This document shows, one piece after another, positions 1 to 45,797 of a stretch of 45,797 nt of DNA. Under the pieces are notes generated by a model. The model was not told where the DNA came from, made no database searches, and worked only from the letters and a program-made list of their open reading frames with translations. A program made the position numbers and the translations under genes. Origin of the DNA: a virus; the IMG/VR virus record IMGVR_UViG_3300032157_000375, positions 1-45,797 of that record, one strand, 5' to 3'. The first letter of the stretch is position 1; every line of letters starts with the position of its first letter.

Positions 1-951
1 ATGGAAGCGAAGGCGCTGACGTTCCGACTGATTGACCCCTTTACCGCCCTGGCGGCGTGGCCGCTGGCCAAGATCCTTGGATTGTTCCGGCGTGCCGGGC
101 TCGGGAACCTCCCGCAGACCCGCGACGCGATGGTGAACGCCGGCAGCATCCCGATCCGGAATCACTACTACGATCCCCAGATCAGCTTCGAGAAGTACGA
201 CGATGAGACCGAGCGGGATCTCCCCGGCATCGACCTCAACGAAGCCGGCCAGCGCGCCTTCCTCGAGCGCCTGGTCTACGCCCACGAGCTGCGCGAGATG
301 AACATCCGCACGGGCGGCACGTCGACGGACTACTTCCATTTCGGCGGTGCCAACGACCAGTTCGGGCCCGGCGATGCCGAGGTGCTCTACCAGGTCGTGC
401 GCGCGTTGAAGCCGAAGCGGATCATCGAAATCGGCTCGGGCTGGTCGACGAAGCTCGCCTACCAGGCCTGCGAGAAGAACCGCAAGGATGGCGTCTCCAG
501 CCGCCATACCTGCATCGAGCCATACGAGGATCGAGGCCTGCGCCGCATGGGGATCGACCTCGTGCGCCAGCGCGTCGAGGACATGGACTTGAAGCTCTTC
601 AACGAGCTCGGCGCCGGCGACATCCTGTTCATCGACTCGACGCACATCATCCGCCCGCATGGCGATGTGACGCGGGAGTACCTGCAGATCCTGCCGCGGT
701 TGAAGCCCGGCGTGGTCGTGCACGTGCACGACATCTTCACGCCGAGGAACTACCCGCGCCGGTGGATCGTCGACGAGCTCAGGTTCTGGAACGAGCAGTA
801 CATCCTGGAGGCCTTCCTCACCGGGAACGACCGGTTCGAGATCCTGCTCGCAAACAATTGGATGCACTCGAAGGGCGGGCTTTCGGCCGTGGCGCCCTAC
901 GTGCAGGCGCACCACAAGCCGGGCTCCTTTTATATGAGGAAGCGGGCCTGA
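1..951 (+). CDS. Class I SAM-dependent methyltransferase
   Basis: A 316-residue protein with the class I methyltransferase core. Motif I is at residues 140-150 (RIIEIGSGWST, the SAM-binding glycine loop). An acidic strand follows later (DILFIDSTH), then a central strand near VVVHVHDIF. It resembles the Methyltransf_24 type often found in polysaccharide or surface-glycan clusters; the substrate cannot be read from sequence. There is no signal peptide, so it is probably cytoplasmic. The window opens exactly on its ATG, so upstream context is missing. Its neighbour is a PEP-CTERM gene, which fits a host exopolysaccharide/exosortase locus rather than the prophage. Fold confidence is high, pathway only inferred. 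Confidence 0.8.
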   Translation: MEAKALTFRLIDPFTALAAWPLAKILGLFRRAGLGNLPQTRDAMVNAGSIPIRNHYYDPQISFEKYDDETERDLPGIDLNEAGQRAFLERLVYAHELREMNIRTGGTSTDYFHFGGANDQFGPGDAEVLYQVVRALKPKRIIEIGSGWSTKLAYQACEKNRKDGVSSRHTCIEPYEDRGLRRMGIDLVRQRVEDMDLKLFNELGAGDILFIDSTHIIRPHGDVTREYLQILPRLKPGVVVHVHDIFTPRNYPRRWIVDELRFWNEQYILEAFLTGNDRFEILLANNWMHSKGGLSAVAPYVQAHHKPGSFYMRKRA

Positions 952-1138
952 CGGCCGAGCAGGCGGTCAGAATCTCGATCAGGAGGTCGATGGGTTGGCG
1001 GGATCGCATGTAGCGATTGTGGGTGGCGGGCAGCACCTGGTGGTGCTGTGAATCTGGCGGGAATGCAGAGATATCCGCGTCGGTGCCTTTTACACCCTGC
1101 GCTGCAGCGGGGTGCCTAACACTCTGATATTCAACAAA

Positions 1139-1155
1139 TGGCACGGTTGGTGCTT
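1139..1155 (+). promoter_or_regulatory. Sigma-54 (RpoN) type promoter of the PEP-CTERM gene
   Basis: TGGCACGGTTGGTGCTT has GG at 1140-1141 and GC at 1152-1153, the required GG-N10-GC spacing, and differs from the -24/-12 consensus mainly by one base in the -12 element. It lies about 33 bases before the ATG of the PEP-CTERM gene, which has a purine-rich ribosome site (GGGGGCGG). PEP-CTERM genes in some bacteria, such as Zoogloea, are controlled by RpoN with the PrsK/PrsR pair, so the placement makes sense. The rest of 952-1187 shows nothing clear. Confidence 0.65.
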
Positions 1156-1187
1156 GGTCCGCCCCTTAAGAACAACAGGGGGCGGAC

Positions 1188-1826
1188 ATGCGTGCACTCA
1201 CCTTCATCGCGCTGCTGGCGGCCGCAGCTTCGGCCAACGCGGCGATCGTCAAATACGAATACACCGGCGCGGAGTACGACTACGTCGCCGACCCATCCGA
1301 TCCCACTGTGGGCGAGAATCCGTGGGTCGATCGGACGCAGAACCATATGTCCGGCTTCTTCTTGTTAGACACTAGCCTCGTGCCTGGCGGCGATCACCGT
1401 AACGGCACCTTCGAGCTCGGCGCGGACAAGGAATGCACGGAAGACTGCGGCCCGCTTCTCGATTACTTGTTCTTCGACGGCCTCAGGACCGAGACCTTGG
1501 CGACATGGGATGTGTCCGCACTTTTCAGGTTCACGACCGATGGCCATGGCGAGCTCACGGCGTGGGACATCGTCCTGCTGCAGGACTTCGAAGAGCTTTG
1601 GGTGACCGACCGTGGAGACGGCCGCAACTTCCCGGCCTGCGGCAATTGGGAGCCCACCGAAAGCGCATGCGTGATGAACCGTGAGGCGGGCACCTGGCGC
1701 CAGGTCCCGGTGCCAGAGCCTAGTGCGTTAGGGTTGGCGATCGCCGCGCTCGCCGGCGCCGCGTTCCTGAGATTGCAGACGTCTACAAAACGCGGGCGGC
1801 GAGCTCGCACTTCTCCGCCAGCCTGA
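1188..1826 (+). CDS. PEP-CTERM sorting domain protein
   Basis: A 212-residue secreted protein. Residues 1-19 form a Sec signal peptide (MRALTFIALLAAAASANAA). The C-terminus has the PEP-CTERM tripartite signal: VPEPS at 175-179, a hydrophobic segment at about 180-195 and a basic cluster KRGRR near 201. Such proteins are cleaved by exosortase EpsH/XrtA-type enzymes and displayed or released with exopolysaccharide. The middle region has four cysteines and no domain I recognise. After the basic cluster there are several extra residues (ARTSPPA), while most family members stop at once. The last 44 bases overlap a convergent prophage gene, so the 3' end may be hybrid sequence made by phage integration (inference). 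Confidence 0.85.
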   Translation: MRALTFIALLAAAASANAAIVKYEYTGAEYDYVADPSDPTVGENPWVDRTQNHMSGFFLLDTSLVPGGDHRNGTFELGADKECTEDCGPLLDYLFFDGLRTETLATWDVSALFRFTTDGHGELTAWDIVLLQDFEELWVTDRGDGRNFPACGNWEPTESACVMNREAGTWRQVPVPEPSALGLAIAALAGAAFLRLQTSTKRGRRARTSPPA

Positions 1827-2004
1827 GATTGCGCTGCCGCGCGTCGTTGAAGAGCTTCACCACGGTGGGGCTCTCATGCCGCTCGGCTTCCTTGCGGCAG
1901 TACTCCGCTTCCCTGCGGCACGCCATCGCGGCAGTCAGGTAGTCCTCAGCGGTGAAGCGGATGAAGCCGGGCACGCGCCCAGTTTCATCCGCGACCGGCG
2001 GCAT
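1783..2004 (-). CDS. Small hypothetical phage protein, last gene of the late operon
   Basis: A 73-residue soluble, charged, probably helical protein with a Glu/Arg-rich centre (CRREAEYCRKEAERHES) and no membrane segment. I recognise no family. It lies 45 bases after the lipoprotein gene on the same strand and is the leftmost phage gene. Its end overlaps the 3' end of the PEP-CTERM gene on the other strand by 44 bases, which places the phage-host junction at or near here. Confidence 0.55.
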   Translation of the reverse strand: MPPVADETGRVPGFIRFTAEDYLTAAMACRREAEYCRKEAERHESPTVVKLFNDARQRNLRLAEKCELAARVL

Positions 2005-2048
2005 CGTCCATTCAGTGCCGGCGGCCGCGAATTACTGTATGCGCGTTG

Positions 2049-2513
2049 TCAGACCGGCGCCGCGTAGAGGGCCGCGGCGTCCGCGATCCAGCCCAAGACC
2101 TCGGCGAGCTTGAGCAAGGTGTCCGACTCGAGACCGCCCACCCCGGTGCGCTTCTGCAGCTCGGTTTGCGCCACGGAGATCAGCGCCAGCGCGAGCGTGC
2201 GATCGGATGGCGGGAGATCCGCGGGCAGCTGCTCGGCGGCGATCGACGCCAGGCGCTGCAGCGTGATCGGCTCGCCCTTCGCGGTTTCGGCGACGAGCTT
2301 GGCCACGTCCATCACGCGGCGCGCGCGCTCACCTCGTTCGCTGAGCGAGGCCTGCTCGACGTACTTCATGGCCGCGTACTTCACGATCAGCTGAGCGGCG
2401 GCGCCGTGCGTCTCGAGCGTGCCGCTGGTGCTGGCGCATCCGGTGAGGCTGCCGGCGGTGAGCGCCGCGGCCGCGGCGGCGAGAATGGAAACGAAGATTC
2501 TGGACCGTTTCAT
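2049..2513 (-). CDS. Small outer-membrane lipoprotein of the lysis region
   Basis: A 154-residue protein. Residues 1-24 are a lipoprotein signal ending in the lipobox LTGC, so it should be lipidated and sent to the periplasm or outer membrane. I chose the ATG at 2513 because it opens the lipoprotein signal and overlaps the stop of the holin-like gene by ATGA; the reading frame extends further upstream but that part would destroy the signal. The mature part is mostly helical. Lipoproteins next to holin and endolysin genes can be o-spanins, but this one is longer than Rz1 types and lacks their proline-rich look, so spanin function is only a possibility. Confidence 0.7.
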   Translation of the reverse strand: MKRSRIFVSILAAAAAALTAGSLTGCASTSGTLETHGAAAQLIVKYAAMKYVEQASLSERGERARRVMDVAKLVAETAKGEPITLQRLASIAAEQLPADLPPSDRTLALALISVAQTELQKRTGVGGLESDTLLKLAEVLGWIADAAALYAAPV

Positions 2514-2764
2514 GGGGCCTTTCCTGTGGTCAGTTGAGAAATCGTGTGATCCTTGCCCGCGCTCGAGAGCGACGTGCCGAGCCAGAAGCCGACGACACCA
2601 CCGAAGGCAGCGATCAACGCGCCGGAGATCTGCGTGAGCGATTCCTTCACGCTCGGATCGATGGATCGCGCGAAGAAGAACAATGCGAACACGAAGCCGA
2701 AGAAGCCGAGGATCACGATGATCGAAACGACTAATTGGCAAATGAGTTTGAACTTGGGTGTCAT
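2510..2764 (-). CDS. Putative holin or holin-like membrane protein
   Basis: An 84-residue protein with two hydrophobic segments, about residues 9-33 (very rich in Phe, Ile, Val) and 45-66 (LTQISGALIAAFGGVVGFWLG), joined by a short charged loop, and a polar tail. Size, two membrane spans and position directly after the endolysin gene (ATGA overlap at 2761-2764) fit a class II-like holin that would release the endolysin. Holins are poorly conserved, so the call depends on topology and context. Confidence 0.65.
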   Translation of the reverse strand: MTPKFKLICQLVVSIIVILGFFGFVFALFFFARSIDPSVKESLTQISGALIAAFGGVVGFWLGTSLSSAGKDHTISQLTTGKAP

Positions 2765-3333
2765 GCTGCCTCCGGTGAAAGGCCGACACGCTCGCGCAGC
2801 CAGCCGTAAACGAATCTCTCGTCCTTTGGACGGGTCTCGGCGAGGTGGATGTACCGTTCGCCCTGCAGGCAGTTGAGCGCCTTGTACAGGACGATCGCCC
2901 CCTCGGTGCCGCGCCAGGCGAGGAAGGCCTGCAGCGCCCGCTCGGTGGCGGGGCCCATGCGGTAGTCCACGTCGACGTCGGGATACTTGCTGCCGTTCTG
3001 ATTGAACGCGTTGAGGCAGCGCTGCAGCATGCCGATCGCGACGTTGGGGCCGCAGTTGACCCCGGTGTCGATGAGCTCTTCAGCGATTGCGCGCGAGATC
3101 TGCAGGATCCTCGAGAAGCCGGGCCGCTGGACGAAGAGCCAGTCGTAGCAGTTGAAGGCCTCGGCGCGAGTGAGCTTTTCGACGTCCGCCGGCGTGCACG
3201 GCTTCTGCCGGTACTCGGTCAGCGTGTCGAGCGTTATGCCCCACCTGGTTGGGCCGCCGGAGTCGGCCGGATCGTTCGTGTACTCATCGCCCTCGACGTC
3301 GAGCACGCGATTGATGATGGCGTCGACGCTCAT
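2761..3333 (-). CDS. Endolysin, glycoside hydrolase family 108 type
   Basis: A 190-residue muramidase-like lysozyme that would cut peptidoglycan at the end of the lytic cycle. Near the N-terminus it carries the GH108 signature, with the expected catalytic glutamate E14 followed by NDPADSGGPTRWGIT. The C-terminal half (about 100-180) looks like the peptidoglycan-binding domain that usually follows GH108. There is no signal peptide, so export should depend on the holin-like protein encoded next. It overlaps both neighbours by 4 bases. Family assignment is strong from the motif and length. Confidence 0.88.
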   Translation of the reverse strand: MSVDAIINRVLDVEGDEYTNDPADSGGPTRWGITLDTLTEYRQKPCTPADVEKLTRAEAFNCYDWLFVQRPGFSRILQISRAIAEELIDTGVNCGPNVAIGMLQRCLNAFNQNGSKYPDVDVDYRMGPATERALQAFLAWRGTEGAIVLYKALNCLQGERYIHLAETRPKDERFVYGWLRERVGLSPEAA

Positions 3334-3686
3334 TGCTTCGGCACCAGCCCTGCCAGCTTTGCCTCGAGGAAGCGCTGCTGGGCCAGCAGGTCATCGCGTC
3401 GCTGATAGAGCAGCAGCTCGACGGCCAGGTCCTGATCCTCGAGCGCCTTGATGCGCATGTTGATGTCGAACAGTTCGCGCCTCACGCTGTTGAGCTCACT
3501 CTGCGCCGACTCCCTGAGCACCGTGCCGCGCAGATCCGCCATGTCCTTACTCAGGGTCGACGTGACCTGCTGGACGTCGCCGGCGTCGGCCTTCTGCGTG
3601 TAGAGCAAGGGGATCGCCACCATGCAGAAGCCGAGACACGCCAGCGCAGCGCAGCTCGTGTATGGATGACGCTTGATCTCTCCCAT
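3330..3686 (-). CDS. Single-pass membrane protein with coiled coil
   Basis: A 118-residue protein starting MGEIKRHPYTS, with one membrane segment at about residues 10-30 and a long helical, coiled-coil-like region of alternating Leu and charged residues after it. I chose the ATG at 3686 because GGAGG lies 5 bases before it; an upstream ATG at 3713 (MSDTLVGG) has no clear ribosome site. An inner-membrane protein with a periplasmic coiled coil beside endolysin and holin could be an i-spanin (Rz-like), with the downstream lipoprotein as partner. That is inference from topology only. Confidence 0.6.
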   Translation of the reverse strand: MGEIKRHPYTSCAALACLGFCMVAIPLLYTQKADAGDVQQVTSTLSKDMADLRGTVLRESAQSELNSVRRELFDINMRIKALEDQDLAVELLLYQRRDDLLAQQRFLEAKLAGLVPKQ

Positions 3687-3714
3687 GATTCCTCCAACGA
3701 GTGTGTCGCTCATA

Positions 3715-4221
3715 TCAGAACCAGATCTCGGCGCGGAGGAAGTCCTGCCCGAGGTTCTTCTTCTCCGGCCCATGATCGAGACTCGCGTTGCTGCAGTGGT
3801 TGGCCGTGATCAGCACGTCGCCCCACTTGAATCCCATCATGGGCAGGAAGCAGAACGGCAACGGTGTGATGCGGTTGCAGTCGAGGTCGCCATCGAAGTG
3901 GCAGCGCTGGGCCTCCTTGAACATGAGGCCCATCCCGAGGATGGGCTGGAACCGCTTGCCTTCGCGGAAGATCCACAGCTTGCTGATCGAGATCCCGAGG
4001 TAAGGATCGATCGTCACGGTGCCGTCGTAGATCTCCTGCTCACCGAAGTAGTAGGCGCGCAGCTCCCAGCTGTCGTCGAAGACGCAGCCCACCGTGGCCA
4101 CGCCGCCGGACTTGCCCTCGCCCATCCTGAACGACGCGCCAGGCCCGGCGGTGATGTCGCAGGAGAACGCGGGCGCGGCGAGGCCCGCCAGCAGCGCAGC
4201 CGCCAGCACGAGTCTTTTCAT
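3715..4221 (-). CDS. Secreted protein of unknown function
   Basis: A 168-residue protein with a clear Sec signal peptide (MKRLVLAAALLAGLAAPAFS, residues 1-20) then a cysteine. The ATG at 4221 is preceded by GGGAGG at 7 bases; the frame extends upstream but that would bury the signal. The mature part is beta-rich with several aromatic residues and cysteine pairs, ending in DFLRAEIWF; a terminal Phe and alternating pattern resemble small outer-membrane barrels or PagL-like acyloxyhydrolases, but I cannot place it. It sits in the late operon between tail and lysis genes. Confidence 0.6.
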   Translation of the reverse strand: MKRLVLAAALLAGLAAPAFSCDITAGPGASFRMGEGKSGGVATVGCVFDDSWELRAYYFGEQEIYDGTVTIDPYLGISISKLWIFREGKRFQPILGMGLMFKEAQRCHFDGDLDCNRITPLPFCFLPMMGFKWGDVLITANHCSNASLDHGPEKKNLGQDFLRAEIWF

Positions 4222-4247
4222 GGATCGCCCTCCCAGGCGAGTAAAGG

Positions 4248-4580
4248 CTAGATGCCGAGCTCGACAAATCTTTCGACGCACATCCCCACGATCTCTTCGA
4301 TGTCAGAGTCCGGAAGCCCCTTCGGGCCATCGTCGTCCTCGAGCTGGGCGCGAAGCTTCTCGTTTTCGTGCAGGGCAATCCGCAGCGCCAGCGCCGCGTA
4401 TTTCAGCGACAGATCCACATCGATGTTGAGAAAGGCGCGCTTCGCCCACGCGATCTCCGGCTCGTCCTGGCTCTCCTTCGACGTGGCGATCTGGAGCGCT
4501 CGCTTCTCGATCGCGCTCTTGAATCGCGACAGCAGGATGGGATCGGTCTGCAGAGTCTGGATTCGATCGGATCGCCGCAT
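4248..4580 (-). CDS. Hypothetical protein after the tail tip gene
   Basis: A 110-residue, acidic, mostly helical protein with no signal peptide or membrane segment. The ATG at 4580 is preceded by GGGAG at 5 bases; a GTG two codons upstream is less likely. Its gene starts 10 bases after the tail tip gene. Small genes here in lambdoid phages may serve tail fibre assembly, but nothing in the sequence shows that. Confidence 0.6.
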   Translation of the reverse strand: MRRSDRIQTLQTDPILLSRFKSAIEKRALQIATSKESQDEPEIAWAKRAFLNIDVDLSLKYAALALRIALHENEKLRAQLEDDDGPKGLPDSDIEEIVGMCVERFVELGI

Positions 4581-4590
4581 GCGCACTCCC

Positions 4591-7041
4591 TCAGCTGCCG
4601 TCGTTGTGGCCGTGGCTAACGGTGACCGTGTTGGTGGTCGCGGTGCGGCTAATGTTGTCCGTCACCACGCACTGCACCGTCACCGAGATGTAGATCTGAT
4701 CCGATGGGTCCTGCGAGGTTCGCACCTGGCAGCTCTGCGACGTGCCATTGAGCAGCGTCGGCGTGCCGTCCGGATCGTCCTCGGCCACGATCGACCAGGC
4801 GTAGGTGTACGGCGCGGTGCCACCGCTCGGCGTGGCGGTGATGTTGTTGCTGGTGATCGTGGTCGCGTTGGCCGTCTTGACGATCGGCGACGTGCCCGCG
4901 GCCGTGGCGGTGAACGAAGGCGTCCGCACGATCGACACCGGCACGTCGACGATGTACGTCTGCGCGGCGCTGTCCGTGACCGTGCAACGCGCCACACCGG
5001 AGCGTGACTCCGGATCCGCGAGGGTTGTCGCGCTGAACGTCGTGGCCGCCGCGGTTGGGCTCGTAATCGTGATGCCGGATCCGCCGCTCGCCCAAGTCCA
5101 CGCGTAGGTGTATGGCGAAGTGCCGCCATTCGGCGTGACGGTGACGCTCCCCGTGGTCTGGCTCGCGCCGGTGCCCGAGCTCGAGGCGCTGCCCGGCGAT
5201 GCGCTCGCGGTGAGCGTGGCCGATACTCCGAGGGCGGCGCCCGCGACGCCACCGCCCGAGGGCACCCAATCCGAGTACTCGCCGTGCTTTTTCGAGCGCA
5301 CCCGAAAGTAGTAAGTCGTGGTCGACGTGCGATCAATATAAGCCTGGTTGTCCGTGCCATCGTAGACCGTGGTGGCGCCGGACATATCCGAGTTGGTCGA
5401 GGCCTCGACTTCGTAGAGAACGCCTTGCGTCGAGGACCGCGTCCAGCGGAAGAGCACCGCGTCGGTCTGCGGCACCGTCACCGGCGCCGACGGCGCGGCG
5501 GGCCGCTCCACCTGGCGGATCGTGGCCACCGTGTTGGGCGTGATGTAGTCGGCCGTCTCGATCGGAACGTACACGCTCGCCGCGTCAGATTTCGCGGTGC
5601 ACACCACGCGGCCCGCCTCGGCCGTGAACTCGAGCTGCCGCTCGATGTTGCGGAATACGCGGTTGGTCCAGCCGAAAGTTGTATGGCTCAGCTGGAACGT
5701 CTCGCCGGGCGCGATCTTCAGGAGATTGAGGGCGCCGCGGATGTTGATGATCCGCATTTGCCGAGACTTGCGCAGCTCGATCTCACAGAGACGTTGGGCT
5801 CGGTACTTGTCCACACACCCGCGCAGCACGATCTCCTTCGGAATGAACTCCCCGCCATCCTGGTCCTGGTAGGTGGAGTAGGTGCGAAATGGAGTCGTCT
5901 GCTGAATGTAGTCGTTGGCCTCGTCAATGAAGACGCCGGCGACAGCGTTGTATCGATCTTGGTCGTCGGTCGTGTCCTGGATCTCGATCGGCGCTTCCTC
6001 GAGCGTGTAGAGATCGTCCTGGGTGATGGTGTGCAGCGGCGTGTCGTAGCCGCCGGCGTACACCCGCCACTTTCCGTGCGGGTACACCGCGTGCCCCGCC
6101 ATCGACTGCAGAATGGCCTCGAGGATCTCCCTGCGGGTCTCCCCCGTGCTCACCTCGAGATCGTTGTTCCAGGTGACCTGGTCGCCGTCAGGCGTGACGT
6201 ACGCGCCGGTGAGCTGCGTGTCGTTGACGTTGGCCGCGGCCGCGAAGTACGGATCGTCGATGCGCGAATCCGCCTCGCGGAAGCCATAGCGAATCAGCCT
6301 GGTCGCTTGATCGTTGACCACCGAGCCACCGGAGATGTAATGGCGGGCATGCAACGCCGGGTTGCGCGTGAATTCCCAGGTGCTCGGATTGTCGCGACGG
6401 TGGCTGCCGCTGCCGCCGTTGGTCGAGTCCTTCCGCGGGTCGTAGCAAAGCGCGCCTTCAATGATGGCCGTGATGTTCTGCGGCGCCCCCTGCGGCCACT
6501 TGTCCTGGTCCCGCAGCATCTTCACGTGAATGTAGGTCACACCACGCAGCCGGTGCGATGACGACCAGGTGCCGGGGAACGCAGCAACAAGGGCACTGTC
6601 CGCCGTCTGGGCCTGTGTCCCGAGGTACTTGGTGATCCAGCACACGCCCGCGAGCGGGCCTGAGGTCACCGCTCCGCCACCGTCGATTTGGTCCTCGAGC
6701 ACTCGGATCTTGTCGATCCACACGTCTCGGATGGCGTTGCACTGGTGACCAGCGAACACCACCACGTAGTGAAGGTATTCGTTGTCCTCTCCCGACGCTC
6801 CGAAGAAGACTATGGCTCCACCGCACCGGGTGCGTCCGAAAACCAGGCGACGGTTCTCGATCGTGTTGCGGATCGTGACATTGACTGGTGGTGGCGTGCC
6901 GGCGGAGCGGCGAGCGCGCGAGCGCGCGAGCGCACCAAGAATCACGTTGACCAACACCATGCGCACCAGCTGCGCCACGGTGCCTTTCGCAACGAGGAAG
7001 GCGCCGACCACCTTCAGGCCGGCAGCAAAACCTGCGCCCAT
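4591..7041 (-). CDS. Tail tip / host specificity protein (lambda gpJ-like)
   Basis: An 816-residue protein that should form the central tip of the tail and contact the host receptor. The N-terminal 50 residues contain a hydrophobic Ala/Val/Leu stretch; the middle (about 150-500) has the gpJ-like tail-hub core (for example IMSVTYIHVKM-like and YNAVAGVFIDEANDY segments). The C-terminal third holds an FN3-like domain (residues about 525-610) and at least two Ig/PKD-like repeats with SPYTYAW or APYTYAW motifs. The ATG at 7041 overlaps the upstream stop (TAATG). The repeats probably extend the tip toward the cell surface. Confidence 0.8.
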   Translation of the reverse strand: MGAGFAAGLKVVGAFLVAKGTVAQLVRMVLVNVILGALARSRARRSAGTPPPVNVTIRNTIENRRLVFGRTRCGGAIVFFGASGEDNEYLHYVVVFAGHQCNAIRDVWIDKIRVLEDQIDGGGAVTSGPLAGVCWITKYLGTQAQTADSALVAAFPGTWSSSHRLRGVTYIHVKMLRDQDKWPQGAPQNITAIIEGALCYDPRKDSTNGGSGSHRRDNPSTWEFTRNPALHARHYISGGSVVNDQATRLIRYGFREADSRIDDPYFAAAANVNDTQLTGAYVTPDGDQVTWNNDLEVSTGETRREILEAILQSMAGHAVYPHGKWRVYAGGYDTPLHTITQDDLYTLEEAPIEIQDTTDDQDRYNAVAGVFIDEANDYIQQTTPFRTYSTYQDQDGGEFIPKEIVLRGCVDKYRAQRLCEIELRKSRQMRIINIRGALNLLKIAPGETFQLSHTTFGWTNRVFRNIERQLEFTAEAGRVVCTAKSDAASVYVPIETADYITPNTVATIRQVERPAAPSAPVTVPQTDAVLFRWTRSSTQGVLYEVEASTNSDMSGATTVYDGTDNQAYIDRTSTTTYYFRVRSKKHGEYSDWVPSGGGVAGAALGVSATLTASASPGSASSSGTGASQTTGSVTVTPNGGTSPYTYAWTWASGGSGITITSPTAAATTFSATTLADPESRSGVARCTVTDSAAQTYIVDVPVSIVRTPSFTATAAGTSPIVKTANATTITSNNITATPSGGTAPYTYAWSIVAEDDPDGTPTLLNGTSQSCQVRTSQDPSDQIYISVTVQCVVTDNISRTATTNTVTVSHGHNDGS

Positions 7042-7433
7042 TAGAGGCGCCAGCTCGCGATGGCGCGACTCATCGAAGGGAATACGAGGCCGGCGGGCCC
7101 CGGCGCCGCGATTCGCGCGCCGATGCAAACGCCGGCGACCTCGCGTCCGTCCTCTTCCTGGTACACGACGGCATCACCGGCGATCGCGCGCGAGGGGTGC
7201 GACGGCTCGCCCAGCGCATGACTCACGAGCCCGACCAGTCCGCCATGTGCCGCGATGATGTCCTCGGCCTCGGCCTGGCTTGAGTACGCCGGAAACAGGT
7301 GACGGAGATCCTCGCCGCGTAACGCGACGATCATCTCGGCCACGAACTGACAGCAGTCGCCGGATCCGTAGACCAGCGGCCGCGCTCGCCAAGCATCGAT
7401 GACCGCGGTGTACGCGAGGACACGCGCCGTCAA
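7041..7433 (-). CDS. Tail assembly protein, NlpC/P60-like (DUF6950-like)
   Basis: A 130-residue protein with the pattern VYGSGDCCQFVAEMI near residue 20, typical of small phage NlpC/P60-related cysteine peptidase-like tail proteins (lambda gpK position). I chose a TTG start at 7433: GGAGG lies 8 bases upstream and it overlaps the stop of the previous gene (TTGA). The gene lies exactly where lambda K sits, between minor tail and tip genes. Cys in GDC(C) could be catalytic; a conserved His further on (SHALGEPSHPSRA) is possible but not proven. Function is inferred from position. Confidence 0.65.
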   Translation of the reverse strand: MTARVLAYTAVIDAWRARPLVYGSGDCCQFVAEMIVALRGEDLRHLFPAYSSQAEAEDIIAAHGGLVGLVSHALGEPSHPSRAIAGDAVVYQEEDGREVAGVCIGARIAAPGPAGLVFPSMSRAIASWRL

Positions 7434-8086
7434 TGTCGCTGCCTCCGGTTGTCCCAGGCAGCCCCACCGCTGTCGCCCGTGACGCCGTTGATGGCGCCTT
7501 GCTGGCCAGGCAGCACGCGCTGGCCACCCCAAAGGACTTCCTTGGTCTCGATACCCGGCACTTCGCGGAACCCGAGCTCGCCACTGAAGAACTCCTGCGC
7601 GTGCTCGTGCGTGTACCGGTAACCGTCCGGCGCATTCATGATGGCCAGGCGGTGCTCAGCAGACTGGGTGACCTTTGGCTCTGGACCCTCGATGCGCCGC
7701 ATGACACCCATGCGACCTTCCCAATTGATCTCCGGCTCCGCGACCATCTGCCAGGTGTTCGGATCCACAAAGCCAAGGTATTCGGTCACCGCGCGGCCGA
7801 AGGAATTGTCGATGTCCGATTCGCTGATTCTGGATGGATCGATGAGATCCACTCCGCTCAACGCGTAATGCTTCGACTCGGGGACCAGGCGAGTGTGCTC
7901 TGGCGGGGAGTTGATCTCGCCGAGGTCACCCACGCCGGTGTACTCGGCGCCGTTGATCGTGATGGTGCCAATACCAGACCAGACGCGCGTGTGTTGGCTC
8001 AGAAAATCGAAGTCCACCGCGATGAAAGGCATGTAGCGGCTCTTCCCCGCTTCCGTTTCATTGGTGGAATGCTCGAACCAGCTCAT
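7430..8086 (-). CDS. Minor tail protein (DUF2163/BR0599-like)
   Basis: A 218-residue beta-rich protein in the place of lambda gpL. It begins MSWFEHSTNETEAGK and has a beta-rich segment with WSGIGTITINGAEYTGVGDLG, a pattern seen in phage tail proteins of the DUF2163/BR0599 type that also carry GG..Y.G.G.L. It ends with a low-complexity tail (GDSGGAAWDNRRQRH). It overlaps both neighbours by 4 bases. A role at the tail tip baseplate is likely by position; exact function is not shown. Confidence 0.65.
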   Translation of the reverse strand: MSWFEHSTNETEAGKSRYMPFIAVDFDFLSQHTRVWSGIGTITINGAEYTGVGDLGEINSPPEHTRLVPESKHYALSGVDLIDPSRISESDIDNSFGRAVTEYLGFVDPNTWQMVAEPEINWEGRMGVMRRIEGPEPKVTQSAEHRLAIMNAPDGYRYTHEHAQEFFSGELGFREVPGIETKEVLWGGQRVLPGQQGAINGVTGDSGGAAWDNRRQRH

Positions 8087-9693
8087 TCGTTCGGTGACTC
8101 TTCGAACTCGAGTGTGGCGGTGGAGAATTTGCCCGGCTCGGTGAGCCAGGATGGGATATCGCTGACGCAGCGCATGCGCGCCAGAGGGTTGTGCAACATG
8201 ACCGGCGACAGGTCCGCCATGTCCGAAGTAACCGGCTGGCTCAGGAACGCCGTCGCCAGTCCGGCCGCATCCGAGTCAAGCGGCGAGACCAGTTGTCTGC
8301 GGTACACCTGGCCAGCCGCGCAGAATTCCAGCCAATCGTTCACACGACGGATGTTCTGCGTGCTCACCGGGAGCCCCTTGAGACGGATCTCGGTGCCCTT
8401 CTGAGCACTGCCAGTGGGCGACGCGGCGGACGTCGTTCGGGCCAGGCGGATGGGAACCGGTGACGGCGCCATCGTGGCGCGCCACACGTGAATGGTCGAT
8501 CCGTTGCCGGTGTAGCTGTTGTTCGAGATCGAGTTCGCGATGTAGATAGCCGGGCTGATGATCGTGTCCGCGGAAGTCTTGCGCGCCACGATGCAGAAGT
8601 ACCACCAGCCGTTTCCAAGATCCTTGACGAAGGCCCGCTGGTTTGACCAGCCGGTGCCGGTGGGACTGGATCCGACCGCGCCGTTGGAGAGGTTGAAAAA
8701 AGTCCCACAGCTACCGCTCGCGTGATTCATCACCACGTTCACGAAGCCACGAGTACCGGCTTTCACTGCCACGGCGAAGGCAAAATCGTTCGCGGCCGAG
8801 CTCACCGCGACCGCCTGGTCACGCACGTGGTTGCCGTTGTTCGTGTCCTCGACCAGCGAGTCAGCCGTGGTGGTGCCATCCGGCGCGACCACCGCGTTCG
8901 CGGAAACCGAAGCGATTCCGTCGCTCGCCGTGGCCCCCCAAGCGGCGACGTTTTCAAATTCGTCCGACCGCAGCAGGAGGTTCACTCCAGCATCCGCCAC
9001 GGCACACGGCGCGAACGAGCCGAAGTCGACTTCGAAGAATTCACCCGCCATTGACTCGCCAGGCTGGATGTTGTCGAAATAGCCAGTGATCCCGCTCGTG
9101 CCAGTCGCCGAGACCAATGAGATCCGGTAGCCGGGCCCATTGAGATAGCTGTTCGGAAACAGCTGCAAGGCGTGCGCGTTGCCCGTCACGCTCGGATTGA
9201 GGTTCGCGGTGCCGCGAACACGGCGCGCGTGCATTCGCCAGGCGTACAGCTGCCACTGCACGGTGGTTCCGATCGTGCACGTGGCGAAGTGGTTCACGCC
9301 GAGCGAGCCCGGGTTCGAAGTACGCAGCACGCGCAGCACTGCGTCCGTCACGCTGATCGAGGCCTCGCTGCCAGCAGCATATCCGGAGGTTCCGTTCGAG
9401 AAGTCGGCGTTGCTCAGGAGTTCCGCAGTCGCGTACCCGCCTCGAGGTGTGTAGCCCGGATCACCAATGAGCGCCGTGTTGATCGGCCCGCGAAGCTCAG
9501 CGATGAACGCCAGCAGCTGCGCGCGGAGCTGGTCGGTCGTGATCGAGAAGTCAATTGTGCAGGACAGCCGGTCGCCACCGAGGGCGCGAGCCTTCGTCTT
9601 GCCCGTGTATACGTTGGCCGTGGCCGCGGCCGCCGGAATCGTGCCCCAGCGAATACTGCGGATCGGGATCGACGGCGGCAGGTATACGTCCAT
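8083..9693 (-). CDS. Large minor tail protein with lectin-like insert
   Basis: A 536-residue protein. The first 95 and last 150 residues look like a tail hub scaffold (lambda gpM position). Between them lie two beta-sandwich, carbohydrate-binding-like regions: about 105-240 (LLSNADFSNGTSGYAAG start) and about 245-410 (NLLLRSDEFENVAAWG start with a following APDGTTTADSLVED, the pattern of the phage head spike fibre / ConA-like domain). These inserts may decorate the tail tip and bind glycans. No signal peptide. Overlaps the next gene by 4 bases. Confidence 0.7.
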   Translation of the reverse strand: MDVYLPPSIPIRSIRWGTIPAAAATANVYTGKTKARALGGDRLSCTIDFSITTDQLRAQLLAFIAELRGPINTALIGDPGYTPRGGYATAELLSNADFSNGTSGYAAGSEASISVTDAVLRVLRTSNPGSLGVNHFATCTIGTTVQWQLYAWRMHARRVRGTANLNPSVTGNAHALQLFPNSYLNGPGYRISLVSATGTSGITGYFDNIQPGESMAGEFFEVDFGSFAPCAVADAGVNLLLRSDEFENVAAWGATASDGIASVSANAVVAPDGTTTADSLVEDTNNGNHVRDQAVAVSSAANDFAFAVAVKAGTRGFVNVVMNHASGSCGTFFNLSNGAVGSSPTGTGWSNQRAFVKDLGNGWWYFCIVARKTSADTIISPAIYIANSISNNSYTGNGSTIHVWRATMAPSPVPIRLARTTSAASPTGSAQKGTEIRLKGLPVSTQNIRRVNDWLEFCAAGQVYRRQLVSPLDSDAAGLATAFLSQPVTSDMADLSPVMLHNPLARMRCVSDIPSWLTEPGKFSTATLEFEESPNE

Positions 9694-11315
9694 TAGATCG
9701 CGTACCTGCCACGCTGGATGCCGTCGATGATGTCCGCCTTGAGCGCGTCGTTCGACCGCTTCAGCACCTTCGGAAACTCCTTTACGAAGTCGGCAGTCGG
9801 GTTCTGATTGATGACGGTCTGGTGGATAGCGACGCTGAGGCCACCACCGCTGCCGCGTGGATAGAAGCTTCCAGCACTGTCGGGGACGAACAGCTCGGGT
9901 TGCGCGCCCGTACCGATTGCATACACCTGGCCGGGGCTTCCCCGGCCCCCGCTGTCACGCTTTCCGCCGAACATTCCCGAGAACAGAGATCCCCAGAAAC
10001 CACCGCTCCCGCTGGCAGCACCGATGAGACTATCGAAGAGGTTCGACATGCCGCGCCGCGCGAGTTGAGCCAGCATGTACTTCAGCAATTCATCCCAGCT
10101 CACCTTGCCGGTGTTGATCATGTCGTCCCAGGCGCTAAGCCAGGTGTCCTTCCAGATCTCGCCGGTTTCGCTGAGTACATCCGCTTGGTCGATTGCGAGC
10201 GCCTCGAGCTCGTCGCCGACGTGGTCGAAATGATCCTCTACGTTCTCAGCCAGCCGCTCAGAGTGATCATCAAGGGCCTGGTTGAGTTCGTTGTCCATCT
10301 CACGCGCAGCGAGGCTGGCTCTACCCATTGCTTCCACAAGCGCGTCGAAGTCCTTTTGACGCTGCTCGAGAGCCTTCGCATCACCGGAGCTGCCGAATCC
10401 GGGAACTGTCGGTCCTGAGCCACTACCGCCGATGCCCATCTCGCGCGAGGACTGCGCCACTCCCGCGGCGCGAAGCTGCTCAAGCTGGGCACGAATCGCG
10501 GCCCGTTGGGTTTCCGCGCTCATGCCCCGCGTGCCCCTCGCGCTGGCGAGCTGCTCCTCGAGATCTGCTATTCGTTCGTGTAGCTCTATCGGAGCGCCGG
10601 CGAGACGGTCGAACGTCCAGGACAGGCTTGGCGCCACCTTCGAGACGAGCACCGCGGCGAAACCATCCCACGATGCGGTGAGGCGCTTGATCGAGTCGTC
10701 GGCCTTGGCCAGGGCCTGCAGCTGCTCGTCGCTGAATGCCAAGCCGAGCTGCTCGGCCTCTTCGCGGGCACGACGGATACCCTCAGCACCTTCCTCGAAA
10801 AGAGGCTTCAGCTGTGCGCCGGACTTCCCGAAGATCTCCTGCAGTGCCCGGGTCCGGTCTTCTTCGGCCCCTAGCGCGCGAACATGTTCAGCGATGATCT
10901 CAATCTGCTCGCCGGGATCCAGGCTCTTGAGGCGCTTCGCGGACAGGCCGATCGCGTCGAGCGTCTCGACCTGGGCCTTGCTTCCCGATGCGGCCTGCGA
11001 GATCGTGACCTGCATCTTCTTAATGGCCGTCGACAGATCTTGTACTTCGACGTCGGCGAGCTTGGCCGCATAAGCCAGGGAGGAAAATTCCTTCCCGGCC
11101 ATGCCTGCGTACTTCGCGCCGTTGGCCAACGCATCGCCCAGCTCAATCTGACGGCGAGCCAAACCGACGATGCTGGCGACGCTGATTCCGCCCAGAGCCG
11201 CGCGCCAGGCGCCTGCCGTCTGATCGGCTGCTTTCTTGCCCCGCGCCAGCGCCGAGTTCCAGGCGGCTGCGGTTGCATCCTCGCCTTCGATCCGAACTTT
11301 AGCCTTTGCCACCAT
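9693..11315 (-). CDS. Tail tape measure protein
   Basis: A 540-residue protein which should set tail length and pass with the DNA into the host. It has long heptad-rich helices (about 15-250 and 260-370), the central GAAEGIRRAREEAEQLG-like coiled region, and a C-terminal Gly-rich part with AIGTGAQPELFVPDSAGSF, the usual end of tape measure proteins. It lies directly after the G/GT chaperone pair and before minor tail genes, the canonical place. At 540 residues it is short, so a short tail is expected. The ATG at 11315 overlaps the end of the GT frame by 17 bases. Confidence 0.85.
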   Translation of the reverse strand: MVAKAKVRIEGEDATAAAWNSALARGKKAADQTAGAWRAALGGISVASIVGLARRQIELGDALANGAKYAGMAGKEFSSLAYAAKLADVEVQDLSTAIKKMQVTISQAASGSKAQVETLDAIGLSAKRLKSLDPGEQIEIIAEHVRALGAEEDRTRALQEIFGKSGAQLKPLFEEGAEGIRRAREEAEQLGLAFSDEQLQALAKADDSIKRLTASWDGFAAVLVSKVAPSLSWTFDRLAGAPIELHERIADLEEQLASARGTRGMSAETQRAAIRAQLEQLRAAGVAQSSREMGIGGSGSGPTVPGFGSSGDAKALEQRQKDFDALVEAMGRASLAAREMDNELNQALDDHSERLAENVEDHFDHVGDELEALAIDQADVLSETGEIWKDTWLSAWDDMINTGKVSWDELLKYMLAQLARRGMSNLFDSLIGAASGSGGFWGSLFSGMFGGKRDSGGRGSPGQVYAIGTGAQPELFVPDSAGSFYPRGSGGGLSVAIHQTVINQNPTADFVKEFPKVLKRSNDALKADIIDGIQRGRYAI

Positions 11316-11942
11316 TGGTCGTTTCTCTTGCCTCTCCGTACAGGCTGGTAATGCGTGTCATCGCCGCCAGGTAGATCGCTGGCTGATCCAGCACGCCGCC
11401 GGCGACGAGCAGGTGCCCGTCGGTCCACGCCGAGTGGAGCTGCATCCACATGAGGGAATCGCTTGTGAGAAGCCGTCGTGGACACGTGCGACTCCGGAAG
11501 TCATCGCCTATCGTCCACTTCTCGAATGGCATCTCGCCGTCCACACAGGCGCACTTGCCGCAGGGAGCCCAGGGCGGATCCACTGCGACGTGAACGGCGA
11601 TTAGGAGTTTTTTGCTTCCGGCTCTCCCAGCTGCGCGCGACGGAAGAGCTCCATTGCGATCGCCTGCTGCCATTCGGCCCAGTCTTCGTTCGTGACGGTG
11701 CGCGCCTCGCGTTTGGCGGCCGCGGAAAACGGCACGTCGAGTCCTTTCCAGTCGAGCACTGAGTAGTCGAAGGCCTCCAGAACGCCATCAACGCCCATGC
11801 GGAATTTCCGCCGCACCTGGATGATCTCGTCACGCATGAACATGTAGGTGCGCTGATCGAGCGGCCTCAGTTGGAATTCGACCTCCGGCTTTCCTTCGAG
11901 CTGGTAGGTCGGCTTGAACCAGAACGGGTGCAGAATTTTCAT
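11299..11942 (-). CDS. Tail assembly chaperone GT fusion made by -1 frameshift
   Basis: A predicted 214-residue fusion: residues 1-112 come from the upstream frame (11942-11607), then a -1 shift at the slippery site gives LLIAVHVAVD and another 100 or so residues to the stop at 11299. The T part has a CxxCxC cluster (CGKCAC) and no start codon of its own with a ribosome site. In lambda, gpG and gpGT are made this way in a fixed ratio and coat the tape measure during tail assembly. Position just before the tape measure gene is the same. Confidence 0.8.
11601..11942 (-). CDS. Tail assembly chaperone (lambda gpG-like)
   Basis: The unshifted 113-residue product, starting MKILHPFWFKPTYQLEG and ending EPEAKNS. 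The N-terminal part is beta-like, the rest helical and acidic, as in other G-type chaperones. Its stop lies 2 codons after the slippery site, so most ribosomes would release here and a minority would go on into the GT frame. It lies 4 bases after the tail tube gene. Confidence 0.8.
   Translation of the reverse strand: MKILHPFWFKPTYQLEGKPEVEFQLRPLDQRTYMFMRDEIIQVRRKFRMGVDGVLEAFDYSVLDWKGLDVPFSAAAKREARTVTNEDWAEWQQAIAMELFRRAQLGEPEAKNS
11607..11613 (-). promoter_or_regulatory. Slippery heptamer A AAA AAC for -1 frameshifting
   Basis: On the minus strand the sequence GCAAAAAACTCCTAA contains A AAA AAC in exactly the reading phase needed for tandem slippage (X XXY YYZ). After slipping, the next codons are CTC CTA ATC, which opens the long downstream frame and bypasses the TAA stop. 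I did not identify a definite stimulatory stem or pseudoknot downstream. Confidence 0.85.
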
Positions 11943-11945
11943 GGC

Positions 11946-12893
11946 TTAGGTGAAGATCAGGCTGACTTCCTGGTCGCTGGTGGAATCGTCGACGGCCAAG
12001 GGAACGCGACGCAGACGCAGACCGTCCGCCTCCTGCGGATCCGTGTCCGTGCAGTAGGTGGAACCCGAAGGCGTGGTGAGGCGCAGCCGGTTTCCAGCGA
12101 CGCTACCCACGACTCCAGAATCGAAGGCAAACCTTGTGCCTCCGGAAAGGAGCGTGTCGACATCGATGACGGAATCCAATTCGGACTCGATCACGATCTC
12201 ACCGGTGACGTCACGGCCCGTGAGTATGATTTCGCCGTACCCGTCAGCCGCACCAATCGAGGGCGGCATTGCGATCACGTTGTTAAGCGAAAACTGGAAG
12301 CTCCGAGCCACGATGGCGGTCACGCCATTCAAAGAGATCGCGCTGCCCACTACCGCGCGCGGAACCTGCGAGTTGTAGGTCGGCGTCGGCTGCGACTGAT
12401 CGGTCGTTTCGTCGTAGTGTCCAACGAACTCGAACCGCAGCAGTGGAATTCCTCCCGCATCCTCTACAAACGTCCAGGTGCCGCGGCAGCCACGGAGAAT
12501 GTGTCGCTTGCGACCGCCCTCGAACCAGTAGATCGTGCCTGATTCGTGCGTGGTCGAATGCGGCTGATAGGTCACCGACGTCGACGCCACGACGGTTTCG
12601 TCCATGCCGCAGGCCTTGAGCAGCGGGCCGATCTCCGGCGCGGTTCCAGCGGCGCCGCTGCCCTTCACCTCGCATTCGAAGGTGATGCGTTTGAGCATGC
12701 CGCCGTAGACCTTCTGCAGCTGGCCGATGCTGCCGCGAATCGCGGCGCGATCGTTCATGCGAAGGCCTTCGCTCGAGAGCTGCACGTCGCGCACCAGGAT
12801 GGCGTTCGAGCCAGCCGTCGGCGTCGGGTCCGTTCCGTAGGTCGTCTCGGTCTTGAAGAGAAGTACGTCGTTCGATTTTCTGAGGCCGCCCAT
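11946..12893 (-). CDS. Major tail tube protein
   Basis: A 315-residue, beta-rich protein at the place of lambda gpV. The N-terminus (LRKSNDVLLFKTETTYGTDP) and the repeated GGxxxR..FE segments match phage tail tube proteins that begin with an ..KxExxYGTDPTP.. motif. About 200 residues give the tube fold; the remaining residues may be an Ig-like or surface extension. Followed after 3 bases by the G-type chaperone gene. Family call rests on motif, size and order. Confidence 0.8.
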   Translation of the reverse strand: MGGLRKSNDVLLFKTETTYGTDPTPTAGSNAILVRDVQLSSEGLRMNDRAAIRGSIGQLQKVYGGMLKRITFECEVKGSGAAGTAPEIGPLLKACGMDETVVASTSVTYQPHSTTHESGTIYWFEGGRKRHILRGCRGTWTFVEDAGGIPLLRFEFVGHYDETTDQSQPTPTYNSQVPRAVVGSAISLNGVTAIVARSFQFSLNNVIAMPPSIGAADGYGEIILTGRDVTGEIVIESELDSVIDVDTLLSGGTRFAFDSGVVGSVAGNRLRLTTPSGSTYCTDTDPQEADGLRLRRVPLAVDDSTSDQEVSLIFT

Positions 12894-12903
12894 TGTCGAG
12901 CTC

Positions 12904-13350
12904 CTATTCCGGGTCGGTGATATTCATGCGGTAGTGGACGAACCAGCGGCTCGTGTATCGGCCGGCGAGCATGTCGCCGGCGCTCTCAATCTCTGTGGCG
13001 CCGGCTCCGCCGTAACGCGTGTCGATGACGAATTCGAGGGCGAGGGACCGATCGGCCATCAGCGCCCGATGAACTGTCGCCCGGATTTCCATCAGCCGCT
13101 TCACGAGGTCCGGCTCTACCGGCTCCCGGGCGAAAGCAGTGATCTCGATGGCCAGCAGCGAGTCGTAGAACGCGATGTTGGATGCGCCATCGTCATCAAG
13201 CGGCGTGTCTTCGCCGACGTCCACGGAGATCGCCGGCAGCTCCTGCGCATCTTCCGAGAGCGAGTTGCGGCGATGTTTGAAAACCGCGAACGCCGTGCTG
13301 GGGACGAGTTCGACCACCTGGTCGATGATCTGTTCGGCGCGGTGTGTCAT
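12904..13350 (-). CDS. Tail terminator / minor tail protein (gpU-like)
   Basis: A 148-residue protein beginning MTHRAEQIIDQVVELVP. The pattern IIDQVV..L, a central PAISVDVGEDTP strand and the LxIEITAFAR strand fit phage tail terminator (gpU/HK97 gp10-like) proteins that cap the tail. It sits between the head-tail joining gene and the tail tube gene and overlaps the former by 4 bases, as in other siphoviruses. Confidence 0.75.
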   Translation of the reverse strand: MTHRAEQIIDQVVELVPSTAFAVFKHRRNSLSEDAQELPAISVDVGEDTPLDDDGASNIAFYDSLLAIEITAFAREPVEPDLVKRLMEIRATVHRALMADRSLALEFVIDTRYGGAGATEIESAGDMLAGRYTSRWFVHYRMNITDPE

Positions 13351-13649
13351 TGCTTGAGCAGCAGCACGGTTTCCCCGGCGCCGTCCGGAATGACGCGCAT
13401 CACCTTGCGCTTGAATCCTTCGCGCTCGATCAGCGTGTCCTTGCCGATCTGCAGCTCGGTGACGTCGCAGGACCTGCAGGTAAGCGCGGGCGCCGTGCCC
13501 TCGACTTCGGGGCTCACCAGGTTGAGCTGGAATTCTTCATCGAAGACAGCCCAGATCGGGCCGCGTTCGGTGGAAAACTCCAAGGCACCGCATGCCTTGA
13601 GCATGGTGAGGTGCGTTACGTCGGAGATGCGTGAGGATCTGGGGTGCAT
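13347..13649 (-). CDS. Head-tail joining protein (gpFII-like)
   Basis: Up to 100 residues. The core from IWAVFDEEFQ to ..TAPALTCRSCDV and DGAGETVLLL matches the small beta-barrel head-tail connectors often annotated as head-tail joining or ATP-binding sugar transporter-like. Start is uncertain: the ATG at 13649 gives an unusual basic N-terminus; the ATG at 13604 (MLKACGALEFS) would fit the family length better. Neither has a strong ribosome site. Confidence 0.65.
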   Translation of the reverse strand: MHPRSSRISDVTHLTMLKACGALEFSTERGPIWAVFDEEFQLNLVSPEVEGTAPALTCRSCDVTELQIGKDTLIEREGFKRKVMRVIPDGAGETVLLLKQ

Positions 13650-13691
13650 GGAAAGTCGGGGCAGTTGCCCGCCCCGCTCTTCTCAGTTCGA

Positions 13692-14066
13692 TCAGGTCTT
13701 CGTCGCGTTGCCCGGGGTGAGCTTCACGACGCACGTGGTCTCGGTGTTGGCACCAGCCACCATCGCGATCGCGCCGCCGGTGATATCACCGGTCGCCGGA
13801 GTTGCTGAACTGTCGTCGAACTCACCGGCACCCGAGGCGGCGGAGACGTCGAAGATCAGCTTTTCGCCCTGGGCGAAGACAGCGGCCGAGACCTTCGGCA
13901 CGGTGAACACGCCCTCGATCGCGACCGGGATGGTCTGACCGGAAGCCGTGGCGGCCGCAAGCGCCACACCCAGCGTGTGGCCCATCACCACGACAGCGCC
14001 GGAAGCGACCGCGCCCGCGGTGACAAAATTGATCACGTCGCCACGGGCGACAAACTTGGTAGTCAT
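13692..14066 (-). CDS. Capsid decoration protein (DUF2190-like)
   Basis: A 124-residue, Ala/Val/Gly-rich protein with the pattern VxAGxVVxxGxxxGVAxxAAxxG and later IEGVFTVPK, typical of DUF2190 phage proteins placed after the major capsid gene. The ATG at 14066 has AAGGAG 7 bases upstream; a GTG two codons earlier has none. It probably binds the capsid shell, as other DUF2190/gpD-like proteins do. A terminator-like hairpin lies between it and the capsid gene. Confidence 0.75.
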   Translation of the reverse strand: MTTKFVARGDVINFVTAGAVASGAVVVMGHTLGVALAAATASGQTIPVAIEGVFTVPKVSAAVFAQGEKLIFDVSAASGAGEFDDSSATPATGDITGGAIAMVAGANTETTCVVKLTPGNATKT

Positions 14067-14121
14067 TTGCACTCTCCTTCAGGGAGTCCGCGGAATTGCG
14101 GTTTACTCGGAACAGAAAACA

Positions 14122-14145
14122 GACGGCCCGCCGAAGCGGGCCGTC
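14122..14145 (-). terminator. Hairpin between capsid and decoration genes
   Basis: GACGGCCCGC, loop CGAA, GCGGGCCGTC: a perfect 10-base stem with a tetraloop, flanked on the minus-strand exit side by TGTTTTCTG and on the plus side by TTT. It could be a weak intrinsic terminator or a stem that protects the abundant capsid message. In the middle of the late operon it would need antitermination to be passed. Confidence 0.6.
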
Positions 14146-14172
14146 TTTGCAGACGTCTGCAGAGGCCTCGGA

Positions 14173-16236
14173 TCAGGCTCCGACGTTCTTGTAGCCGCCG
14201 CGCCAATCGCCGTTCGCGACGCCGTAGTCGAGACGCACCTTCAGGTCGAGAGCATCGGTGGAGAACTCGATGCGCTCATCGATGAAGGGCTCTTCCACGC
14301 CGTCGAGGAACACGACTTCGAGGACGGGCACGTCCAGCGGATTGGCCAACAGATACCAGGACAGAGCGGAGTTCAGCCCATCGATCACCGGGTCGCTCAC
14401 CACCTCCACGCGGTTCTCGTGGACGTTGATGATGGCGCTGTTGGACTGACCGTCCTTCGTGCGCGACTTCACGATTTCATTCGCGAGGTCCTCCTTGAGC
14501 ACGGAGCAGAGCAGCACCTTCGGCTCGATGTTGAGGGTCTGATTCAGCGCCTTGTCCTTCTGCTTGCGCATCGCGGTCCGACCCACGCCGATGGAGGCCA
14601 CGCTGATCGCGGTGCCCGAGCTCGTCAGGTTCGCGTGCCCGCCGGCCGTGGTGACGGCGGTGGCGTTGAACATCTGACCGGTGTCGGCCATCGTGGGACC
14701 GTGGCCGGAGGATCCGCTGATCAAGTACGTGAACGCGTCCGCATTCACGGTGCGCGCCGCGGCACGGCCCATCTGCGTGGCACGGGTGAGGAAGCCACCC
14801 AGATCGTCGTTGATCAGCATCTGGCGGGTGAACTGAATCGCCTTGCCCTTGGTCGCGGCAGAGGCGTTCTCGTACTCTTCCGCCGTGGTGCCGTAGGTGT
14901 ACTCACCACCTTCGGGAATCGTCGCCAATGCGGCAAACGACCCGATCTGGATGCGCGGGTGAACCTTGAAGTCGGAGACGCTGCCCTTGGCAAAGCAACG
15001 CTTCCAGTTGTGCGCGAATTCGCCGTAGGCCTTTCGCAGAACCTTGCCGGCGGTGTTCGACAGCAGGTTCGGGAAGTCGCTCGTCGTGTGCGTGGCAAAC
15101 ACGCGCGACGCGATCTGCGAACGCGTCAGACCAGCGACCGGGATGTTGGCACGGCGGAGGGCCGCGATCGCCAGATCGGCGATTCCCATGCCACGGAACT
15201 CGTTGCCGGCCTCCGGCTTGGCGATACCCGCGCGTACGAGAATCGCGTTTTCCGCACCGGCGAGAAACTTCTCGCGCTCGTCATGGGTCACGACGATGGC
15301 GCCGGCGCCGGCGGCCGGCGTGGCACCTTCACCGAGCTTCGCGAGCAGCTTCTGCTGCGCGACTTCGGCCGTGCACTCCTGATCATCGAGGCACGCGTCG
15401 AGCAGGTCCCGGTGCAGGGCCGCGAACTTGCCGAAGGCGGTGCGGATCGCACCTCGCCGATCGGCCTCCGCCTTCCGCGCCGCTGCGGCCGCGGCCGCTT
15501 CAGCCTTCTTTACATCGTCGGCGGTCAAAGCCGACGCACCTTCTGGTTTCATCTCATTGCTCCTGGTTGCGTCGGCGGATGCCGACTTGATAAAGCTCGC
15601 GGCGATGCGCAGCGACTGTTTGTCTGCTGCCACCCGGAATTTCTGGCCGAGCGCGCTCACGCGATCGCGGAATGCAGCCTTGTTCTCGTCATCCTCCGCT
15701 GCTTCGCCGACCGTTTCGTCAGCGAAGCCCTTCTCGACCGCAGCGGATGCGCCATACCACGTCTCGGCGTCGAGGATGGACTTGAGTTCCTTGCGCTCGA
15801 TACCGGTCTGGGCCTGGTAGATGTCGATCATCGACTCGGCCACTTGGTCGAGCATGTCGGCGACTTCGCGAAGGTCGTCGGCCTCACCCATGGCAATAGT
15901 CCACGGGTTGTGGATCATGAACATGGCGCCGAGGGCGATCTGGATGTTGGATCCCGCCATCGCGATGATCGAGGCACCTGACGCTGCGAGGCCTTCGACG
16001 AGCACTTCGATCTTCGCGCCATGACCCTTCAGCGCGTTGTAAATGGCGATCGAATCGAACACCGCGCCACCAGGGCTGTTGATGCGCACGAGGATCTCGT
16101 CGACCTCGCCGAGCGCAGCCAGGTCCTTCGCGAACCGTCGCGACGTCAGTCCGTCGCCGTACCAGTTCTCACCGATCGGCTCATGGATGAGGATCTCCGC
16201 GCGCTTGCTGCCCGCGGCCTTGATCTGGATCGTCAT
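14173..16236 (-). CDS. ClpP-like prohead protease fused to HK97-type major capsid protein
   Basis: A 687-residue fusion. Residues about 1-190 are a ClpP-type serine protease: INSPGG at 52-57, catalytic Ser86 in GLAASGAS and likely His109 in MIHNPW. Residues about 230-300 are a helical Ala-rich scaffold-like linker. Residues about 330-687 are an HK97-fold capsid protein. In phages with separate genes the protease cleaves the scaffold during maturation; here all three parts are in one polypeptide, so self-cleavage is expected (family knowledge). Starts 3 bases after the portal gene; transcription continues to a hairpin at 14122. Confidence 0.88.
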   Translation of the reverse strand: MTIQIKAAGSKRAEILIHEPIGENWYGDGLTSRRFAKDLAALGEVDEILVRINSPGGAVFDSIAIYNALKGHGAKIEVLVEGLAASGASIIAMAGSNIQIALGAMFMIHNPWTIAMGEADDLREVADMLDQVAESMIDIYQAQTGIERKELKSILDAETWYGASAAVEKGFADETVGEAAEDDENKAAFRDRVSALGQKFRVAADKQSLRIAASFIKSASADATRSNEMKPEGASALTADDVKKAEAAAAAAARKAEADRRGAIRTAFGKFAALHRDLLDACLDDQECTAEVAQQKLLAKLGEGATPAAGAGAIVVTHDEREKFLAGAENAILVRAGIAKPEAGNEFRGMGIADLAIAALRRANIPVAGLTRSQIASRVFATHTTSDFPNLLSNTAGKVLRKAYGEFAHNWKRCFAKGSVSDFKVHPRIQIGSFAALATIPEGGEYTYGTTAEEYENASAATKGKAIQFTRQMLINDDLGGFLTRATQMGRAAARTVNADAFTYLISGSSGHGPTMADTGQMFNATAVTTAGGHANLTSSGTAISVASIGVGRTAMRKQKDKALNQTLNIEPKVLLCSVLKEDLANEIVKSRTKDGQSNSAIINVHENRVEVVSDPVIDGLNSALSWYLLANPLDVPVLEVVFLDGVEEPFIDERIEFSTDALDLKVRLDYGVANGDWRGGYKNVGA

Positions 16237-16238
16237 AT

Positions 16239-17771
16239 CTACTCCTGCTCGGGCGGATTGCCCGGGGGATTGTTCGGTTCGTCTTCGCGCGGGCCGGTGG
16301 CAGACTTCTGCGTGCCTCCGTCGCCAATCGGCTTGATGCCGAGCCGCTCGAGCTCGGCTTCGTCGCGCACGATCTCGCGGTTGACCTGATCTGGGTTGTC
16401 ACCGCGCGCACGAATGACCTTGCTGCGCGAAGTGATGGCCCACTTCATGGCGGTCACCTGGGCCTCGATCTCCTTCACCGGATCGATCCATGGCATCGAC
16501 GGGCCGGTGTGCGTGCAGTCGTACAACGTTCGCTTGTTGACGCCTGGTGACAGCTTCAACACTCCGGCGGCGAGCGATGCGTCGACGAATGCGTCCCAGA
16601 CCGGCTGACAGAACCGGTAGATCACCGGGCCGGCGAGCATCTGGTAGATCTCGTTCTGCTCGACGAGTTCCTGGCGCTGGGCCGAGTAGGTCCCGTTGTA
16701 GTTCTTCGAAATCGATGAGAACGACGCACCAGTACCCGAGGCCGCGGCTCGCAGTTGCGAATCACGGAACGGAATCAGTGCGTTGTTAGGACGCTTGGTG
16801 TCGATCGTCTGGATCGACTCACCAGGCTGCAGGTCATCGAAGATGAGGCCCGCTTGAAATTCCATCTCGCGCGGTATCGGTTTCCCTTGGGCATCAGTTT
16901 CTTCGGCTGGCTCATAGTCCTGGCCCTGCCCCTTTACGATCGCGGCCGCCATCGAAGCGGCCACCCGGGCGGCTACTCGCTCGGCCTCGTCGATCTCTTT
17001 CACATCGTCGAGCCGATTCAAGACATTGGCGAACACGGAGACACCGCGAAGCTGATGCAGCCTCTTGCGAAACGCCAGGTGCAGCATCTTGTCCGCGGTG
17101 ATCACCTTGCGCTCGGTGGTCAGCGCGATGCCGTTGTCACCAGGGTGTTGTTTGTAGACGTGATACGCCTTCGGTCGCCCCCACTGCGTAACCTCGATGC
17201 CCTGGATGATTCCCTTCGCCGGCTCGGAGTGATCGAGCGGCACGAAGTCCGCCTCGAGCGCCTCAATGGAAAACGGCACGAGCGTTCCGTGATCGAGGCC
17301 AGGCGCTGTGCCGATGATCAGCTGCGCGAAAACTTCTCCATCGCGAAACCAGGAACGCGCTGCCAGCCGCTGCAGCGAGTAGTAGTCGTGTTGCCAGGTA
17401 ACTTCCGGGCGGAATCGCCAGTCGTCAAACAGATCCAGCAGCTGCCGATTTACCTCGTCGGCGGGTTTGCCATCCTCGAGCAGCACCTGCGGCTCGGGCT
17501 GAATGCCTCCACCTACCGTGCGGGCCACGAGCACGTCGAGGATTCCAGACGCGATATCGTGATTCTCGTCGAGGTGACGCGCCTGCGAACGAATAGGCAG
17601 CGCGGCGCGTTCGTTCTGGGCGTTCGCGCTGCGTCGATCGTTTCTCCACTTGTGCAAACGGCTCGGATCAGCTGCTTCGTAGAAGGCTTTCACGCCGCGC
17701 TCGTAGCGCATGCGCTCGAGCGCCCACCTCGGCGATATCTTGCTGATGACGTAACGGTCGAGCCAGCTCAT
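16239..17771 (-). CDS. Portal protein (lambda gpB family)
   Basis: A 510-residue protein that would form the dodecameric DNA channel at the capsid vertex. Family features include the start with RYxxxxxxR-like helices, the RARxLDENHDIASGILDVLV segment, GTLVPFSIEALEADFVPLDH, and the long helix near residues 250-290. The C-terminal tail is Pro/Glu-rich and probably disordered. It overlaps the gpW gene by 1 base and is followed by the protease-capsid gene. Length and order fit lambda-type portals well. Confidence 0.88.
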   Translation of the reverse strand: MSWLDRYVISKISPRWALERMRYERGVKAFYEAADPSRLHKWRNDRRSANAQNERAALPIRSQARHLDENHDIASGILDVLVARTVGGGIQPEPQVLLEDGKPADEVNRQLLDLFDDWRFRPEVTWQHDYYSLQRLAARSWFRDGEVFAQLIIGTAPGLDHGTLVPFSIEALEADFVPLDHSEPAKGIIQGIEVTQWGRPKAYHVYKQHPGDNGIALTTERKVITADKMLHLAFRKRLHQLRGVSVFANVLNRLDDVKEIDEAERVAARVAASMAAAIVKGQGQDYEPAEETDAQGKPIPREMEFQAGLIFDDLQPGESIQTIDTKRPNNALIPFRDSQLRAAASGTGASFSSISKNYNGTYSAQRQELVEQNEIYQMLAGPVIYRFCQPVWDAFVDASLAAGVLKLSPGVNKRTLYDCTHTGPSMPWIDPVKEIEAQVTAMKWAITSRSKVIRARGDNPDQVNREIVRDEAELERLGIKPIGDGGTQKSATGPREDEPNNPPGNPPEQE

Positions 17772-18013
17772 CAGCAGCCCCTGAACGACGCACGCTTCAT
17801 GCTGAGACGTGAGCCGCCGGCAGCGAGCCGAGACTTCTCCGCGACGATGCCGCGCCAGTAGTTGATGAGCTTGATCACGTCTTCAGCGTTTCGGTACGTG
17901 ACCGTGCGGCCGTTGACCGTGACGCTACCGAGCGACCCCGAGGGGTCCGCAATCTGCGCCTCGATCAGGGCATCGAGCACCTGCTGGGCTTGTGCGAGCG
18001 TGATACCACTCAT
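17771..18013 (-). CDS. Head-tail joining protein gpW
   Basis: An 80-residue protein of the gpW family. MSGITLAQAQQVLDALIEAQ and the later VTVNGRTVTYRNAEDVIKLI show the helix, two-strand hairpin and helix of gpW, which completes the portal and stabilises packaged DNA in lambda. The ATG at 18013 overlaps the terminase stop (ATGA); four residues upstream in the same frame are probably not translated. Placed between terminase and portal, as in lambda. Confidence 0.85.
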   Translation of the reverse strand: MSGITLAQAQQVLDALIEAQIADPSGSLGSVTVNGRTVTYRNAEDVIKLINYWRGIVAEKSRLAAGGSRLSMKRASFRGC

Positions 18014-19926
18014 CGGCGAAACCATCCTTTGCGTGAGAATTTTCCCGGCGGACGCGGTGCGGTAGGCTTCGGCGCTATCTGCTGCGGCGCACGACTCAAA
18101 CTCATTTCCTCGCGTATTGCCGCCACATGCGCTGCGGTCACCGGCTCGTGATCGTCGATGACAACGGGCTGACGACTCGCCGCGCTCGACCGAGCCTTAC
18201 CCTTTGAGAGTCGCTCCAGCCACTTCGGTCCGCCGCGGCCCAACATGGCCGCGTACCCGTAGATCCAGCAGTCCTGCGCTTCCTGTCTGATGCCCTGCGC
18301 CTTCGGCTCCCAGGCGAGAATCTGACGTCCCTTGTGCTTTCTCGGGAACGCCTTTTCGCTGGTGAGCTGTTTGCAGAACTCTTCGTCAGCGGTCGCCGGG
18401 AAATGGATGTAGCTAGGACCGGGCTCCTGGACGTGGCGAAGTCGGCCATAAAGAACACCCTTGATGGTGTCGACACCGAGGATGTACACACTCGCGCGGG
18501 ACTTGCCTCCGCGGCGCACCTTCTTCGGCCACGCAAGAATCCCAGGTCCCCCGCGCCCCTTGATCGCGAACACGCGGCGCCGCTTGCGCGACACCACGAA
18601 ATCGTAAACACGCTGCGTGTGATGACCGCCCGAGTCGATGCAGACTGCTTCGACGGCGAGCTCGCGCCCGTCCTCGGTGGTGTACCGCTGCAGTAGATAC
18701 GGGTCGACGTCCTTGTTCCAAAACGCGATGCTGTCCGGATCGCCGCGCACCACGTGCTGCTCGAGGATCCAGCATTCTTCGTCCGCACCCCAGCCAATCA
18801 GCTGCAGCTCGACACGATCGTCCTGCGTGTCGCCACCGATCGTGAGCATCAACACACCGGCTGGAATCGTCTTCGGGGAATACTGCTCTTTGCGCTCTAG
18901 CAGCCCCTTCGCTTCTATCGTTTGGCCGCCGGTCTCTTCCCAAGTCTCCGCCAGCGACGTGTTCGTGAAAGTCTTCAGCTTCTCCGGGTCGCCCTTCGCA
19001 TCGAGAAACTCGCGGACCAGGTCAGGAAGCCGCACGAACGTCGACGCGATCGCGTTGATGTGCCAGCCCGCGACGCCCTTGAAGGGTTTCTGGGCGCGCC
19101 ACTGCCCAAGCACCGTGGCTGCCCACCGCTCGACATCGGTCCAAAGAACGCCACAGTGCTCGCATCCGTAGCGCGCGGTGTCCGGATCCAAGGGATCGAA
19201 CTTCACCTGCGCCCACTTGAGCACCTGGTGCTCACCGCAGTGCGGACACGGCACCCACCATTGCCGCTTGTCCGAGGACTCGTAGCGGGCCTCGATCTCG
19301 CTCGCACCTTTAATCGTGGGTGTAGAGCCACCCATGATCTTGCGATTCCAGAATGCCTGCGTGCGCTTGATCGCGAGGTTCAACGGATTGCCCTCGGTGC
19401 CAGCGCTTGGTGGATAGCGATCTATCTCGTCAGCCAGGAGCACTCGAATCGGATGCATCGCCAAGCCCGCGGGAGAATTTGCCCCCGCGAGAATCAGGTG
19501 ACCGCCCGTGTACTTCTTGCGAAGAAGGGTGTTCGAGCTATCACGTGTCTTCGCGTCAGAGAACGCACCACGCAGCTTCGGCGTGTCGCGCACCATCGGC
19601 GCCAAACGCGTCTTTGAAAAGTCCTCCGCGCCCTGCAGCGTCGGCATCACCAACATCTGCGGCGCAGGATCTTCGACCGCGAAGAAGTCGATGATGTTTT
19701 CAATCGACGAGGTCCACGCGACCTGCGCGGACTTCATCACCCAGCCTTCGCGGATGTCGGGATCGTTCGCCGCATCCATCCACTCGCGCGCCCACGGAAC
19801 ACGGGTGGTGTCCCATTGACCTGGCTCGGCCGAAGTCTCTCGTGAGAGCCGTCGATACAGGTCCGCCCACTGGCTGACCTTGAGCCGCGGTGGCGGCCTA
19901 ATGCTCCTCGCGAGCCGCTGCATCAT
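18010..19926 (-). CDS. terL: Terminase large subunit (lambda gpA family)
   Basis: About 638 residues from the ATG at 19926 (another ATG follows directly). The ATPase half has a Walker A-like KSAQVAWTS at 65-73, in the loose form of gpA terminases, and Walker B VLLADEID at 162-169. A CPHC...CEHC pair near residues 230-265 may bind zinc. The C-terminal half is the nuclease. It packages phage DNA into proheads and cuts it; lambda-type gpA makes cohesive ends at cos. It overlaps the small subunit gene by 29 bases. No obvious cos site could be picked out. Confidence 0.88.
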   Translation of the reverse strand: MMQRLARSIRPPPRLKVSQWADLYRRLSRETSAEPGQWDTTRVPWAREWMDAANDPDIREGWVMKSAQVAWTSSIENIIDFFAVEDPAPQMLVMPTLQGAEDFSKTRLAPMVRDTPKLRGAFSDAKTRDSSNTLLRKKYTGGHLILAGANSPAGLAMHPIRVLLADEIDRYPPSAGTEGNPLNLAIKRTQAFWNRKIMGGSTPTIKGASEIEARYESSDKRQWWVPCPHCGEHQVLKWAQVKFDPLDPDTARYGCEHCGVLWTDVERWAATVLGQWRAQKPFKGVAGWHINAIASTFVRLPDLVREFLDAKGDPEKLKTFTNTSLAETWEETGGQTIEAKGLLERKEQYSPKTIPAGVLMLTIGGDTQDDRVELQLIGWGADEECWILEQHVVRGDPDSIAFWNKDVDPYLLQRYTTEDGRELAVEAVCIDSGGHHTQRVYDFVVSRKRRRVFAIKGRGGPGILAWPKKVRRGGKSRASVYILGVDTIKGVLYGRLRHVQEPGPSYIHFPATADEEFCKQLTSEKAFPRKHKGRQILAWEPKAQGIRQEAQDCWIYGYAAMLGRGGPKWLERLSKGKARSSAASRQPVVIDDHEPVTAAHVAAIREEMSLSRAPQQIAPKPTAPRPPGKFSRKGWFRR

Positions 19927-20413
19927 CAGCGCGAAGTTGCGCTGATGCTGCCGTGTCGAAATGCTCCGCGAGCTCGGTAAGGATGCGGTCGTGTTCGGCG
20001 TCGATGAGATCGCGGGCTGCATTCGGCTTGTCCGGGTTCACGAGCGGTCCGAGCTTCGTGCCGGTGCTCAGCAATTTTTGACGGAAGGTCACGAGCGCCC
20101 TTTCCAGTTCTGGCGCGAGCTGCGCCTGGTCGAGCAGCTCGCCGCGGCGAACCTCGTTTTCCATCGCCGCGCGGTCAGCCTGCTCATGGGCGAGCCGAGC
20201 TCGCTCCTCGTCGAGGCTCAACGTCTGCACGCCGGCGCCACTCAGATGTGCAAACACGCGCGCCAGGCGGTATCTGCGGTGCTGCCGATTAGCCTTGTCG
20301 GTCTCTTCTTCGTCCGGCTCGAGGCCCTCGAGGCGCTTGGCCATGGTCCGGCGGTCGACGTCGAGCTCCACCGACAGCTCGCTAATCGTCCAGAGCTTCG
20401 CCTGCATCCCCAT
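19898..20413 (-). CDS. terS: Terminase small subunit (Nu1-like)
   Basis: A 171-residue protein with an N-terminal helix-turn-helix like Nu1 (LWTISELSVELDVDRRTMAKRLEG, residues 7-29) and a long charged C-terminal helix (ERARLAHEQADRAAMENEV). It would bind the packaging site and load the large subunit. It lies directly before terL and after a 194-base stretch that separates it from the integrase gene; that stretch shows no gene, and could hold a packaging or attachment site, though I see none for certain. Confidence 0.82.
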   Translation of the reverse strand: MGMQAKLWTISELSVELDVDRRTMAKRLEGLEPDEEETDKANRQHRRYRLARVFAHLSGAGVQTLSLDEERARLAHEQADRAAMENEVRRGELLDQAQLAPELERALVTFRQKLLSTGTKLGPLVNPDKPNAARDLIDAEHDRILTELAEHFDTAASAQLRADDAAAREEH

Positions 20414-20607
20414 GGGTCAGGCCTGGTGGCGCATAGGCGCCCCCATATCTAGCGACTTTTTGCGAGCCGCTGGCCACCCACCCGCAAGGCGCCAGAGGGA
20501 CCCGTGCTCAGCCGGGGCCTCGCTTGAATGGAAACTAATGCGTGGTAACACTCGCTCTCCGCATGCCTTTGTTTGAAGGCTCGGCACGAGCGCCTTGTCA
20601 CAAACTG

Positions 20608-21741
20608 TCACGGCCCGTTGAGTTCTGCAGGACGCACCGATCTCGTGCGTGCCGCATCGAGTGCTGCATGTACATCGGCCGTGCCGACATGCAGGTAGGC
20701 CTCGGTTTGCTCAAGCGAGGCGTGGCGCATGCACTTCTGTACGACGCCTGGCGAGACACCTATCGCGTTCAATCGGGCGGGCAATCCATGCCTGAACGCG
20801 TGCATCCCGGCGTGCTTGAGGCCCAGTCGTTTCAGCGTCGGTCTGAGCTGCCTGGTCCTGACATTGTTGGCCCATAACGGCTTGCCATTGCGGGACACGA
20901 ACAGCAGCCCCTGATCGTTGGTCTGCCATCCCTGCTGGTACGCCTTGAGCAGCTCGGCCAGCTCGGGAAGGATGGGAACATCCGCCCGTGACGTAACCGT
21001 CTTCGGGAGCTGCAGCTTCCCCTGCACTGTCGATTGCCTGACCTTGATCACCAGGGCATCGAGGTCGATGTGCGCCCAGGTGAGCCCGAGCGCCTCGCTA
21101 CACCTCAGCCCTGCATACCCCATGACAGCCCACAACGTGCGCCACGGATCCTCGCTGCCTTCGAGCAGCAGCCTGAGTTCCTGGTCACCGATGTTCCGCT
21201 TGTCACGACCAATGGCCGAGGCCTTGGGCAGCTTGATCGCCTTTCGGTCAATGCGATGCACTGAGAAGCCGTCGCGCCTCGCCTGGGCGAGCGCCTGCAG
21301 CAGAATGGCCAGGATGCTGCGGATAGTTTCACGTGCCTTCGTCGGCGCGATGCGCGCGATATAGCCTTGTATGCGCCTCACGTCGACGCGCTCGAGCAGC
21401 TCGCCCTCGAATTCTCGTGCCAGGTGGAAACCGATCACCGATTTGTACCGGCGCTGCGAGCTCGGGCGCATCAGTGCCACGTGCATCGCCGTGAAGTGCG
21501 CCAGGTACTCACCCACCGTCACCTGCACGCCAGGCTCGAGAGTCTCGGGATTCTGCGAAACCAGCCACCGATCGGCTGCGGCTCGCGCTGCAGACTTACT
21601 CCGCAGATTGCTTTTGTCCCCAATGGTCACTCGCTGCTGCCTGGCGCAGATCTCACCGGTGTCTCGGTTGAGTTCCTTGCGCCTGAGCCTCAAGTACCAG
21701 GTCGGACCGACGAGCTCGAGGTGGCCGGATCCAGCACGCAT
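20608..21741 (-). CDS. int: Tyrosine recombinase / phage integrase
   Basis: A 377-residue tyrosine recombinase with an N-terminal SAM-like DNA-binding domain (about 72-165) and a C-terminal catalytic domain. The active-site residues are all present: R213 (GLRCSEALGL), a likely K247, H314 and R317 (HAFRH), H340 (MRHAS), and nucleophile Y349 (EAYLHV). So it should be active. Its ATG overlaps the stop of the gpZ-like gene (TGATG), which couples it to the late operon. Site-specific integrases are normally in early regions, and this phage also has a serine recombinase at its right end. Confidence 0.88.
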   Translation of the reverse strand: MRAGSGHLELVGPTWYLRLRRKELNRDTGEICARQQRVTIGDKSNLRSKSAARAAADRWLVSQNPETLEPGVQVTVGEYLAHFTAMHVALMRPSSQRRYKSVIGFHLAREFEGELLERVDVRRIQGYIARIAPTKARETIRSILAILLQALAQARRDGFSVHRIDRKAIKLPKASAIGRDKRNIGDQELRLLLEGSEDPWRTLWAVMGYAGLRCSEALGLTWAHIDLDALVIKVRQSTVQGKLQLPKTVTSRADVPILPELAELLKAYQQGWQTNDQGLLFVSRNGKPLWANNVRTRQLRPTLKRLGLKHAGMHAFRHGLPARLNAIGVSPGVVQKCMRHASLEQTEAYLHVGTADVHAALDAARTRSVRPAELNGP

Positions 21742-22313
21742 CAGACCTTGGACCTTCGATAGTTCATTTCGCGCTCAAACTCGATCGGCCACCGCGTGCG
21801 AATCGTGGCCATCACTGCGTCCTGCACTTGGCGTGTTCGGAAGCGCTGCGTGAGGCTCGGACCGAACACCTTGGCAATTTTAGGTCGCGCTGGACCAGGC
21901 GGATCTGCTGTTGTCCGCACGAAAACATGCCCACCGATCCGCTCGACGATGAATGACTTGCGGCCGCGGCGCTGATACACCTTCCGCTGTCCCTTGACCA
22001 CTGCGAACGTGACGCCTTTGCGCTGAGTACGCCTCGCTGCCCAGTCGCGAAGTGGGATCGGATCGCCACTCACCTGCAGATCGCGGACAAGCGACGCGTG
22101 TCCGAACGGAAAAATGATCTCGAAGGCATCCTTGACCACGCCACTCTTGAGCGTGATGCGTTGACGCATTGTCTGATCAGCCGTCTTTCTGGCGCTGGTC
22201 GTCGTGCGGGTCAGCGCACGTGCCGCCGCCTTGTTAACTTCCTTCTTCTCGCCGGCGAACGACTTGCGAGCGGCCTGGATGTCGTACTTGACGCTGAAAC
22301 GAGGAGTGATCAT
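21741..22313 (-). CDS. Minor tail protein Z (gpZ-like)
   Basis: A 190-residue basic protein resembling the lambda gpZ family, with FSVKYDIQAARKSFAGEKKEV at the N-terminus, ALTRTTTSARKTADQTMRQR, and an IxKVFGPSLTQRF motif later. gpZ-like proteins act at the head-tail joining end of the tail. In lambda Z lies between the FII and U genes; here it is upstream of the terminase, separated from other tail genes. It is followed by the integrase with a TGATG overlap. Confidence 0.75.
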   Translation of the reverse strand: MITPRFSVKYDIQAARKSFAGEKKEVNKAAARALTRTTTSARKTADQTMRQRITLKSGVVKDAFEIIFPFGHASLVRDLQVSGDPIPLRDWAARRTQRKGVTFAVVKGQRKVYQRRGRKSFIVERIGGHVFVRTTADPPGPARPKIAKVFGPSLTQRFRTRQVQDAVMATIRTRWPIEFEREMNYRRSKV

Positions 22314-22325
22314 CGAGATCGGCGG

Positions 22326-22949
22326 CTACTGCGCCCTCACGCGAACCTTGTGTCGAAATACCCGCGTCTTGCCATCGATCACCACCGCGATAGGCACGAT
22401 GTAGTCGACATCCGATTCACCAGCTGTGTACGTCAGCAGAATCTTGTGATTCTCAGAAACGGACACATCCGCGATCGTCAGGCCGGACGGCGCCACTTCA
22501 CCGGCCTCGGGTGACGAGATCGGGATGATGCCGTGACTGCCGGGCGCGATGCAGCGCCAGGTCAGGGCCCCGTCAGAGACTTCTGCGTTCAGCTCCTTTG
22601 GCCAGAACGGCTCGCGTGACCCGCTAACACCGCCGGCGCCGCCTTCGGTGCTTGCGACGTAGGCGAACCCATTGGCGATTCGTGGCCGGGCGGCCTCACT
22701 CTCCTGGAAGTACTCGTTGGGCCGCCACTTGGTGGCCACCAGGTCATACAGGTTGAGTTCGATGGCCAGCTGTTCGTCCGGATGCTTGTACGCATCCTTG
22801 AAGTGAGCGAGCGCGGACTCTCCCTGAATGACGAAGAAGACCATCCGCTGTGGGACGGTCTGCGCGGCGCTCTCCGAGCCCTCGCCGGCATGCATGCCCG
22901 GCGGCTGCATGCCGGGAGCATCCATCCCGGGCGGCTGCATGCCTCCCAT
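22326..22949 (-). CDS. Virion-associated protein with proline/methionine-rich N-terminus
   Basis: A 207-residue protein. The first 22 residues are a short repeat of PPGM/APGM units (MGGMQPPGMDAPGMQPPGMH). The rest is globular, with GQVVFFVIQGE-like and IPISSPEAGEVAPSGLTIADV segments, a pattern of Ig-like fibre/decoration proteins encoded with phage fibre genes. No signal peptide. It lies 8 bases after the next fibre gene on the strand and may be part of the same structure. Function is inferred from context. Confidence 0.6.
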   Translation of the reverse strand: MGGMQPPGMDAPGMQPPGMHAGEGSESAAQTVPQRMVFFVIQGESALAHFKDAYKHPDEQLAIELNLYDLVATKWRPNEYFQESEAARPRIANGFAYVASTEGGAGGVSGSREPFWPKELNAEVSDGALTWRCIAPGSHGIIPISSPEAGEVAPSGLTIADVSVSENHKILLTYTAGESDVDYIVPIAVVIDGKTRVFRHKVRVRAQ

Positions 22950-22957
22950 GGGTCACC

Positions 22958-24472
22958 TCAAGGTGTCGTTGCGCAGCTGATGGTGCCGTTGCGATTGCCG
23001 GCCGTGCCGGTGATCACCGCGACGATGAGTGGATCCGTGCCGGTGGCGTCTTCGTATGTTGAGGTTCCGCTGCTGGTCGACAGGTCGCCGCCCACGTACG
23101 CCGTGATCGCGCGGAGCGCGCATTTGAGGTCGATCTGATTGCCGGACTGGTCCTCGATCACGATGCCCTCGATGTCGGCGATCGAGATGTCATTCAGGGC
23201 GGCGATCGCGGTGAGCGTCGCGTCGTCCACGGCCGTGAGCCCTGCACCAGCAACGCCAATGTCGTCGGTCTGGGACTCTACCGCGGCGACGTCAGCGGCA
23301 AGCGACGCGCCAGCCGGCGTTCCTAGCAGCGCGACGACCGCATTGTCGGCAGCGGTAAGCCCTGCACCAGCGGCACCGATGTCGTCGGTCTGCGCTTCGA
23401 TGTCCGCCAGATTGTCCGAGAGGCTGGCCCCCGAGCCGAAATCGTCCGGCGTACCCACGTAGGTGAGCAGGTCGTTGACTGGCTGAAGTTCGGTGTCGAG
23501 GTAGTCCGTGGCATCGGTGCCTTCGATCGATACCACGTTCGCCGAGATTGCATCGATGGGCGCCGAACCAAAGAGCCAGTACGTGATCGTTCCCGAAGGT
23601 GTGACGTTCCAATCCGAGACCGTCGCGGTATCGGTGGAAGACACGTAGTCGGTGATCGCGCGCGTCTGGCAGTAACCCTGCGTCGAGCCGCAGGCCAGGA
23701 CCTGCATGCCCACCACCGAGTCGTTGGCAAACGATGCGGAGGCGTCCAGCTGGATCGTGGTAGACGTTGCGGCCTGCGCCGCGCAGCCACCTCGAGCGAT
23801 ACCGAACTCCTCGTACGCGCCGCATGTGTGATCCAGGAGGGCCTCGAGGCGATCGGCAACAGCCGAGTCACCGCTGACCGAACCCACGTCAGACGGCATG
23901 CGGCCGCCCACCAGCGCAGCGGGCAGCCTGGACTGGATATCCTGTGTGTCCGCCTCGATCGCCGCGGTCTGCGTTTTCACCGCAGCAACGTCAGCGGACA
24001 TGGAGGCGCCGACAGGCGCGCCCAAGCGAGAGAAGCTGTCGCCGGTCTGCGCGCTGCCGATGATGCCAGTGGCCGAGGCGCCGTAATCCTTGTCGTATAC
24101 GGCCTCTTCCACCACCTCGCACACGAGCCGCTCGGTTAGCGCGCCGGACTCGTTCACGTAGATGAACAGCATCCCCACCGTGTTGGTGTCCGTGGCGTCG
24201 AGGTCGCACTCGTACACGCCGAGCGCGTCATGCGCGCACGCACCCGAGTCGTTCTTCTGCGCCATCGCGCCGCAGTCGCCGGCGGCAGCGCACTTCTTCA
24301 GCTGGACGTCGGCCTGGCTGATGGTGAGACCGGTCTCCGCGGTCACACCGTCGGTGGCATCGACGAATTGCCCGATGGGCACCTCGACCGCATCCGACTG
24401 GCGCAGAACGCAGGTCGCCCAGCAGGGTGCTGCGATGAGAACGGCAATCGCCGTGACGAAGAGCTTTTTCAT
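22958..24472 (-). CDS. Phage fibre-like structural protein with Sec signal peptide
   Basis: A 504-residue protein. Residues 1-19 form a signal peptide (MKKLFVTAIAVLIAAPCWA). The rest has the pattern of common phage fibre or shaft proteins, with VPIGQFVDATDGVTAETGL near the start, YECDLDATDTNTVG, DIQSRLPAALVGGRMPSDVG, and degenerate coiled repeats (SLAADVAAVESQTDDIGVAG and relatives, residues about 360-430). The start at 24472 overlaps the upstream stop by ATGA. A signal peptide on a phage structural protein is unusual; it suggests display or periplasmic assembly. Confidence 0.72.
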   Translation of the reverse strand: MKKLFVTAIAVLIAAPCWATCVLRQSDAVEVPIGQFVDATDGVTAETGLTISQADVQLKKCAAAGDCGAMAQKNDSGACAHDALGVYECDLDATDTNTVGMLFIYVNESGALTERLVCEVVEEAVYDKDYGASATGIIGSAQTGDSFSRLGAPVGASMSADVAAVKTQTAAIEADTQDIQSRLPAALVGGRMPSDVGSVSGDSAVADRLEALLDHTCGAYEEFGIARGGCAAQAATSTTIQLDASASFANDSVVGMQVLACGSTQGYCQTRAITDYVSSTDTATVSDWNVTPSGTITYWLFGSAPIDAISANVVSIEGTDATDYLDTELQPVNDLLTYVGTPDDFGSGASLSDNLADIEAQTDDIGAAGAGLTAADNAVVALLGTPAGASLAADVAAVESQTDDIGVAGAGLTAVDDATLTAIAALNDISIADIEGIVIEDQSGNQIDLKCALRAITAYVGGDLSTSSGTSTYEDATGTDPLIVAVITGTAGNRNGTISCATTP

Positions 24473-25290
24473 CGAGTGGCCCTCAATCGGAATATGTCGT
24501 CGTTGGCGGCCGGCGTCGTGTGCATCGCTGTCTGCCGCCTCATGTGGTGGAGCGCGCGCGGTGCATTCGACTGCGGCCCAGCGGGCGGCACTTCGAGCGC
24601 GAGCGTGATCGCTGCATTGGCCGAGTTGTTGACCGTGGCGGTAGTGACGGCAACGGATCCCGCGGTCACGCGCAGGCCGTAGTAGATGCCGATGCCACCA
24701 CCGTTGCTCGAGGTCGTGCCGTCGTCCGAGAGCTCGGATGCACTGGTGAGATCCGCATTTGCCCAGTCGGCGAAGCCCGCGCCGGCGGTGTCGTCGTCGC
24801 GTGTGATGATGTTGAAGACCACGCTGCCGTTCGACGACGTGGTGACCGTGGGCGCGCTCGCGGACGTGCTGGCGACCGTCTTGTTGGACGAGGCGATCGC
24901 GTCGACCAGGTCCGCGAGCGCGGTGGCGGGATTCAGGCCGCGAATGCCGATGATCACGCAGTAGCCGTGATTGGTCGGATCCGTGATGACCGGCGCCGAC
25001 ATCGCACCGCTCGTGGCGCGTGCCATGTACAGCGTGAGGGACGTGGCTCCACCCGCCGCCACCGAACCGCTGGCCACGGCCGAGAAGCCGTTCGCCGTGT
25101 CGAGGGTGTGGTTCGACTCCGTGCTCTCGATCGCGAGGAGGCCGATGTCGTCGGCTTGGTGCGCGGGCCAATTGCACGAGAACGCATTGATCGAGCTCGC
25201 CGGCGTGCCGGCAACGACGTCGAGTGCGTGCGCCGGCACCGCGACGAGCAGCGCGCAGACAAGGAAGCTGCGCAGCAGCTTAACGATCAT
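24469..25290 (-). CDS. Secreted beta-rich protein of the fibre cluster
   Basis: A 273-residue protein with a signal peptide at about residues 1-22 (MIVKLLRSFLVCALLVAVPA HA) and a mature beta-sandwich of the type seen in phage proteins that read ..GLLAIESTE..TLDTANGFSAV..., GATSLTLYMARATSG and VTTATVNNSANAAITLALEV. The C-terminus after residue 240 is basic and low-complexity (ALHHMRRQTA). Starts at the ATG at 25290, 11 bases inside the previous gene. Exported by inference; substrate or partner unknown. Confidence 0.68.
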   Translation of the reverse strand: MIVKLLRSFLVCALLVAVPAHALDVVAGTPASSINAFSCNWPAHQADDIGLLAIESTESNHTLDTANGFSAVASGSVAAGGATSLTLYMARATSGAMSAPVITDPTNHGYCVIIGIRGLNPATALADLVDAIASSNKTVASTSASAPTVTTSSNGSVVFNIITRDDDTAGAGFADWANADLTSASELSDDGTTSSNGGGIGIYYGLRVTAGSVAVTTATVNNSANAAITLALEVPPAGPQSNAPRALHHMRRQTAMHTTPAANDDIFRLRATR

Positions 25291-28210
25291 TGGCGGCCTT
25301 CCGGTCGACGTAGTAGTCGAACCAGTCATCGTTCGCCGCGGCCCATTGGCCGAAGTCCTCGTCGTTGGCGGCCGTCGACGCGAGCCAATCGAATTCCTGG
25401 AAGCTGTCGCGGTGCGCCTCGTACATCGCGTCGATGAACGCGTCCTCGGAAGACTGGTTCTCACCCTGCATCCAGCGATCGATGTACGCGAACGTCGCGT
25501 AGTGGTCCCACTCGTCGACCAGGTCGAAGGCGAGGCCTGCGAACACCATACCGACGTGCGGATGCGAGTCCTGATCGTTGCGATACGACTCGTCGCTGTT
25601 GCTCGGCATACCGCAGGCGGTGCGCTCCGATGGCGTCAGGTGCTCGTAGTCCCGGTTGTTGCCGAGGTTGTTGCGGAAGAACACCGTGTAGCCGTTGTAG
25701 GTCTCGCCGAGCGGCACGCTGACATTCGCGCAGCGGTTCGGATTGGGGCCGCCCGGCTCGACGTTGTTCTGCCCACGCCACGGATCCGACCAGACGTAGA
25801 AGTCGGCGAAGTCGCGCGGCACCGACCGCAGGTTGCTGATACCCGTGGTGAACAGGTTCAGCATGTTCGAGTTGTTGGTCAGCTTGCCGGCGATGAGGAT
25901 CGGCGGTACCCAGAAGCTTGAGTCCGCGTTGCCACGAGTTCCGACGTGGTAGAAATCGATGCCGAGCTGCACGACGCGGATCAGAAGCGTCTCGTCGATC
26001 GTCTTGTCGCTGGCGAGGTAGGTGTAGAGCTCCGACAGGACCTCACTCACCTCGCGGTGATAGCCGTCCATGTTGAGCGCGGGGTGGATGCCGCGGCTGT
26101 TGAAGTTCGAGCCGAACATCAGCCAGGGCCGCTCGATCGCCCGCTTGTTGCGCTCCAGCGCGTTCGCAAATCCGCTCGAGTTCGGGTTCGGCATGCCGGC
26201 CGTCGAGAGGCGCGGCAGCACGGCCTGGTTGATGCTGCTCGCGTTGTAGAGCGTCTTCGCGGTATCCGCGTACGAGGGGCGGAAGGTGCCGACGGGCGGC
26301 GAGCTCGAGAGCACGGTGAGGATCGCAGCCGTGGCGAGGTTGACCTTGCTGTCGTCGTTGGCGCCGTCCCACTGCGGGCCATCATCGAGCTGCGAGATCG
26401 TGGAGATCAGGGCGTCATTGGTGGAAAGCGTGACCGGGAAAGCGACACGCAGGCTCGCGTTGTAGTTGTAGGAGCGGTCGTCGAAGCCCTGGCTACTCGG
26501 CACCGCGGGGTTGCGCATCGAGCCATGGCGGCCCGTGATAGGCGTCGGGCTCACCGAATTCACGACGACGCCGGCGCCCGGGTTGACAACGAAGTAGTCG
26601 CCGTTGACGAACTGGCCTACCTGGTAGGTGGTGTTGAACGTCCAGGTGATGCCGTACTGCGTGACCGAGCTCTGGGCGGTCGTCGCGATGTTGGCCGTAC
26701 CGTCGTCGTTGGTGATCGTGCCGGTGGCCGTGAACTCGGTGGCGTTGACTGCGGTGCCGTTCTGGCCGCAGTTGTAGACACGCAGGGTCAGCGTCTCGTC
26801 CGGCTCCTGGGTGGCGTCCCCGTTCACCGTGATCGCGATCGGCTCGGTGGTGGTGCCGGAGTCGATCTGCACCGTACCGCTCGCCGCCACGAAGTCGGTG
26901 GAGGATTCGGCCGTGCCGCCGAGCGTCTGGTAGGCGCAGACGATGTTGAATGCCTGCGAGGCGGAGCTCGTCAGCGTGAAACTCAGGCTCGCCGTGCCGG
27001 AGTTGCCCTCGGTGACCGAGGTATTGCCGAGCGAGAGCAGCGCGTTGACGTCGACCGCGGACGTCGTGGCGGTGACACCGGATCCGGCGGTGCTCGCGTT
27101 GCCCGCCGTGTCCACGTCGACCAGGCGGTAGCAGTACGCGGTGTTCTGGGTGCGGCCGGTGTCGGTGTAGGTGGCCTCGGTGACGTTGTCGGCGATCTGC
27201 GCGTACGCGCCGCAGCCCGAGGGCGATCGCTGGACCCGGTAGTAGCTGTGATCGCCGGCGCCCGAGGCCGGAAGGTCCAGCGTGACGGTGGTCTGCGTGA
27301 CGCCGGAGACGGTGGGCGCCGATGGGGCGCTCGGGGGCGTGCTGTCGGTCTCCGCGAACACCGTGTAGGTGACCGGTGCCATGACCGGCTGGGTGAGCGT
27401 GAGCGCGCCAATGGCGGTGCCCACCACGCCAGGTGTCGCGGCGTCCACCGCACCGAAGAAGTCGAGATCGGCCGGCAGTGCGCCGCCGCGGAACACGTAG
27501 TCGTCGGCCAGGACGGTGCCGTTGATCGAGATATCGGCCGTGCCGGCTTCGACGTTGATTCGGCCGGTGACGTTGTACGTGACCCCCGACGAGTACGGGA
27601 TCGTGTTGACCGCGGTGTAGCTCGCATTGTTGCGAGCATCGAAGTTGCCGGCCGTGTTGAGGCGGATCGCGACCAGCGTGTGCGCGTAGGCGCTGATGGC
27701 CTGCGTGCCGAAGCCCACGACATGGTCGATGTTGTTCCCGGCCGGCGTGATCGAGAAGGCGAAATCGAACATGCCGGTCTGGGCCGGCGTGAACTCGGCC
27801 GATGTCCAGGACAGAGCCGCGGTGGTGGCCGAGGCCGCGCGCAGGGTCACGCTGTTCCCGTCGTTCGCGCCCAGCACGAAGTTGAACGTGCCGTTGGTGG
27901 TGGCCGTGCCGGTCAGCGTGGATCCGGCGAGCGAGCAGCCGGTGGGCAGCGAGCCCGACACCAGCGTGTACGTCAGCGTGTCGTTCTCGGCGTCATCGGT
28001 GACCGTGGTCAGGTCGAGCGCGCAGGACGAGGTGCGCTGGATCGAGCGATCCGGGATCGACCAGGTGGGCGCGGTGTTCGGCTCTTCGGGCGGCGTCGGC
28101 ACCACCACGGGCGTCTCGGAACCCGGGACGCAGATGAGAACGATGGGCGCGGCCAGGGCCGATGAGGTGAGAAGCGCGAGCGCTGTCCACCACGAAGCGG
28201 GTTTACGCAA
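25280..28210 (-). CDS. Large secreted multidomain protein, possible receptor-binding or depolymerase factor
   Basis: A 976-residue protein. Residues 1-21 are a signal peptide; 47-117 look like a cadherin/Ig-type domain (He_PIG), 120-260 ConA-like, about 285-385 FN3, about 390-500 Calx-beta (SVTEGNSGTASLSFTL). The last 475 residues are a large alpha-helical domain with many His, Asp and aromatic residues (for example ALNMDGYHREVSEVLSELYTYL split across 20 residues), reminiscent of polysaccharide-lyase or glycosidase toroids, but no catalytic motif is certain. TTG start at 28210 has AGGAG 6 bases upstream. First gene of the late operon. Confidence 0.72.
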   Translation of the reverse strand: MRKPASWWTALALLTSSALAAPIVLICVPGSETPVVVPTPPEEPNTAPTWSIPDRSIQRTSSCALDLTTVTDDAENDTLTYTLVSGSLPTGCSLAGSTLTGTATTNGTFNFVLGANDGNSVTLRAASATTAALSWTSAEFTPAQTGMFDFAFSITPAGNNIDHVVGFGTQAISAYAHTLVAIRLNTAGNFDARNNASYTAVNTIPYSSGVTYNVTGRINVEAGTADISINGTVLADDYVFRGGALPADLDFFGAVDAATPGVVGTAIGALTLTQPVMAPVTYTVFAETDSTPPSAPSAPTVSGVTQTTVTLDLPASGAGDHSYYRVQRSPSGCGAYAQIADNVTEATYTDTGRTQNTAYCYRLVDVDTAGNASTAGSGVTATTSAVDVNALLSLGNTSVTEGNSGTASLSFTLTSSASQAFNIVCAYQTLGGTAESSTDFVAASGTVQIDSGTTTEPIAITVNGDATQEPDETLTLRVYNCGQNGTAVNATEFTATGTITNDDGTANIATTAQSSVTQYGITWTFNTTYQVGQFVNGDYFVVNPGAGVVVNSVSPTPITGRHGSMRNPAVPSSQGFDDRSYNYNASLRVAFPVTLSTNDALISTISQLDDGPQWDGANDDSKVNLATAAILTVLSSSPPVGTFRPSYADTAKTLYNASSINQAVLPRLSTAGMPNPNSSGFANALERNKRAIERPWLMFGSNFNSRGIHPALNMDGYHREVSEVLSELYTYLASDKTIDETLLIRVVQLGIDFYHVGTRGNADSSFWVPPILIAGKLTNNSNMLNLFTTGISNLRSVPRDFADFYVWSDPWRGQNNVEPGGPNPNRCANVSVPLGETYNGYTVFFRNNLGNNRDYEHLTPSERTACGMPSNSDESYRNDQDSHPHVGMVFAGLAFDLVDEWDHYATFAYIDRWMQGENQSSEDAFIDAMYEAHRDSFQEFDWLASTAANDEDFGQWAAANDDWFDYYVDRKAANDR

Positions 28211-28319
28211 TCGAAACTCCTGGGAGAAAGATTCCGGCCACGCGCAGCTGCCGAGAAAGGCTATTTGCCGCGCCAGCGGGTTACCGCTGACTCAAAAGGT
28301 GAGCTGGCCGGAAATGAAA

Positions 28320-28346
28320 CGGCCCGCCGAGGGGGTCTCGCGGGCC
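28320..28346 (-). terminator. Second hairpin of the late leader
   Basis: GGCCCG ... CGAG, loop GGGGT, CTCG ... CGGGCC forms a two-part stem with one bulged C; on the minus strand it is followed by GTTTCATTT. A weaker intrinsic terminator behind the first one. Confidence 0.6.
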
Positions 28347-28372
28347 GCGTACAGGGGAATCATCCGAACATG

Positions 28373-28396
28373 AAAAACCCGCCTCGAGGGCGGGTT
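28373..28396 (-). terminator. Rho-independent terminator in the late leader (tR'-like)
   Basis: On the minus strand AACCCGCC, loop CTCGA, GGCGGGTT then TTTTC: an 8-base perfect stem followed directly by a U run. It lies about 40 to 60 bases downstream of the predicted late start, so transcripts would stop unless the Q-like protein prevents it. Confidence 0.85.
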
Positions 28397-28440
28397 CGCG
28401 GGTCAGAACGCTCTGAGCGAGCTATCGGACCATGCCGCGC

Positions 28441-28469
28441 TGTATAGGCCATTTCTTACCTCGGCGCAA
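28441..28469 (-). promoter_or_regulatory. Late promoter, pR'-like
   Basis: On the minus strand, -35 TTGCGC (28464-28469) and -10 TATACA (28441-28446) are separated by exactly 17 bases. It lies only 12 bases after the stop of the Q-like gene, and two terminators follow. This is the same arrangement as lambda Q, pR' and tR'. Confidence 0.75.
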
Positions 28470-28480
28470 TATCATCTCGC

Positions 28481-28918
28481 TCAATCGACCAATCCCAACA
28501 GGCGCCGGCGTGCCTTGTACAGCCGCTGGTCGAACGCGTTGCGCAGGATTCCTGCCTTTGCGAGTCGCTCTTCCATGGTCCAGATCGTGCCGTCTTCCTT
28601 GGTCACCGTGACGTACTGGATCCATATCGCTTCACGCTCCGATTCGTTGAGCGTGGTCACGACTCGCAGGTGGGTTGCCTGCACGCGGATCGGCATGACC
28701 AGGCACAAGATGCGATGCCCTTTCTTCCCTCCGCCGAATCCCTCTACCCATGAGTTGATCGCATCGGCCTGCGGGTAACCCTCGTAGTCGGCGTGCTCTT
28801 CGATCCACTTCCCCCACGCCTGCAGGCTGTCCTCGAGCTCGGAGCGGTCTGCGCCATGCACCAGGCGCTCGAGCTTGCGCGGCAGCCGGTCGATCGGATC
28901 GTCTGCGACTGCGTTCAT
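28481..28918 (-). CDS. Q-like late antiterminator
   Basis: A 145-residue protein ending in the pattern of phage antitermination Q proteins (the DUF1133 type): the C-terminal sigma-region-4-like helix-turn-helix is seen in LAKAGILRNAFDQRLYKARRRLLGL and LNESEREAIWIQYVTV. It should bind the late promoter region and let RNA polymerase read through the two downstream terminators, switching on the late operon. Its gene is the last of the early minus operon and lies directly before the late promoter, which supports the call more than similarity alone. Confidence 0.75.
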   Translation of the reverse strand: MNAVADDPIDRLPRKLERLVHGADRSELEDSLQAWGKWIEEHADYEGYPQADAINSWVEGFGGGKKGHRILCLVMPIRVQATHLRVVTTLNESEREAIWIQYVTVTKEDGTIWTMEERLAKAGILRNAFDQRLYKARRRLLGLVD

Positions 28919-29292
28919 CTACTCTCCCCTGAGATTGATTCGATGTATTTGATCGCTCTATCGATGCTGGCCGCGTGGATAGGGCTCGTGGCCTCGTCAC
29001 GGGCCGTGTAGAGCATCCCCAAGAAAACCGGGTCGTAGGCTGGCTTGGGCGCTTCGGATGTGCTGCGCAACTCGCGAACAGCGTCGCGGGCGGCCTCGGT
29101 TCTGGCTGCGATCGCTTCTAGTTTGGATATCAGCACCTTCCCTGCCGCGTCCTCGAGCTCGGCGAGACGCCCGATATCGAAGCCTGCCGGCCTCGCTACC
29201 AGGTGATCGTGGCCAAAGAGTGGGCATGCGAAGGAATGGGGTTCGCTTTCATCACCGCTGCAACGGTTGCAGAGATGCGAGACCAGCGTCAT
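28915..29292 (-). CDS. Hypothetical protein with N-terminal cysteines
   Basis: A 125-residue protein starting MTLVSHLCNRCSGDE with CxxC and a further Cys/His set (FACPLFGHDH), which could bind zinc. The rest is a helix-rich, charged region. Start chosen at the ATG at 29292 because it gives the CxxC start and an ATGA overlap with the next gene; the upstream frame is basic and not credible. No family recognised. Coexpressed with the Q-like gene. Confidence 0.6.
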   Translation of the reverse strand: MTLVSHLCNRCSGDESEPHSFACPLFGHDHLVARPAGFDIGRLAELEDAAGKVLISKLEAIAARTEAARDAVRELRSTSEAPKPAYDPVFLGMLYTARDEATSPIHAASIDRAIKYIESISGESR

Positions 29293-29738
29293 GCGCCACC
29301 CGTGATCGCCATCGTGGCTAGGTATGCGATGCAGGCTAGGCCGACGGCGACAGCTGACCAGATGGCCAGCTTCCGCCAGCGCGGCATCGGCGGCGTGCGA
29401 ACGGCGCCGGCGTATTCGATGTAGCCACCTTCGCTGATCACCCAGATGCCGTCCGGGTACACGAGTAAGTCTCCCGGTGCTCGCGCTGGCCAGGCTGCGG
29501 CTGTCGTGCTGATGCCTGTCGCTTCCTCGTTGTTCGCGATGGCGCGCCGGCGCCAGTAGGCCCCTGGACCTTCCTGCCTCTCGCGCGCCTCGGCAACGTC
29601 TAACCACTGCGTGGCGTTGCGTGCCGATTCGTCGAATCTTGTTGGTCGCCGCCAAGGGTCATCCCACTCATAGGGCGACTGGTCGGGAAACTCTCTCGGC
29701 TGGTTCACCGAATGCCCTTCGCGTCTTGTTTTGTCCAT
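29289..29738 (-). CDS. Small membrane protein of the early operon
   Basis: A 149-residue protein with a hydrophilic N-terminal part (RRPTRFDESARNATQWLDV) and one C-terminal membrane segment at about residues 123-145 (IWSAVAVGLACIAYLATMAI). The ATG at 29738 has GGAGG 7 bases upstream; a GTG at 29708 (GTGA overlap with the upstream gene) is an alternative that would shorten the protein by 10 residues. Function unknown. Confidence 0.55.
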   Translation of the reverse strand: MDKTRREGHSVNQPREFPDQSPYEWDDPWRRPTRFDESARNATQWLDVAEARERQEGPGAYWRRRAIANNEEATGISTTAAAWPARAPGDLLVYPDGIWVISEGGYIEYAGAVRTPPMPRWRKLAIWSAVAVGLACIAYLATMAITGGA

Positions 29739-30169
29739 AGCCGCACCTCCACGCCGTAGCGCGCGAGAACTTGTTTCCGCTTGTTGATGCTCGCCTGGGT
29801 GTCCCTGCCCTTCGCGTCCCACACCTCGACTGCCCGCGAGCTCAGGAAGTCTTCGAAGCTGGTGCGCTGGATCTCCGCATTCGTCAGCACCACGACGAAG
29901 TCGGCGCGATACACCACGCCACCTTCGAGGCGGAACGGCACCTGGCGCAGGAACCACGCGATCTCGGCGGCGGCCTCGCGCAGCTTGAGCCAGCAGAAGC
30001 AGTCGTACTCGAGCTGGGAGTCGAAGACCTCGCCCTCGAGGCACACCTTCACGTTGCCGAACTTGTTGCGCTTCGTCGACGTCGCGGCCGTCTTGCCGTA
30101 CGTGCACAGCTGCTGCTCGGCCTGGTCGCGCATGTGTGCGGGCAGCTCGGTGACGCTCATCACTCGCAT
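29705..30169 (-). CDS. DUF1064-like phage nuclease
   Basis: A 154-residue protein matching the DUF1064 pattern: FGNVKVCLEGEVFDSQLEYD, YRADFVVVLTN, then VEVWDAKGRD and a Lys/Arg-rich end (KQVLARYGVEVRLW). DUF1064 proteins have an endonuclease-like fold with D/E and K residues and are found in phage replication regions. The ATG at 30169 has GGGAGG 4 bases upstream and starts MRVMSVTELPAHM. Possibly involved in DNA processing. Confidence 0.75.
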   Translation of the reverse strand: MRVMSVTELPAHMRDQAEQQLCTYGKTAATSTKRNKFGNVKVCLEGEVFDSQLEYDCFCWLKLREAAAEIAWFLRQVPFRLEGGVVYRADFVVVLTNAEIQRTSFEDFLSSRAVEVWDAKGRDTQASINKRKQVLARYGVEVRLWTKQDAKGIR

Positions 30170-30477
30170 CGCGCCTCCCGGGCCCGGCGGTTGGCGGCGC
30201 AGGTCGCGGTGAACTTCTGCCACGCGAGGCGCACCTTGCGTCGCTTCCTCCACTCTCGGTGGTAGTTTGGATTCTCTGCGGCGAATTGGGCGTTGCGATC
30301 GCGGTAGTAGTTTGGCTTCTCTGAGGCCTTCCGTTCCTGGTAGCGCCTGTTTGCCTCTCGGTACTTCTCGCGATGGCGGCGAACATACGAGCGTTCGATT
30401 TCCCGCCTTTGCTCGGGATGACGAGCTCGCCAGCGGTTGTTCGCGCGACGCCTGCTCTCTGTGGTCTTGAGCTTCAT
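30160..30477 (-). CDS. Very basic small protein with repeats
   Basis: A 105-residue protein, mostly Arg, Lys, Asn, Tyr, with repeats of the form RYQERKASEKPNYYRDRNAQ then NPNYHREWRKRR. It probably binds nucleic acid. I recognise no family. Start at the ATG at 30477 overlaps the replication gene stop (ATGA). Confidence 0.55.
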   Translation of the reverse strand: MKLKTTESRRRANNRWRARHPEQRREIERSYVRRHREKYREANRRYQERKASEKPNYYRDRNAQFAAENPNYHREWRKRRKVRLAWQKFTATCAANRRAREARCE

Positions 30478-31373
30478 GCGACGGCACACGCGCGCTCGGC
30501 GACGGTCGCCGGTTTGTACACACGCATCTCCAGCTCAAGCTCGCTGCGCAGGTGGTGCTCGATGAGCGTTTTCGATTTCAGCGGCACTGGCGGCCGTTCC
30601 TGGTCGATTGCCCAGTCCACGAGGCGGTTGATGTGTCCCAGCATCACCGCGCGCATCTGGTGATCGAGGTCGTTCCAGGTGTCGCCGCGCTTCGCCCCAC
30701 GTATGCCGAACAACGCGCAGTCGCATACGACCTGGTTGGCCAGCAGCGATCGCCAGTACGTCCGGCTCTGCTGCTCGTCGTACGGCGGCAGCTCGGGTTC
30801 GGTCTTCGGTTTTTTCTGAGCGCTGCGCGCGCCCGCAGGGCTCGCGCGCGCAGGCGCGTCTTCTGATCTAGGAGATTCAAGAGAAGATTGACTCCCCATT
30901 TGGGGAGGGCTTGAGGACCAAATGGGGAGGGCTTGGCGCGAAATGGGGAGGGCTTTGTCTGAGCCCTCCCCATTTGGGGATGGCTCTTTGGGGAGGGCTT
31001 CCTCCTTCTGTTTTTCTCCCGCAGAAACATGAGCTTGCACGCGTGCCAGCGCGTCACGATCCAAAGCCCTCCCCATTTGGGGATTGCTTGCGACCTGAGC
31101 AGTTAGCCAGCGTTCGTAGGCCGGAATGCGCCACACCGTGACGTTGTTCTTTCGCTTTCCGGTGTCGAGCAGCCACCCGTTTTCGGCCATGCGTTGCATC
31201 GCGCGGCGCACCGCGCGGTCATCGAACTCGGTGAGCTCGACCAGCGTGGTGATGCTGGGAAATGCGAGCAGCACCTCGTCCGACATGAGGTGACACATCG
31301 CCTGCAGCACCGCCTTCGCGGTGGGGTCGCCGAGCTGCTGGCGCTGGGCCCAGCCTTGCGCGAAGTTGCTCAA
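30474..31373 (-). CDS. Replication initiator with origin inside the gene (lambda O-like role)
   Basis: A 299-residue protein. The N-terminal domain is a winged helix (LVELTEFDDRAVRRAMQRM, residues about 40-70) of the kind used by phage replication proteins to bind iterons. The middle (about 105-170) is a low-complexity linker with repeated ALPxxP-NGE/ALPI units, coded by iteron DNA. The C-terminal part is helical and may contact a helicase loader. This is the same layout as lambda O. It should act with host replication proteins to start phage replication. Confidence 0.7.
   Translation of the reverse strand: MSNFAQGWAQRQQLGDPTAKAVLQAMCHLMSDEVLLAFPSITTLVELTEFDDRAVRRAMQRMAENGWLLDTGKRKNNVTVWRIPAYERWLTAQVASNPQMGRALDRDALARVQAHVSAGEKQKEEALPKEPSPNGEGSDKALPISRQALPIWSSSPPQMGSQSSLESPRSEDAPARASPAGARSAQKKPKTEPELPPYDEQQSRTYWRSLLANQVVCDCALFGIRGAKRGDTWNDLDHQMRAVMLGHINRLVDWAIDQERPPVPLKSKTLIEHHLRSELELEMRVYKPATVAERACAVA
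30894..31083 (-). repeat. Iteron cluster, likely replication origin
   Basis: Six copies of a 12-15 base motif, core TGGGGAGGGCTT, in both orientations: 30894-30912, 30918-30934, 30941-30955, 30962-30980 (reverse), 30987-31000 and 31064-31083 (reverse). They lie inside the replication gene and encode its Pro-rich linker. Lambda also keeps its origin iterons inside gene O. The spacings are irregular, which is less like a classic iteron array but still well above chance. Confidence 0.8.
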
Positions 31374-31648
31374 TGGTCGCTCCGCGTGGTTGGCATCGGA
31401 AGCTCGACGGCGGTTTGATCCTCGTCGAAGTACTCGCGCAGCTCGTCGTCCAGCTGCTCGAGGAACGTCGTCAGCATGTCCGGCGCGCGATCGGCCCTGG
31501 CGTTTTCCGCCATGTGGCGTGTGAGCATGGCGCCGAACTGCAGGCCCACGCAGAAGATCCGCTTCGCGGCCGCGAGCGCCTCGGGCGACGGATCGTCCTC
31601 GAGCAGCTGCTCGGCGACCTTCGGCCAGGCCGAGTCGATGATCTTCAT
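31370..31648 (-). CDS. Small hypothetical early protein
   Basis: A 92-residue acidic protein starting MKIIDSAWPKVAEQLLE, helix-rich with an acidic C-terminal half. Start at the ATG at 31648 is supported by GAGG upstream and the TGA overlap with the previous gene. It overlaps the replication gene by ATGA. Unknown family. Confidence 0.55.
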   Translation of the reverse strand: MKIIDSAWPKVAEQLLEDDPSPEALAAAKRIFCVGLQFGAMLTRHMAENARADRAPDMLTTFLEQLDDELREYFDEDQTAVELPMPTTRSDH

Positions 31649-31824
31649 GGCCTCGCCCTCGCCGCCCTCAGATCCACGACTTGGCCGCGGGGAAGCTGCA
31701 GACCGAGTTCTCGTGCGAGCTGGGTTGCTTTCTGGAACTCGCCATCCTTGATCAGTCGCTCCAGGCGGGCCTGTTTCACGAACCGGTCGATGGGTGGCGT
31801 GATCTTTCCGCTGGAGTCGCTCAC
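31645..31824 (-). CDS. Small hypothetical early protein, GTG start
   Basis: A 59-residue protein starting MSDSSGKITPPIDRFV and ending DLRAARARP. The GTG at 31824 overlaps the upstream stop (GTGA), and the TGA overlaps the next ATG, so it is coupled on both sides. Too short for family recognition, but coupling makes it credible. Confidence 0.6.
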   Translation of the reverse strand: MSDSSGKITPPIDRFVKQARLERLIKDGEFQKATQLARELGLQLPRGQVVDLRAARARP

Positions 31825-32039
31825 GCAGCCTCCCCGCCCTGGTCCGAATTGGAGGGTTCACGGGAAACCTCCAATTGCGTTCCACGGGCGCGCGCACGGT
31901 TCAGGCAGTCCTGCATCGAATGCCAGGACAAGCCGTACTTGGCCGCCAGTTGGTTGATCTTTCCCCTGCGCGGGTCTGCTTCGAACTCGGCCAGCGCCTG
32001 AGCTTCCTGTTTGTCGGTGAGGCGGCGTCGCTGTGGCAT
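31821..32039 (-). CDS. Small DNA-binding protein with helix-turn-helix
   Basis: A 72-residue protein whose centre (INQLAAKYGLSWHSMQDCLNRAR) has the spacing of a resolvase or Hin-type helix-turn-helix. The N-terminus is Arg/Lys-rich. It follows the early terminator and could be a regulator of replication or of early transcription. Confidence 0.6.
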   Translation of the reverse strand: MPQRRRLTDKQEAQALAEFEADPRRGKINQLAAKYGLSWHSMQDCLNRARARGTQLEVSREPSNSDQGGEAA

Positions 32040-32107
32040 CAGAGCCCTCCCGCATTGGAAATGCGGCGGTCGGCAGCTGCCCGATGTCCTACGCGCGAGG
32101 AAGTGTT

Positions 32108-32131
32108 AAAAAAACCGCGACGGAGCGCGGT
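32108..32131 (-). terminator. Early terminator (tR1-like)
   Basis: On the minus strand ACCGCG, loop CTCCGT, CGCGGT then a run of T. Seven A on the plus strand at 32108-32114 give the U tract. It lies after the two first early genes and before the replication genes, the place of lambda tR1. If so, the phage needs early antitermination or accepts partial readthrough. Confidence 0.8.
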
Positions 32132-32163
32132 GGTTGCAAGTAACTGATGTGGCATGACTTCCA

Positions 32164-32382
32164 TCAGTTTCCGTCCTCGTCAATGCGAATCTTTTTCTGC
32201 GCGGCGATCCCGCTGAGTACCGTTGCATGACGGATATCGTTGATGGCCATTTCATGCAGCCGATTGCGGATGATTTCTTGAGCGCTGAGATTTGGATGCT
32301 TGATTCGCTCGGCCTCGATCCAGGCCTGGGTCGCCTCGGTGAACAGCAATCCTTTGACGTGCCAAGACCCCTTTGTGCTCAC
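32164..32382 (-). CDS. Small early protein of unknown function
   Basis: A 72-residue helical protein, GTG start at 32382 with GGGGTCTT upstream, starting MSTKGSWHVKGLLF and ending KKIRIDEDGN. No known motif. It lies between the cro-like gene and the early terminator, the place of lambda cro-tR1 genes. Confidence 0.5.
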   Translation of the reverse strand: MSTKGSWHVKGLLFTEATQAWIEAERIKHPNLSAQEIIRNRLHEMAINDIRHATVLSGIAAQKKIRIDEDGN

Positions 32383-32400
32383 AAGACCCCCTCGCTGTTG

Positions 32401-32619
32401 TTAGGCGTACTTCTTCATCGAGCCGGTTGGTTTGGCGGCGCCGAGCAGCACGTCTATCGACAGACCGGTCACGGTGCTGATCACTTTCAGGCGAGCTGGC
32501 CGCGGGTCGATGGAGCCGGACAGCCACTGGCTGACCGCGCCTGGGGTAACCCCCACCCGCTTGGCGAATGCCTCTTGAGACACCGCGTTCACCTCGAGCC
32601 ATCGCTTCAGTGCGTCCAT
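32401..32619 (-). CDS. Cro-like regulator
   Basis: A 72-residue protein with an XRE-type helix-turn-helix at about residues 14-35 (SQEAFAKRVGVTPGAVSQWL). Small, one-domain and divergent from the repressor gene, with operators between them, so it should act as Cro. It would repress the repressor promoter and its own promoter at high levels. Confidence 0.75.
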   Translation of the reverse strand: MDALKRWLEVNAVSQEAFAKRVGVTPGAVSQWLSGSIDPRPARLKVISTVTGLSIDVLLGAAKPTGSMKKYA

Positions 32620-32629
32620 TGCCTATAAC

Positions 32630-32700
32630 TTTAGGTCACCTGAATTACATAAAGCAATAGGTCACCTAAACACATTGCGGAATCCCAGTCGTGACCTTTA
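32630..32700. promoter_or_regulatory. Three-part operator between cro-like and repressor genes
   Basis: O1 at 32630-32644 (TTTAGGTCACCTGAA), O2 at 32658-32668 (TAGGTCACCTA, a perfect dyad), O3 at about 32689-32700, where the plus-strand TCGTGACCTTTA is a degenerate site. O1 and O2 centres are 26 bases apart. These are likely sites for the repressor and Cro-like proteins, as in lambda OR. Confidence 0.7.
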
Positions 32701-32777
32701 GCGAAAATATAGGCAGCTCAACTAGCTCGGATCGGTCGAGGGGGCAGGACTGGAGCGTGCTCGAGCGCCGCAATTAC

Positions 32778-33170
32778 ATGGCGAGGCCGTTTTCAACAGT
32801 GACGGACAAGAATGCACAGCTGCTCAGGAATGAGCACGCGCGGATCAACGCTGAACGCAAGTCGCGTGGCCTGGGAAAGCTGTTGCTGAAGGATCTGGCG
32901 GTGAAATGGAAAACATCCCCGGGCCTGGTGTCTCAGTATTACCGTGGTCACGAGCCGCTCAACACGAAGTGGAAGATGCGCTTCGCGGAATGGATGGGGG
33001 TTTCCCCGGTCAAGGTCTGGCCGGACTTCGAGCACAAAACGCTGGTGACCAATGAGTTGTCGCCGGAGATGGCCGAGCTCGTGAAGACGCTGGCGGATAA
33101 TTTCGATGAAGACCAGATCGACGCGTTGAAGGCGCTCGTCGCGGCGACGATGAAGAAACGCAAGGGATAA
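32778..33170 (+). CDS. Short lysogenic repressor with XRE helix-turn-helix
   Basis: A 130-residue protein. Residues about 30-68 are an XRE-type helix-turn-helix (KLLLKDLAVKWKTSPGLVSQ and a following EWMGVSPVKVW). The C-terminal part is helical and may dimerise; there is no LexA/S24 peptidase domain, so RecA-driven autocleavage is unlikely. I chose the ATG at 32778; a GTG at 32691 would lie in the third operator and gives a poor start. Together with the Cro-like protein it should set the lytic-lysogenic switch. Confidence 0.7.
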   Translation: MARPFSTVTDKNAQLLRNEHARINAERKSRGLGKLLLKDLAVKWKTSPGLVSQYYRGHEPLNTKWKMRFAEWMGVSPVKVWPDFEHKTLVTNELSPEMAELVKTLADNFDEDQIDALKALVAATMKKRKG

Positions 33171-33172
33171 TC

Positions 33173-33853
33173 GTGCGGCCGGCACGGATCGCTTTGCTCG
33201 CCCTTGCCCTGGTTGCCGGAGTGGCTGTAATGGCCGAGCAACCCCAGCTGGATTTCTACGACAAGCGCATACTCCGGCGGGCTCAGTTCCTCTGCAAGTG
33301 GGCGGAGACGAATGCCCCAGGTAATCCGGTCAGGATCCGAGCGTGCGATCCGACCTGGCCGTACAGTTACGAGGAAACACGCAACGACACTGCGGACTGG
33401 TGGATGCACTGGCAAGACGGCGATCGCGCTGCACAGTTACGACGCGATTTTGAGGACGCCGCAGATGATCTGGACGCCGAGGTCGAGCTTGCAGAGGCAA
33501 AGGAAGCGAAGCGCCAGGCAGCAGCTGCAGCCAAAGCCCGCCGGGAAAGGCAGGTTGCATCTATCCCGTCAATGAACGTAGCGCAGTTGTGCTCGGAGAT
33601 CCGGGTTCACGCCACCACTGCAGCGCTCGAAGAGCTTGTTAGGCGCAACGCGTTCCCAGCTGCCGAAATTTCTTATATTGCGTCCAGGCGCGCCTTCATC
33701 GGCATGACGGAAGGCGGCATGCTGTGTGCGTTCGGCCAGCCGACCCGCGCGAATCGGACTGTCACGGCACGCGGGACAACGATCCAGTTCGTCTTCCCTT
33801 CCGGCGTCTTCATCTACACCGATGATGGCAAGGTAACCGCCTTCCAAGATTGA
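33173..33853 (+). CDS. Secreted protein with BamE-like C-terminus
   Basis: A 226-residue protein starting at GTG 33173 with a signal peptide (residues about 1-21, ALLALALVAGVAVMAEQ). A helical, Ala/Lys/Glu-rich middle (about 90-130) is followed by a C-terminal BamE/SmpA-like domain (FIGMTEGGMLCAFGQPTRAN, then FIYTDDGKVTAFQD). It follows the repressor by 2 bases, so it is likely expressed in the lysogen. It may act at the cell envelope, for example in superinfection exclusion (inference). Confidence 0.65.
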   Translation: MRPARIALLALALVAGVAVMAEQPQLDFYDKRILRRAQFLCKWAETNAPGNPVRIRACDPTWPYSYEETRNDTADWWMHWQDGDRAAQLRRDFEDAADDLDAEVELAEAKEAKRQAAAAAKARRERQVASIPSMNVAQLCSEIRVHATTAALEELVRRNAFPAAEISYIASRRAFIGMTEGGMLCAFGQPTRANRTVTARGTTIQFVFPSGVFIYTDDGKVTAFQD

Positions 33854-33869
33854 TGCGGCAACGCACCGA

Positions 33870-33885
33870 TGTGATCTGACTCACA
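33870..33885 (+). promoter_or_regulatory. CRP box, perfect TGTGA-N6-TCACA
   Basis: TGTGATCTGACTCACA fits the CRP consensus without mismatch. The centre is about 60 bases upstream of the predicted start of the promoter at 33902-33930, the class I position. This suggests cAMP-dependent activation of the DGR operon. It is a palindrome, so another CRP-family protein is possible. Confidence 0.75.
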
Positions 33886-33901
33886 TAGTTTAGGCTGCCT
33901 A

Positions 33902-33930
33902 TTGTTTTCATAAGTTAGGCTGGCTATACT
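33902..33930 (+). promoter_or_regulatory. Promoter of the DGR operon
   Basis: -35 TTGTTT (33902-33907), 17-base spacer, -10 TATACT (33925-33930). The 13-base repeats TTAGGCTGCCTAT (about 33890) and TTAGGCTGGCTAT (about 33915) lie around the -35 and spacer and could be operator sites. The leader (33931-33958) has a small hairpin and a weak ribosome site. Confidence 0.75.
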
Positions 33931-33958
33931 TTTTCCGGGTTCGGAAAAGGTGGCCAAT

Positions 33959-34168
33959 ATGGAAGCAAGCTCTCCCGATCACGCGTTCCGCCAGCCGGCG
34001 TCGCTCGACGATGCTTTGAAGGGTCTATCAGCCGACCAGGCGCTGGAACTCCAGCTAGTCCAGGACGCGATGGACGCCCGGGTCGACAAGGTACGCGCGG
34101 ACAAAGCCTTCACCGAAGCCCAGGCGAGACTCCTGCAGTTCCGCGCCGAGCAGCAGGAGGCCGCGTGA
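33959..34168 (+). CDS. Small hypothetical first gene of the DGR operon
   Basis: A 69-residue helical, Glu/Gln-rich protein starting MEASSPDHAFRQPAS. It ends EAQARLLQFRAEQQEAA. It overlaps the first target gene by GTGA. Unknown family; likely a coiled-coil partner or a leader peptide gene. Confidence 0.55.
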   Translation: MEASSPDHAFRQPASLDDALKGLSADQALELQLVQDAMDARVDKVRADKAFTEAQARLLQFRAEQQEAA

Positions 34169-34734
34169 GCCGCCCTGCCAAGCGCGCCGGCGTGCGCATC
34201 GAATCGTTCAGCTCCAAGGCGCTGACCCAGCTGAGCGGGCTTCTGGCGCCGACAGCCATCACTCCCGCCCGAACGGTTGCCATAGCGCCAGTCGCACGCT
34301 TCACCAAGGTGAGTGCGGCGGGCGCCCTTCTTCCCGATTCCGCCACCGAGTGGGTTGCCGTCTACGACCGCGAGCAGGACCTGGTTTTCTCCCGCAGCGT
34401 TCTGGACGGAACCCACACCTGGGCGAAGGCGAAGAAAGCTGCGGAGGCCGCGAAGATCTGCGGCGTGACCGGATGGCGCATGCCGACGGTCATGGAGCGT
34501 TTCCGCATTTGCGACCACTCGCGCGTGTATCCGGCACTTCCCATCGAGTACTTCAACGCGGACAGCGGTTGGGAGTGGACATCCACTGTCGACGCTGAGT
34601 CCCCCTCGGACGACGCGTGGAGCGTCGGCCTCAGCTACGGCAATTCCGGTCGGCATCGCCAGGGCTGCGACTATCACGTCCGTGCGGTGCGCGCCGGTCA
34701 GTTATTCGGCTTTTGTACTTCCGGAGAAGCCTGA
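34165..34734 (+). CDS. Variable protein 1 (DUF1566/Lcl-type), DGR target
   Basis: A 189-residue protein starting GTG 34165 (GTGA overlap). From about residue 45 it has a DUF1566/Lcl pattern: AVYDREQDLVFSR, a GTHTWAKAKKAAE helix, TGWRMPTVMERF, then WEWTST and the variable segment (145-178). The fold should be C-type-lectin-like, whose variable surface residues come from template AAC/AAT codons. There is no signal peptide. The C-terminus extends 11 residues after VR1. Confidence 0.88.
   Translation: MSRPAKRAGVRIESFSSKALTQLSGLLAPTAITPARTVAIAPVARFTKVSAAGALLPDSATEWVAVYDREQDLVFSRSVLDGTHTWAKAKKAAEAAKICGVTGWRMPTVMERFRICDHSRVYPALPIEYFNADSGWEWTSTVDAESPSDDAWSVGLSYGNSGRHRQGCDYHVRAVRAGQLFGFCTSGEA
34599..34698 (+). 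repeat. DGR variable repeat VR1
   Basis: A 100-base copy of the template at 38651-38750, with 11 substitutions at template A positions and one at a template T (34612, T to G). The last 24 bases are identical to the template, followed by CAG where the template has GAG. Confidence 0.93.
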
Positions 34735-35042
34735 TGGAAGCCATCACCAATCTGTTCACTGGCACCGGCGAGATCCGGATCGACGTCCTGGATCTGCGGT
34801 TCATCGCCTGGTGCCTCCTGTGGATCCTCGCCGCGGTGATCGCCTACCTCGTGGTCTTCACGAAGGCCGCGTACCGCTGGCAGAAGCTCAGCAAGGCCTG
34901 CGGCGGTGAGCCTGGCGCCCTGCAGGTGCTCGCCGAGATGGAGGCGGCGCGCAAGGCGTATGTGGCCGAGCGCGACGCACGGACCGATGAGCAGATCCGC
35001 CGCGGCGGGCGGGTTGCCCGTTCGCTGCGCCTGGTGAAGTGA
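34734..35042 (+). CDS. Small single-pass membrane protein
   Basis: A 102-residue protein with one membrane segment (residues about 22-45, FIAWCLLWILAAVIAYLVVF) and a charged, Arg/Glu-rich cytoplasmic tail. TGATG overlap at the start. Unknown function. Confidence 0.65.
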   Translation: MEAITNLFTGTGEIRIDVLDLRFIAWCLLWILAAVIAYLVVFTKAAYRWQKLSKACGGEPGALQVLAEMEAARKAYVAERDARTDEQIRRGGRVARSLRLVK

Positions 35043-35320
35043 TGTTCAGCGTGCGCGACATGTACCTCAAGGCCGCGTTCGTGCTGCTGATCATCTGCAG
35101 CATTGCGTTCGCGATCGGCTACAGCGCGACCACGGCACCGACGAAGTGGGCTGCATTCAGGGCCGAGCATCCGGTCCGCGCGGTGTTCTTCCGGAACAAC
35201 GTCACGCCGGGCAGCGACTACGAACACCTGACGCCTCACGTCGGTATGGATCTATCGGGTCTTGCCTTTGACGTGATCGAGGCACCACCGCGCGTCTCCG
35301 CCGAAGAGGTGCAGCCGTGA
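35042..35320 (+). CDS. Small membrane-anchored protein carrying a fragment of the large secreted protein
   Basis: A 92-residue protein starting at ATG 35042 with one membrane segment at residues about 8-27. After it, AVFFRNNVTPGSDYEHLTP and HVGMDLSGLAFDVIEA closely match TVFFRNNLGNNRDYEHLTP and HVGMVFAGLAFDLVDE of the 976-residue late protein, but with about 27 residues missing between them. It looks like a captured, internally deleted segment. Confidence 0.65.
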   Translation: MFSVRDMYLKAAFVLLIICSIAFAIGYSATTAPTKWAAFRAEHPVRAVFFRNNVTPGSDYEHLTPHVGMDLSGLAFDVIEAPPRVSAEEVQP

Positions 35321-35517
35321 CACGCACGAGACTCAAGGCCCACGTCGGTTTCTTGGGCGGAAAGCCTGCCCACCTAACCGATCGGGACACCTACGGTGTT
35401 TTTCGCGGCGTGACGCTATTCGACACAAGGACCGACGCACGCACGAGGTTCAAGGATGTGCGCCCGTGCACGGTCACGATTCAGGTTGAGACGAACAAGG
35501 CAAGGAAGCGGACGTGA
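35317..35517 (+). CDS. Small hypothetical protein
   Basis: A 66-residue basic protein starting GTG 35317 (GTGA overlap), ending with KARKRT. No family recognised. Confidence 0.55.
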   Translation: MTRTRLKAHVGFLGGKPAHLTDRDTYGVFRGVTLFDTRTDARTRFKDVRPCTVTIQVETNKARKRT

Positions 35518-35978
35518 CCGACCAGAAGTCTCATCGACTGGCGCCGGCAGATCTCCTGTTGCCGTTGCGCATTCGCGATCGACGAGAGTCAGGCGACCAC
35601 CAGCTGCAGATCGTCGACCAGGGTGCGGAAGGCGCCATGCACATGCTCGTGATCTACACGAGATTCGACGATCGAGCGTTCGCGGAATTCGTCGTCCGCG
35701 CCTGCAACGACTTTGCCATGGTGGTCGAAGAGAACGTGGCGCTGAGACGTCGCGAGGAAGCCGCGCTCAACATCGCCAGCGGCCGCACCGAAGAGCACAT
35801 CCGATTTCAGCGGCAGCGCGACGCGCTGGTGGCGGCGCTGACGAACCTCGAAAGCGGAATTGGCCAGTACCTTGCTGATCCGCTGCGAAAGAAGACCTTC
35901 GCCCATGCCGAACTATTCATCGAGCTGCTCGGCGAGCAGGTAGTTGCCGCCATCAAGGCGGCAAAGGGGCAAGCATGA
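35514..35978 (+). CDS. Hypothetical protein
   Basis: A 154-residue protein, GTG 35514 with a GTGA overlap. Mixed alpha/beta with a helix near residues 90-110 (RTEEHIRFQRQRDALVA). No signal peptide. Unknown function. Confidence 0.55.
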   Translation: MTDQKSHRLAPADLLLPLRIRDRRESGDHQLQIVDQGAEGAMHMLVIYTRFDDRAFAEFVVRACNDFAMVVEENVALRRREEAALNIASGRTEEHIRFQRQRDALVAALTNLESGIGQYLADPLRKKTFAHAELFIELLGEQVVAAIKAAKGQA

Positions 35979-36454
35979 CCACCTACCACGTGAACGTCGT
36001 CTGGGGCACGCCGGTTGCCGGCTACGTGATGCAGCGGCTCGAGGAATTCGATCGCGCGCCGCGCATGCAGTCGAAGCCTGAGTTCTTCGGTGTGTACGAC
36101 CGCGCGGGACGTTTCATGGGCGAGGCCTCGGACCGCCAGTGGGCGGTCCGTTTTTGCGAATCGTTGAACAGGGGCGTGGCCGAGGTCGCCACCAAGTCCG
36201 CCGTGCATCTCCCTCACGCAGGTGATGCGACGCCGGCCGCGCCCCTGGTGCCAATCAAGTCTTTCTTCGACCAGCAGGAGATCCGTGATGGCAATCCTTT
36301 CCCGTTTCCTGAGATGGATTACGAGGCGGAGGTCGCGTCGCCAGGTGCTCGGGGCGCCGTGGAACGATCCGCGCTGCTCGCTCAGCATGCACCGGCGCAT
36401 CCAGGCGGAGAGTCGCTCCCACTTCTGAGGCTCACCGCCAGGCAGGCCGGCTGA
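35975..36454 (+). CDS. Hypothetical protein with an internal terminator in its gene
   Basis: A 159-residue protein starting MTTYHVNVVWGTPV. The first 70 residues are mixed alpha/beta; the rest is low-complexity. Coding sequence contains a strong terminator hairpin (36130-36155), and a second frame starting at 36288 overlaps its 3' part. Start and stop are both coupled to the neighbours (ATGA and TGATG), so the frame is used. Confidence 0.6.
   Translation: MTTYHVNVVWGTPVAGYVMQRLEEFDRAPRMQSKPEFFGVYDRAGRFMGEASDRQWAVRFCESLNRGVAEVATKSAVHLPHAGDATPAAPLVPIKSFFDQQEIRDGNPFPFPEMDYEAEVASPGARGAVERSALLAQHAPAHPGGESLPLLRLTARQAG
36130..36155 (+). terminator. Intrinsic terminator inside a gene
   Basis: GGACCGCC, loop AGTG, GGCGGTCC then GTTTTT: an 8-base perfect stem and U run. 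It would cut most transcripts from the promoter at 33902 before targets 2 and 3 unless translation disrupts it or antitermination acts. Confidence 0.75.
36288..36428 (+). CDS. Overlapping small gene
   Basis: A 46-residue basic protein (MAILSRFLRWITRRRSRR start, RIQAESRSHF end). AGGAG lies 7 bases before the ATG. It is nested in another frame in the gene 35975-36454. Short basic phage proteins like this occur commonly, so it may be real. Confidence 0.5.
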   Translation: MAILSRFLRWITRRRSRRQVLGAPWNDPRCSLSMHRRIQAESRSHF

Positions 36455-36777
36455 TGCATCCGCTGGCGCCACGCATGAAGAGCGGTGAGCCGTGGCCACG
36501 CCACGTGAACCGCGTGCGGGAGATCCGCCGCCTGGTCTACGAGGAAGGTTTCAAGCTCGTGGTCATCCTCGGCGATCGGGATCAGCCCATCTACCGGCTG
36601 ATGAAGGATGGCGAGATCTCCCCCAGCGGCACGGTGGAAGCGTCGGCGGCGCGCAAGGCGGACCACCAGTACTTCGAGACCGTCGAGAAGCTCGCCGACG
36701 GCACCCAGATCCTTGAGCTCTCAGAGACGAAACGCGCGCAGCGACGCGCGACCCAACATGGAGGTAACTCGCAATGA
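36454..36777 (+). CDS. Hypothetical protein
   Basis: A 107-residue, mixed alpha/beta, Lys/Glu/Arg-rich protein starting MHPLAPRMKSGEPWPRH. TGATG overlap before, ATGA overlap after. No family recognised. Confidence 0.55.
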   Translation: MHPLAPRMKSGEPWPRHVNRVREIRRLVYEEGFKLVVILGDRDQPIYRLMKDGEISPSGTVEASAARKADHQYFETVEKLADGTQILELSETKRAQRRATQHGGNSQ

Positions 36778-36947
36778 TCACCTGGATTCTCGCCCTGCAG
36801 CTCGCCGCCACTCCGACGGTGAAGCCACCGGCCTATCCGTATCCGCCGGCGAACCCCTGCTCGAATCCGTTCAAGTGCGACCGCTACCGGCCGCAGTACT
36901 CGACACCACAGCGACCGCTGCCCTGGAAGGGCGGTCCGCGCAAATAA
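36774..36947 (+). CDS. Small secreted Pro/Tyr-rich protein
   Basis: A 57-residue protein with a short hydrophobic N-terminus (MITWILALQLAATPT) and a Pro/Tyr-rich, two-cysteine mature part (YPYPPANPCSNPFKCDRY). GGAGGT lies 8 bases before the ATG. It is just before variable protein 2. Function unknown. Confidence 0.55.
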   Translation: MITWILALQLAATPTVKPPAYPYPPANPCSNPFKCDRYRPQYSTPQRPLPWKGGPRK

Positions 36948-36963
36948 CCCAAGGGAGATTTCG

Positions 36964-37437
36964 ATGAAGCCCACGTACACGAAGCTCGCGGCCGACGGCA
37001 CTGATCTGCCGGCCGACCACCCGAACGACGGACCCGACAAGCACCTCGCGGTGCGCGTCGATCACCCGCTCCTGAAAGAGCCGCTGATCGTGGCCGCCTA
37101 CCGCGCCGGCACCAGCGTGCAGTGGAAGGACGCGGCGGCCGCGGCCGAGGCGCACCAGGCGTACGGCTGGAAGTGGCGGTTGCCGGCGGTCGAGGAATTG
37201 TTCCTGGTCGCCGATCGCACGAACCCGGCCTGCAAGCTCGATCCGAACTTCTTTCCGGATGCCGAGGGCTGGGAGTGGACCTGGACGGCGACGCCGGATG
37301 CCGAGCTCGAGGAAGACGAAGACGGTGCGCCGTCCCCCTCGGGCTGCGCGTGGGGCGTCAGCCTCAGCTACGGCTATTCCTATCGGCTTCTCCAGGGCTT
37401 CGGCTATCACGTCCGTGCGGTGCGCGCCGGTCAGTAG
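36964..37437 (+). CDS. Variable protein 2, DGR target
   Basis: A 157-residue DUF1566/Lcl-type protein. It has a KDAAAAAEAHQAYGWKWRLP helix-strand pattern, WEWTWTATP, then the variable segment (123-156) which ends the protein with a single Gln. No signal peptide. AAGGGAG lies upstream. It differs from the other two in its N-terminal half but shares the fold. Confidence 0.88.
   Translation: MKPTYTKLAADGTDLPADHPNDGPDKHLAVRVDHPLLKEPLIVAAYRAGTSVQWKDAAAAAEAHQAYGWKWRLPAVEELFLVADRTNPACKLDPNFFPDAEGWEWTWTATPDAELEEDEDGAPSPSGCAWGVSLSYGYSYRLLQGFGYHVRAVRAGQ
37332..37431 (+). repeat. DGR variable repeat VR2
   Basis: A 100-base copy of the template with 15 substitutions, all at template A. It is followed by CAG and the stop codon TAG. 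Confidence 0.93.
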
Positions 37438-37473
37438 ATAGACCATTGTCCGTCACCAATCATCGGAGCTAAC

Positions 37474-38142
37474 ATGAAGAAGAAGTCCACGAAGCGCGCG
37501 AAGGTCGCGGTGCCTGCCGTCCTCGAGTCGGTTGCCCAGCCGCCGGCGATCAACATCACTATCGCGCAAACGTTCGACGCGCGCGGCGCCGCCGAAGGCC
37601 TGATCGACCAGCTGCCCGGGATCCTGCAGGCGGCGAATGAGAACCTGCGGGCCGAGCTCGTCGAGCGCCTGCGTACGGCGTCGATCGCCAAGGTGGTTCC
37701 GCCGAAGTCCGCCGTCGCCGTGCGCTTCTGCAAGGTGGCGAGCGATGGCCGCGCGCTGCCAGCGAGCGCCAGCGACTGGGAAGGCGTCTACGACGCGACG
37801 ACTGGTCTCATCTGGGGCCGGCGGTTGCTCGCCGGCGAACGGAACTGGAAAGACGCCGTGAAGGCCGCCGGCGAAGCGACGCTCTGCGGCGCGCCTGCGC
37901 GCGCACCCACCATTCAGGAGCGGTTGTCGATCGTCGACTACCAGCGCGTTGAACCGGCGCTGGACGTCACGTTCTTCGACCCGAAGGAGACCTCGGCGTG
38001 GGAATGGACCTCGACGCCTGCCGCGTCCCCCTCGGACTACGCGTGGTTCGTCAACCTCAGCGGCGGCTATTCCTATCGGTATCTCCAGAGCTCCGCCTAT
38101 CACGTCCGTGCGGTGCGCGCCGGTCAGCCCATCGGACTTTGA
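37474..38142 (+). CDS. Variable protein 3, DGR target
   Basis: A 222-residue protein, basic N-terminus (MKKKSTKRAKVA), a helical region to about residue 90, then the DUF1566/Lcl core (GVYDATTGLIWGRRLL, KDAVKAAGEAT, PTIQERLSIVDY, WEWTST) and the variable segment (184-217). It is closest to variable protein 1. GGAG lies upstream of its ATG. No signal peptide. Confidence 0.88.
   Translation: MKKKSTKRAKVAVPAVLESVAQPPAINITIAQTFDARGAAEGLIDQLPGILQAANENLRAELVERLRTASIAKVVPPKSAVAVRFCKVASDGRALPASASDWEGVYDATTGLIWGRRLLAGERNWKDAVKAAGEATLCGAPARAPTIQERLSIVDYQRVEPALDVTFFDPKETSAWEWTSTPAASPSDYAWFVNLSGGYSYRYLQSSAYHVRAVRAGQPIGL
38025..38124 (+). repeat. DGR variable repeat VR3
   Basis: A 100-base copy of the template with 11 substitutions, all at template A. 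It is followed by CAG, then CCCATCGG. Confidence 0.93.
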
Positions 38143-38157
38143 CCCAAGAGCGAAGCC

Positions 38158-38595
38158 GTGAAGTGTGAACTACCGCAAATCGTGAAAGACGCGCAGCGCG
38201 CAAGGGCCGCCATCGAGCAGGCCTTCACACGCATGGCGCGTCGGCACAAGTACTCGACCGGCGTGGATCTTCGCAGCGCGGCGAAGGGGGTCGTGCTCGT
38301 TGCGCTTCGCGCGTGGCGGGATCCCGCCGGTCGACTCGATCGCGTGCGCCAGCTGTGCGAAGCGGTGGACGCTCTCAAGGTGGATCTGCAGCTCGGCAAG
38401 GATGTCGACGCCTTCCGTAGCTTCCGTGAGTTTGAGGCGATCGTGCGCCTCGTCGACGAAGTGGGCCGGCAGAGTGGAGGCTGGCTGAAACGACTGCTAC
38501 CGAAGGGCCAGGATGCCCGGGCTGATCATCCGCCTGCGCAGCGTGCCCCGATACTGAGTTCCCGATCCGCCTCACGCGCTGGGGCAACACCATGA
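38158..38595 (+). CDS. avd: Avd-like DGR accessory protein
   Basis: A 145-residue protein, GTG 38158, of the four-helix-bundle Avd type, with the region LQLGKDVDAFRSFREFEAIV and DEVGRQSGGWLKRL near residues 80-117. Avd forms a pentamer that binds the reverse transcriptase and template RNA and is needed for mutagenic cDNA synthesis. The last 30 residues are low-complexity. Its stop overlaps the RT start by ATGA. Confidence 0.85.
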   Translation: MKCELPQIVKDAQRARAAIEQAFTRMARRHKYSTGVDLRSAAKGVVLVALRAWRDPAGRLDRVRQLCEAVDALKVDLQLGKDVDAFRSFREFEAIVRLVDEVGRQSGGWLKRLLPKGQDARADHPPAQRAPILSSRSASRAGATP

Positions 38596-39872
38596 CGATG
38601 CCGCGCTACCTCGGATGTGCGGCAGGGTCCGAAGTGATCGGGATAGCGCCGTCCCCCTCGGACTACGCGTGGAACGTCAACCTCAGCAACGGCAATTCCA
38701 ATCGGAATCACCAGAGCTACGACAATCACGTCCGTGCGGTGCGCGCCGGTGAGTGTCACGGTGCGGTCTCGTTACGCAGCCTCTACTCTGCCTGGCGCCA
38801 GGCGCGCCGCGGGAAGAAGCCGAGCCTGGACCAGATGCTGTTCGAGGCCCGGTGGGTCGACGAGCTCCTGGACATCCAGCGCCGCCTGAACGGCCTGCAC
38901 TGGTACCCCATGGCGCCCACGTGCTTCATCGCCCTGGCGCCGAAGGCCCGCGAGATCCACGCGCCGCGCTTCGCGGACCGGGTTGTTCACCATCTCATCG
39001 TTCCCGAGCTCGAGCGGGTGTTCGAGCCGAAGTTCATCCACGACAGCTATTCGAACCGGGTCGGCAAAGGAACGCACGCGGCCGTCGCGCGCCTGCGGCA
39101 GTTCATTCGCCAGGTCGAGTCCGGCCAGGGTGGTGGCTACTACCTGCAGCTCGACATCCGTAACTTCTTCGCCAGCATCCATCGGCCAACGCTCTGGTCG
39201 CTTCTCAAGCCGCGCATGGAGCGCGCCGCCATCTCACTCCCTGTCAGGAAGGCGGTGCATGCGCTTTTGACCTGGCCGATCCAGCGGACCGGCGTCGTGT
39301 GGGCCTGCGACCAAGCTGAGCGCGAGGCCGTGCCGGCGCACAAGCGGTTGGAGAACTCCCCGCCCGGCTGCGGCATTGCCATCGGCAATCTCTCATCCCA
39401 GTTCTTCGCGAACGTCTATCTCGATCGGCTCGATCAATTCGTGAAGCATGAGCTTCGAGCGGCGCGGTACGTCCGCTACGTCGATGACTTCGTGCTGGTG
39501 CACCATGACCGCCGGCAGCTGGAGGTCTGGCACGAGGCGATCGCCGCGTTCCTCGAGCGAGAGCTGCGGCTTGAGCTCAAGGCCGACGTGAAGCTCAGGA
39601 CGCTCGCCGACGGCATCGACTTCCTCGGCTACGTGCTCTTCCCCTCTCACGTCGTCACTCGCCGGCGGGTCATTGGCCATTGCCGCGCGAAGCTCGCCGC
39701 CTGGGAGCGCACGCATTGTCACGCTGGCCACATCACGGAGAGCCGCAAGGCGCTGGAGGCGGTGCGCTCGATCTGGTCGAGCTACTCGGGTCACTTCGCG
39801 CATGCGAGCAGTTTCAAGCTGCGTCTCGACATCTACCGCAGGTTTCCCTGGCTCTCGCGGGTGATGGCATGA
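38592..39872 (+). CDS. DGR reverse transcriptase with in-frame template repeat
   Basis: A 426-residue frame. The RT part is from about residue 57. Catalytic motifs: YLQLDIRNFF with D188, the DGR motif IGNLSSQ at 264-270 ([ILV]GxxxSQ) and YVDD at 296-299. The enzyme copies template RNA with errors at A. Residues 20-53 are the template repeat itself in the same phase as the targets. No ATG is in frame after the template; a GTG at about residue 50 is possible. Start at 38592 is chosen from its ATGA overlap with avd. Confidence 0.9.
   Translation: MTMPRYLGCAAGSEVIGIAPSPSDYAWNVNLSNGNSNRNHQSYDNHVRAVRAGECHGAVSLRSLYSAWRQARRGKKPSLDQMLFEARWVDELLDIQRRLNGLHWYPMAPTCFIALAPKAREIHAPRFADRVVHHLIVPELERVFEPKFIHDSYSNRVGKGTHAAVARLRQFIRQVESGQGGGYYLQLDIRNFFASIHRPTLWSLLKPRMERAAISLPVRKAVHALLTWPIQRTGVVWACDQAEREAVPAHKRLENSPPGCGIAIGNLSSQFFANVYLDRLDQFVKHELRAARYVRYVDDFVLVHHDRRQLEVWHEAIAAFLERELRLELKADVKLRTLADGIDFLGYVLFPSHVVTRRRVIGHCRAKLAAWERTHCHAGHITESRKALEAVRSIWSSYSGHFAHASSFKLRLDIYRRFPWLSRVMA
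38651..38750 (+). repeat. DGR template repeat TR
   Basis: The 100-base template matching VR1-VR3. It has 23 A; only three (A of the first AGC, A of CAG, A of the last CAC) are unchanged in all three copies. Seven Asn codons (AAC/AAT) give the greatest diversity. The 3' end is GC-rich and A-free (24 bases), ending GGT, then GAG, whereas the VRs have CAG; this is the likely IMH* against IMH difference. Confidence 0.93.
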
Positions 39873-40311
39873 GCCCGATCCGCCCCGAGAACCTCGACCG
39901 CTATCCGTCCGACTGGGCGGAGATCCGCGCGCGGATCCAGCAGCGGGCGAAGAACTGCGCGAGTTCTGCAAGGTCCGGAACTGGGCGATCGGCGGGCGCA
40001 CCAAGGATGGGAACTTCGTGCCGCTGTTCCAGCCGCACGAGGATCCCGCGGCCGCGCGCGACAGCATCGGCAAGGTTGCCTGGTGTGGTGCCTCTGGGCC
40101 GATCGAACTGCTGCGCATCATCCGGATCGTCTGCACGGTCGCGCACCTCGACCACGTGCCCGAGAACTGCGACGAGGCGAACCTTCGATTCCTCTGCCAG
40201 CGCTGCCACCTGCATTACGACAGGCAGCATCACGCCGAGACCGCCTATGCGTCGCGGCGTGAAGGCAAGGCGGCTTCTGATCTCTTCGAAGACGAGGTCA
40301 CGGCTGCATGA
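39869..40311 (+). pseudogene. HNH endonuclease gene with a frameshift
   Basis: The ATG at 39869 overlaps the RT stop. The frame MSPIRPENLDRYPSDW... then breaks at about 39956-39960, where a shift of one frame restores CEFC-like and later HNH: HLDHVPENCDEANLRFLC, CHLHYDR. This is the common phage HNH protein. Either a 1-base deletion or a 2-base insertion explains it. Could be a sequencing error, mutation or programmed shift; no slippery site is evident. Confidence 0.8.
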
Positions 40312-40517
40312 AGCGATACGAAGACGTCATCGAGAGCCGTTGGGCGCCACACCTGCAGCCTCTGGGGTTGGCTGAGCCACCCATGTGGATCTGGGCGCAA
40401 TACCGCTGGCGCTGGTCAGCCAAGCTTGCTGCGCTTTTGTTCAACGCCAGTCCGGCCAGAGGCATGAATACTCTAGCCATCTCATGCGCTTACTGGCGGC
40501 GGATCGAACGCGCATGA
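40308..40517 (+). CDS. Small hypothetical protein
   Basis: A 69-residue Trp-rich basic protein starting MKRYEDVIESRWAPHL. ATGA overlaps on both sides. No family. Confidence 0.55.
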   Translation: MKRYEDVIESRWAPHLQPLGLAEPPMWIWAQYRWRWSAKLAALLFNASPARGMNTLAISCAYWRRIERA

Positions 40518-40756
40518 CCCAGACGCGTCGGCAATCGATGATCGAAGCCGCCACCAACATCGTGGTCGGGATCCTGCTCAACACGATCCTGAACTTCACG
40601 ATCTTTCCGCGGCTCGGTTTTCATATCACCGCCAGCACCAACGCGCTGCTGGTGGTCGTCTACACCGGCGCCAGCCTCCTGCGTTCGTATGTGCTGCGCC
40701 GCCTCTTCAATCGCTGGCATCGGCCGGCATCACTCCAATCGAGGAATCCGCTGTGA
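40514..40756 (+). CDS. Phage membrane protein (DUF7220-like)
   Basis: An 80-residue protein starting MTQTRRQSMIEAATNIVVG, with two hydrophobic segments (about 12-30 and 38-60) then YVLRRLFNRW. The pattern is that of DUF7220 proteins, common in phages near ParB and RT genes. Function unknown. ATGA overlap with both neighbours. Confidence 0.7.
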   Translation: MTQTRRQSMIEAATNIVVGILLNTILNFTIFPRLGFHITASTNALLVVVYTGASLLRSYVLRRLFNRWHRPASLQSRNPL

Positions 40757-42372
40757 CCCAGACCAGCAAGGGCGAGTTTCGCCTCATCAATCCGACGCTG
40801 ATCAAGTTCTCCAATTCAGTCGCCCAAGCCGAACGCCGCAAGCACTTCAACGCCGAGCAGCTCAAGGAGCTGATCGAGAGTGTCAAGGCGAACGGCATCG
40901 TCCAGCCGATCGTGGTGCGCCCAGCGTTCCGCAGCAAGGTTCTGAACCACCTCGAGGGCGATCCAGAGTTCGAGGTCGTCGCCGGCGAGCGTCGCGTGAT
41001 AGCCGCGCGCAAGGTTGGCCTCGAAGTCGTGCCTGCAATGCTTCACCAGCTGGATGATGAGCAGGCGCTCGACGTCCAGCTGATCGAGAACCTGCAGCGC
41101 GAAGGCCTGCACCCACTGGTCGAGGCGGAAGGCTACGAGGACCTGAAAGGCCGCGGTCACTCGATCGAAGAGATTGCCGATCGTGTCGGCAAGTCCACGT
41201 CGTACATCTACAAACGTCTGGAGCTCACCGGCTGCTGCAAGCAGGTCCGCGCCGCGTTCTACGATGGGAAAATCGACGCGTCACGCGCCCTGGCGCTGGC
41301 CACGATCAAGGACGAAGAGCAGCAGAAGCAGTGCCTCAAAGAGATCACCGCGGAAAACGAATGGCGCCCCGCGATGAGCTTTCGCCAGGTGATGTCTCAC
41401 ATCCGCGAGAACTACCGCCTGCAGCTGAGCTCGGCCCCGTTCAAGACCGAGGACGCAAACCTGGTGCCCGCCGCCGGCCCGTGCGGTAAGTGCCCCAAGA
41501 ACACGTCGCGGCAGCCCGAGGATCTCTTTGGAGACGTATCCAAGAATCCAAAGGCGATGTGCACCGACTCGAAGTGCTTCCAGCAGAAGTGCGTTGCGGC
41601 CGCGGCCATCGTCTCGGCGGCGGCGCGTGCGAACGGGCAGATCGTCATCGAGGGCGATGCGGCGAAGAAGATCATTCCGAAGGACAGCTACAAGAACCAG
41701 CCTTCGGACAGCAGCGGCTATGTGGCACTTGATGAGAAGTGCTACGACGACCCGAAGTACCGCACCTATCGGGAGATCATCGGCAAACACATGACGCCGG
41801 CGATCGTGATCTCGCCGAAGGACAACAGCGCCGTCGAGGTCATTAAGGAAACCGACTTCGCGAAGGCCTGCAAGGACAAGGGTATCAAGCTCGAGTCGCG
41901 GGCGAGCTCGTCGAGCGGTGGCGGATCCAGCCATCACGAGGCGCAGAAGAAGGCGAAGGCCGAGACGAAGTTCCGCCGGACGACGTACGAAGCTGTGCGT
42001 CCCAAGCTCCCGGAAAAGCTCGGCCGCTCGGATCTCGCCTTCGTCGCCAGCACGCTGGTCGACCAGGCTGGCGATGAAAGCCGCAAGGAACTCACCCGGC
42101 TATGGATGCCCGACTACAAGGGCGAGGCCTGGAATGCGATGCGTGCGCTCGAGAAGAAGATCGACGGCCTCAAGGAGCACGAGCTCGTCCTGCTGATTCA
42201 GGACTGCCGCTACGCGCGCGAGCTGCGCGCCAGCACCTACAGCAATTCCAGGCCGGAGGCCTTGCTCGAGGCTGCAAAACGGGCACGCGTCGACGTCGAC
42301 AAAATCCGTAAGGAGTGCACGCCGGTGAAGAAGGTCAAAGCCAAAAAGGCGGCCGGAAAGAAAAAGGCCTGA
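40753..42372 (+). CDS. ParB/Spo0J-like protein with zinc-type insert
   Basis: A 539-residue protein, GTG 40753. The N-terminal ParB domain has GERR at 78-81 and LIENLQRE at 110-117, a CTP-binding pattern. A helix-turn-helix follows (137-156, IEEIADRVGKSTSYIYKRL). A Cys-rich region near 240-290 (CGKC, CTDSKC..KC) may bind zinc; the C-terminus is Lys/Ala-rich. No ParA is near. Phage-encoded ParB-like proteins of this type can be DNA-binding regulators or clamp-like factors. Confidence 0.8.
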   Translation: MTQTSKGEFRLINPTLIKFSNSVAQAERRKHFNAEQLKELIESVKANGIVQPIVVRPAFRSKVLNHLEGDPEFEVVAGERRVIAARKVGLEVVPAMLHQLDDEQALDVQLIENLQREGLHPLVEAEGYEDLKGRGHSIEEIADRVGKSTSYIYKRLELTGCCKQVRAAFYDGKIDASRALALATIKDEEQQKQCLKEITAENEWRPAMSFRQVMSHIRENYRLQLSSAPFKTEDANLVPAAGPCGKCPKNTSRQPEDLFGDVSKNPKAMCTDSKCFQQKCVAAAAIVSAAARANGQIVIEGDAAKKIIPKDSYKNQPSDSSGYVALDEKCYDDPKYRTYREIIGKHMTPAIVISPKDNSAVEVIKETDFAKACKDKGIKLESRASSSSGGGSSHHEAQKKAKAETKFRRTTYEAVRPKLPEKLGRSDLAFVASTLVDQAGDESRKELTRLWMPDYKGEAWNAMRALEKKIDGLKEHELVLLIQDCRYARELRASTYSNSRPEALLEAAKRARVDVDKIRKECTPVKKVKAKKAAGKKKA

Positions 42373-42406
42373 GCCGCCCAGTTCTAACCACAACGAAGAG
42401 GTTCAC

Positions 42407-42625
42407 ATGGCAAGCAAGAAACGACTCTGGACCAGCTGGTTGCCGAAGGATCTGCAGGTGATGCGCAGCTGCGCACGGCGAGGCTTGTCTGCCCGCGAGG
42501 CAGCGATGTGCCTGGGACGCACACGCGGCGCCGTCGCCTTCAAGGCGATGCGCGAGCGCGTTCATTTCCAGGCGATCAAACAGCCACGCGGGGTGCAGAA
42601 GCGCATCCACCGCGCTGCAGCGTAA
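42407..42625 (+). CDS. Small DNA-binding protein
   Basis: A 72-residue basic protein with a Myb/SANT-like helix-turn-helix pattern (LSAREAAMCLGRTRGAVAFK). Follows parB by 34 bases. Could bind phage DNA. Confidence 0.6.
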   Translation: MASKKRLWTSWLPKDLQVMRSCARRGLSAREAAMCLGRTRGAVAFKAMRERVHFQAIKQPRGVQKRIHRAAA

Positions 42626-42639
42626 CGGCTCACACCTAG

Positions 42640-42877
42640 GGTGCCGGGGTTATGAATCCACCGATGTCGGCCGCTCAGGGCATCGAGGTTGGGAACCTCA
42701 CCGCGCAAAACGCAGCGCACCCGCGTGATGGACGTCGATCGCGTCCTGGCTTCGGGAGTCGGGTGGGCCGCTCGATTCCCGCGGCTATTTCGGATTCAAG
42801 ACTGCAGCACCCCCTCGGTGCGCAGGGGCGCGGTGGTCGGCTTCGATCCTCGATATCGGACCGGCCACCGCGTTTTT
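42640..42877 (+). ncRNA. Candidate structured RNA between operons
   Basis: A 280-base stretch (42626-42905) without a convincing gene. It holds a perfect hairpin GAGGTT GGG AACCTC near 42690 and ends with a strong terminator. An 85-residue frame (42652-42909) ending in a GTGA overlap is possible, but the composition is poor. An RNA is a plausible, unproven reading. Confidence 0.3.
42829..42877 (+). terminator. Intrinsic terminator
   Basis: CGCGGTGGTCGG, a 20-base loop with an inner hairpin, then CCGGCCACCGCG and TTTTT. A 12-base stem with one T-G wobble. It would end transcripts of the DGR-parB operon or of a small RNA. Confidence 0.75.
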
Positions 42878-42905
42878 CTTCCACCACGCCCGGGAGGGTT
42901 GCTCA

Positions 42906-43280
42906 GTGATCACGTGCAAGAAGTGCAAGGTCGAAAAGCCGGAAGATCAGATGTCCGTCTGGGGCGGCAAGCCTTCCGAGGTCTGCGTGGAGTGCAGATC
43001 GTCCAGCAAGAATGGGCGGCCGCGAAAAGACAATGGGGGGGGGTCGCCGTCGAAAAAGAAGAAACGCGCCAAGGTTGCCGCGCACCGACCGAAGGCTGCG
43101 AAGCCGCCCGAGCTGAGCCTGCCCGCCGGCGGATTCGGCTGCAACGCCCGTCTCACGGAGGAAGGCCATCTCCAGCTTACACAGGAGAACGCTGGCACGG
43201 TGCCAGACAATGTGTGCCTGACCAGGCGCGAGGCGCGCGCCATCTTCGAGACGTTCGGCGAGTGGGCGGCTGAATCATGA
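42906..43280 (+). CDS. Zinc-ribbon-like hypothetical protein with a G tract
   Basis: A 124-residue protein, GTG 42906. It has CKKC...CVEC (residues 4-30) like a zinc ribbon, a Lys/Arg/Ser-rich linker and a C-terminal domain. The linker is coded by nine G (43035-43043), which could slip. Unknown function. Confidence 0.65.
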   Translation: MITCKKCKVEKPEDQMSVWGGKPSEVCVECRSSSKNGRPRKDNGGGSPSKKKKRAKVAAHRPKAAKPPELSLPAGGFGCNARLTEEGHLQLTQENAGTVPDNVCLTRREARAIFETFGEWAAES

Positions 43281-43471
43281 AGCGCTACACCGCCACCATC
43301 CGTGTCGACGTCGAGGCCCAATCGCTCGAGGCGCGCGACGACGTGCTCGATCGACTCTGCGATCGAATCAACACGAAACCGCCGAGCGTCCTCTACGACG
43401 ATGTGAGTCTCGGCGCCGTTCGAAAGGTCGAGGTCACGCGCGTGCGGCCGCGGGCAGCGAGGAAGCGATGA
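43277..43471 (+). CDS. Small hypothetical protein
   Basis: A 64-residue protein starting MKRYTATIRVDVEAQSLEA, with a beta strand then helix, ending RPRAARKR. ATGA overlaps. Unknown. Confidence 0.6.
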   Translation: MKRYTATIRVDVEAQSLEARDDVLDRLCDRINTKPPSVLYDDVSLGAVRKVEVTRVRPRAARKR

Positions 43472-43890
43472 ATCGCGCCGAGCGCCGTGCATTGAAAGCG
43501 GTGTCGCGCGAACTCGCAGCGAATCGGCCTGCCCACCTGACCGAGATACCGCAATCAGATTGGCCGCCGCCGCGTGGCAATGCGCCGCGGCCGCTCCGGT
43601 GCTGGCAAAGCCAGAAGTATCTTGTACAGCTGTACGAGGCCCCGCCAACAGACGCGGCCAGATTTCGCCTCACGGTGTGTCGAGTGACGCTGAACGCACA
43701 GGGACGATGGGACGACCAGCTCGCGTGGGAAGAGCTGCAGGCTGTGAAACGCGAGGTTGGATTCGGCTCTTGGTATGCCGTTGAGGTCTACCCGCCAGAC
43801 CAGCACATCGTCAACGTCGCTAACATGCGGCATCTGTGGTTGTGCGAGAAGCCGCTGCAGATCGGTTGGCTCGAAGGCGACGACGAATGA
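43468..43890 (+). CDS. Hypothetical phage protein (DUF7694-like)
   Basis: A 140-residue protein starting MNRAERRALK, with SQKYLVQLYEA, AWEELQAVKREVGFG, YAVEVYPPD and VANMRHLWL, the pattern of DUF7694. Common in phage accessory regions, no known function. Confidence 0.75.
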   Translation: MNRAERRALKAVSRELAANRPAHLTEIPQSDWPPPRGNAPRPLRCWQSQKYLVQLYEAPPTDAARFRLTVCRVTLNAQGRWDDQLAWEELQAVKREVGFGSWYAVEVYPPDQHIVNVANMRHLWLCEKPLQIGWLEGDDE

Positions 43891-44021
43891 AAGCTCCGGT
43901 CGACCACATCATCCGGCCGCGACCACCAGCGACTCTCTCGCCCGCTCAGCTCGCGCTGATCCGCCTGCTCGCGCGAGCGGCGATGAAGCGGAAGTTGCCG
44001 CCGGCGCCGAAGACTCGGTAA
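43887..44021 (+). CDS. Small hypothetical protein
   Basis: A 44-residue basic protein starting MKAPVDHIIRPRPPATL. ATGA overlap with the previous gene. Unknown. Confidence 0.5.
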   Translation: MKAPVDHIIRPRPPATLSPAQLALIRLLARAAMKRKLPPAPKTR

Positions 44022-44047
44022 TGTCGCGAACCGCGTAGGAGTTGGCC

Positions 44048-44341
44048 ATGCCAAAGAAATTGACCGCAGAGACCGACCGAAACAAAGCGGCAGCCAAGGC
44101 CCTGAGGGCGTTCGCGGCGCGCATCGAGAATGGCGAAATCGACCTGGTGGAGATCAGCCGCAGCCGCGATCTCCATGAGGCAACGTCGTGGAGCGATATA
44201 GGCGCGACGTTCGTACCCGGCGCTGAAAGGCTCACGATCAAATTCCATCGTGTCTCGAAATCCATAGGCCACACGTCACTAAGTGATTCGGCCGACAAGC
44301 CAGCGCCAAAGCTGCGAGCGAAGGCGAAGCGCCGGCGCTGA
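44048..44341 (+). CDS. Small hypothetical protein before the recombinase
   Basis: A 97-residue protein, ATG 44048, with GGAG 6 bases upstream. Basic ends, a beta segment (FVPGAERLTIKFHRV). Unknown; one base before the recombinase start. Confidence 0.6.
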   Translation: MPKKLTAETDRNKAAAKALRAFAARIENGEIDLVEISRSRDLHEATSWSDIGATFVPGAERLTIKFHRVSKSIGHTSLSDSADKPAPKLRAKAKRRR

Positions 44342-44342
44342 C

Positions 44343-45797
44343 ATGCGCTGCATCCTTTACGCGCGCTTTAGCACAGATCGCCAGTCCGAGAGTTCGATCG
44401 AGGATCAGCTGCGCGTCTGCCAGGAATACATCCGCGGCCGCGGCTGGAGCGTCGCCGGCGAGTTCAGCGATCACGGCATAAGCGGCGCCGCGCTCGGCAA
44501 TCGACCTGGCGTGCAAGCCGCTCTCACGCTCCTGACATCCGGTGACGCGCTGGTGATCACGGACCTTTCGCGCCTGTCGCGATCGCAGGACCTGGCTCCC
44601 CTGCTCTCGCGTCTTCGCTTCCGCGGCGTGCGCGTGCTCGGCGTCCAGGATGGTTACGATACCGAGGCGCGGACCGCGCGCATGCAGGCGGGCCTGTCGG
44701 GAATCATGTCCGAAGAGTTCCGCATGATGGTGGCCGACCGTACGCGCTCCGCGCTCGAGCAGCGCGCGCGGGACGGCCGCCCGACTGGTGGCAAGGCCTT
44801 CGACAATGCCGACTTGGTGCGCGAGATCTTCACGCGCTTCGCCGCCGGCGAGTCGATGCGCGCGATCGCGAGCGACCTGAACGGCCGCGGGATCCCCTCA
44901 CCAGGCGCGCAGTGGAAAGAGCGCAGCCGGCCTCGAGGCGCGTGGCAGGTATCGACCTTGCACACCCTCTTGCAGAACGAGCTCTACGCGGGCCGGCAGA
45001 TCTGGAATCGGTCCCGGTGGGTCAAGGATCCGGACACCGGCAAGCGCCAGCGGATCGAGCGACCGCGGTCCGAGTGGGTGGTCCGGGAGATCGAGCCCAT
45101 CGTCGATGAGGTCACCTGGCAGCGCGTCCAGGCGCGTTTCGTGAAGCACCCCGGGCACAACAATCGGGGCAGCTACATCCTGTCAGGGTTGCTCGTATGC
45201 GGCCTGTGCGGCGGCAAGCTCATCGTGGTGGGAGGCAGCCAGCGCCGGTACGTCTGCGGCACCCACCACGCGGCCGGGCCCCATGCCTGCGCCAATCGCA
45301 AGGGCATACCGAGGCTCACGGCCGAGACGCGGATCCTCGCCCGTACGAGGGCCGAGCTGCTGTCTGCGGAGGCCGAGGCGGCTGGGCTGAGGGAGATGCG
45401 CGCGGCCCGTGCCGAGCTCGAGCGTGAGGCCCAGCGGCCGGGCGAGGTCGATCGGGACGTCCGGGAGCTCGAGCGTCTGGTGCGCGAGGGCATCCTGAGT
45501 CCGGAGGCGGCCGCCCCGTCCCTCGATGCAGCCCGCAGGAGGGCCGCTCAGCGGCGCTCGAAGCCGGTCGAGGGGTTGCCCTGGCCGACGGCCGCGGCGT
45601 GGCGGGAGGCTGTGAACGACCTCTCAGAATTGCTTATGAGCGAGGATCCGGCGGCTGCGCGCGCCGCGCTTCGCGAGATCATCGGCGAGGTGCGCTGCTA
45701 TCCGGCCGAAGACCACGTGGTCGCAGAGCTGGCAGCAGTGCGAGTAGTCCTGGCCACCGGCACAGGTATATCAATTGGTAGCGGGGGCAGGATTTGA
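44343..45797 (+). CDS. Large serine recombinase (phage integrase)
   Basis: A 484-residue protein. The resolvase domain starts at ATG 44343, with catalytic S10 in YARFSTDRQS and the DLSRLSR helix at 75-81. It is followed by a recombinase domain (about 155-280), a zinc ribbon with CGLCGGKL and CGTHH, and a coiled-coil region. It would integrate and excise the prophage by att site recombination. It ends exactly at the window edge. Together with the tyrosine recombinase it gives the phage two integrases. Confidence 0.9.
   Translation: MRCILYARFSTDRQSESSIEDQLRVCQEYIRGRGWSVAGEFSDHGISGAALGNRPGVQAALTLLTSGDALVITDLSRLSRSQDLAPLLSRLRFRGVRVLGVQDGYDTEARTARMQAGLSGIMSEEFRMMVADRTRSALEQRARDGRPTGGKAFDNADLVREIFTRFAAGESMRAIASDLNGRGIPSPGAQWKERSRPRGAWQVSTLHTLLQNELYAGRQIWNRSRWVKDPDTGKRQRIERPRSEWVVREIEPIVDEVTWQRVQARFVKHPGHNNRGSYILSGLLVCGLCGGKLIVVGGSQRRYVCGTHHAAGPHACANRKGIPRLTAETRILARTRAELLSAEAEAAGLREMRAARAELEREAQRPGEVDRDVRELERLVREGILSPEAAAPSLDAARRRAAQRRSKPVEGLPWPTAAAWREAVNDLSELLMSEDPAAARAALREIIGEVRCYPAEDHVVAELAAVRVVLATGTGISIGSGGRI

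Follow-up and report, generated by a model that had tools for sequence, protein, structure and literature searches.

A predicted immunity-type promoter with a candidate CRP/Clp box upstream of a phage DGR operon

How DGRs are switched on is poorly known, and the locus analyzed here raises the question of whether a host regulator takes part. The window, meaning the whole stretch of 45,797 nucleotides that was analyzed (IMG/VR virus record IMGVR_UViG_3300032157_000375, positions 1 to 45,797), contains a CRP-type palindrome directly upstream of a DGR operon. The original prediction described this palindrome as a full consensus match at the class I position of the DGR promoter, through which carbon status would control when diversification is expressed.

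The operon itself is genuine. The window carries a true DGR with Lcl_C-type targets inside an early-type plus-strand operon, comprising a reverse transcriptase (RT), Avd, a single TR and three VRs whose changes are biased towards adenines, so that the box does precede a DGR operon, as had been claimed. Its features are as follows.

33959..34168, plus strand: 69-aa gene that opens the DGR operon; judged by position and size, 6652-6879 of the related phage L002 is its probable counterpart
34165..34734, plus strand: DGR target 1, Lcl_C / DUF1566 fold (Pfam Lcl_C, 1e-16)
34603..34702, plus strand: VR1, 11/13 changes at TR adenines
36964..37437, plus strand: DGR target 2, containing VR2
37331-37430, plus strand: VR2, 15/15 changes at TR adenines
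37474..38142, plus strand: DGR target 3, containing VR3
38024-38123, plus strand: VR3, 11/11 changes at TR adenines
38158..38595, plus strand: Avd accessory protein (PHROG Avd, 6e-12; Pfam bAvd below its cut-off)
38592..39872, plus strand: DGR reverse transcriptase (RVT_1 over its cut-off; PHROG RT, 7.5e-92)
38650-38749: TR, inside the RT gene at its 5' end and in frame with it

The in-frame position of the TR in the RT 5' end (38592-38760) means that the RT may begin with a VR-like peptide at its N-terminus, and the same arrangement is present in the related loci L002, L089, L090 and L094. A ParB-like gene (40753-42372) lies downstream of the window RT, and another follows the RT of L090 (11341-12993). 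Among known phages, Burkholderia phage Magia (MT701587) resembles the window in that its DGR combines Avd and RT with targets of the lectin fold, one of which adjoins the immunity repressor and Cro. The RT of Magia is only about 37% identical to that of the window.

The 105-nt gap upstream of the first operon gene (33854-33958) contains the box and the predicted promoter, P_DGR.

33870..33885, plus strand: CRP/Clp-type box TGTGATCTGACTCACA, 10/10 core of TGTGA-N6-TCACA, centre 33877.5
33889..33903, plus strand: operator-like site O1 TTTAGGCTGCCTATT, in the first 25-bp repeat, overlapping the start of the predicted -35
33902..33930, plus strand: predicted P_DGR, TTGTTT-17-TATACT, the best sigma70-like pair, with a start at about 33937
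33914..33928, plus strand: operator-like site O2 GTTAGGCTGGCTATA, in the second 25-bp repeat, overlapping the predicted -10

The P_DGR hexamers are a weak -35, TTGTTT (33902-33907), and TATACT (33925-33930), separated by a 17-nt spacer. Because this pair falls below the 9/12 cut of a generic promoter scan, which reported no promoter in the gap, the start is a prediction. The original prediction overlooked that P_DGR is built from two tandem 25-bp direct repeats (33884-33908 and 33909-33933), each with an operator-like site. O1 and O2 resemble sites in the gap between the divergent cro-like and repressor-like genes, and sites of this type occur three times in the window versus 0.21 expected. 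The immunity region comprises the following features.

32401..32619, minus strand: Cro/CI-type HTH protein, 72 aa (Pfam HTH_3, 3e-10; PHROG transcriptional repressor, 2e-11)
32630..32670: two operator-like sites in the cro-like/repressor-like gap, TTTAGGTCACCT at 32630 and TTTAGGTGACCTATT at 32656-32670 on the minus strand
32778..33170, plus strand: divergent gene in the repressor's place, HTH-like by eye
33173..33853, plus strand: protein with an apparent signal peptide, between the repressor-like gene and P_DGR

The product of the divergent gene (32778..33170) gave no family match in Pfam and PHROG profile searches, and its predicted fold was unusable (pLDDT 44). A homolog of this gene is present in record L003, flanked by the same operators, and the same operator type occurs in tandem at promoters beside cro homologs in L201 and L203; the Cro proteins of both are similar to the cro-like protein of the window. 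The 33173 protein was not found on other contigs, and a search for same-immunity prophages in 691 genomes of two gammaproteobacterial orders returned only two marginal matches.

Judged by its sequence, P_DGR is above all a phage promoter of the immunity type, with predicted operators on its -35 and -10 that resemble the sites of the cro/repressor region. By lambdoid analogy, we infer that O1 and O2 are bound as operators by the phage's own regulators. The site sequences, their repetition and placement, their resemblance to the immunity sites and the analogous layout in relatives together make it highly probable that phage proteins control P_DGR through them. In lysogeny, the prophage repressor or Cro on O1/O2 would shut the DGR operon, which would open on infection or induction, once the repressor is off.

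Related loci were collected by two scans with RT alignment, giving 159 further loci, of which the closest bacterial ones are mostly Lysobacterales prophages. The closest phage, L002 (RT 92% identical), combines the same operon with another immunity module, whose operators are GGATAAATTATCC and GGATTATTTATCC; the -35 there is TTGACA. The near-identical DGR operons and unrelated immunity modules of these two phages represent a modular swap directly upstream. In L094, the operator ATCACCATNCGGTGAT of the DGR promoter recurs in the gap between cro and the repressor gene. A 14-mer common to the immunity gap and a candidate promoter gap was found in 10 of the 42 loci in which both gaps were definable, the window included, a count equalled in 0 of 20 shuffles; several gaps per locus entered this comparison, so that some of the pairs may be due to chance. 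Convincing operator pairs, as judged from printed sequences and shared 14-mers, are present in L010, L112, L140, L143, L152 and L164. Because of these pairs, immunity control of DGR operons, with interchangeable operators, looks like a pattern shared by the relatives.

A parallel is provided by hankyphage, in which silencing of the CI-like repressor induces the phage, DGR activity included (PMC12135933). As with the hankyphage repressor RepC-HP (PMC12135933), the prophage repressor would here be expected to keep a temperate phage DGR silent until induction, whereas hankyphage is a Mu-like phage of Bacteroides with a tail-fibre target, and the window DGR has Lcl_C targets and lies in an early operon next to the immunity region. 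The operator layout thus offers a direct prediction, namely that early lectin-fold proteins would be diversified during lytic growth or infection, subject to immunity control, in this phage and in several relatives. Alternatively, the DGR operon could be expressed in lysogens mainly by read-through from the operon of the repressor-like gene, leaving P_DGR and the box to matter only lytically. The genes at 32778 and 33173 are on the same strand and run into the DGR operon, and a simple terminator scan found no plus-strand terminator-like site between 33853 and 33959. However, many terminators are missed by such scans, and a separate promoter region with operators would be superfluous under read-through, which we regard as quite improbable.

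Turning to the box, TGTGATCTGACTCACA is the sole exact TGTGAN6TCACA match in the 45.8-kb window. The claimed full match to the CRP consensus holds for this core (10/10), with a score of 15/22 against the full 22-bp E. coli consensus. Based on mononucleotide composition, an exact box is expected 0.0165 times in the whole window and 8.5e-5 times in the 105-nt gap; across all intergenic gaps of the window the expectation is 0.0012. Because these expectations are low, the box exceeds chance at its location, although they are post hoc, since a box for any well-known regulator could have been spotted. A class I position was taken to be a box centre near -61.5, -71.5 or -82.5 of the start. The box centre lies at -59.5 from the best predicted start, and at -61.5 with an alternative promoter pair (TTTTCA-16-TACTTT), in agreement with the distance of about -60 originally given, for starts that are themselves predicted. 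Like the Clp promoters of Xanthomonas and class I CRP-dependent promoters, the predicted P_DGR has a weak -35 preceded by a TGTGA-N6-TCACA core near -61.5; in contrast to these, the box of the window is a predicted site only, and the phage promoter that contains it has two operator-like repeats. Two other identities for the palindrome were rejected: as an intrinsic terminator, it folds no better than shuffled sequences (z -0.29) and has no T run, and as a third phage operator, it does not match the TTAGGYNRCCTA sites and falls outside the 25-bp register.

Comparison with the relatives bears on whether the box is functional, or is instead a chance or relic palindrome at a DGR operon controlled only by the phage repressor/Cro at O1/O2. 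The box is absent from the DGR upstream region of L002, the 92% relative, and conservation at orthologous promoters, which supports a class I assignment without strictly defining it, was not found. Among the 233 intergenic gaps that precede DGR genes, boxes of at least 9/10 numbered 2 versus 0.85 expected (those of the window and of L090, TGAGACTAGGGTCACA), and boxes of at least 8/10 numbered 12 versus 10.2 expected; given this lack of enrichment, the box was rejected as a general trait of DGR promoters. The L010 and L112 promoters have the same layout as P_DGR, with -35s that are also weak, and do without the box. A weak -35 therefore does not imply an activator, and was rejected as proof of the need for one, the relatives without a full box having similar -35 hexamers (TTGCAA/TTGCAT in L010, L112 and L140). 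Exact TGTGAN6TCACA sites number 2 versus 0.67 expected in 1.78 Mb of high-GC loci, which is near chance overall. Set against the chance or relic origin are the placement near -60 of P_DGR, for which about 0.001 sites are expected in the intergenic DNA of the window, and the location of the other exact palindrome in L003, the sole record with the same immunity module, where it belongs to a different operon and adjoins the leftward operon; this last coincidence is post hoc and comprises two cases. A chance or relic origin is a serious possibility, which we nevertheless consider rather improbable.

On the host side, two probable host genes at the left end of the window (1-1826), the first for a methyltransferase-like protein and the second for one whose tail is PEP-CTERM-like, suggest an integrated prophage. 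The best matches of the flanking gene (1-951) are only 47-51% identical and are spread over two gammaproteobacterial orders. A tyrosine integrase gene (20608-21741) lies among the structural genes, and a serine recombinase gene (44283-45797) at the right end of the record. CRP/FNR-family matches were found in 17/17 genomes with related DGRs, and a full-length CRP ortholog (46-60%) in 16/17 host genomes of relatives; the DNA-contacting residues R180, E181 and R185 are kept in 12/12 aligned orthologs. The sequence of the box, its spacing to the predicted promoter, and the intact DNA contacts of these orthologs in the relatives' hosts argue that a host CRP-family protein probably binds it.

These proteins do not support the claim that carbon status controls diversification. 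The cAMP-contact position S83 is occupied by E in nine of the 12 aligned orthologs, by G in one and by S in two, and E or G at this position is as expected of Clp-like proteins. Among the genomes closest by flanking gene, three have an S83 protein and one an E83 protein, and a close CRP ortholog was not found in G533, also near by flanking gene. Class I adenylate cyclase was found in 0/11 genomes examined, and class III adenylate cyclases in 5/11. Xanthomonas Clp binds DNA without an effector and is inhibited by c-di-GMP (PMC3528676), suggesting that the signal would be c-di-GMP, and not carbon status, if the host protein is of the Clp type. Because orthologs in many candidate hosts are Clp-type, carbon status does not follow from the box; given the S83/E83 mix, the cyclase results and Clp biology, it is only one option for the ligand.

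The reading that we tentatively prefer is of a phage-repressed early DGR promoter with possible, phage-specific activation by CRP or Clp via the box. In this mechanism, host CRP or Clp on the box would touch RNA polymerase from the class I position (about -60), and this contact would raise transcription while the phage repressor is off. That the box does raise DGR transcription is conceivable, though we lean against it. A host protein could also bind and act as a negative gate, repressing or competing, for example by altering repressor loading at O1: only 3 bp separate the box edge from O1 (18.5 bp from centre to centre), and in phage T1, lysogen promoters are under cAMP-CRP control, with CRP repressing pir (PMC6737242). 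The T1 lysogeny switch, in a phage without a DGR, resembles the present proposal in the host CRP input to temperate-phage promoters, but the position of the box fits class I activation, and a negative gate seems very unlikely. Under the preferred reading of a repressed promoter with possible activation, the DGR could be coupled through CRP or Clp to a second messenger of the host, such that targeted hypermutation of the early lectin-fold proteins occurs only with the repressor off and cAMP or c-di-GMP permissive; we consider this coupling unlikely. Host CRP-family control would be particular to this phage and not a general rule for DGRs; a working box would make targeted hypermutation responsive to host physiology as well. 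In the open literature searched, no papers linking DGRs with CRP binding sites were found, and the combination of immunity operators with a CRP-type box at a DGR promoter appears unreported there.

Palindromes of related type were also observed elsewhere among the relatives. In L003, the perfect palindrome TGTGACGCGCGTCACA (5667-5682) lies downstream of cro, and a TACTAT at 5700 on the plus strand makes conceivable a P_RE-like promoter that would read towards the repressor gene and into it, antisense to cro. In L089, the perfect palindrome TGTGCGTTACCGCACA (6400-6420), with an 8/10 CRP match, precedes the early operon; relative to a TTGACT promoter that has operators of its own, it lies at about -125.

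Follow-up and report, generated by a model that had tools for sequence, protein, structure and literature searches.

When the template of a diversity-generating retroelement (DGR) lies inside the reading frame of the reverse transcriptase (RT) that has to copy it, how is this RNA told apart from the mRNAs of the targets? To our knowledge, the selection by an RT of its own template RNA has been well studied in phage BPP-1 only. The locus that raises the question lies in a 45,797-bp virus record without terminal repeats, which is referred to here as the window. Terminase, portal, head protease and tail genes occupy its minus strand and the DGR its plus strand, and the host element of the DGR is a temperate siphovirus-like phage. 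No nucleotide match to positions 21000-45797 was found in nearby named phages.

An earlier note on this DNA had described a DGR with one template repeat (TR), three target repeats (VRs), an Avd protein, an RT and targets of the Lcl fold. All of these parts were found, while two features overlooked at that time are the position of the TR within the RT open reading frame (38592-39872) and a conserved folded RNA around the TR. The genes and repeats are the following.

34165-34734, plus strand: target 1 (189 aa, GTG start), C-terminal Lcl_C domain, Pfam E 1e-16, above the curated cut-off
34599-34698, plus strand: VR1, 11 mismatches at template A and one T>G, with the IMH-side C at 34699
36964-37437, plus strand: target 2 (157 aa), C-terminal Lcl_C domain, Pfam E 1e-11
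37327-37431, plus strand: VR2, 15 mismatches at template A and none elsewhere, C at 37432
37474-38142, plus strand: target 3 (222 aa), helical N-terminal part and Lcl_C domain, Pfam E 1e-19
38024-38124, plus strand: VR3, 11 mismatches at template A and none elsewhere, C at 38125
38158-38595, plus strand: avd, PHROG 3206 'Avd protein of DGR' E 6e-12, TGA stop at 38593-38595
38592-39872, plus strand: RT ORF (426 aa), RVT_1 E 6e-16, PHROG reverse transcriptase E 7e-92; leader 38592-38645, TR 38646-38750, then the RT fold, starting near residue 58
38646-38750, plus strand: TR, in frame within the RT ORF; the three VRs share its reading frame
38739: GTG within the TR, which could in principle start the RT
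38751, plus strand: IMH*-type discriminator, G 3′ of the TR and C 3′ of each VR

Lcl_C scores above the Pfam cut-off in all three targets, which places them in the C-type lectin fold, and the AlphaFold model of target 3 has the C-terminal domain of Legionella Lcl (8q4e, E 8e-5) as its top PDB match; searching the PDB by sequence, with the aligned targets as query, returned zero matches. The avd product also matches NCBIfam DivGenRetAVD (E 5e-8), under the cut-off, and its Pfam match is likewise under the cut-off. The RT carries the motifs GIAIGNLSSQ, of the [IVL]GxxxSQ type, and YVDD, and its top PDB match is the reverse transcriptase 8ub7 (E 1e-50).

When the repeats were aligned computationally, the four copies lay where the earlier note had placed them, and its hand counts of 11, 15 and 11 changes at template A plus one at another base were reproduced exactly over 38651-38750, the one exception being a T>G in VR1 at TR position 38664. 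Homology covers TR positions 38646-38750 for VR2, 38650-38750 for VR3 and 38651-38750 for VR1. Pooled over the three VRs, 37 of 38 mismatches fall at template A, and their confinement to A has hypergeometric p values of 1e-7 (VR1), 9e-13 (VR2) and 8.5e-9 (VR3). Among the 23 As of the TR, 18 are altered in at least one VR; every A stands at codon position 1 or 2 and none at position 3. The pattern of G after the TR and C after the VR is identical in 22 of 22 related loci, one VR (in L025) being offset by 3 nt.

The variation between relatives has the same signature. All compared VR pairs differ at 52-86% of template-A sites and at 0-4% of sites elsewhere, and nine VR comparisons agree on this (p 3e-9 to 1e-18). 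The closest view is given by loci L007 and L008, which are 95% identical across 10.5 kb and have identical TRs: their VRs differ at 13 of 22 and 19 of 22 template-A sites and at 0 of 89 others, and the 250 nt of target directly upstream of the VRs differ at 0 and 6 positions. Between the window and L005, whose RT is 92% identical, 15 of 22 and 14 of 22 A sites differ, against 3 of 83 and 3 of 79 positions elsewhere. The earlier note had proposed comparing relatives as a means of refutation, by a lack of enrichment at template A; every VR pair shows the enrichment, and the DGR is not refuted. On these sequence comparisons the system is a real DGR, and it looks active because the VRs of L007 and L008 differ at template-A sites and nowhere else. 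It is conceivable that the TR/VR pairs are relics of a decayed DGR with no present activity, as the one non-A change in VR1 might suggest, but we hold this to be very improbable given an intact RT (with YVDD), avd and three targets, and VRs that diverge at A sites in L005 and at A sites only in L007/L008.

The number of targets is a separate matter. The earlier note had taken several targets per RT to be rarer than one. The published share of multi-VR systems is 28.6% of 948 DGRs (PMC6642488), and among the relatives 49 of 63 loci carry two or three VRs. In these 63 independent related loci, one VR was found in 14, two in 37 and three in 12, all of them lower bounds from fetched DNA of limited length. 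A catalogue from 2012 lists 24 DGRs with two to four VRs (PMC3521204), and phage DGRs with two targets have already been studied (PMC10743442). Multiple targets per template are ordinary, both in published DGRs and in most members of the clade, and since multi-VR DGRs are common, the three-target layout is not the interesting feature. Of more interest are the conserved location of the TR in the RT ORF and a folded RNA that is missing from Rfam.

The ATG that opens the RT ORF, at 38592, shares bases with the stop codon of avd (ATGA) and lies 54 nt 5′ of the TR; the whole TR sits within this ORF, read in the target frame. The TR lies within an open RT frame in 86 of 86 scored loci, made up of a first set of 23 with a complete 5′ region and 63 from an independent set of 71, eight of which were left out (RT motif absent, or TR not found in the fetched stretch). 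ATGA sits on the avd stop in 23 of 23 loci of the first set and is present in 60 of 63 of the independent set. Both the TR and the RNA element go unseen when a gene caller places the RT start at the RT domain.

Such an extension could be accidental in an ordinary BPP-1-like DGR: the true RT start would lie within the TR or at a rare start codon downstream of it, and the frame would be open through G+C richness and because the TR is a copied coding sequence. GTG does occur within the TR in many relatives, RTs with a start only within or just after the TR occur in RT-15-group phages and in other bacteria, and the leader peptide is weakly conserved as protein (pN/pS 0.82, bootstrap 0.73-0.93, against 0.98 and 1.02 in the shifted frames) and disordered in the AlphaFold model of the RT (residues 1-54, pLDDT 33-41). 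We nevertheless consider an accident unlikely, as it has to contend with the overlap of ATGA and avd and the open frame in the counts above. In addition, leader and linker hold no stop in 746 codons of the RT frame against 7 and 11 in the other frames, the 11 being 30 less 19 avd stops. Five loci (L006, L011, L019, L095 and L098) have no ATG, GTG or TTG within the TR or between the TR and the RT domain, so that their RT must start upstream of the TR. In four more (L010, L111, L117 and L126) the TR has a shifted phase, yet no stop interrupts the frame that leads from ATGA into the RT; continuity is therefore kept whatever the frame of the TR. VR reading frames in the loci were set from the TR phase, since assignment by longest ORF proved wrong where G+C content is high.

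Protein-level constraint on the leader was dropped as the main proof of translation, the pN/pS value being weak. Alignments of homologous phage RTs begin at residue 45 or later, mostly at 56-64. Conservation of the leader is stronger at the RNA level than at the protein level, and given the weak protein conservation and the disorder, the N-terminal tail of the RT may be tolerated at most. Judged from these sequence patterns, it is probably the continuity of translation through the TR that is selected and not the peptide itself. An overlap of TR and RT ORF was recorded as an annotation class in the 2012 literature; the portion of that text considered here is silent on conserved whole-TR translation, avd stop-start coupling and the RNA element.

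What the leader preserves as RNA is visible in synonymous divergence. From a level near 0.6 it drops to 0.27-0.34 over the final codons of avd; leader and TR have about 0.4, and directly after the TR the value is again about 0.62. RNAalifold folds this region into the following element.

38506-38645, plus strand: structured RNA element 5′ of the TR, spanning the end of avd and the leader of the RT
38506-38508 with 38545-38547, plus strand: helix P1
38514-38521 with 38533-38540, plus strand: helix P2
38550-38555, plus strand: 5′ arm of P3, GATACT, in the avd 3′ end, pairing across the TR
38752-38757, plus strand: 3′ arm of P3, AGTGTC, directly 3′ of the TR within the RT ORF
38561-38567 with 38636-38642, plus strand: helix P4, ending 3 nt 5′ of the TR
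38569-38585, plus strand: hairpin P5, stem 38569-38572 with 38582-38585, 3′ arm GGGGC being the likely Shine-Dalgarno sequence of the RT
38594-38596 with 38627-38629, plus strand: helix P6
38601-38606 with 38617-38622, plus strand: helix P7

Over the 35 pairs of the seven helices, 94.9% of cells are paired, double-sided changes occur at 21 pairs in 94 cells against 24 in shuffled alignments, and the covariation score is 0.407 against 0.138 shuffled and at most 0.08 slid; these statistics come from the alignment from which the helices were derived, and alignments of new loci serve as independent checks. In an independent alignment of 39 new loci, P1, P2, P4, P5, P6 and P7 were recovered de novo, with double changes at 23 of 28 pairs. 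P3 is paired in 61 of 62 new loci against 25.8 on shuffling (at most 38 in 2000 shuffles), in variants such as GAAACT/AGTTTC, GGAACT/AGTTCC, GCAACT/AGTTGC and GAGACT/AGTCTC. P5, whose 3′ arm is likely the ribosome-binding site of the RT, covaries by exchange of GCCTC/GAGGC with ACCCC/GGGGT. Rfam 15 gave no match to the RNA element in the window, and a further element 3′ of the TR inside the RT coding sequence finds no sign in synonymous divergence, which shows no drop there apart from the P3 arm.

A first covariance model, R1, matched outgroups and was rejected: it contains the TR, and it also matched VRs. Because its matches were partly driven by TR sequence, a TR-free model, R2, was built in its place. 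R2 detects the element in outgroup loci L031, L033, L038, L039 and L040, its end lying no more than a few nt from the TR start (E 7e-10 to 2e-3); in L042 it ends 17 nt short of the TR and in L037 further off. P3 is also present in L031, L038, L039 and L040. Of 234 genomes from the family to which Rhodanobacter thiooxydans belongs, 10 contain the element as detected by R2, and the covariance model is usable for finding DGRs with the TR inside the ORF.

The placement of the helices bears on what the structure does. With P5 sequestering the likely ribosome-binding site beside ATGA, the structure could be a coupling hairpin that regulates translation of the RT and has no part in templating. This is quite improbable in our judgement, as P3 pairs the two flanks of the TR, P4 stops just before the TR, and the 5′ element ends at or close to the TR start in the five outgroups whose RT starts elsewhere.

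In an RT tree of 63 rows, the loci with the TR in the ORF and the structured RNA form one clade (support 100/100), which is embedded in lineages that possess the RNA without an in-frame fusion of RT and TR. The 5′ RNA probably predates the fused ORF because it is present in outgroups whose RT starts elsewhere; the RNA would have come first and the RT start would have moved onto the avd stop later. The RTs of RT-15 phages form a separate clade, and the read-through TRs of phages VP58.5 and ACA1 arose independently.

BPP-1 (mtd/avd/TR/brt, NC_005357) resembles the window in the order target-avd-TR-RT, in A-specific TR/VR mismatches and in the RT, whose top PDB match is the BPP-1-type 8ub7. BPP-1 has a 144-nt spacer with Rfam RF03022 (Phage_DGR) between TR and brt, whereas the window has neither spacer nor Rfam match, its structured RNA being 5′ of the TR and its TR within the RT ORF. 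In BPP-1 the spacer 3′ of the TR recruits bRT-Avd and primes cDNA (PMC12875486). A structured 3′ spacer of this type was not found in the window, where the linker is short, synonymous divergence is not lowered and Rfam gives no match. A large clade of phages and prophages has a layout unlike that of BPP-1, in which a covarying RNA 5′ of the TR overlaps two genes, a stem closes around the TR and the template doubles as RT coding sequence.

The phages with RT-15 RNA (RF03018), namely LPPA56, Magia, Cruim01 and vB_Sb_QDWS, are alike in having two VRs and a structured RNA that reaches from the 3′ end of avd to where the TR begins; they differ in that the RT start codon lies within the TR, in another frame, and in their separate RT clade. 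A search of 33000-41000 with RF03018 was negative even at E 1, and R2 did not match the RT-15 loci. Vibrio phage VP58.5 and Pseudoalteromonas phage ACA1 share with the window the overlap of RT start and avd stop (ATGA) and an RT ORF that continues through the TR in the target frame, but a single VR was found, the TR follows ATGA by 12-13 nt, about 140 nt of ORF separate TR and RT domain, and the R2 RNA is absent.

We are fairly confident that the window holds a phage DGR in which three VRs are served by one TR, the RT ORF runs from the avd stop through the TR, a covarying 5′ RNA and P3 frame the template, translation is coupled, and the same RNA is copied. In this model avd and RT would be translated from a single mRNA, and ribosomes ending avd would open P5, which masks the ribosome-binding site of the RT, and restart at ATGA. 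Leader and TR would thereby give the RT a disordered N-terminal tail some 58 residues long. The mRNA would also be the template for copying, marked as such by the 5′ element, with P3 bringing together that element and the TR 3′ end, at which cDNA has to begin. The part of the RNA bound by RT-Avd and the priming site of the cDNA are ones that we infer from BPP-1 and from position. Finally, the cDNA made by RT-Avd, with errors at A, would replace a VR. More tentatively, and with doubt prevailing, translation through the TR may be part of the mechanism, avd-coupled RT synthesis selecting template mRNAs or the TR-encoded tail acting in cis on its own RNA; if so, the mRNA of the polymerase, its template and the structure by which the template is selected would be one overlapping sequence.

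The VR flanks, of the CAGTAAT type, lack the P3 arm, and target mRNAs would therefore escape copying. BPP-1 has a hairpin or cruciform directly 3′ of its VR. Downstream of the VRs alone there is, in the loci compared here, a conserved element with a consensus of about CAGTAATYGGCCTTTTGG; weak in the window, it takes the form of a short GGCC-loop-GGCC in many relatives.

The arrangement in which the reverse transcriptase (RT) ORF runs through the template repeat (TR) is also seen in the DGRs of Vibrio phage VP58.5 and Pseudoalteromonas phage ACA1, whose annotated RTs start at the avd stop and read through the TR. This layout resembles that of the window, but it represents an independent case, and the target motif differs.

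L076 4231-5508, annotated RT of VP58.5
L072 4731-5996, annotated RT of ACA1

In four further DGR loci (L010, L111, L117 and L126) the RT ORF reads the TR in a shifted frame while the stretch from the ATGA to the RT stays open; in L010 the TR is flanked by two frame shifts that compensate each other. In the phages of loci L068, L069, L073 and L077, the RT has a single start codon close to its RT domain, an ATG that lies within the TR in another frame. The Rfam RT-15 RNA of these phages looks like a DGR template element, since its end and the TR start are within 1-3 nt of each other.

L068 4689-4879, RT-15 RNA
L069 4727-4909, RT-15 RNA
L073 4187-4379, RT-15 RNA
L077 2795-2977, RT-15 RNA

A conserved element (family consensus about CAGTAATYGGCCTTTTGG) is present 3′ of the variable repeats (VRs) only, with degenerate copies in the window, and is a candidate target-recognition site. 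The sole non-A change between TR and VRs is the T at TR 38664, which is G at VR1 34612.

34699-34720, VR-only 3′ element
37432-37455, VR-only 3′ element
38125-38145, VR-only 3′ element

Elsewhere, the phage carries two mutually unrelated recombinases: one is a tyrosine integrase, the other a large serine recombinase with Resolvase, Recombinase and zinc-ribbon domains. The record ends exactly where the latter gene ends (45797). Structural genes adjoin the 976-aa Calx-beta protein, and the ParB-like gene lies a short distance downstream of the RT.

20608-21741 (-), tyrosine integrase
25280-28210 (-), 976-aa large protein, Calx-beta domain, weak sialidase-like CBM match
40753-42372 (+), ParB-like protein, 539 aa, several PHROG ParB matches
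44283-45797 (+), large serine recombinase

Follow-up and report, generated by a model that had tools for sequence, protein, structure and literature searches.

An RT gene whose reading frame probably runs, in translation, through its own template repeat in a clade of phage and prophage DGRs

The window, by which we mean the whole stretch of DNA that was analysed, is a complete IMG/VR virus record of 45,797 bases that carries a diversity-generating retroelement (DGR). The order of its parts is three Lcl_C (DUF1566) target genes with variable repeats (VRs) at their 3' ends, then avd, the template repeat (TR) and the reverse transcriptase (RT). The features used below are as follows.

34593 to 34718, + strand: VR1, at the C-terminus of the Lcl_C target ORF 34165-34734, from the repeat search; the coordinates are those of the 126-nt repeat copy
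37326 to 37451, + strand: VR2, at the C-terminus of the Lcl_C target ORF 36964-37437, from the repeat search
38019 to 38144, + strand: VR3, at the C-terminus of the Lcl_C target ORF 37474-38142, from the repeat search
38158 to 38595, + strand: avd (accessory variability determinant), sited between VR3 and the TR, from profile matches
38581 to 38584, + strand: Shine-Dalgarno-like GGGG, 8 nt 5' of the RT ATG; GGGGC/GAGGC is conserved in relatives
38592 to 39872, + strand: RT ORF of 426 aa (Pfam RVT_1, E 6.1e-16) with a putative N-terminal extension that would include the translated TR
38600 to 38623, + strand: covarying RNA hairpin, stem 38600-38606 with 38617-38623, within RT codons 3-11 and 5' of the TR
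about 38646 to 38755, + strand: TR, defined by its similarity to the VRs; the RT frame is in the VR phase and mismatches lie mostly at TR adenines
38749 to 38758, + strand: GTGAGTGTCA element at the TR 3' end, near-invariant columns in the clade alignment
38772 (about) to 39869, + strand: conserved RT core, its start placed by alignment and HMM

Several features assign this cassette to the DGRs. The RT sequence contains YVDD and IGNLSSQ, and the SQ of the latter we take as a mark of DGR RTs. The best PDB match of the RT alignment profile is RT 8ub7 (E 8.8e-54), and Foldseek likewise places the RT model closest to 8ub7_A, titled DGR RT (E 2.3e-23); 8ub7 is presumably the BPP-1 complex. The gene beside RT has the Avd families as its best matches (NCBIfam DivGenRetAVD, E 5.4e-8; Pfam bAvd, E 1.2e-4), both under the curated cut-offs. 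The three target ORFs are C-type-lectin-like and score, from VR1 to VR3, 61.6, 45.5 and 71 bits for Pfam Lcl_C (cut-off 34.9). Over a fixed 112-nt stretch the mismatches between the TR and the three VRs fall at TR adenines in 12 of 19, 16 of 19 and 12 of 18 cases, and in trimmed alignments in 11 of 13 (VR1) and 15 of 16 (VR2). What the window would hold of mutagenic retrohoming is its footprint, these adenine-specific differences. It is like the DGR of Bordetella phage BPP-1, which has VR, avd, TR and RT in the same order on one strand, the RT fold that gives the best structural match, and adenine-biased mismatches between TR and VR (18 of 22). On the 3' side of RT lies a further ORF, 39869-40311, which when read by eye is split between two frames near 39960, possibly by a frameshift or as a pseudogene; it resembles an HNH-type endonuclease.

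Relatives were collected by three viral scans and one genome scan, which gave at least 276 loci in addition to the window. The alignment profile used for two of the scans spans the N-terminal extension, and its DNA patterns sit in the core. All 277 of 277 loci contain the RT core, and a comparison over its first 600 nt leaves 205 distinct ones. A TR is detectable at most 1,000 nt upstream in 190 of the 205 and not in the other 15, and an iterated profile detects avd in 195 of the 205 distinct loci searched. The clade containing the window was delimited by a core-profile score of at least 460 and has, among the loci listed, 104 members with a TR; the group boundaries (core-profile scores 460, 310 and 246) were chosen after viewing the scores. 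Six more loci score as clade members with the TR not detected. In four of them (L057, L118, L061 and L166) the sequence ends on the 5' side, and in the other two (L068 and L074) an in-frame ATGAC start is present. A tree of the 190 cores places no outside locus within the clade; the clade node has a support of 0.089 and the node uniting the clade with L227 a support of 1.0. Genome contigs contribute 23 of the 104 clade loci, by their titles mostly from Stenotrophomonas, Xanthomonas, Pseudoxanthomonas, Lysobacter, Luteimonas, Dyella, Rhodanobacter and their kin. Clade-wide, 2783 of 3040 TR-VR mismatches are at A (206 alignments, among the loci listed). Of the 257 that are not, 206 are a single site, where the TR has GTGAG (38749-38753) and the VR has GTCAG, a G>C difference found in 206 of 206 clade alignments and presumably an IMH*/IMH-like mark at a fixed place.

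An earlier note, made from the letters of this DNA, had proposed that the RT frame opens at an ATG overlapping avd and spans the whole template, and this stands. The ORF 38592-39872 begins with an ATG that overlaps the avd stop TGA (38593-38595) as ATGA (38592-38595), and it crosses the entire TR uninterrupted by a stop. Read in this frame, the TR gives ...SDYAWNVNLSNGNSNRNHQSYDNHVRAVRAGE, which matches VR3 in the VR frame, ...SDYAWFVNLSGGYSYRYLQSSAYHVRAVRAGQ. Before the core the frame offers an ATG, GTG or TTG at 38592, 38598, 38634 and 38739 only, the last of these within the TR, and the next in-frame start after GTG 38739 is ATG 38835, already in the core; thus, whichever usable start serves, RT would include some or all of the TR. 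We considered the openness of the frame as proof of translation and rejected it, because brt of BPP-1 is likewise open upstream through its separate TR; openness is thus weak evidence.

The start codon is more telling. No stop closes the RT frame across the TR in any of the distinct clade loci with a TR (104 of 104 among the loci listed), and in 101 of the 103 clade loci with avd an ATG (98) or GTG (3) in the RT frame overlaps the avd stop as ATGA or GTGA; the two exceptions are L124, which has an indel in the leader between start and TR, and L066, which contains N bases. The distance from this start to the core takes 22 different values in the 101 loci, every one divisible by 3, although the start codon was sought in the RT frame, so that the informative part is its presence there in 101 of 103. 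Stops in the leader number 0 in the RT frame vs 23 and 14 in the other two frames (101 loci). In the clade the avd-overlapping start has a mean Shine-Dalgarno duplex energy of -7.36, against -2.68 at control positions (p=1.5e-47); the window's own value of -4.7 is moderate and below the clade mean strength.

Further evidence comes from paired frameshifts. Taking the VR frame from the longest ORF proved ambiguous in this GC-rich DNA, and we replaced it by setting the VR phase with an iterated Lcl_C profile of the target domain. By this measure 97 of the 104 clade loci read the TR uniquely in the VR phase, five (L010, L076, L069, L212 and L086) read it in the +1 phase, where it is still open, and the call is mixed for L071 and none for L066. 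The agreement of RT and VR phase that the earlier note saw thus holds in the window, but it is not a requirement, as these five relatives demonstrate. Each of them has a one-base change before or at the TR 5' edge and a second on the 3' side that offsets it, which keeps the RT core in frame with the avd-coupled start; their nearest relatives, among the loci listed, have the normal phase or, for L076 and L086, different indels. This is the pattern that continuous translation requires. Sorted by side, five loci have shifts on both sides, 2 in the leader only, 0 in the spacer only and 97 in neither (Fisher p=2.3e-7; the four counts were compiled by hand, with L124 and L066 counted as leader-only). 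The same note had held that stops or frameshifts between TR and RT in relatives, or an RT that starts after the TR, would speak against its reading. Within the clade there are no such stops, and all frameshifts beside the TR are compensated save the indels between the ATGA start and the TR in L124 and L066. In DGRs further removed from the clade, RT does start within the TR or beyond it. Taken across the relatives, the pattern of start, frame and indels is far beyond chance.

The substitutions in the extension are consistent with this. The leader has a pN/pS of 0.51 in the RT frame vs 1.50 and 1.03 in the other frames for 140 ungapped pairs, and 0.64 vs 1.35 and 1.10 for 372 pairs. A lower value of 0.29 came from a protein-guided alignment and is optimistic, and the ungapped values are preferred. 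In 47 independent closest pairs the share of differences at third positions is 0.388 in the leader (p=0.007), 0.395 in the TR and 0.433 in the spacer (p=0.002), and 0.53-0.57 in the RT core; in 24 ungapped pairs of equal length the leader signal has p=0.07. Together, the frame-specific pN/pS and the low third-position share suggest an extension that is translated yet weakly constrained as protein. AlphaFold, run with 63 clade sequences, predicts the first 54 residues to be disordered, all of them but residue 9 having a pLDDT below 50, and gives the RT core, residues about 58-426, a pLDDT mostly above 85.

Given these results we consider it very probable that RT is translated through its own template from the avd-overlapping start, with an extension of about 60 residues. 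A ribosome ending avd would initiate RT at the overlapping ATG (ATGA), which has its own Shine-Dalgarno site, and would then move across the hairpin region, through all of the TR and over a spacer of about 17 nt into the RT core. The RT protein, presumably made at its full extended length, would carry about 60 extra N-terminal residues that are largely template-encoded and predicted to be disordered, and the identical RNA stretch would still template the adenine-mutagenic cDNA.

Two further observations concern the RNA on either side of the TR. On its 5' side the hairpin at 38600-38623 has 93.3% of its cells paired in 55 clade sequences, drawn from the 101 with the junction. Its covariation is 0.472 vs 0.151 in shuffles (0 of 500), and slid versions reach at most 0.115. 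A covariance model built from 50 sequences recovers the hairpin in 18 of the 21 clade loci outside the training set, the three misses being contigs truncated within the TR or core. In 86 loci from outside the clade no score of the model exceeds 20.8 bits. Weak matches lie 5' of the TR in the sister loci L230, L244, L233, L224, L227, L234 and L236, where the stem sequences are different and still pair. The RT frame does not extend to the sister hairpin in six of the seven; in L236 it opens immediately 3' of the match. These sister hairpins occupy the same place as that of the clade and have a CTACC...GGaTG-like internal motif. The hairpin may thus be an older element of the template RNA, over which the clade would have shifted its RT start upstream. 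It is most likely part of the template RNA recognised by RT-Avd, or a point at which RT-Avd stops.

The 3' side of the TR differs from that of BPP-1. About 17 nt separate the TR end from the core in the window, and 3-32 nt do so in the 101 loci analysed, in contrast to the 144 nt between TR and brt in BPP-1, a spacer that according to the accessible text of the source is a structured element recruiting bRT-Avd and priming cDNA (PMC12875486). The BPP-1-like layout with a non-coding structured spacer between TR and RT is thus not what the window has, and no counterpart of the spacer is visible 3' of the TR in its clade. One could imagine such a spacer hidden in the RT coding sequence. Whole-region consensus folding and sliding-window alifold, however, found the 5' hairpin alone; sliding-window alifold saw no conserved RNA fold over the 330 nt with which the RT core begins, synonymous variability showed no depression of synonymous sites in the 5' RT core, and Rfam had no match within 36500-40500.

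What the translated extension is for may be answered in several ways: as a passenger, through autoregulation or through action in cis. The five loci with a shifted TR phase indicate that the TR peptide can vary in sequence with little restriction, and we favour the peptide as a tolerated passenger of the template. One alternative is that translation through the TR is regulatory, with RT-Avd bound to the hairpin or TR blocking its own translation, or with nascent RT acting in cis on the mRNA that encodes it. A single RNA carries the start codon, the covarying hairpin and the TR within a stretch of about 165 nt, and since the structured downstream spacer was not found, the recognition elements may sit at the translation start. 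On the other hand, the sister loci carry the hairpin 5' of the TR and outside the RT frame, which implies that the hairpin predates the translated arrangement, and we regard the regulatory reading as unlikely. A wider proposal of this kind is that messenger and template have merged in a large DGR clade: RT would be made only by translating its own template, template recognition would have moved from the downstream spacer to the 5' hairpin, and RT-Avd would compete with ribosomes, limiting the mutator by feedback or favouring action in cis. We put this forward tentatively, and doubt rather than expect that it holds.

A second alternative gives the extension a function as protein, for example as a lectin-fragment tail with Avd, RNA or the target protein as its binding partner, and with its amino-acid sequence under selection. 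MTxPRY and the next residues are alike across the clade, the leader and TR both have pN/pS below 1 in the RT frame, and the TR phase is uniquely that of the VR in most loci, as given above. However, in the five shifted loci the phase of the TR and of some of the leader is a different one and would yield unrelated peptides, the codon signal of the leader is weak, and the hairpin, the Shine-Dalgarno/ATGA junction and the template function account for the conserved nucleotides. Given the shifted loci and the disorder predicted by AlphaFold, selection on the amino-acid sequence of the TR peptide is unsupported, and we judge a functional extension to be improbable.

A third alternative is that RT starts at GTG 38739 in the TR or at a non-standard codon after it, with the frame upstream open only incidentally, as the VR must be free of stops and the genome is GC-rich. 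It can appeal to that GTG being in frame, to brt of BPP-1, which is open through its TR and not translated there, to the clade TRs, of which 102 of 102 lack stops in the VR phase and 81 of 102 lack them in the +1 phase, and to outside relatives that clearly use starts inside or after the TR, but we hold it highly improbable because 11 of 101 loci have no in-frame ATG, GTG or TTG between TR start and core start (92 of 101 have no ATG), the 203 in-frame start codons in TR and spacer show no Shine-Dalgarno signal (mean duplex energy -2.93), the avd-overlapping start is near-universal, the leader pN/pS is frame-specific, and the compensated frameshifts straddling the TR would have no reason under it. 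Of the two possibilities that the earlier note had left side by side, the template-derived N-terminus is thus the one retained, and the internal GTG is set aside in favour of translation from the avd-overlapping start.

Other DGRs start RT in different ways. Among other ARRANGEMENTS, DGRs with the TR far upstream use an ordinary start after the TR with a strong Shine-Dalgarno site (e.g. L037 and L042). In L173, L176, L177, L178 and L183 the RT ATG and a Shine-Dalgarno-like AAGGA are both inside the TR, so that the template bears the RT translation start. A second RT group (profile score 246-310, 59 loci) has its leader open in the RT frame in 45 of 59 loci vs 1 and 7 in the other frames, and its leader pN/pS of 0.85 vs 0.90 and 0.97 does not demonstrate translation by that test. 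A subset, L027, L032, L033, L038, L039, L198 and L265, has strong Shine-Dalgarno sites 5' of the TR, about 264 nt before the RT core, with the TR mostly in the +1 phase, and may from these sequence signals be a second read-through lineage. In the clade itself, L064 (start-codon region 5001) is the lone locus without a separate avd. Its Avd is fused in frame to RT through the TR, the frame being open for 642 nt upstream of the RT core, which could be a natural Avd-TR-RT fusion or else a sequencing frameshift.

The arrangement as such has precedents, a point on which the earlier note needs correction. Overlap of the TR with the 5' end of the annotated RT ORF, as found in the window, is structural group 3 of DiGReF, a group that rests on annotated ORFs and for which the accessible part of the paper states neither frame, start codon nor selection (PMC3521204). 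For the Pseudoalteromonas phages ACA1/ACA2, a 2023 paper describes in one sentence a TR translated as an N-terminal extension of RT, and its accessible text holds no comparative test and no hairpin (PMC10612066). As in the window, the annotated RT start of ACA1/ACA2 overlaps the avd stop by 4 nt. Their RT is distant from that of the window (32.4% identity) and their TR ends 141 nt before the RT core, unlike the about 17 nt here, so the arrangement may have arisen more than once. In our literature search, neither a comparative test of translation nor compensating frameshifts nor a hairpin on the 5' side of the TR turned up. The new elements are the comparative proof of translation, the hairpin and the apparent loss of the spacer, in a variation on a known system that one sentence on another lineage had anticipated.

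By comparative sequence, a mutagenesis template would double as coding sequence in a widespread group of phage and prophage DGRs, and the evolution of the template would thereby be bound by a reading-frame rule. As a candidate element for recognition or stopping there is the 5' hairpin, in a DGR group that appears to dispense with the structured spacer to which the priming of cDNA has been ascribed. The RT start sites annotated for such DGRs would often be wrong. In the named phage records (L282-L287) the annotated RT starts are inconsistent relative to the TR: the start lies before the TR in ACA1, phiARM81mr and Magia, inside it in Cruim01, after it in Haboob and inside the core in LPPA56.
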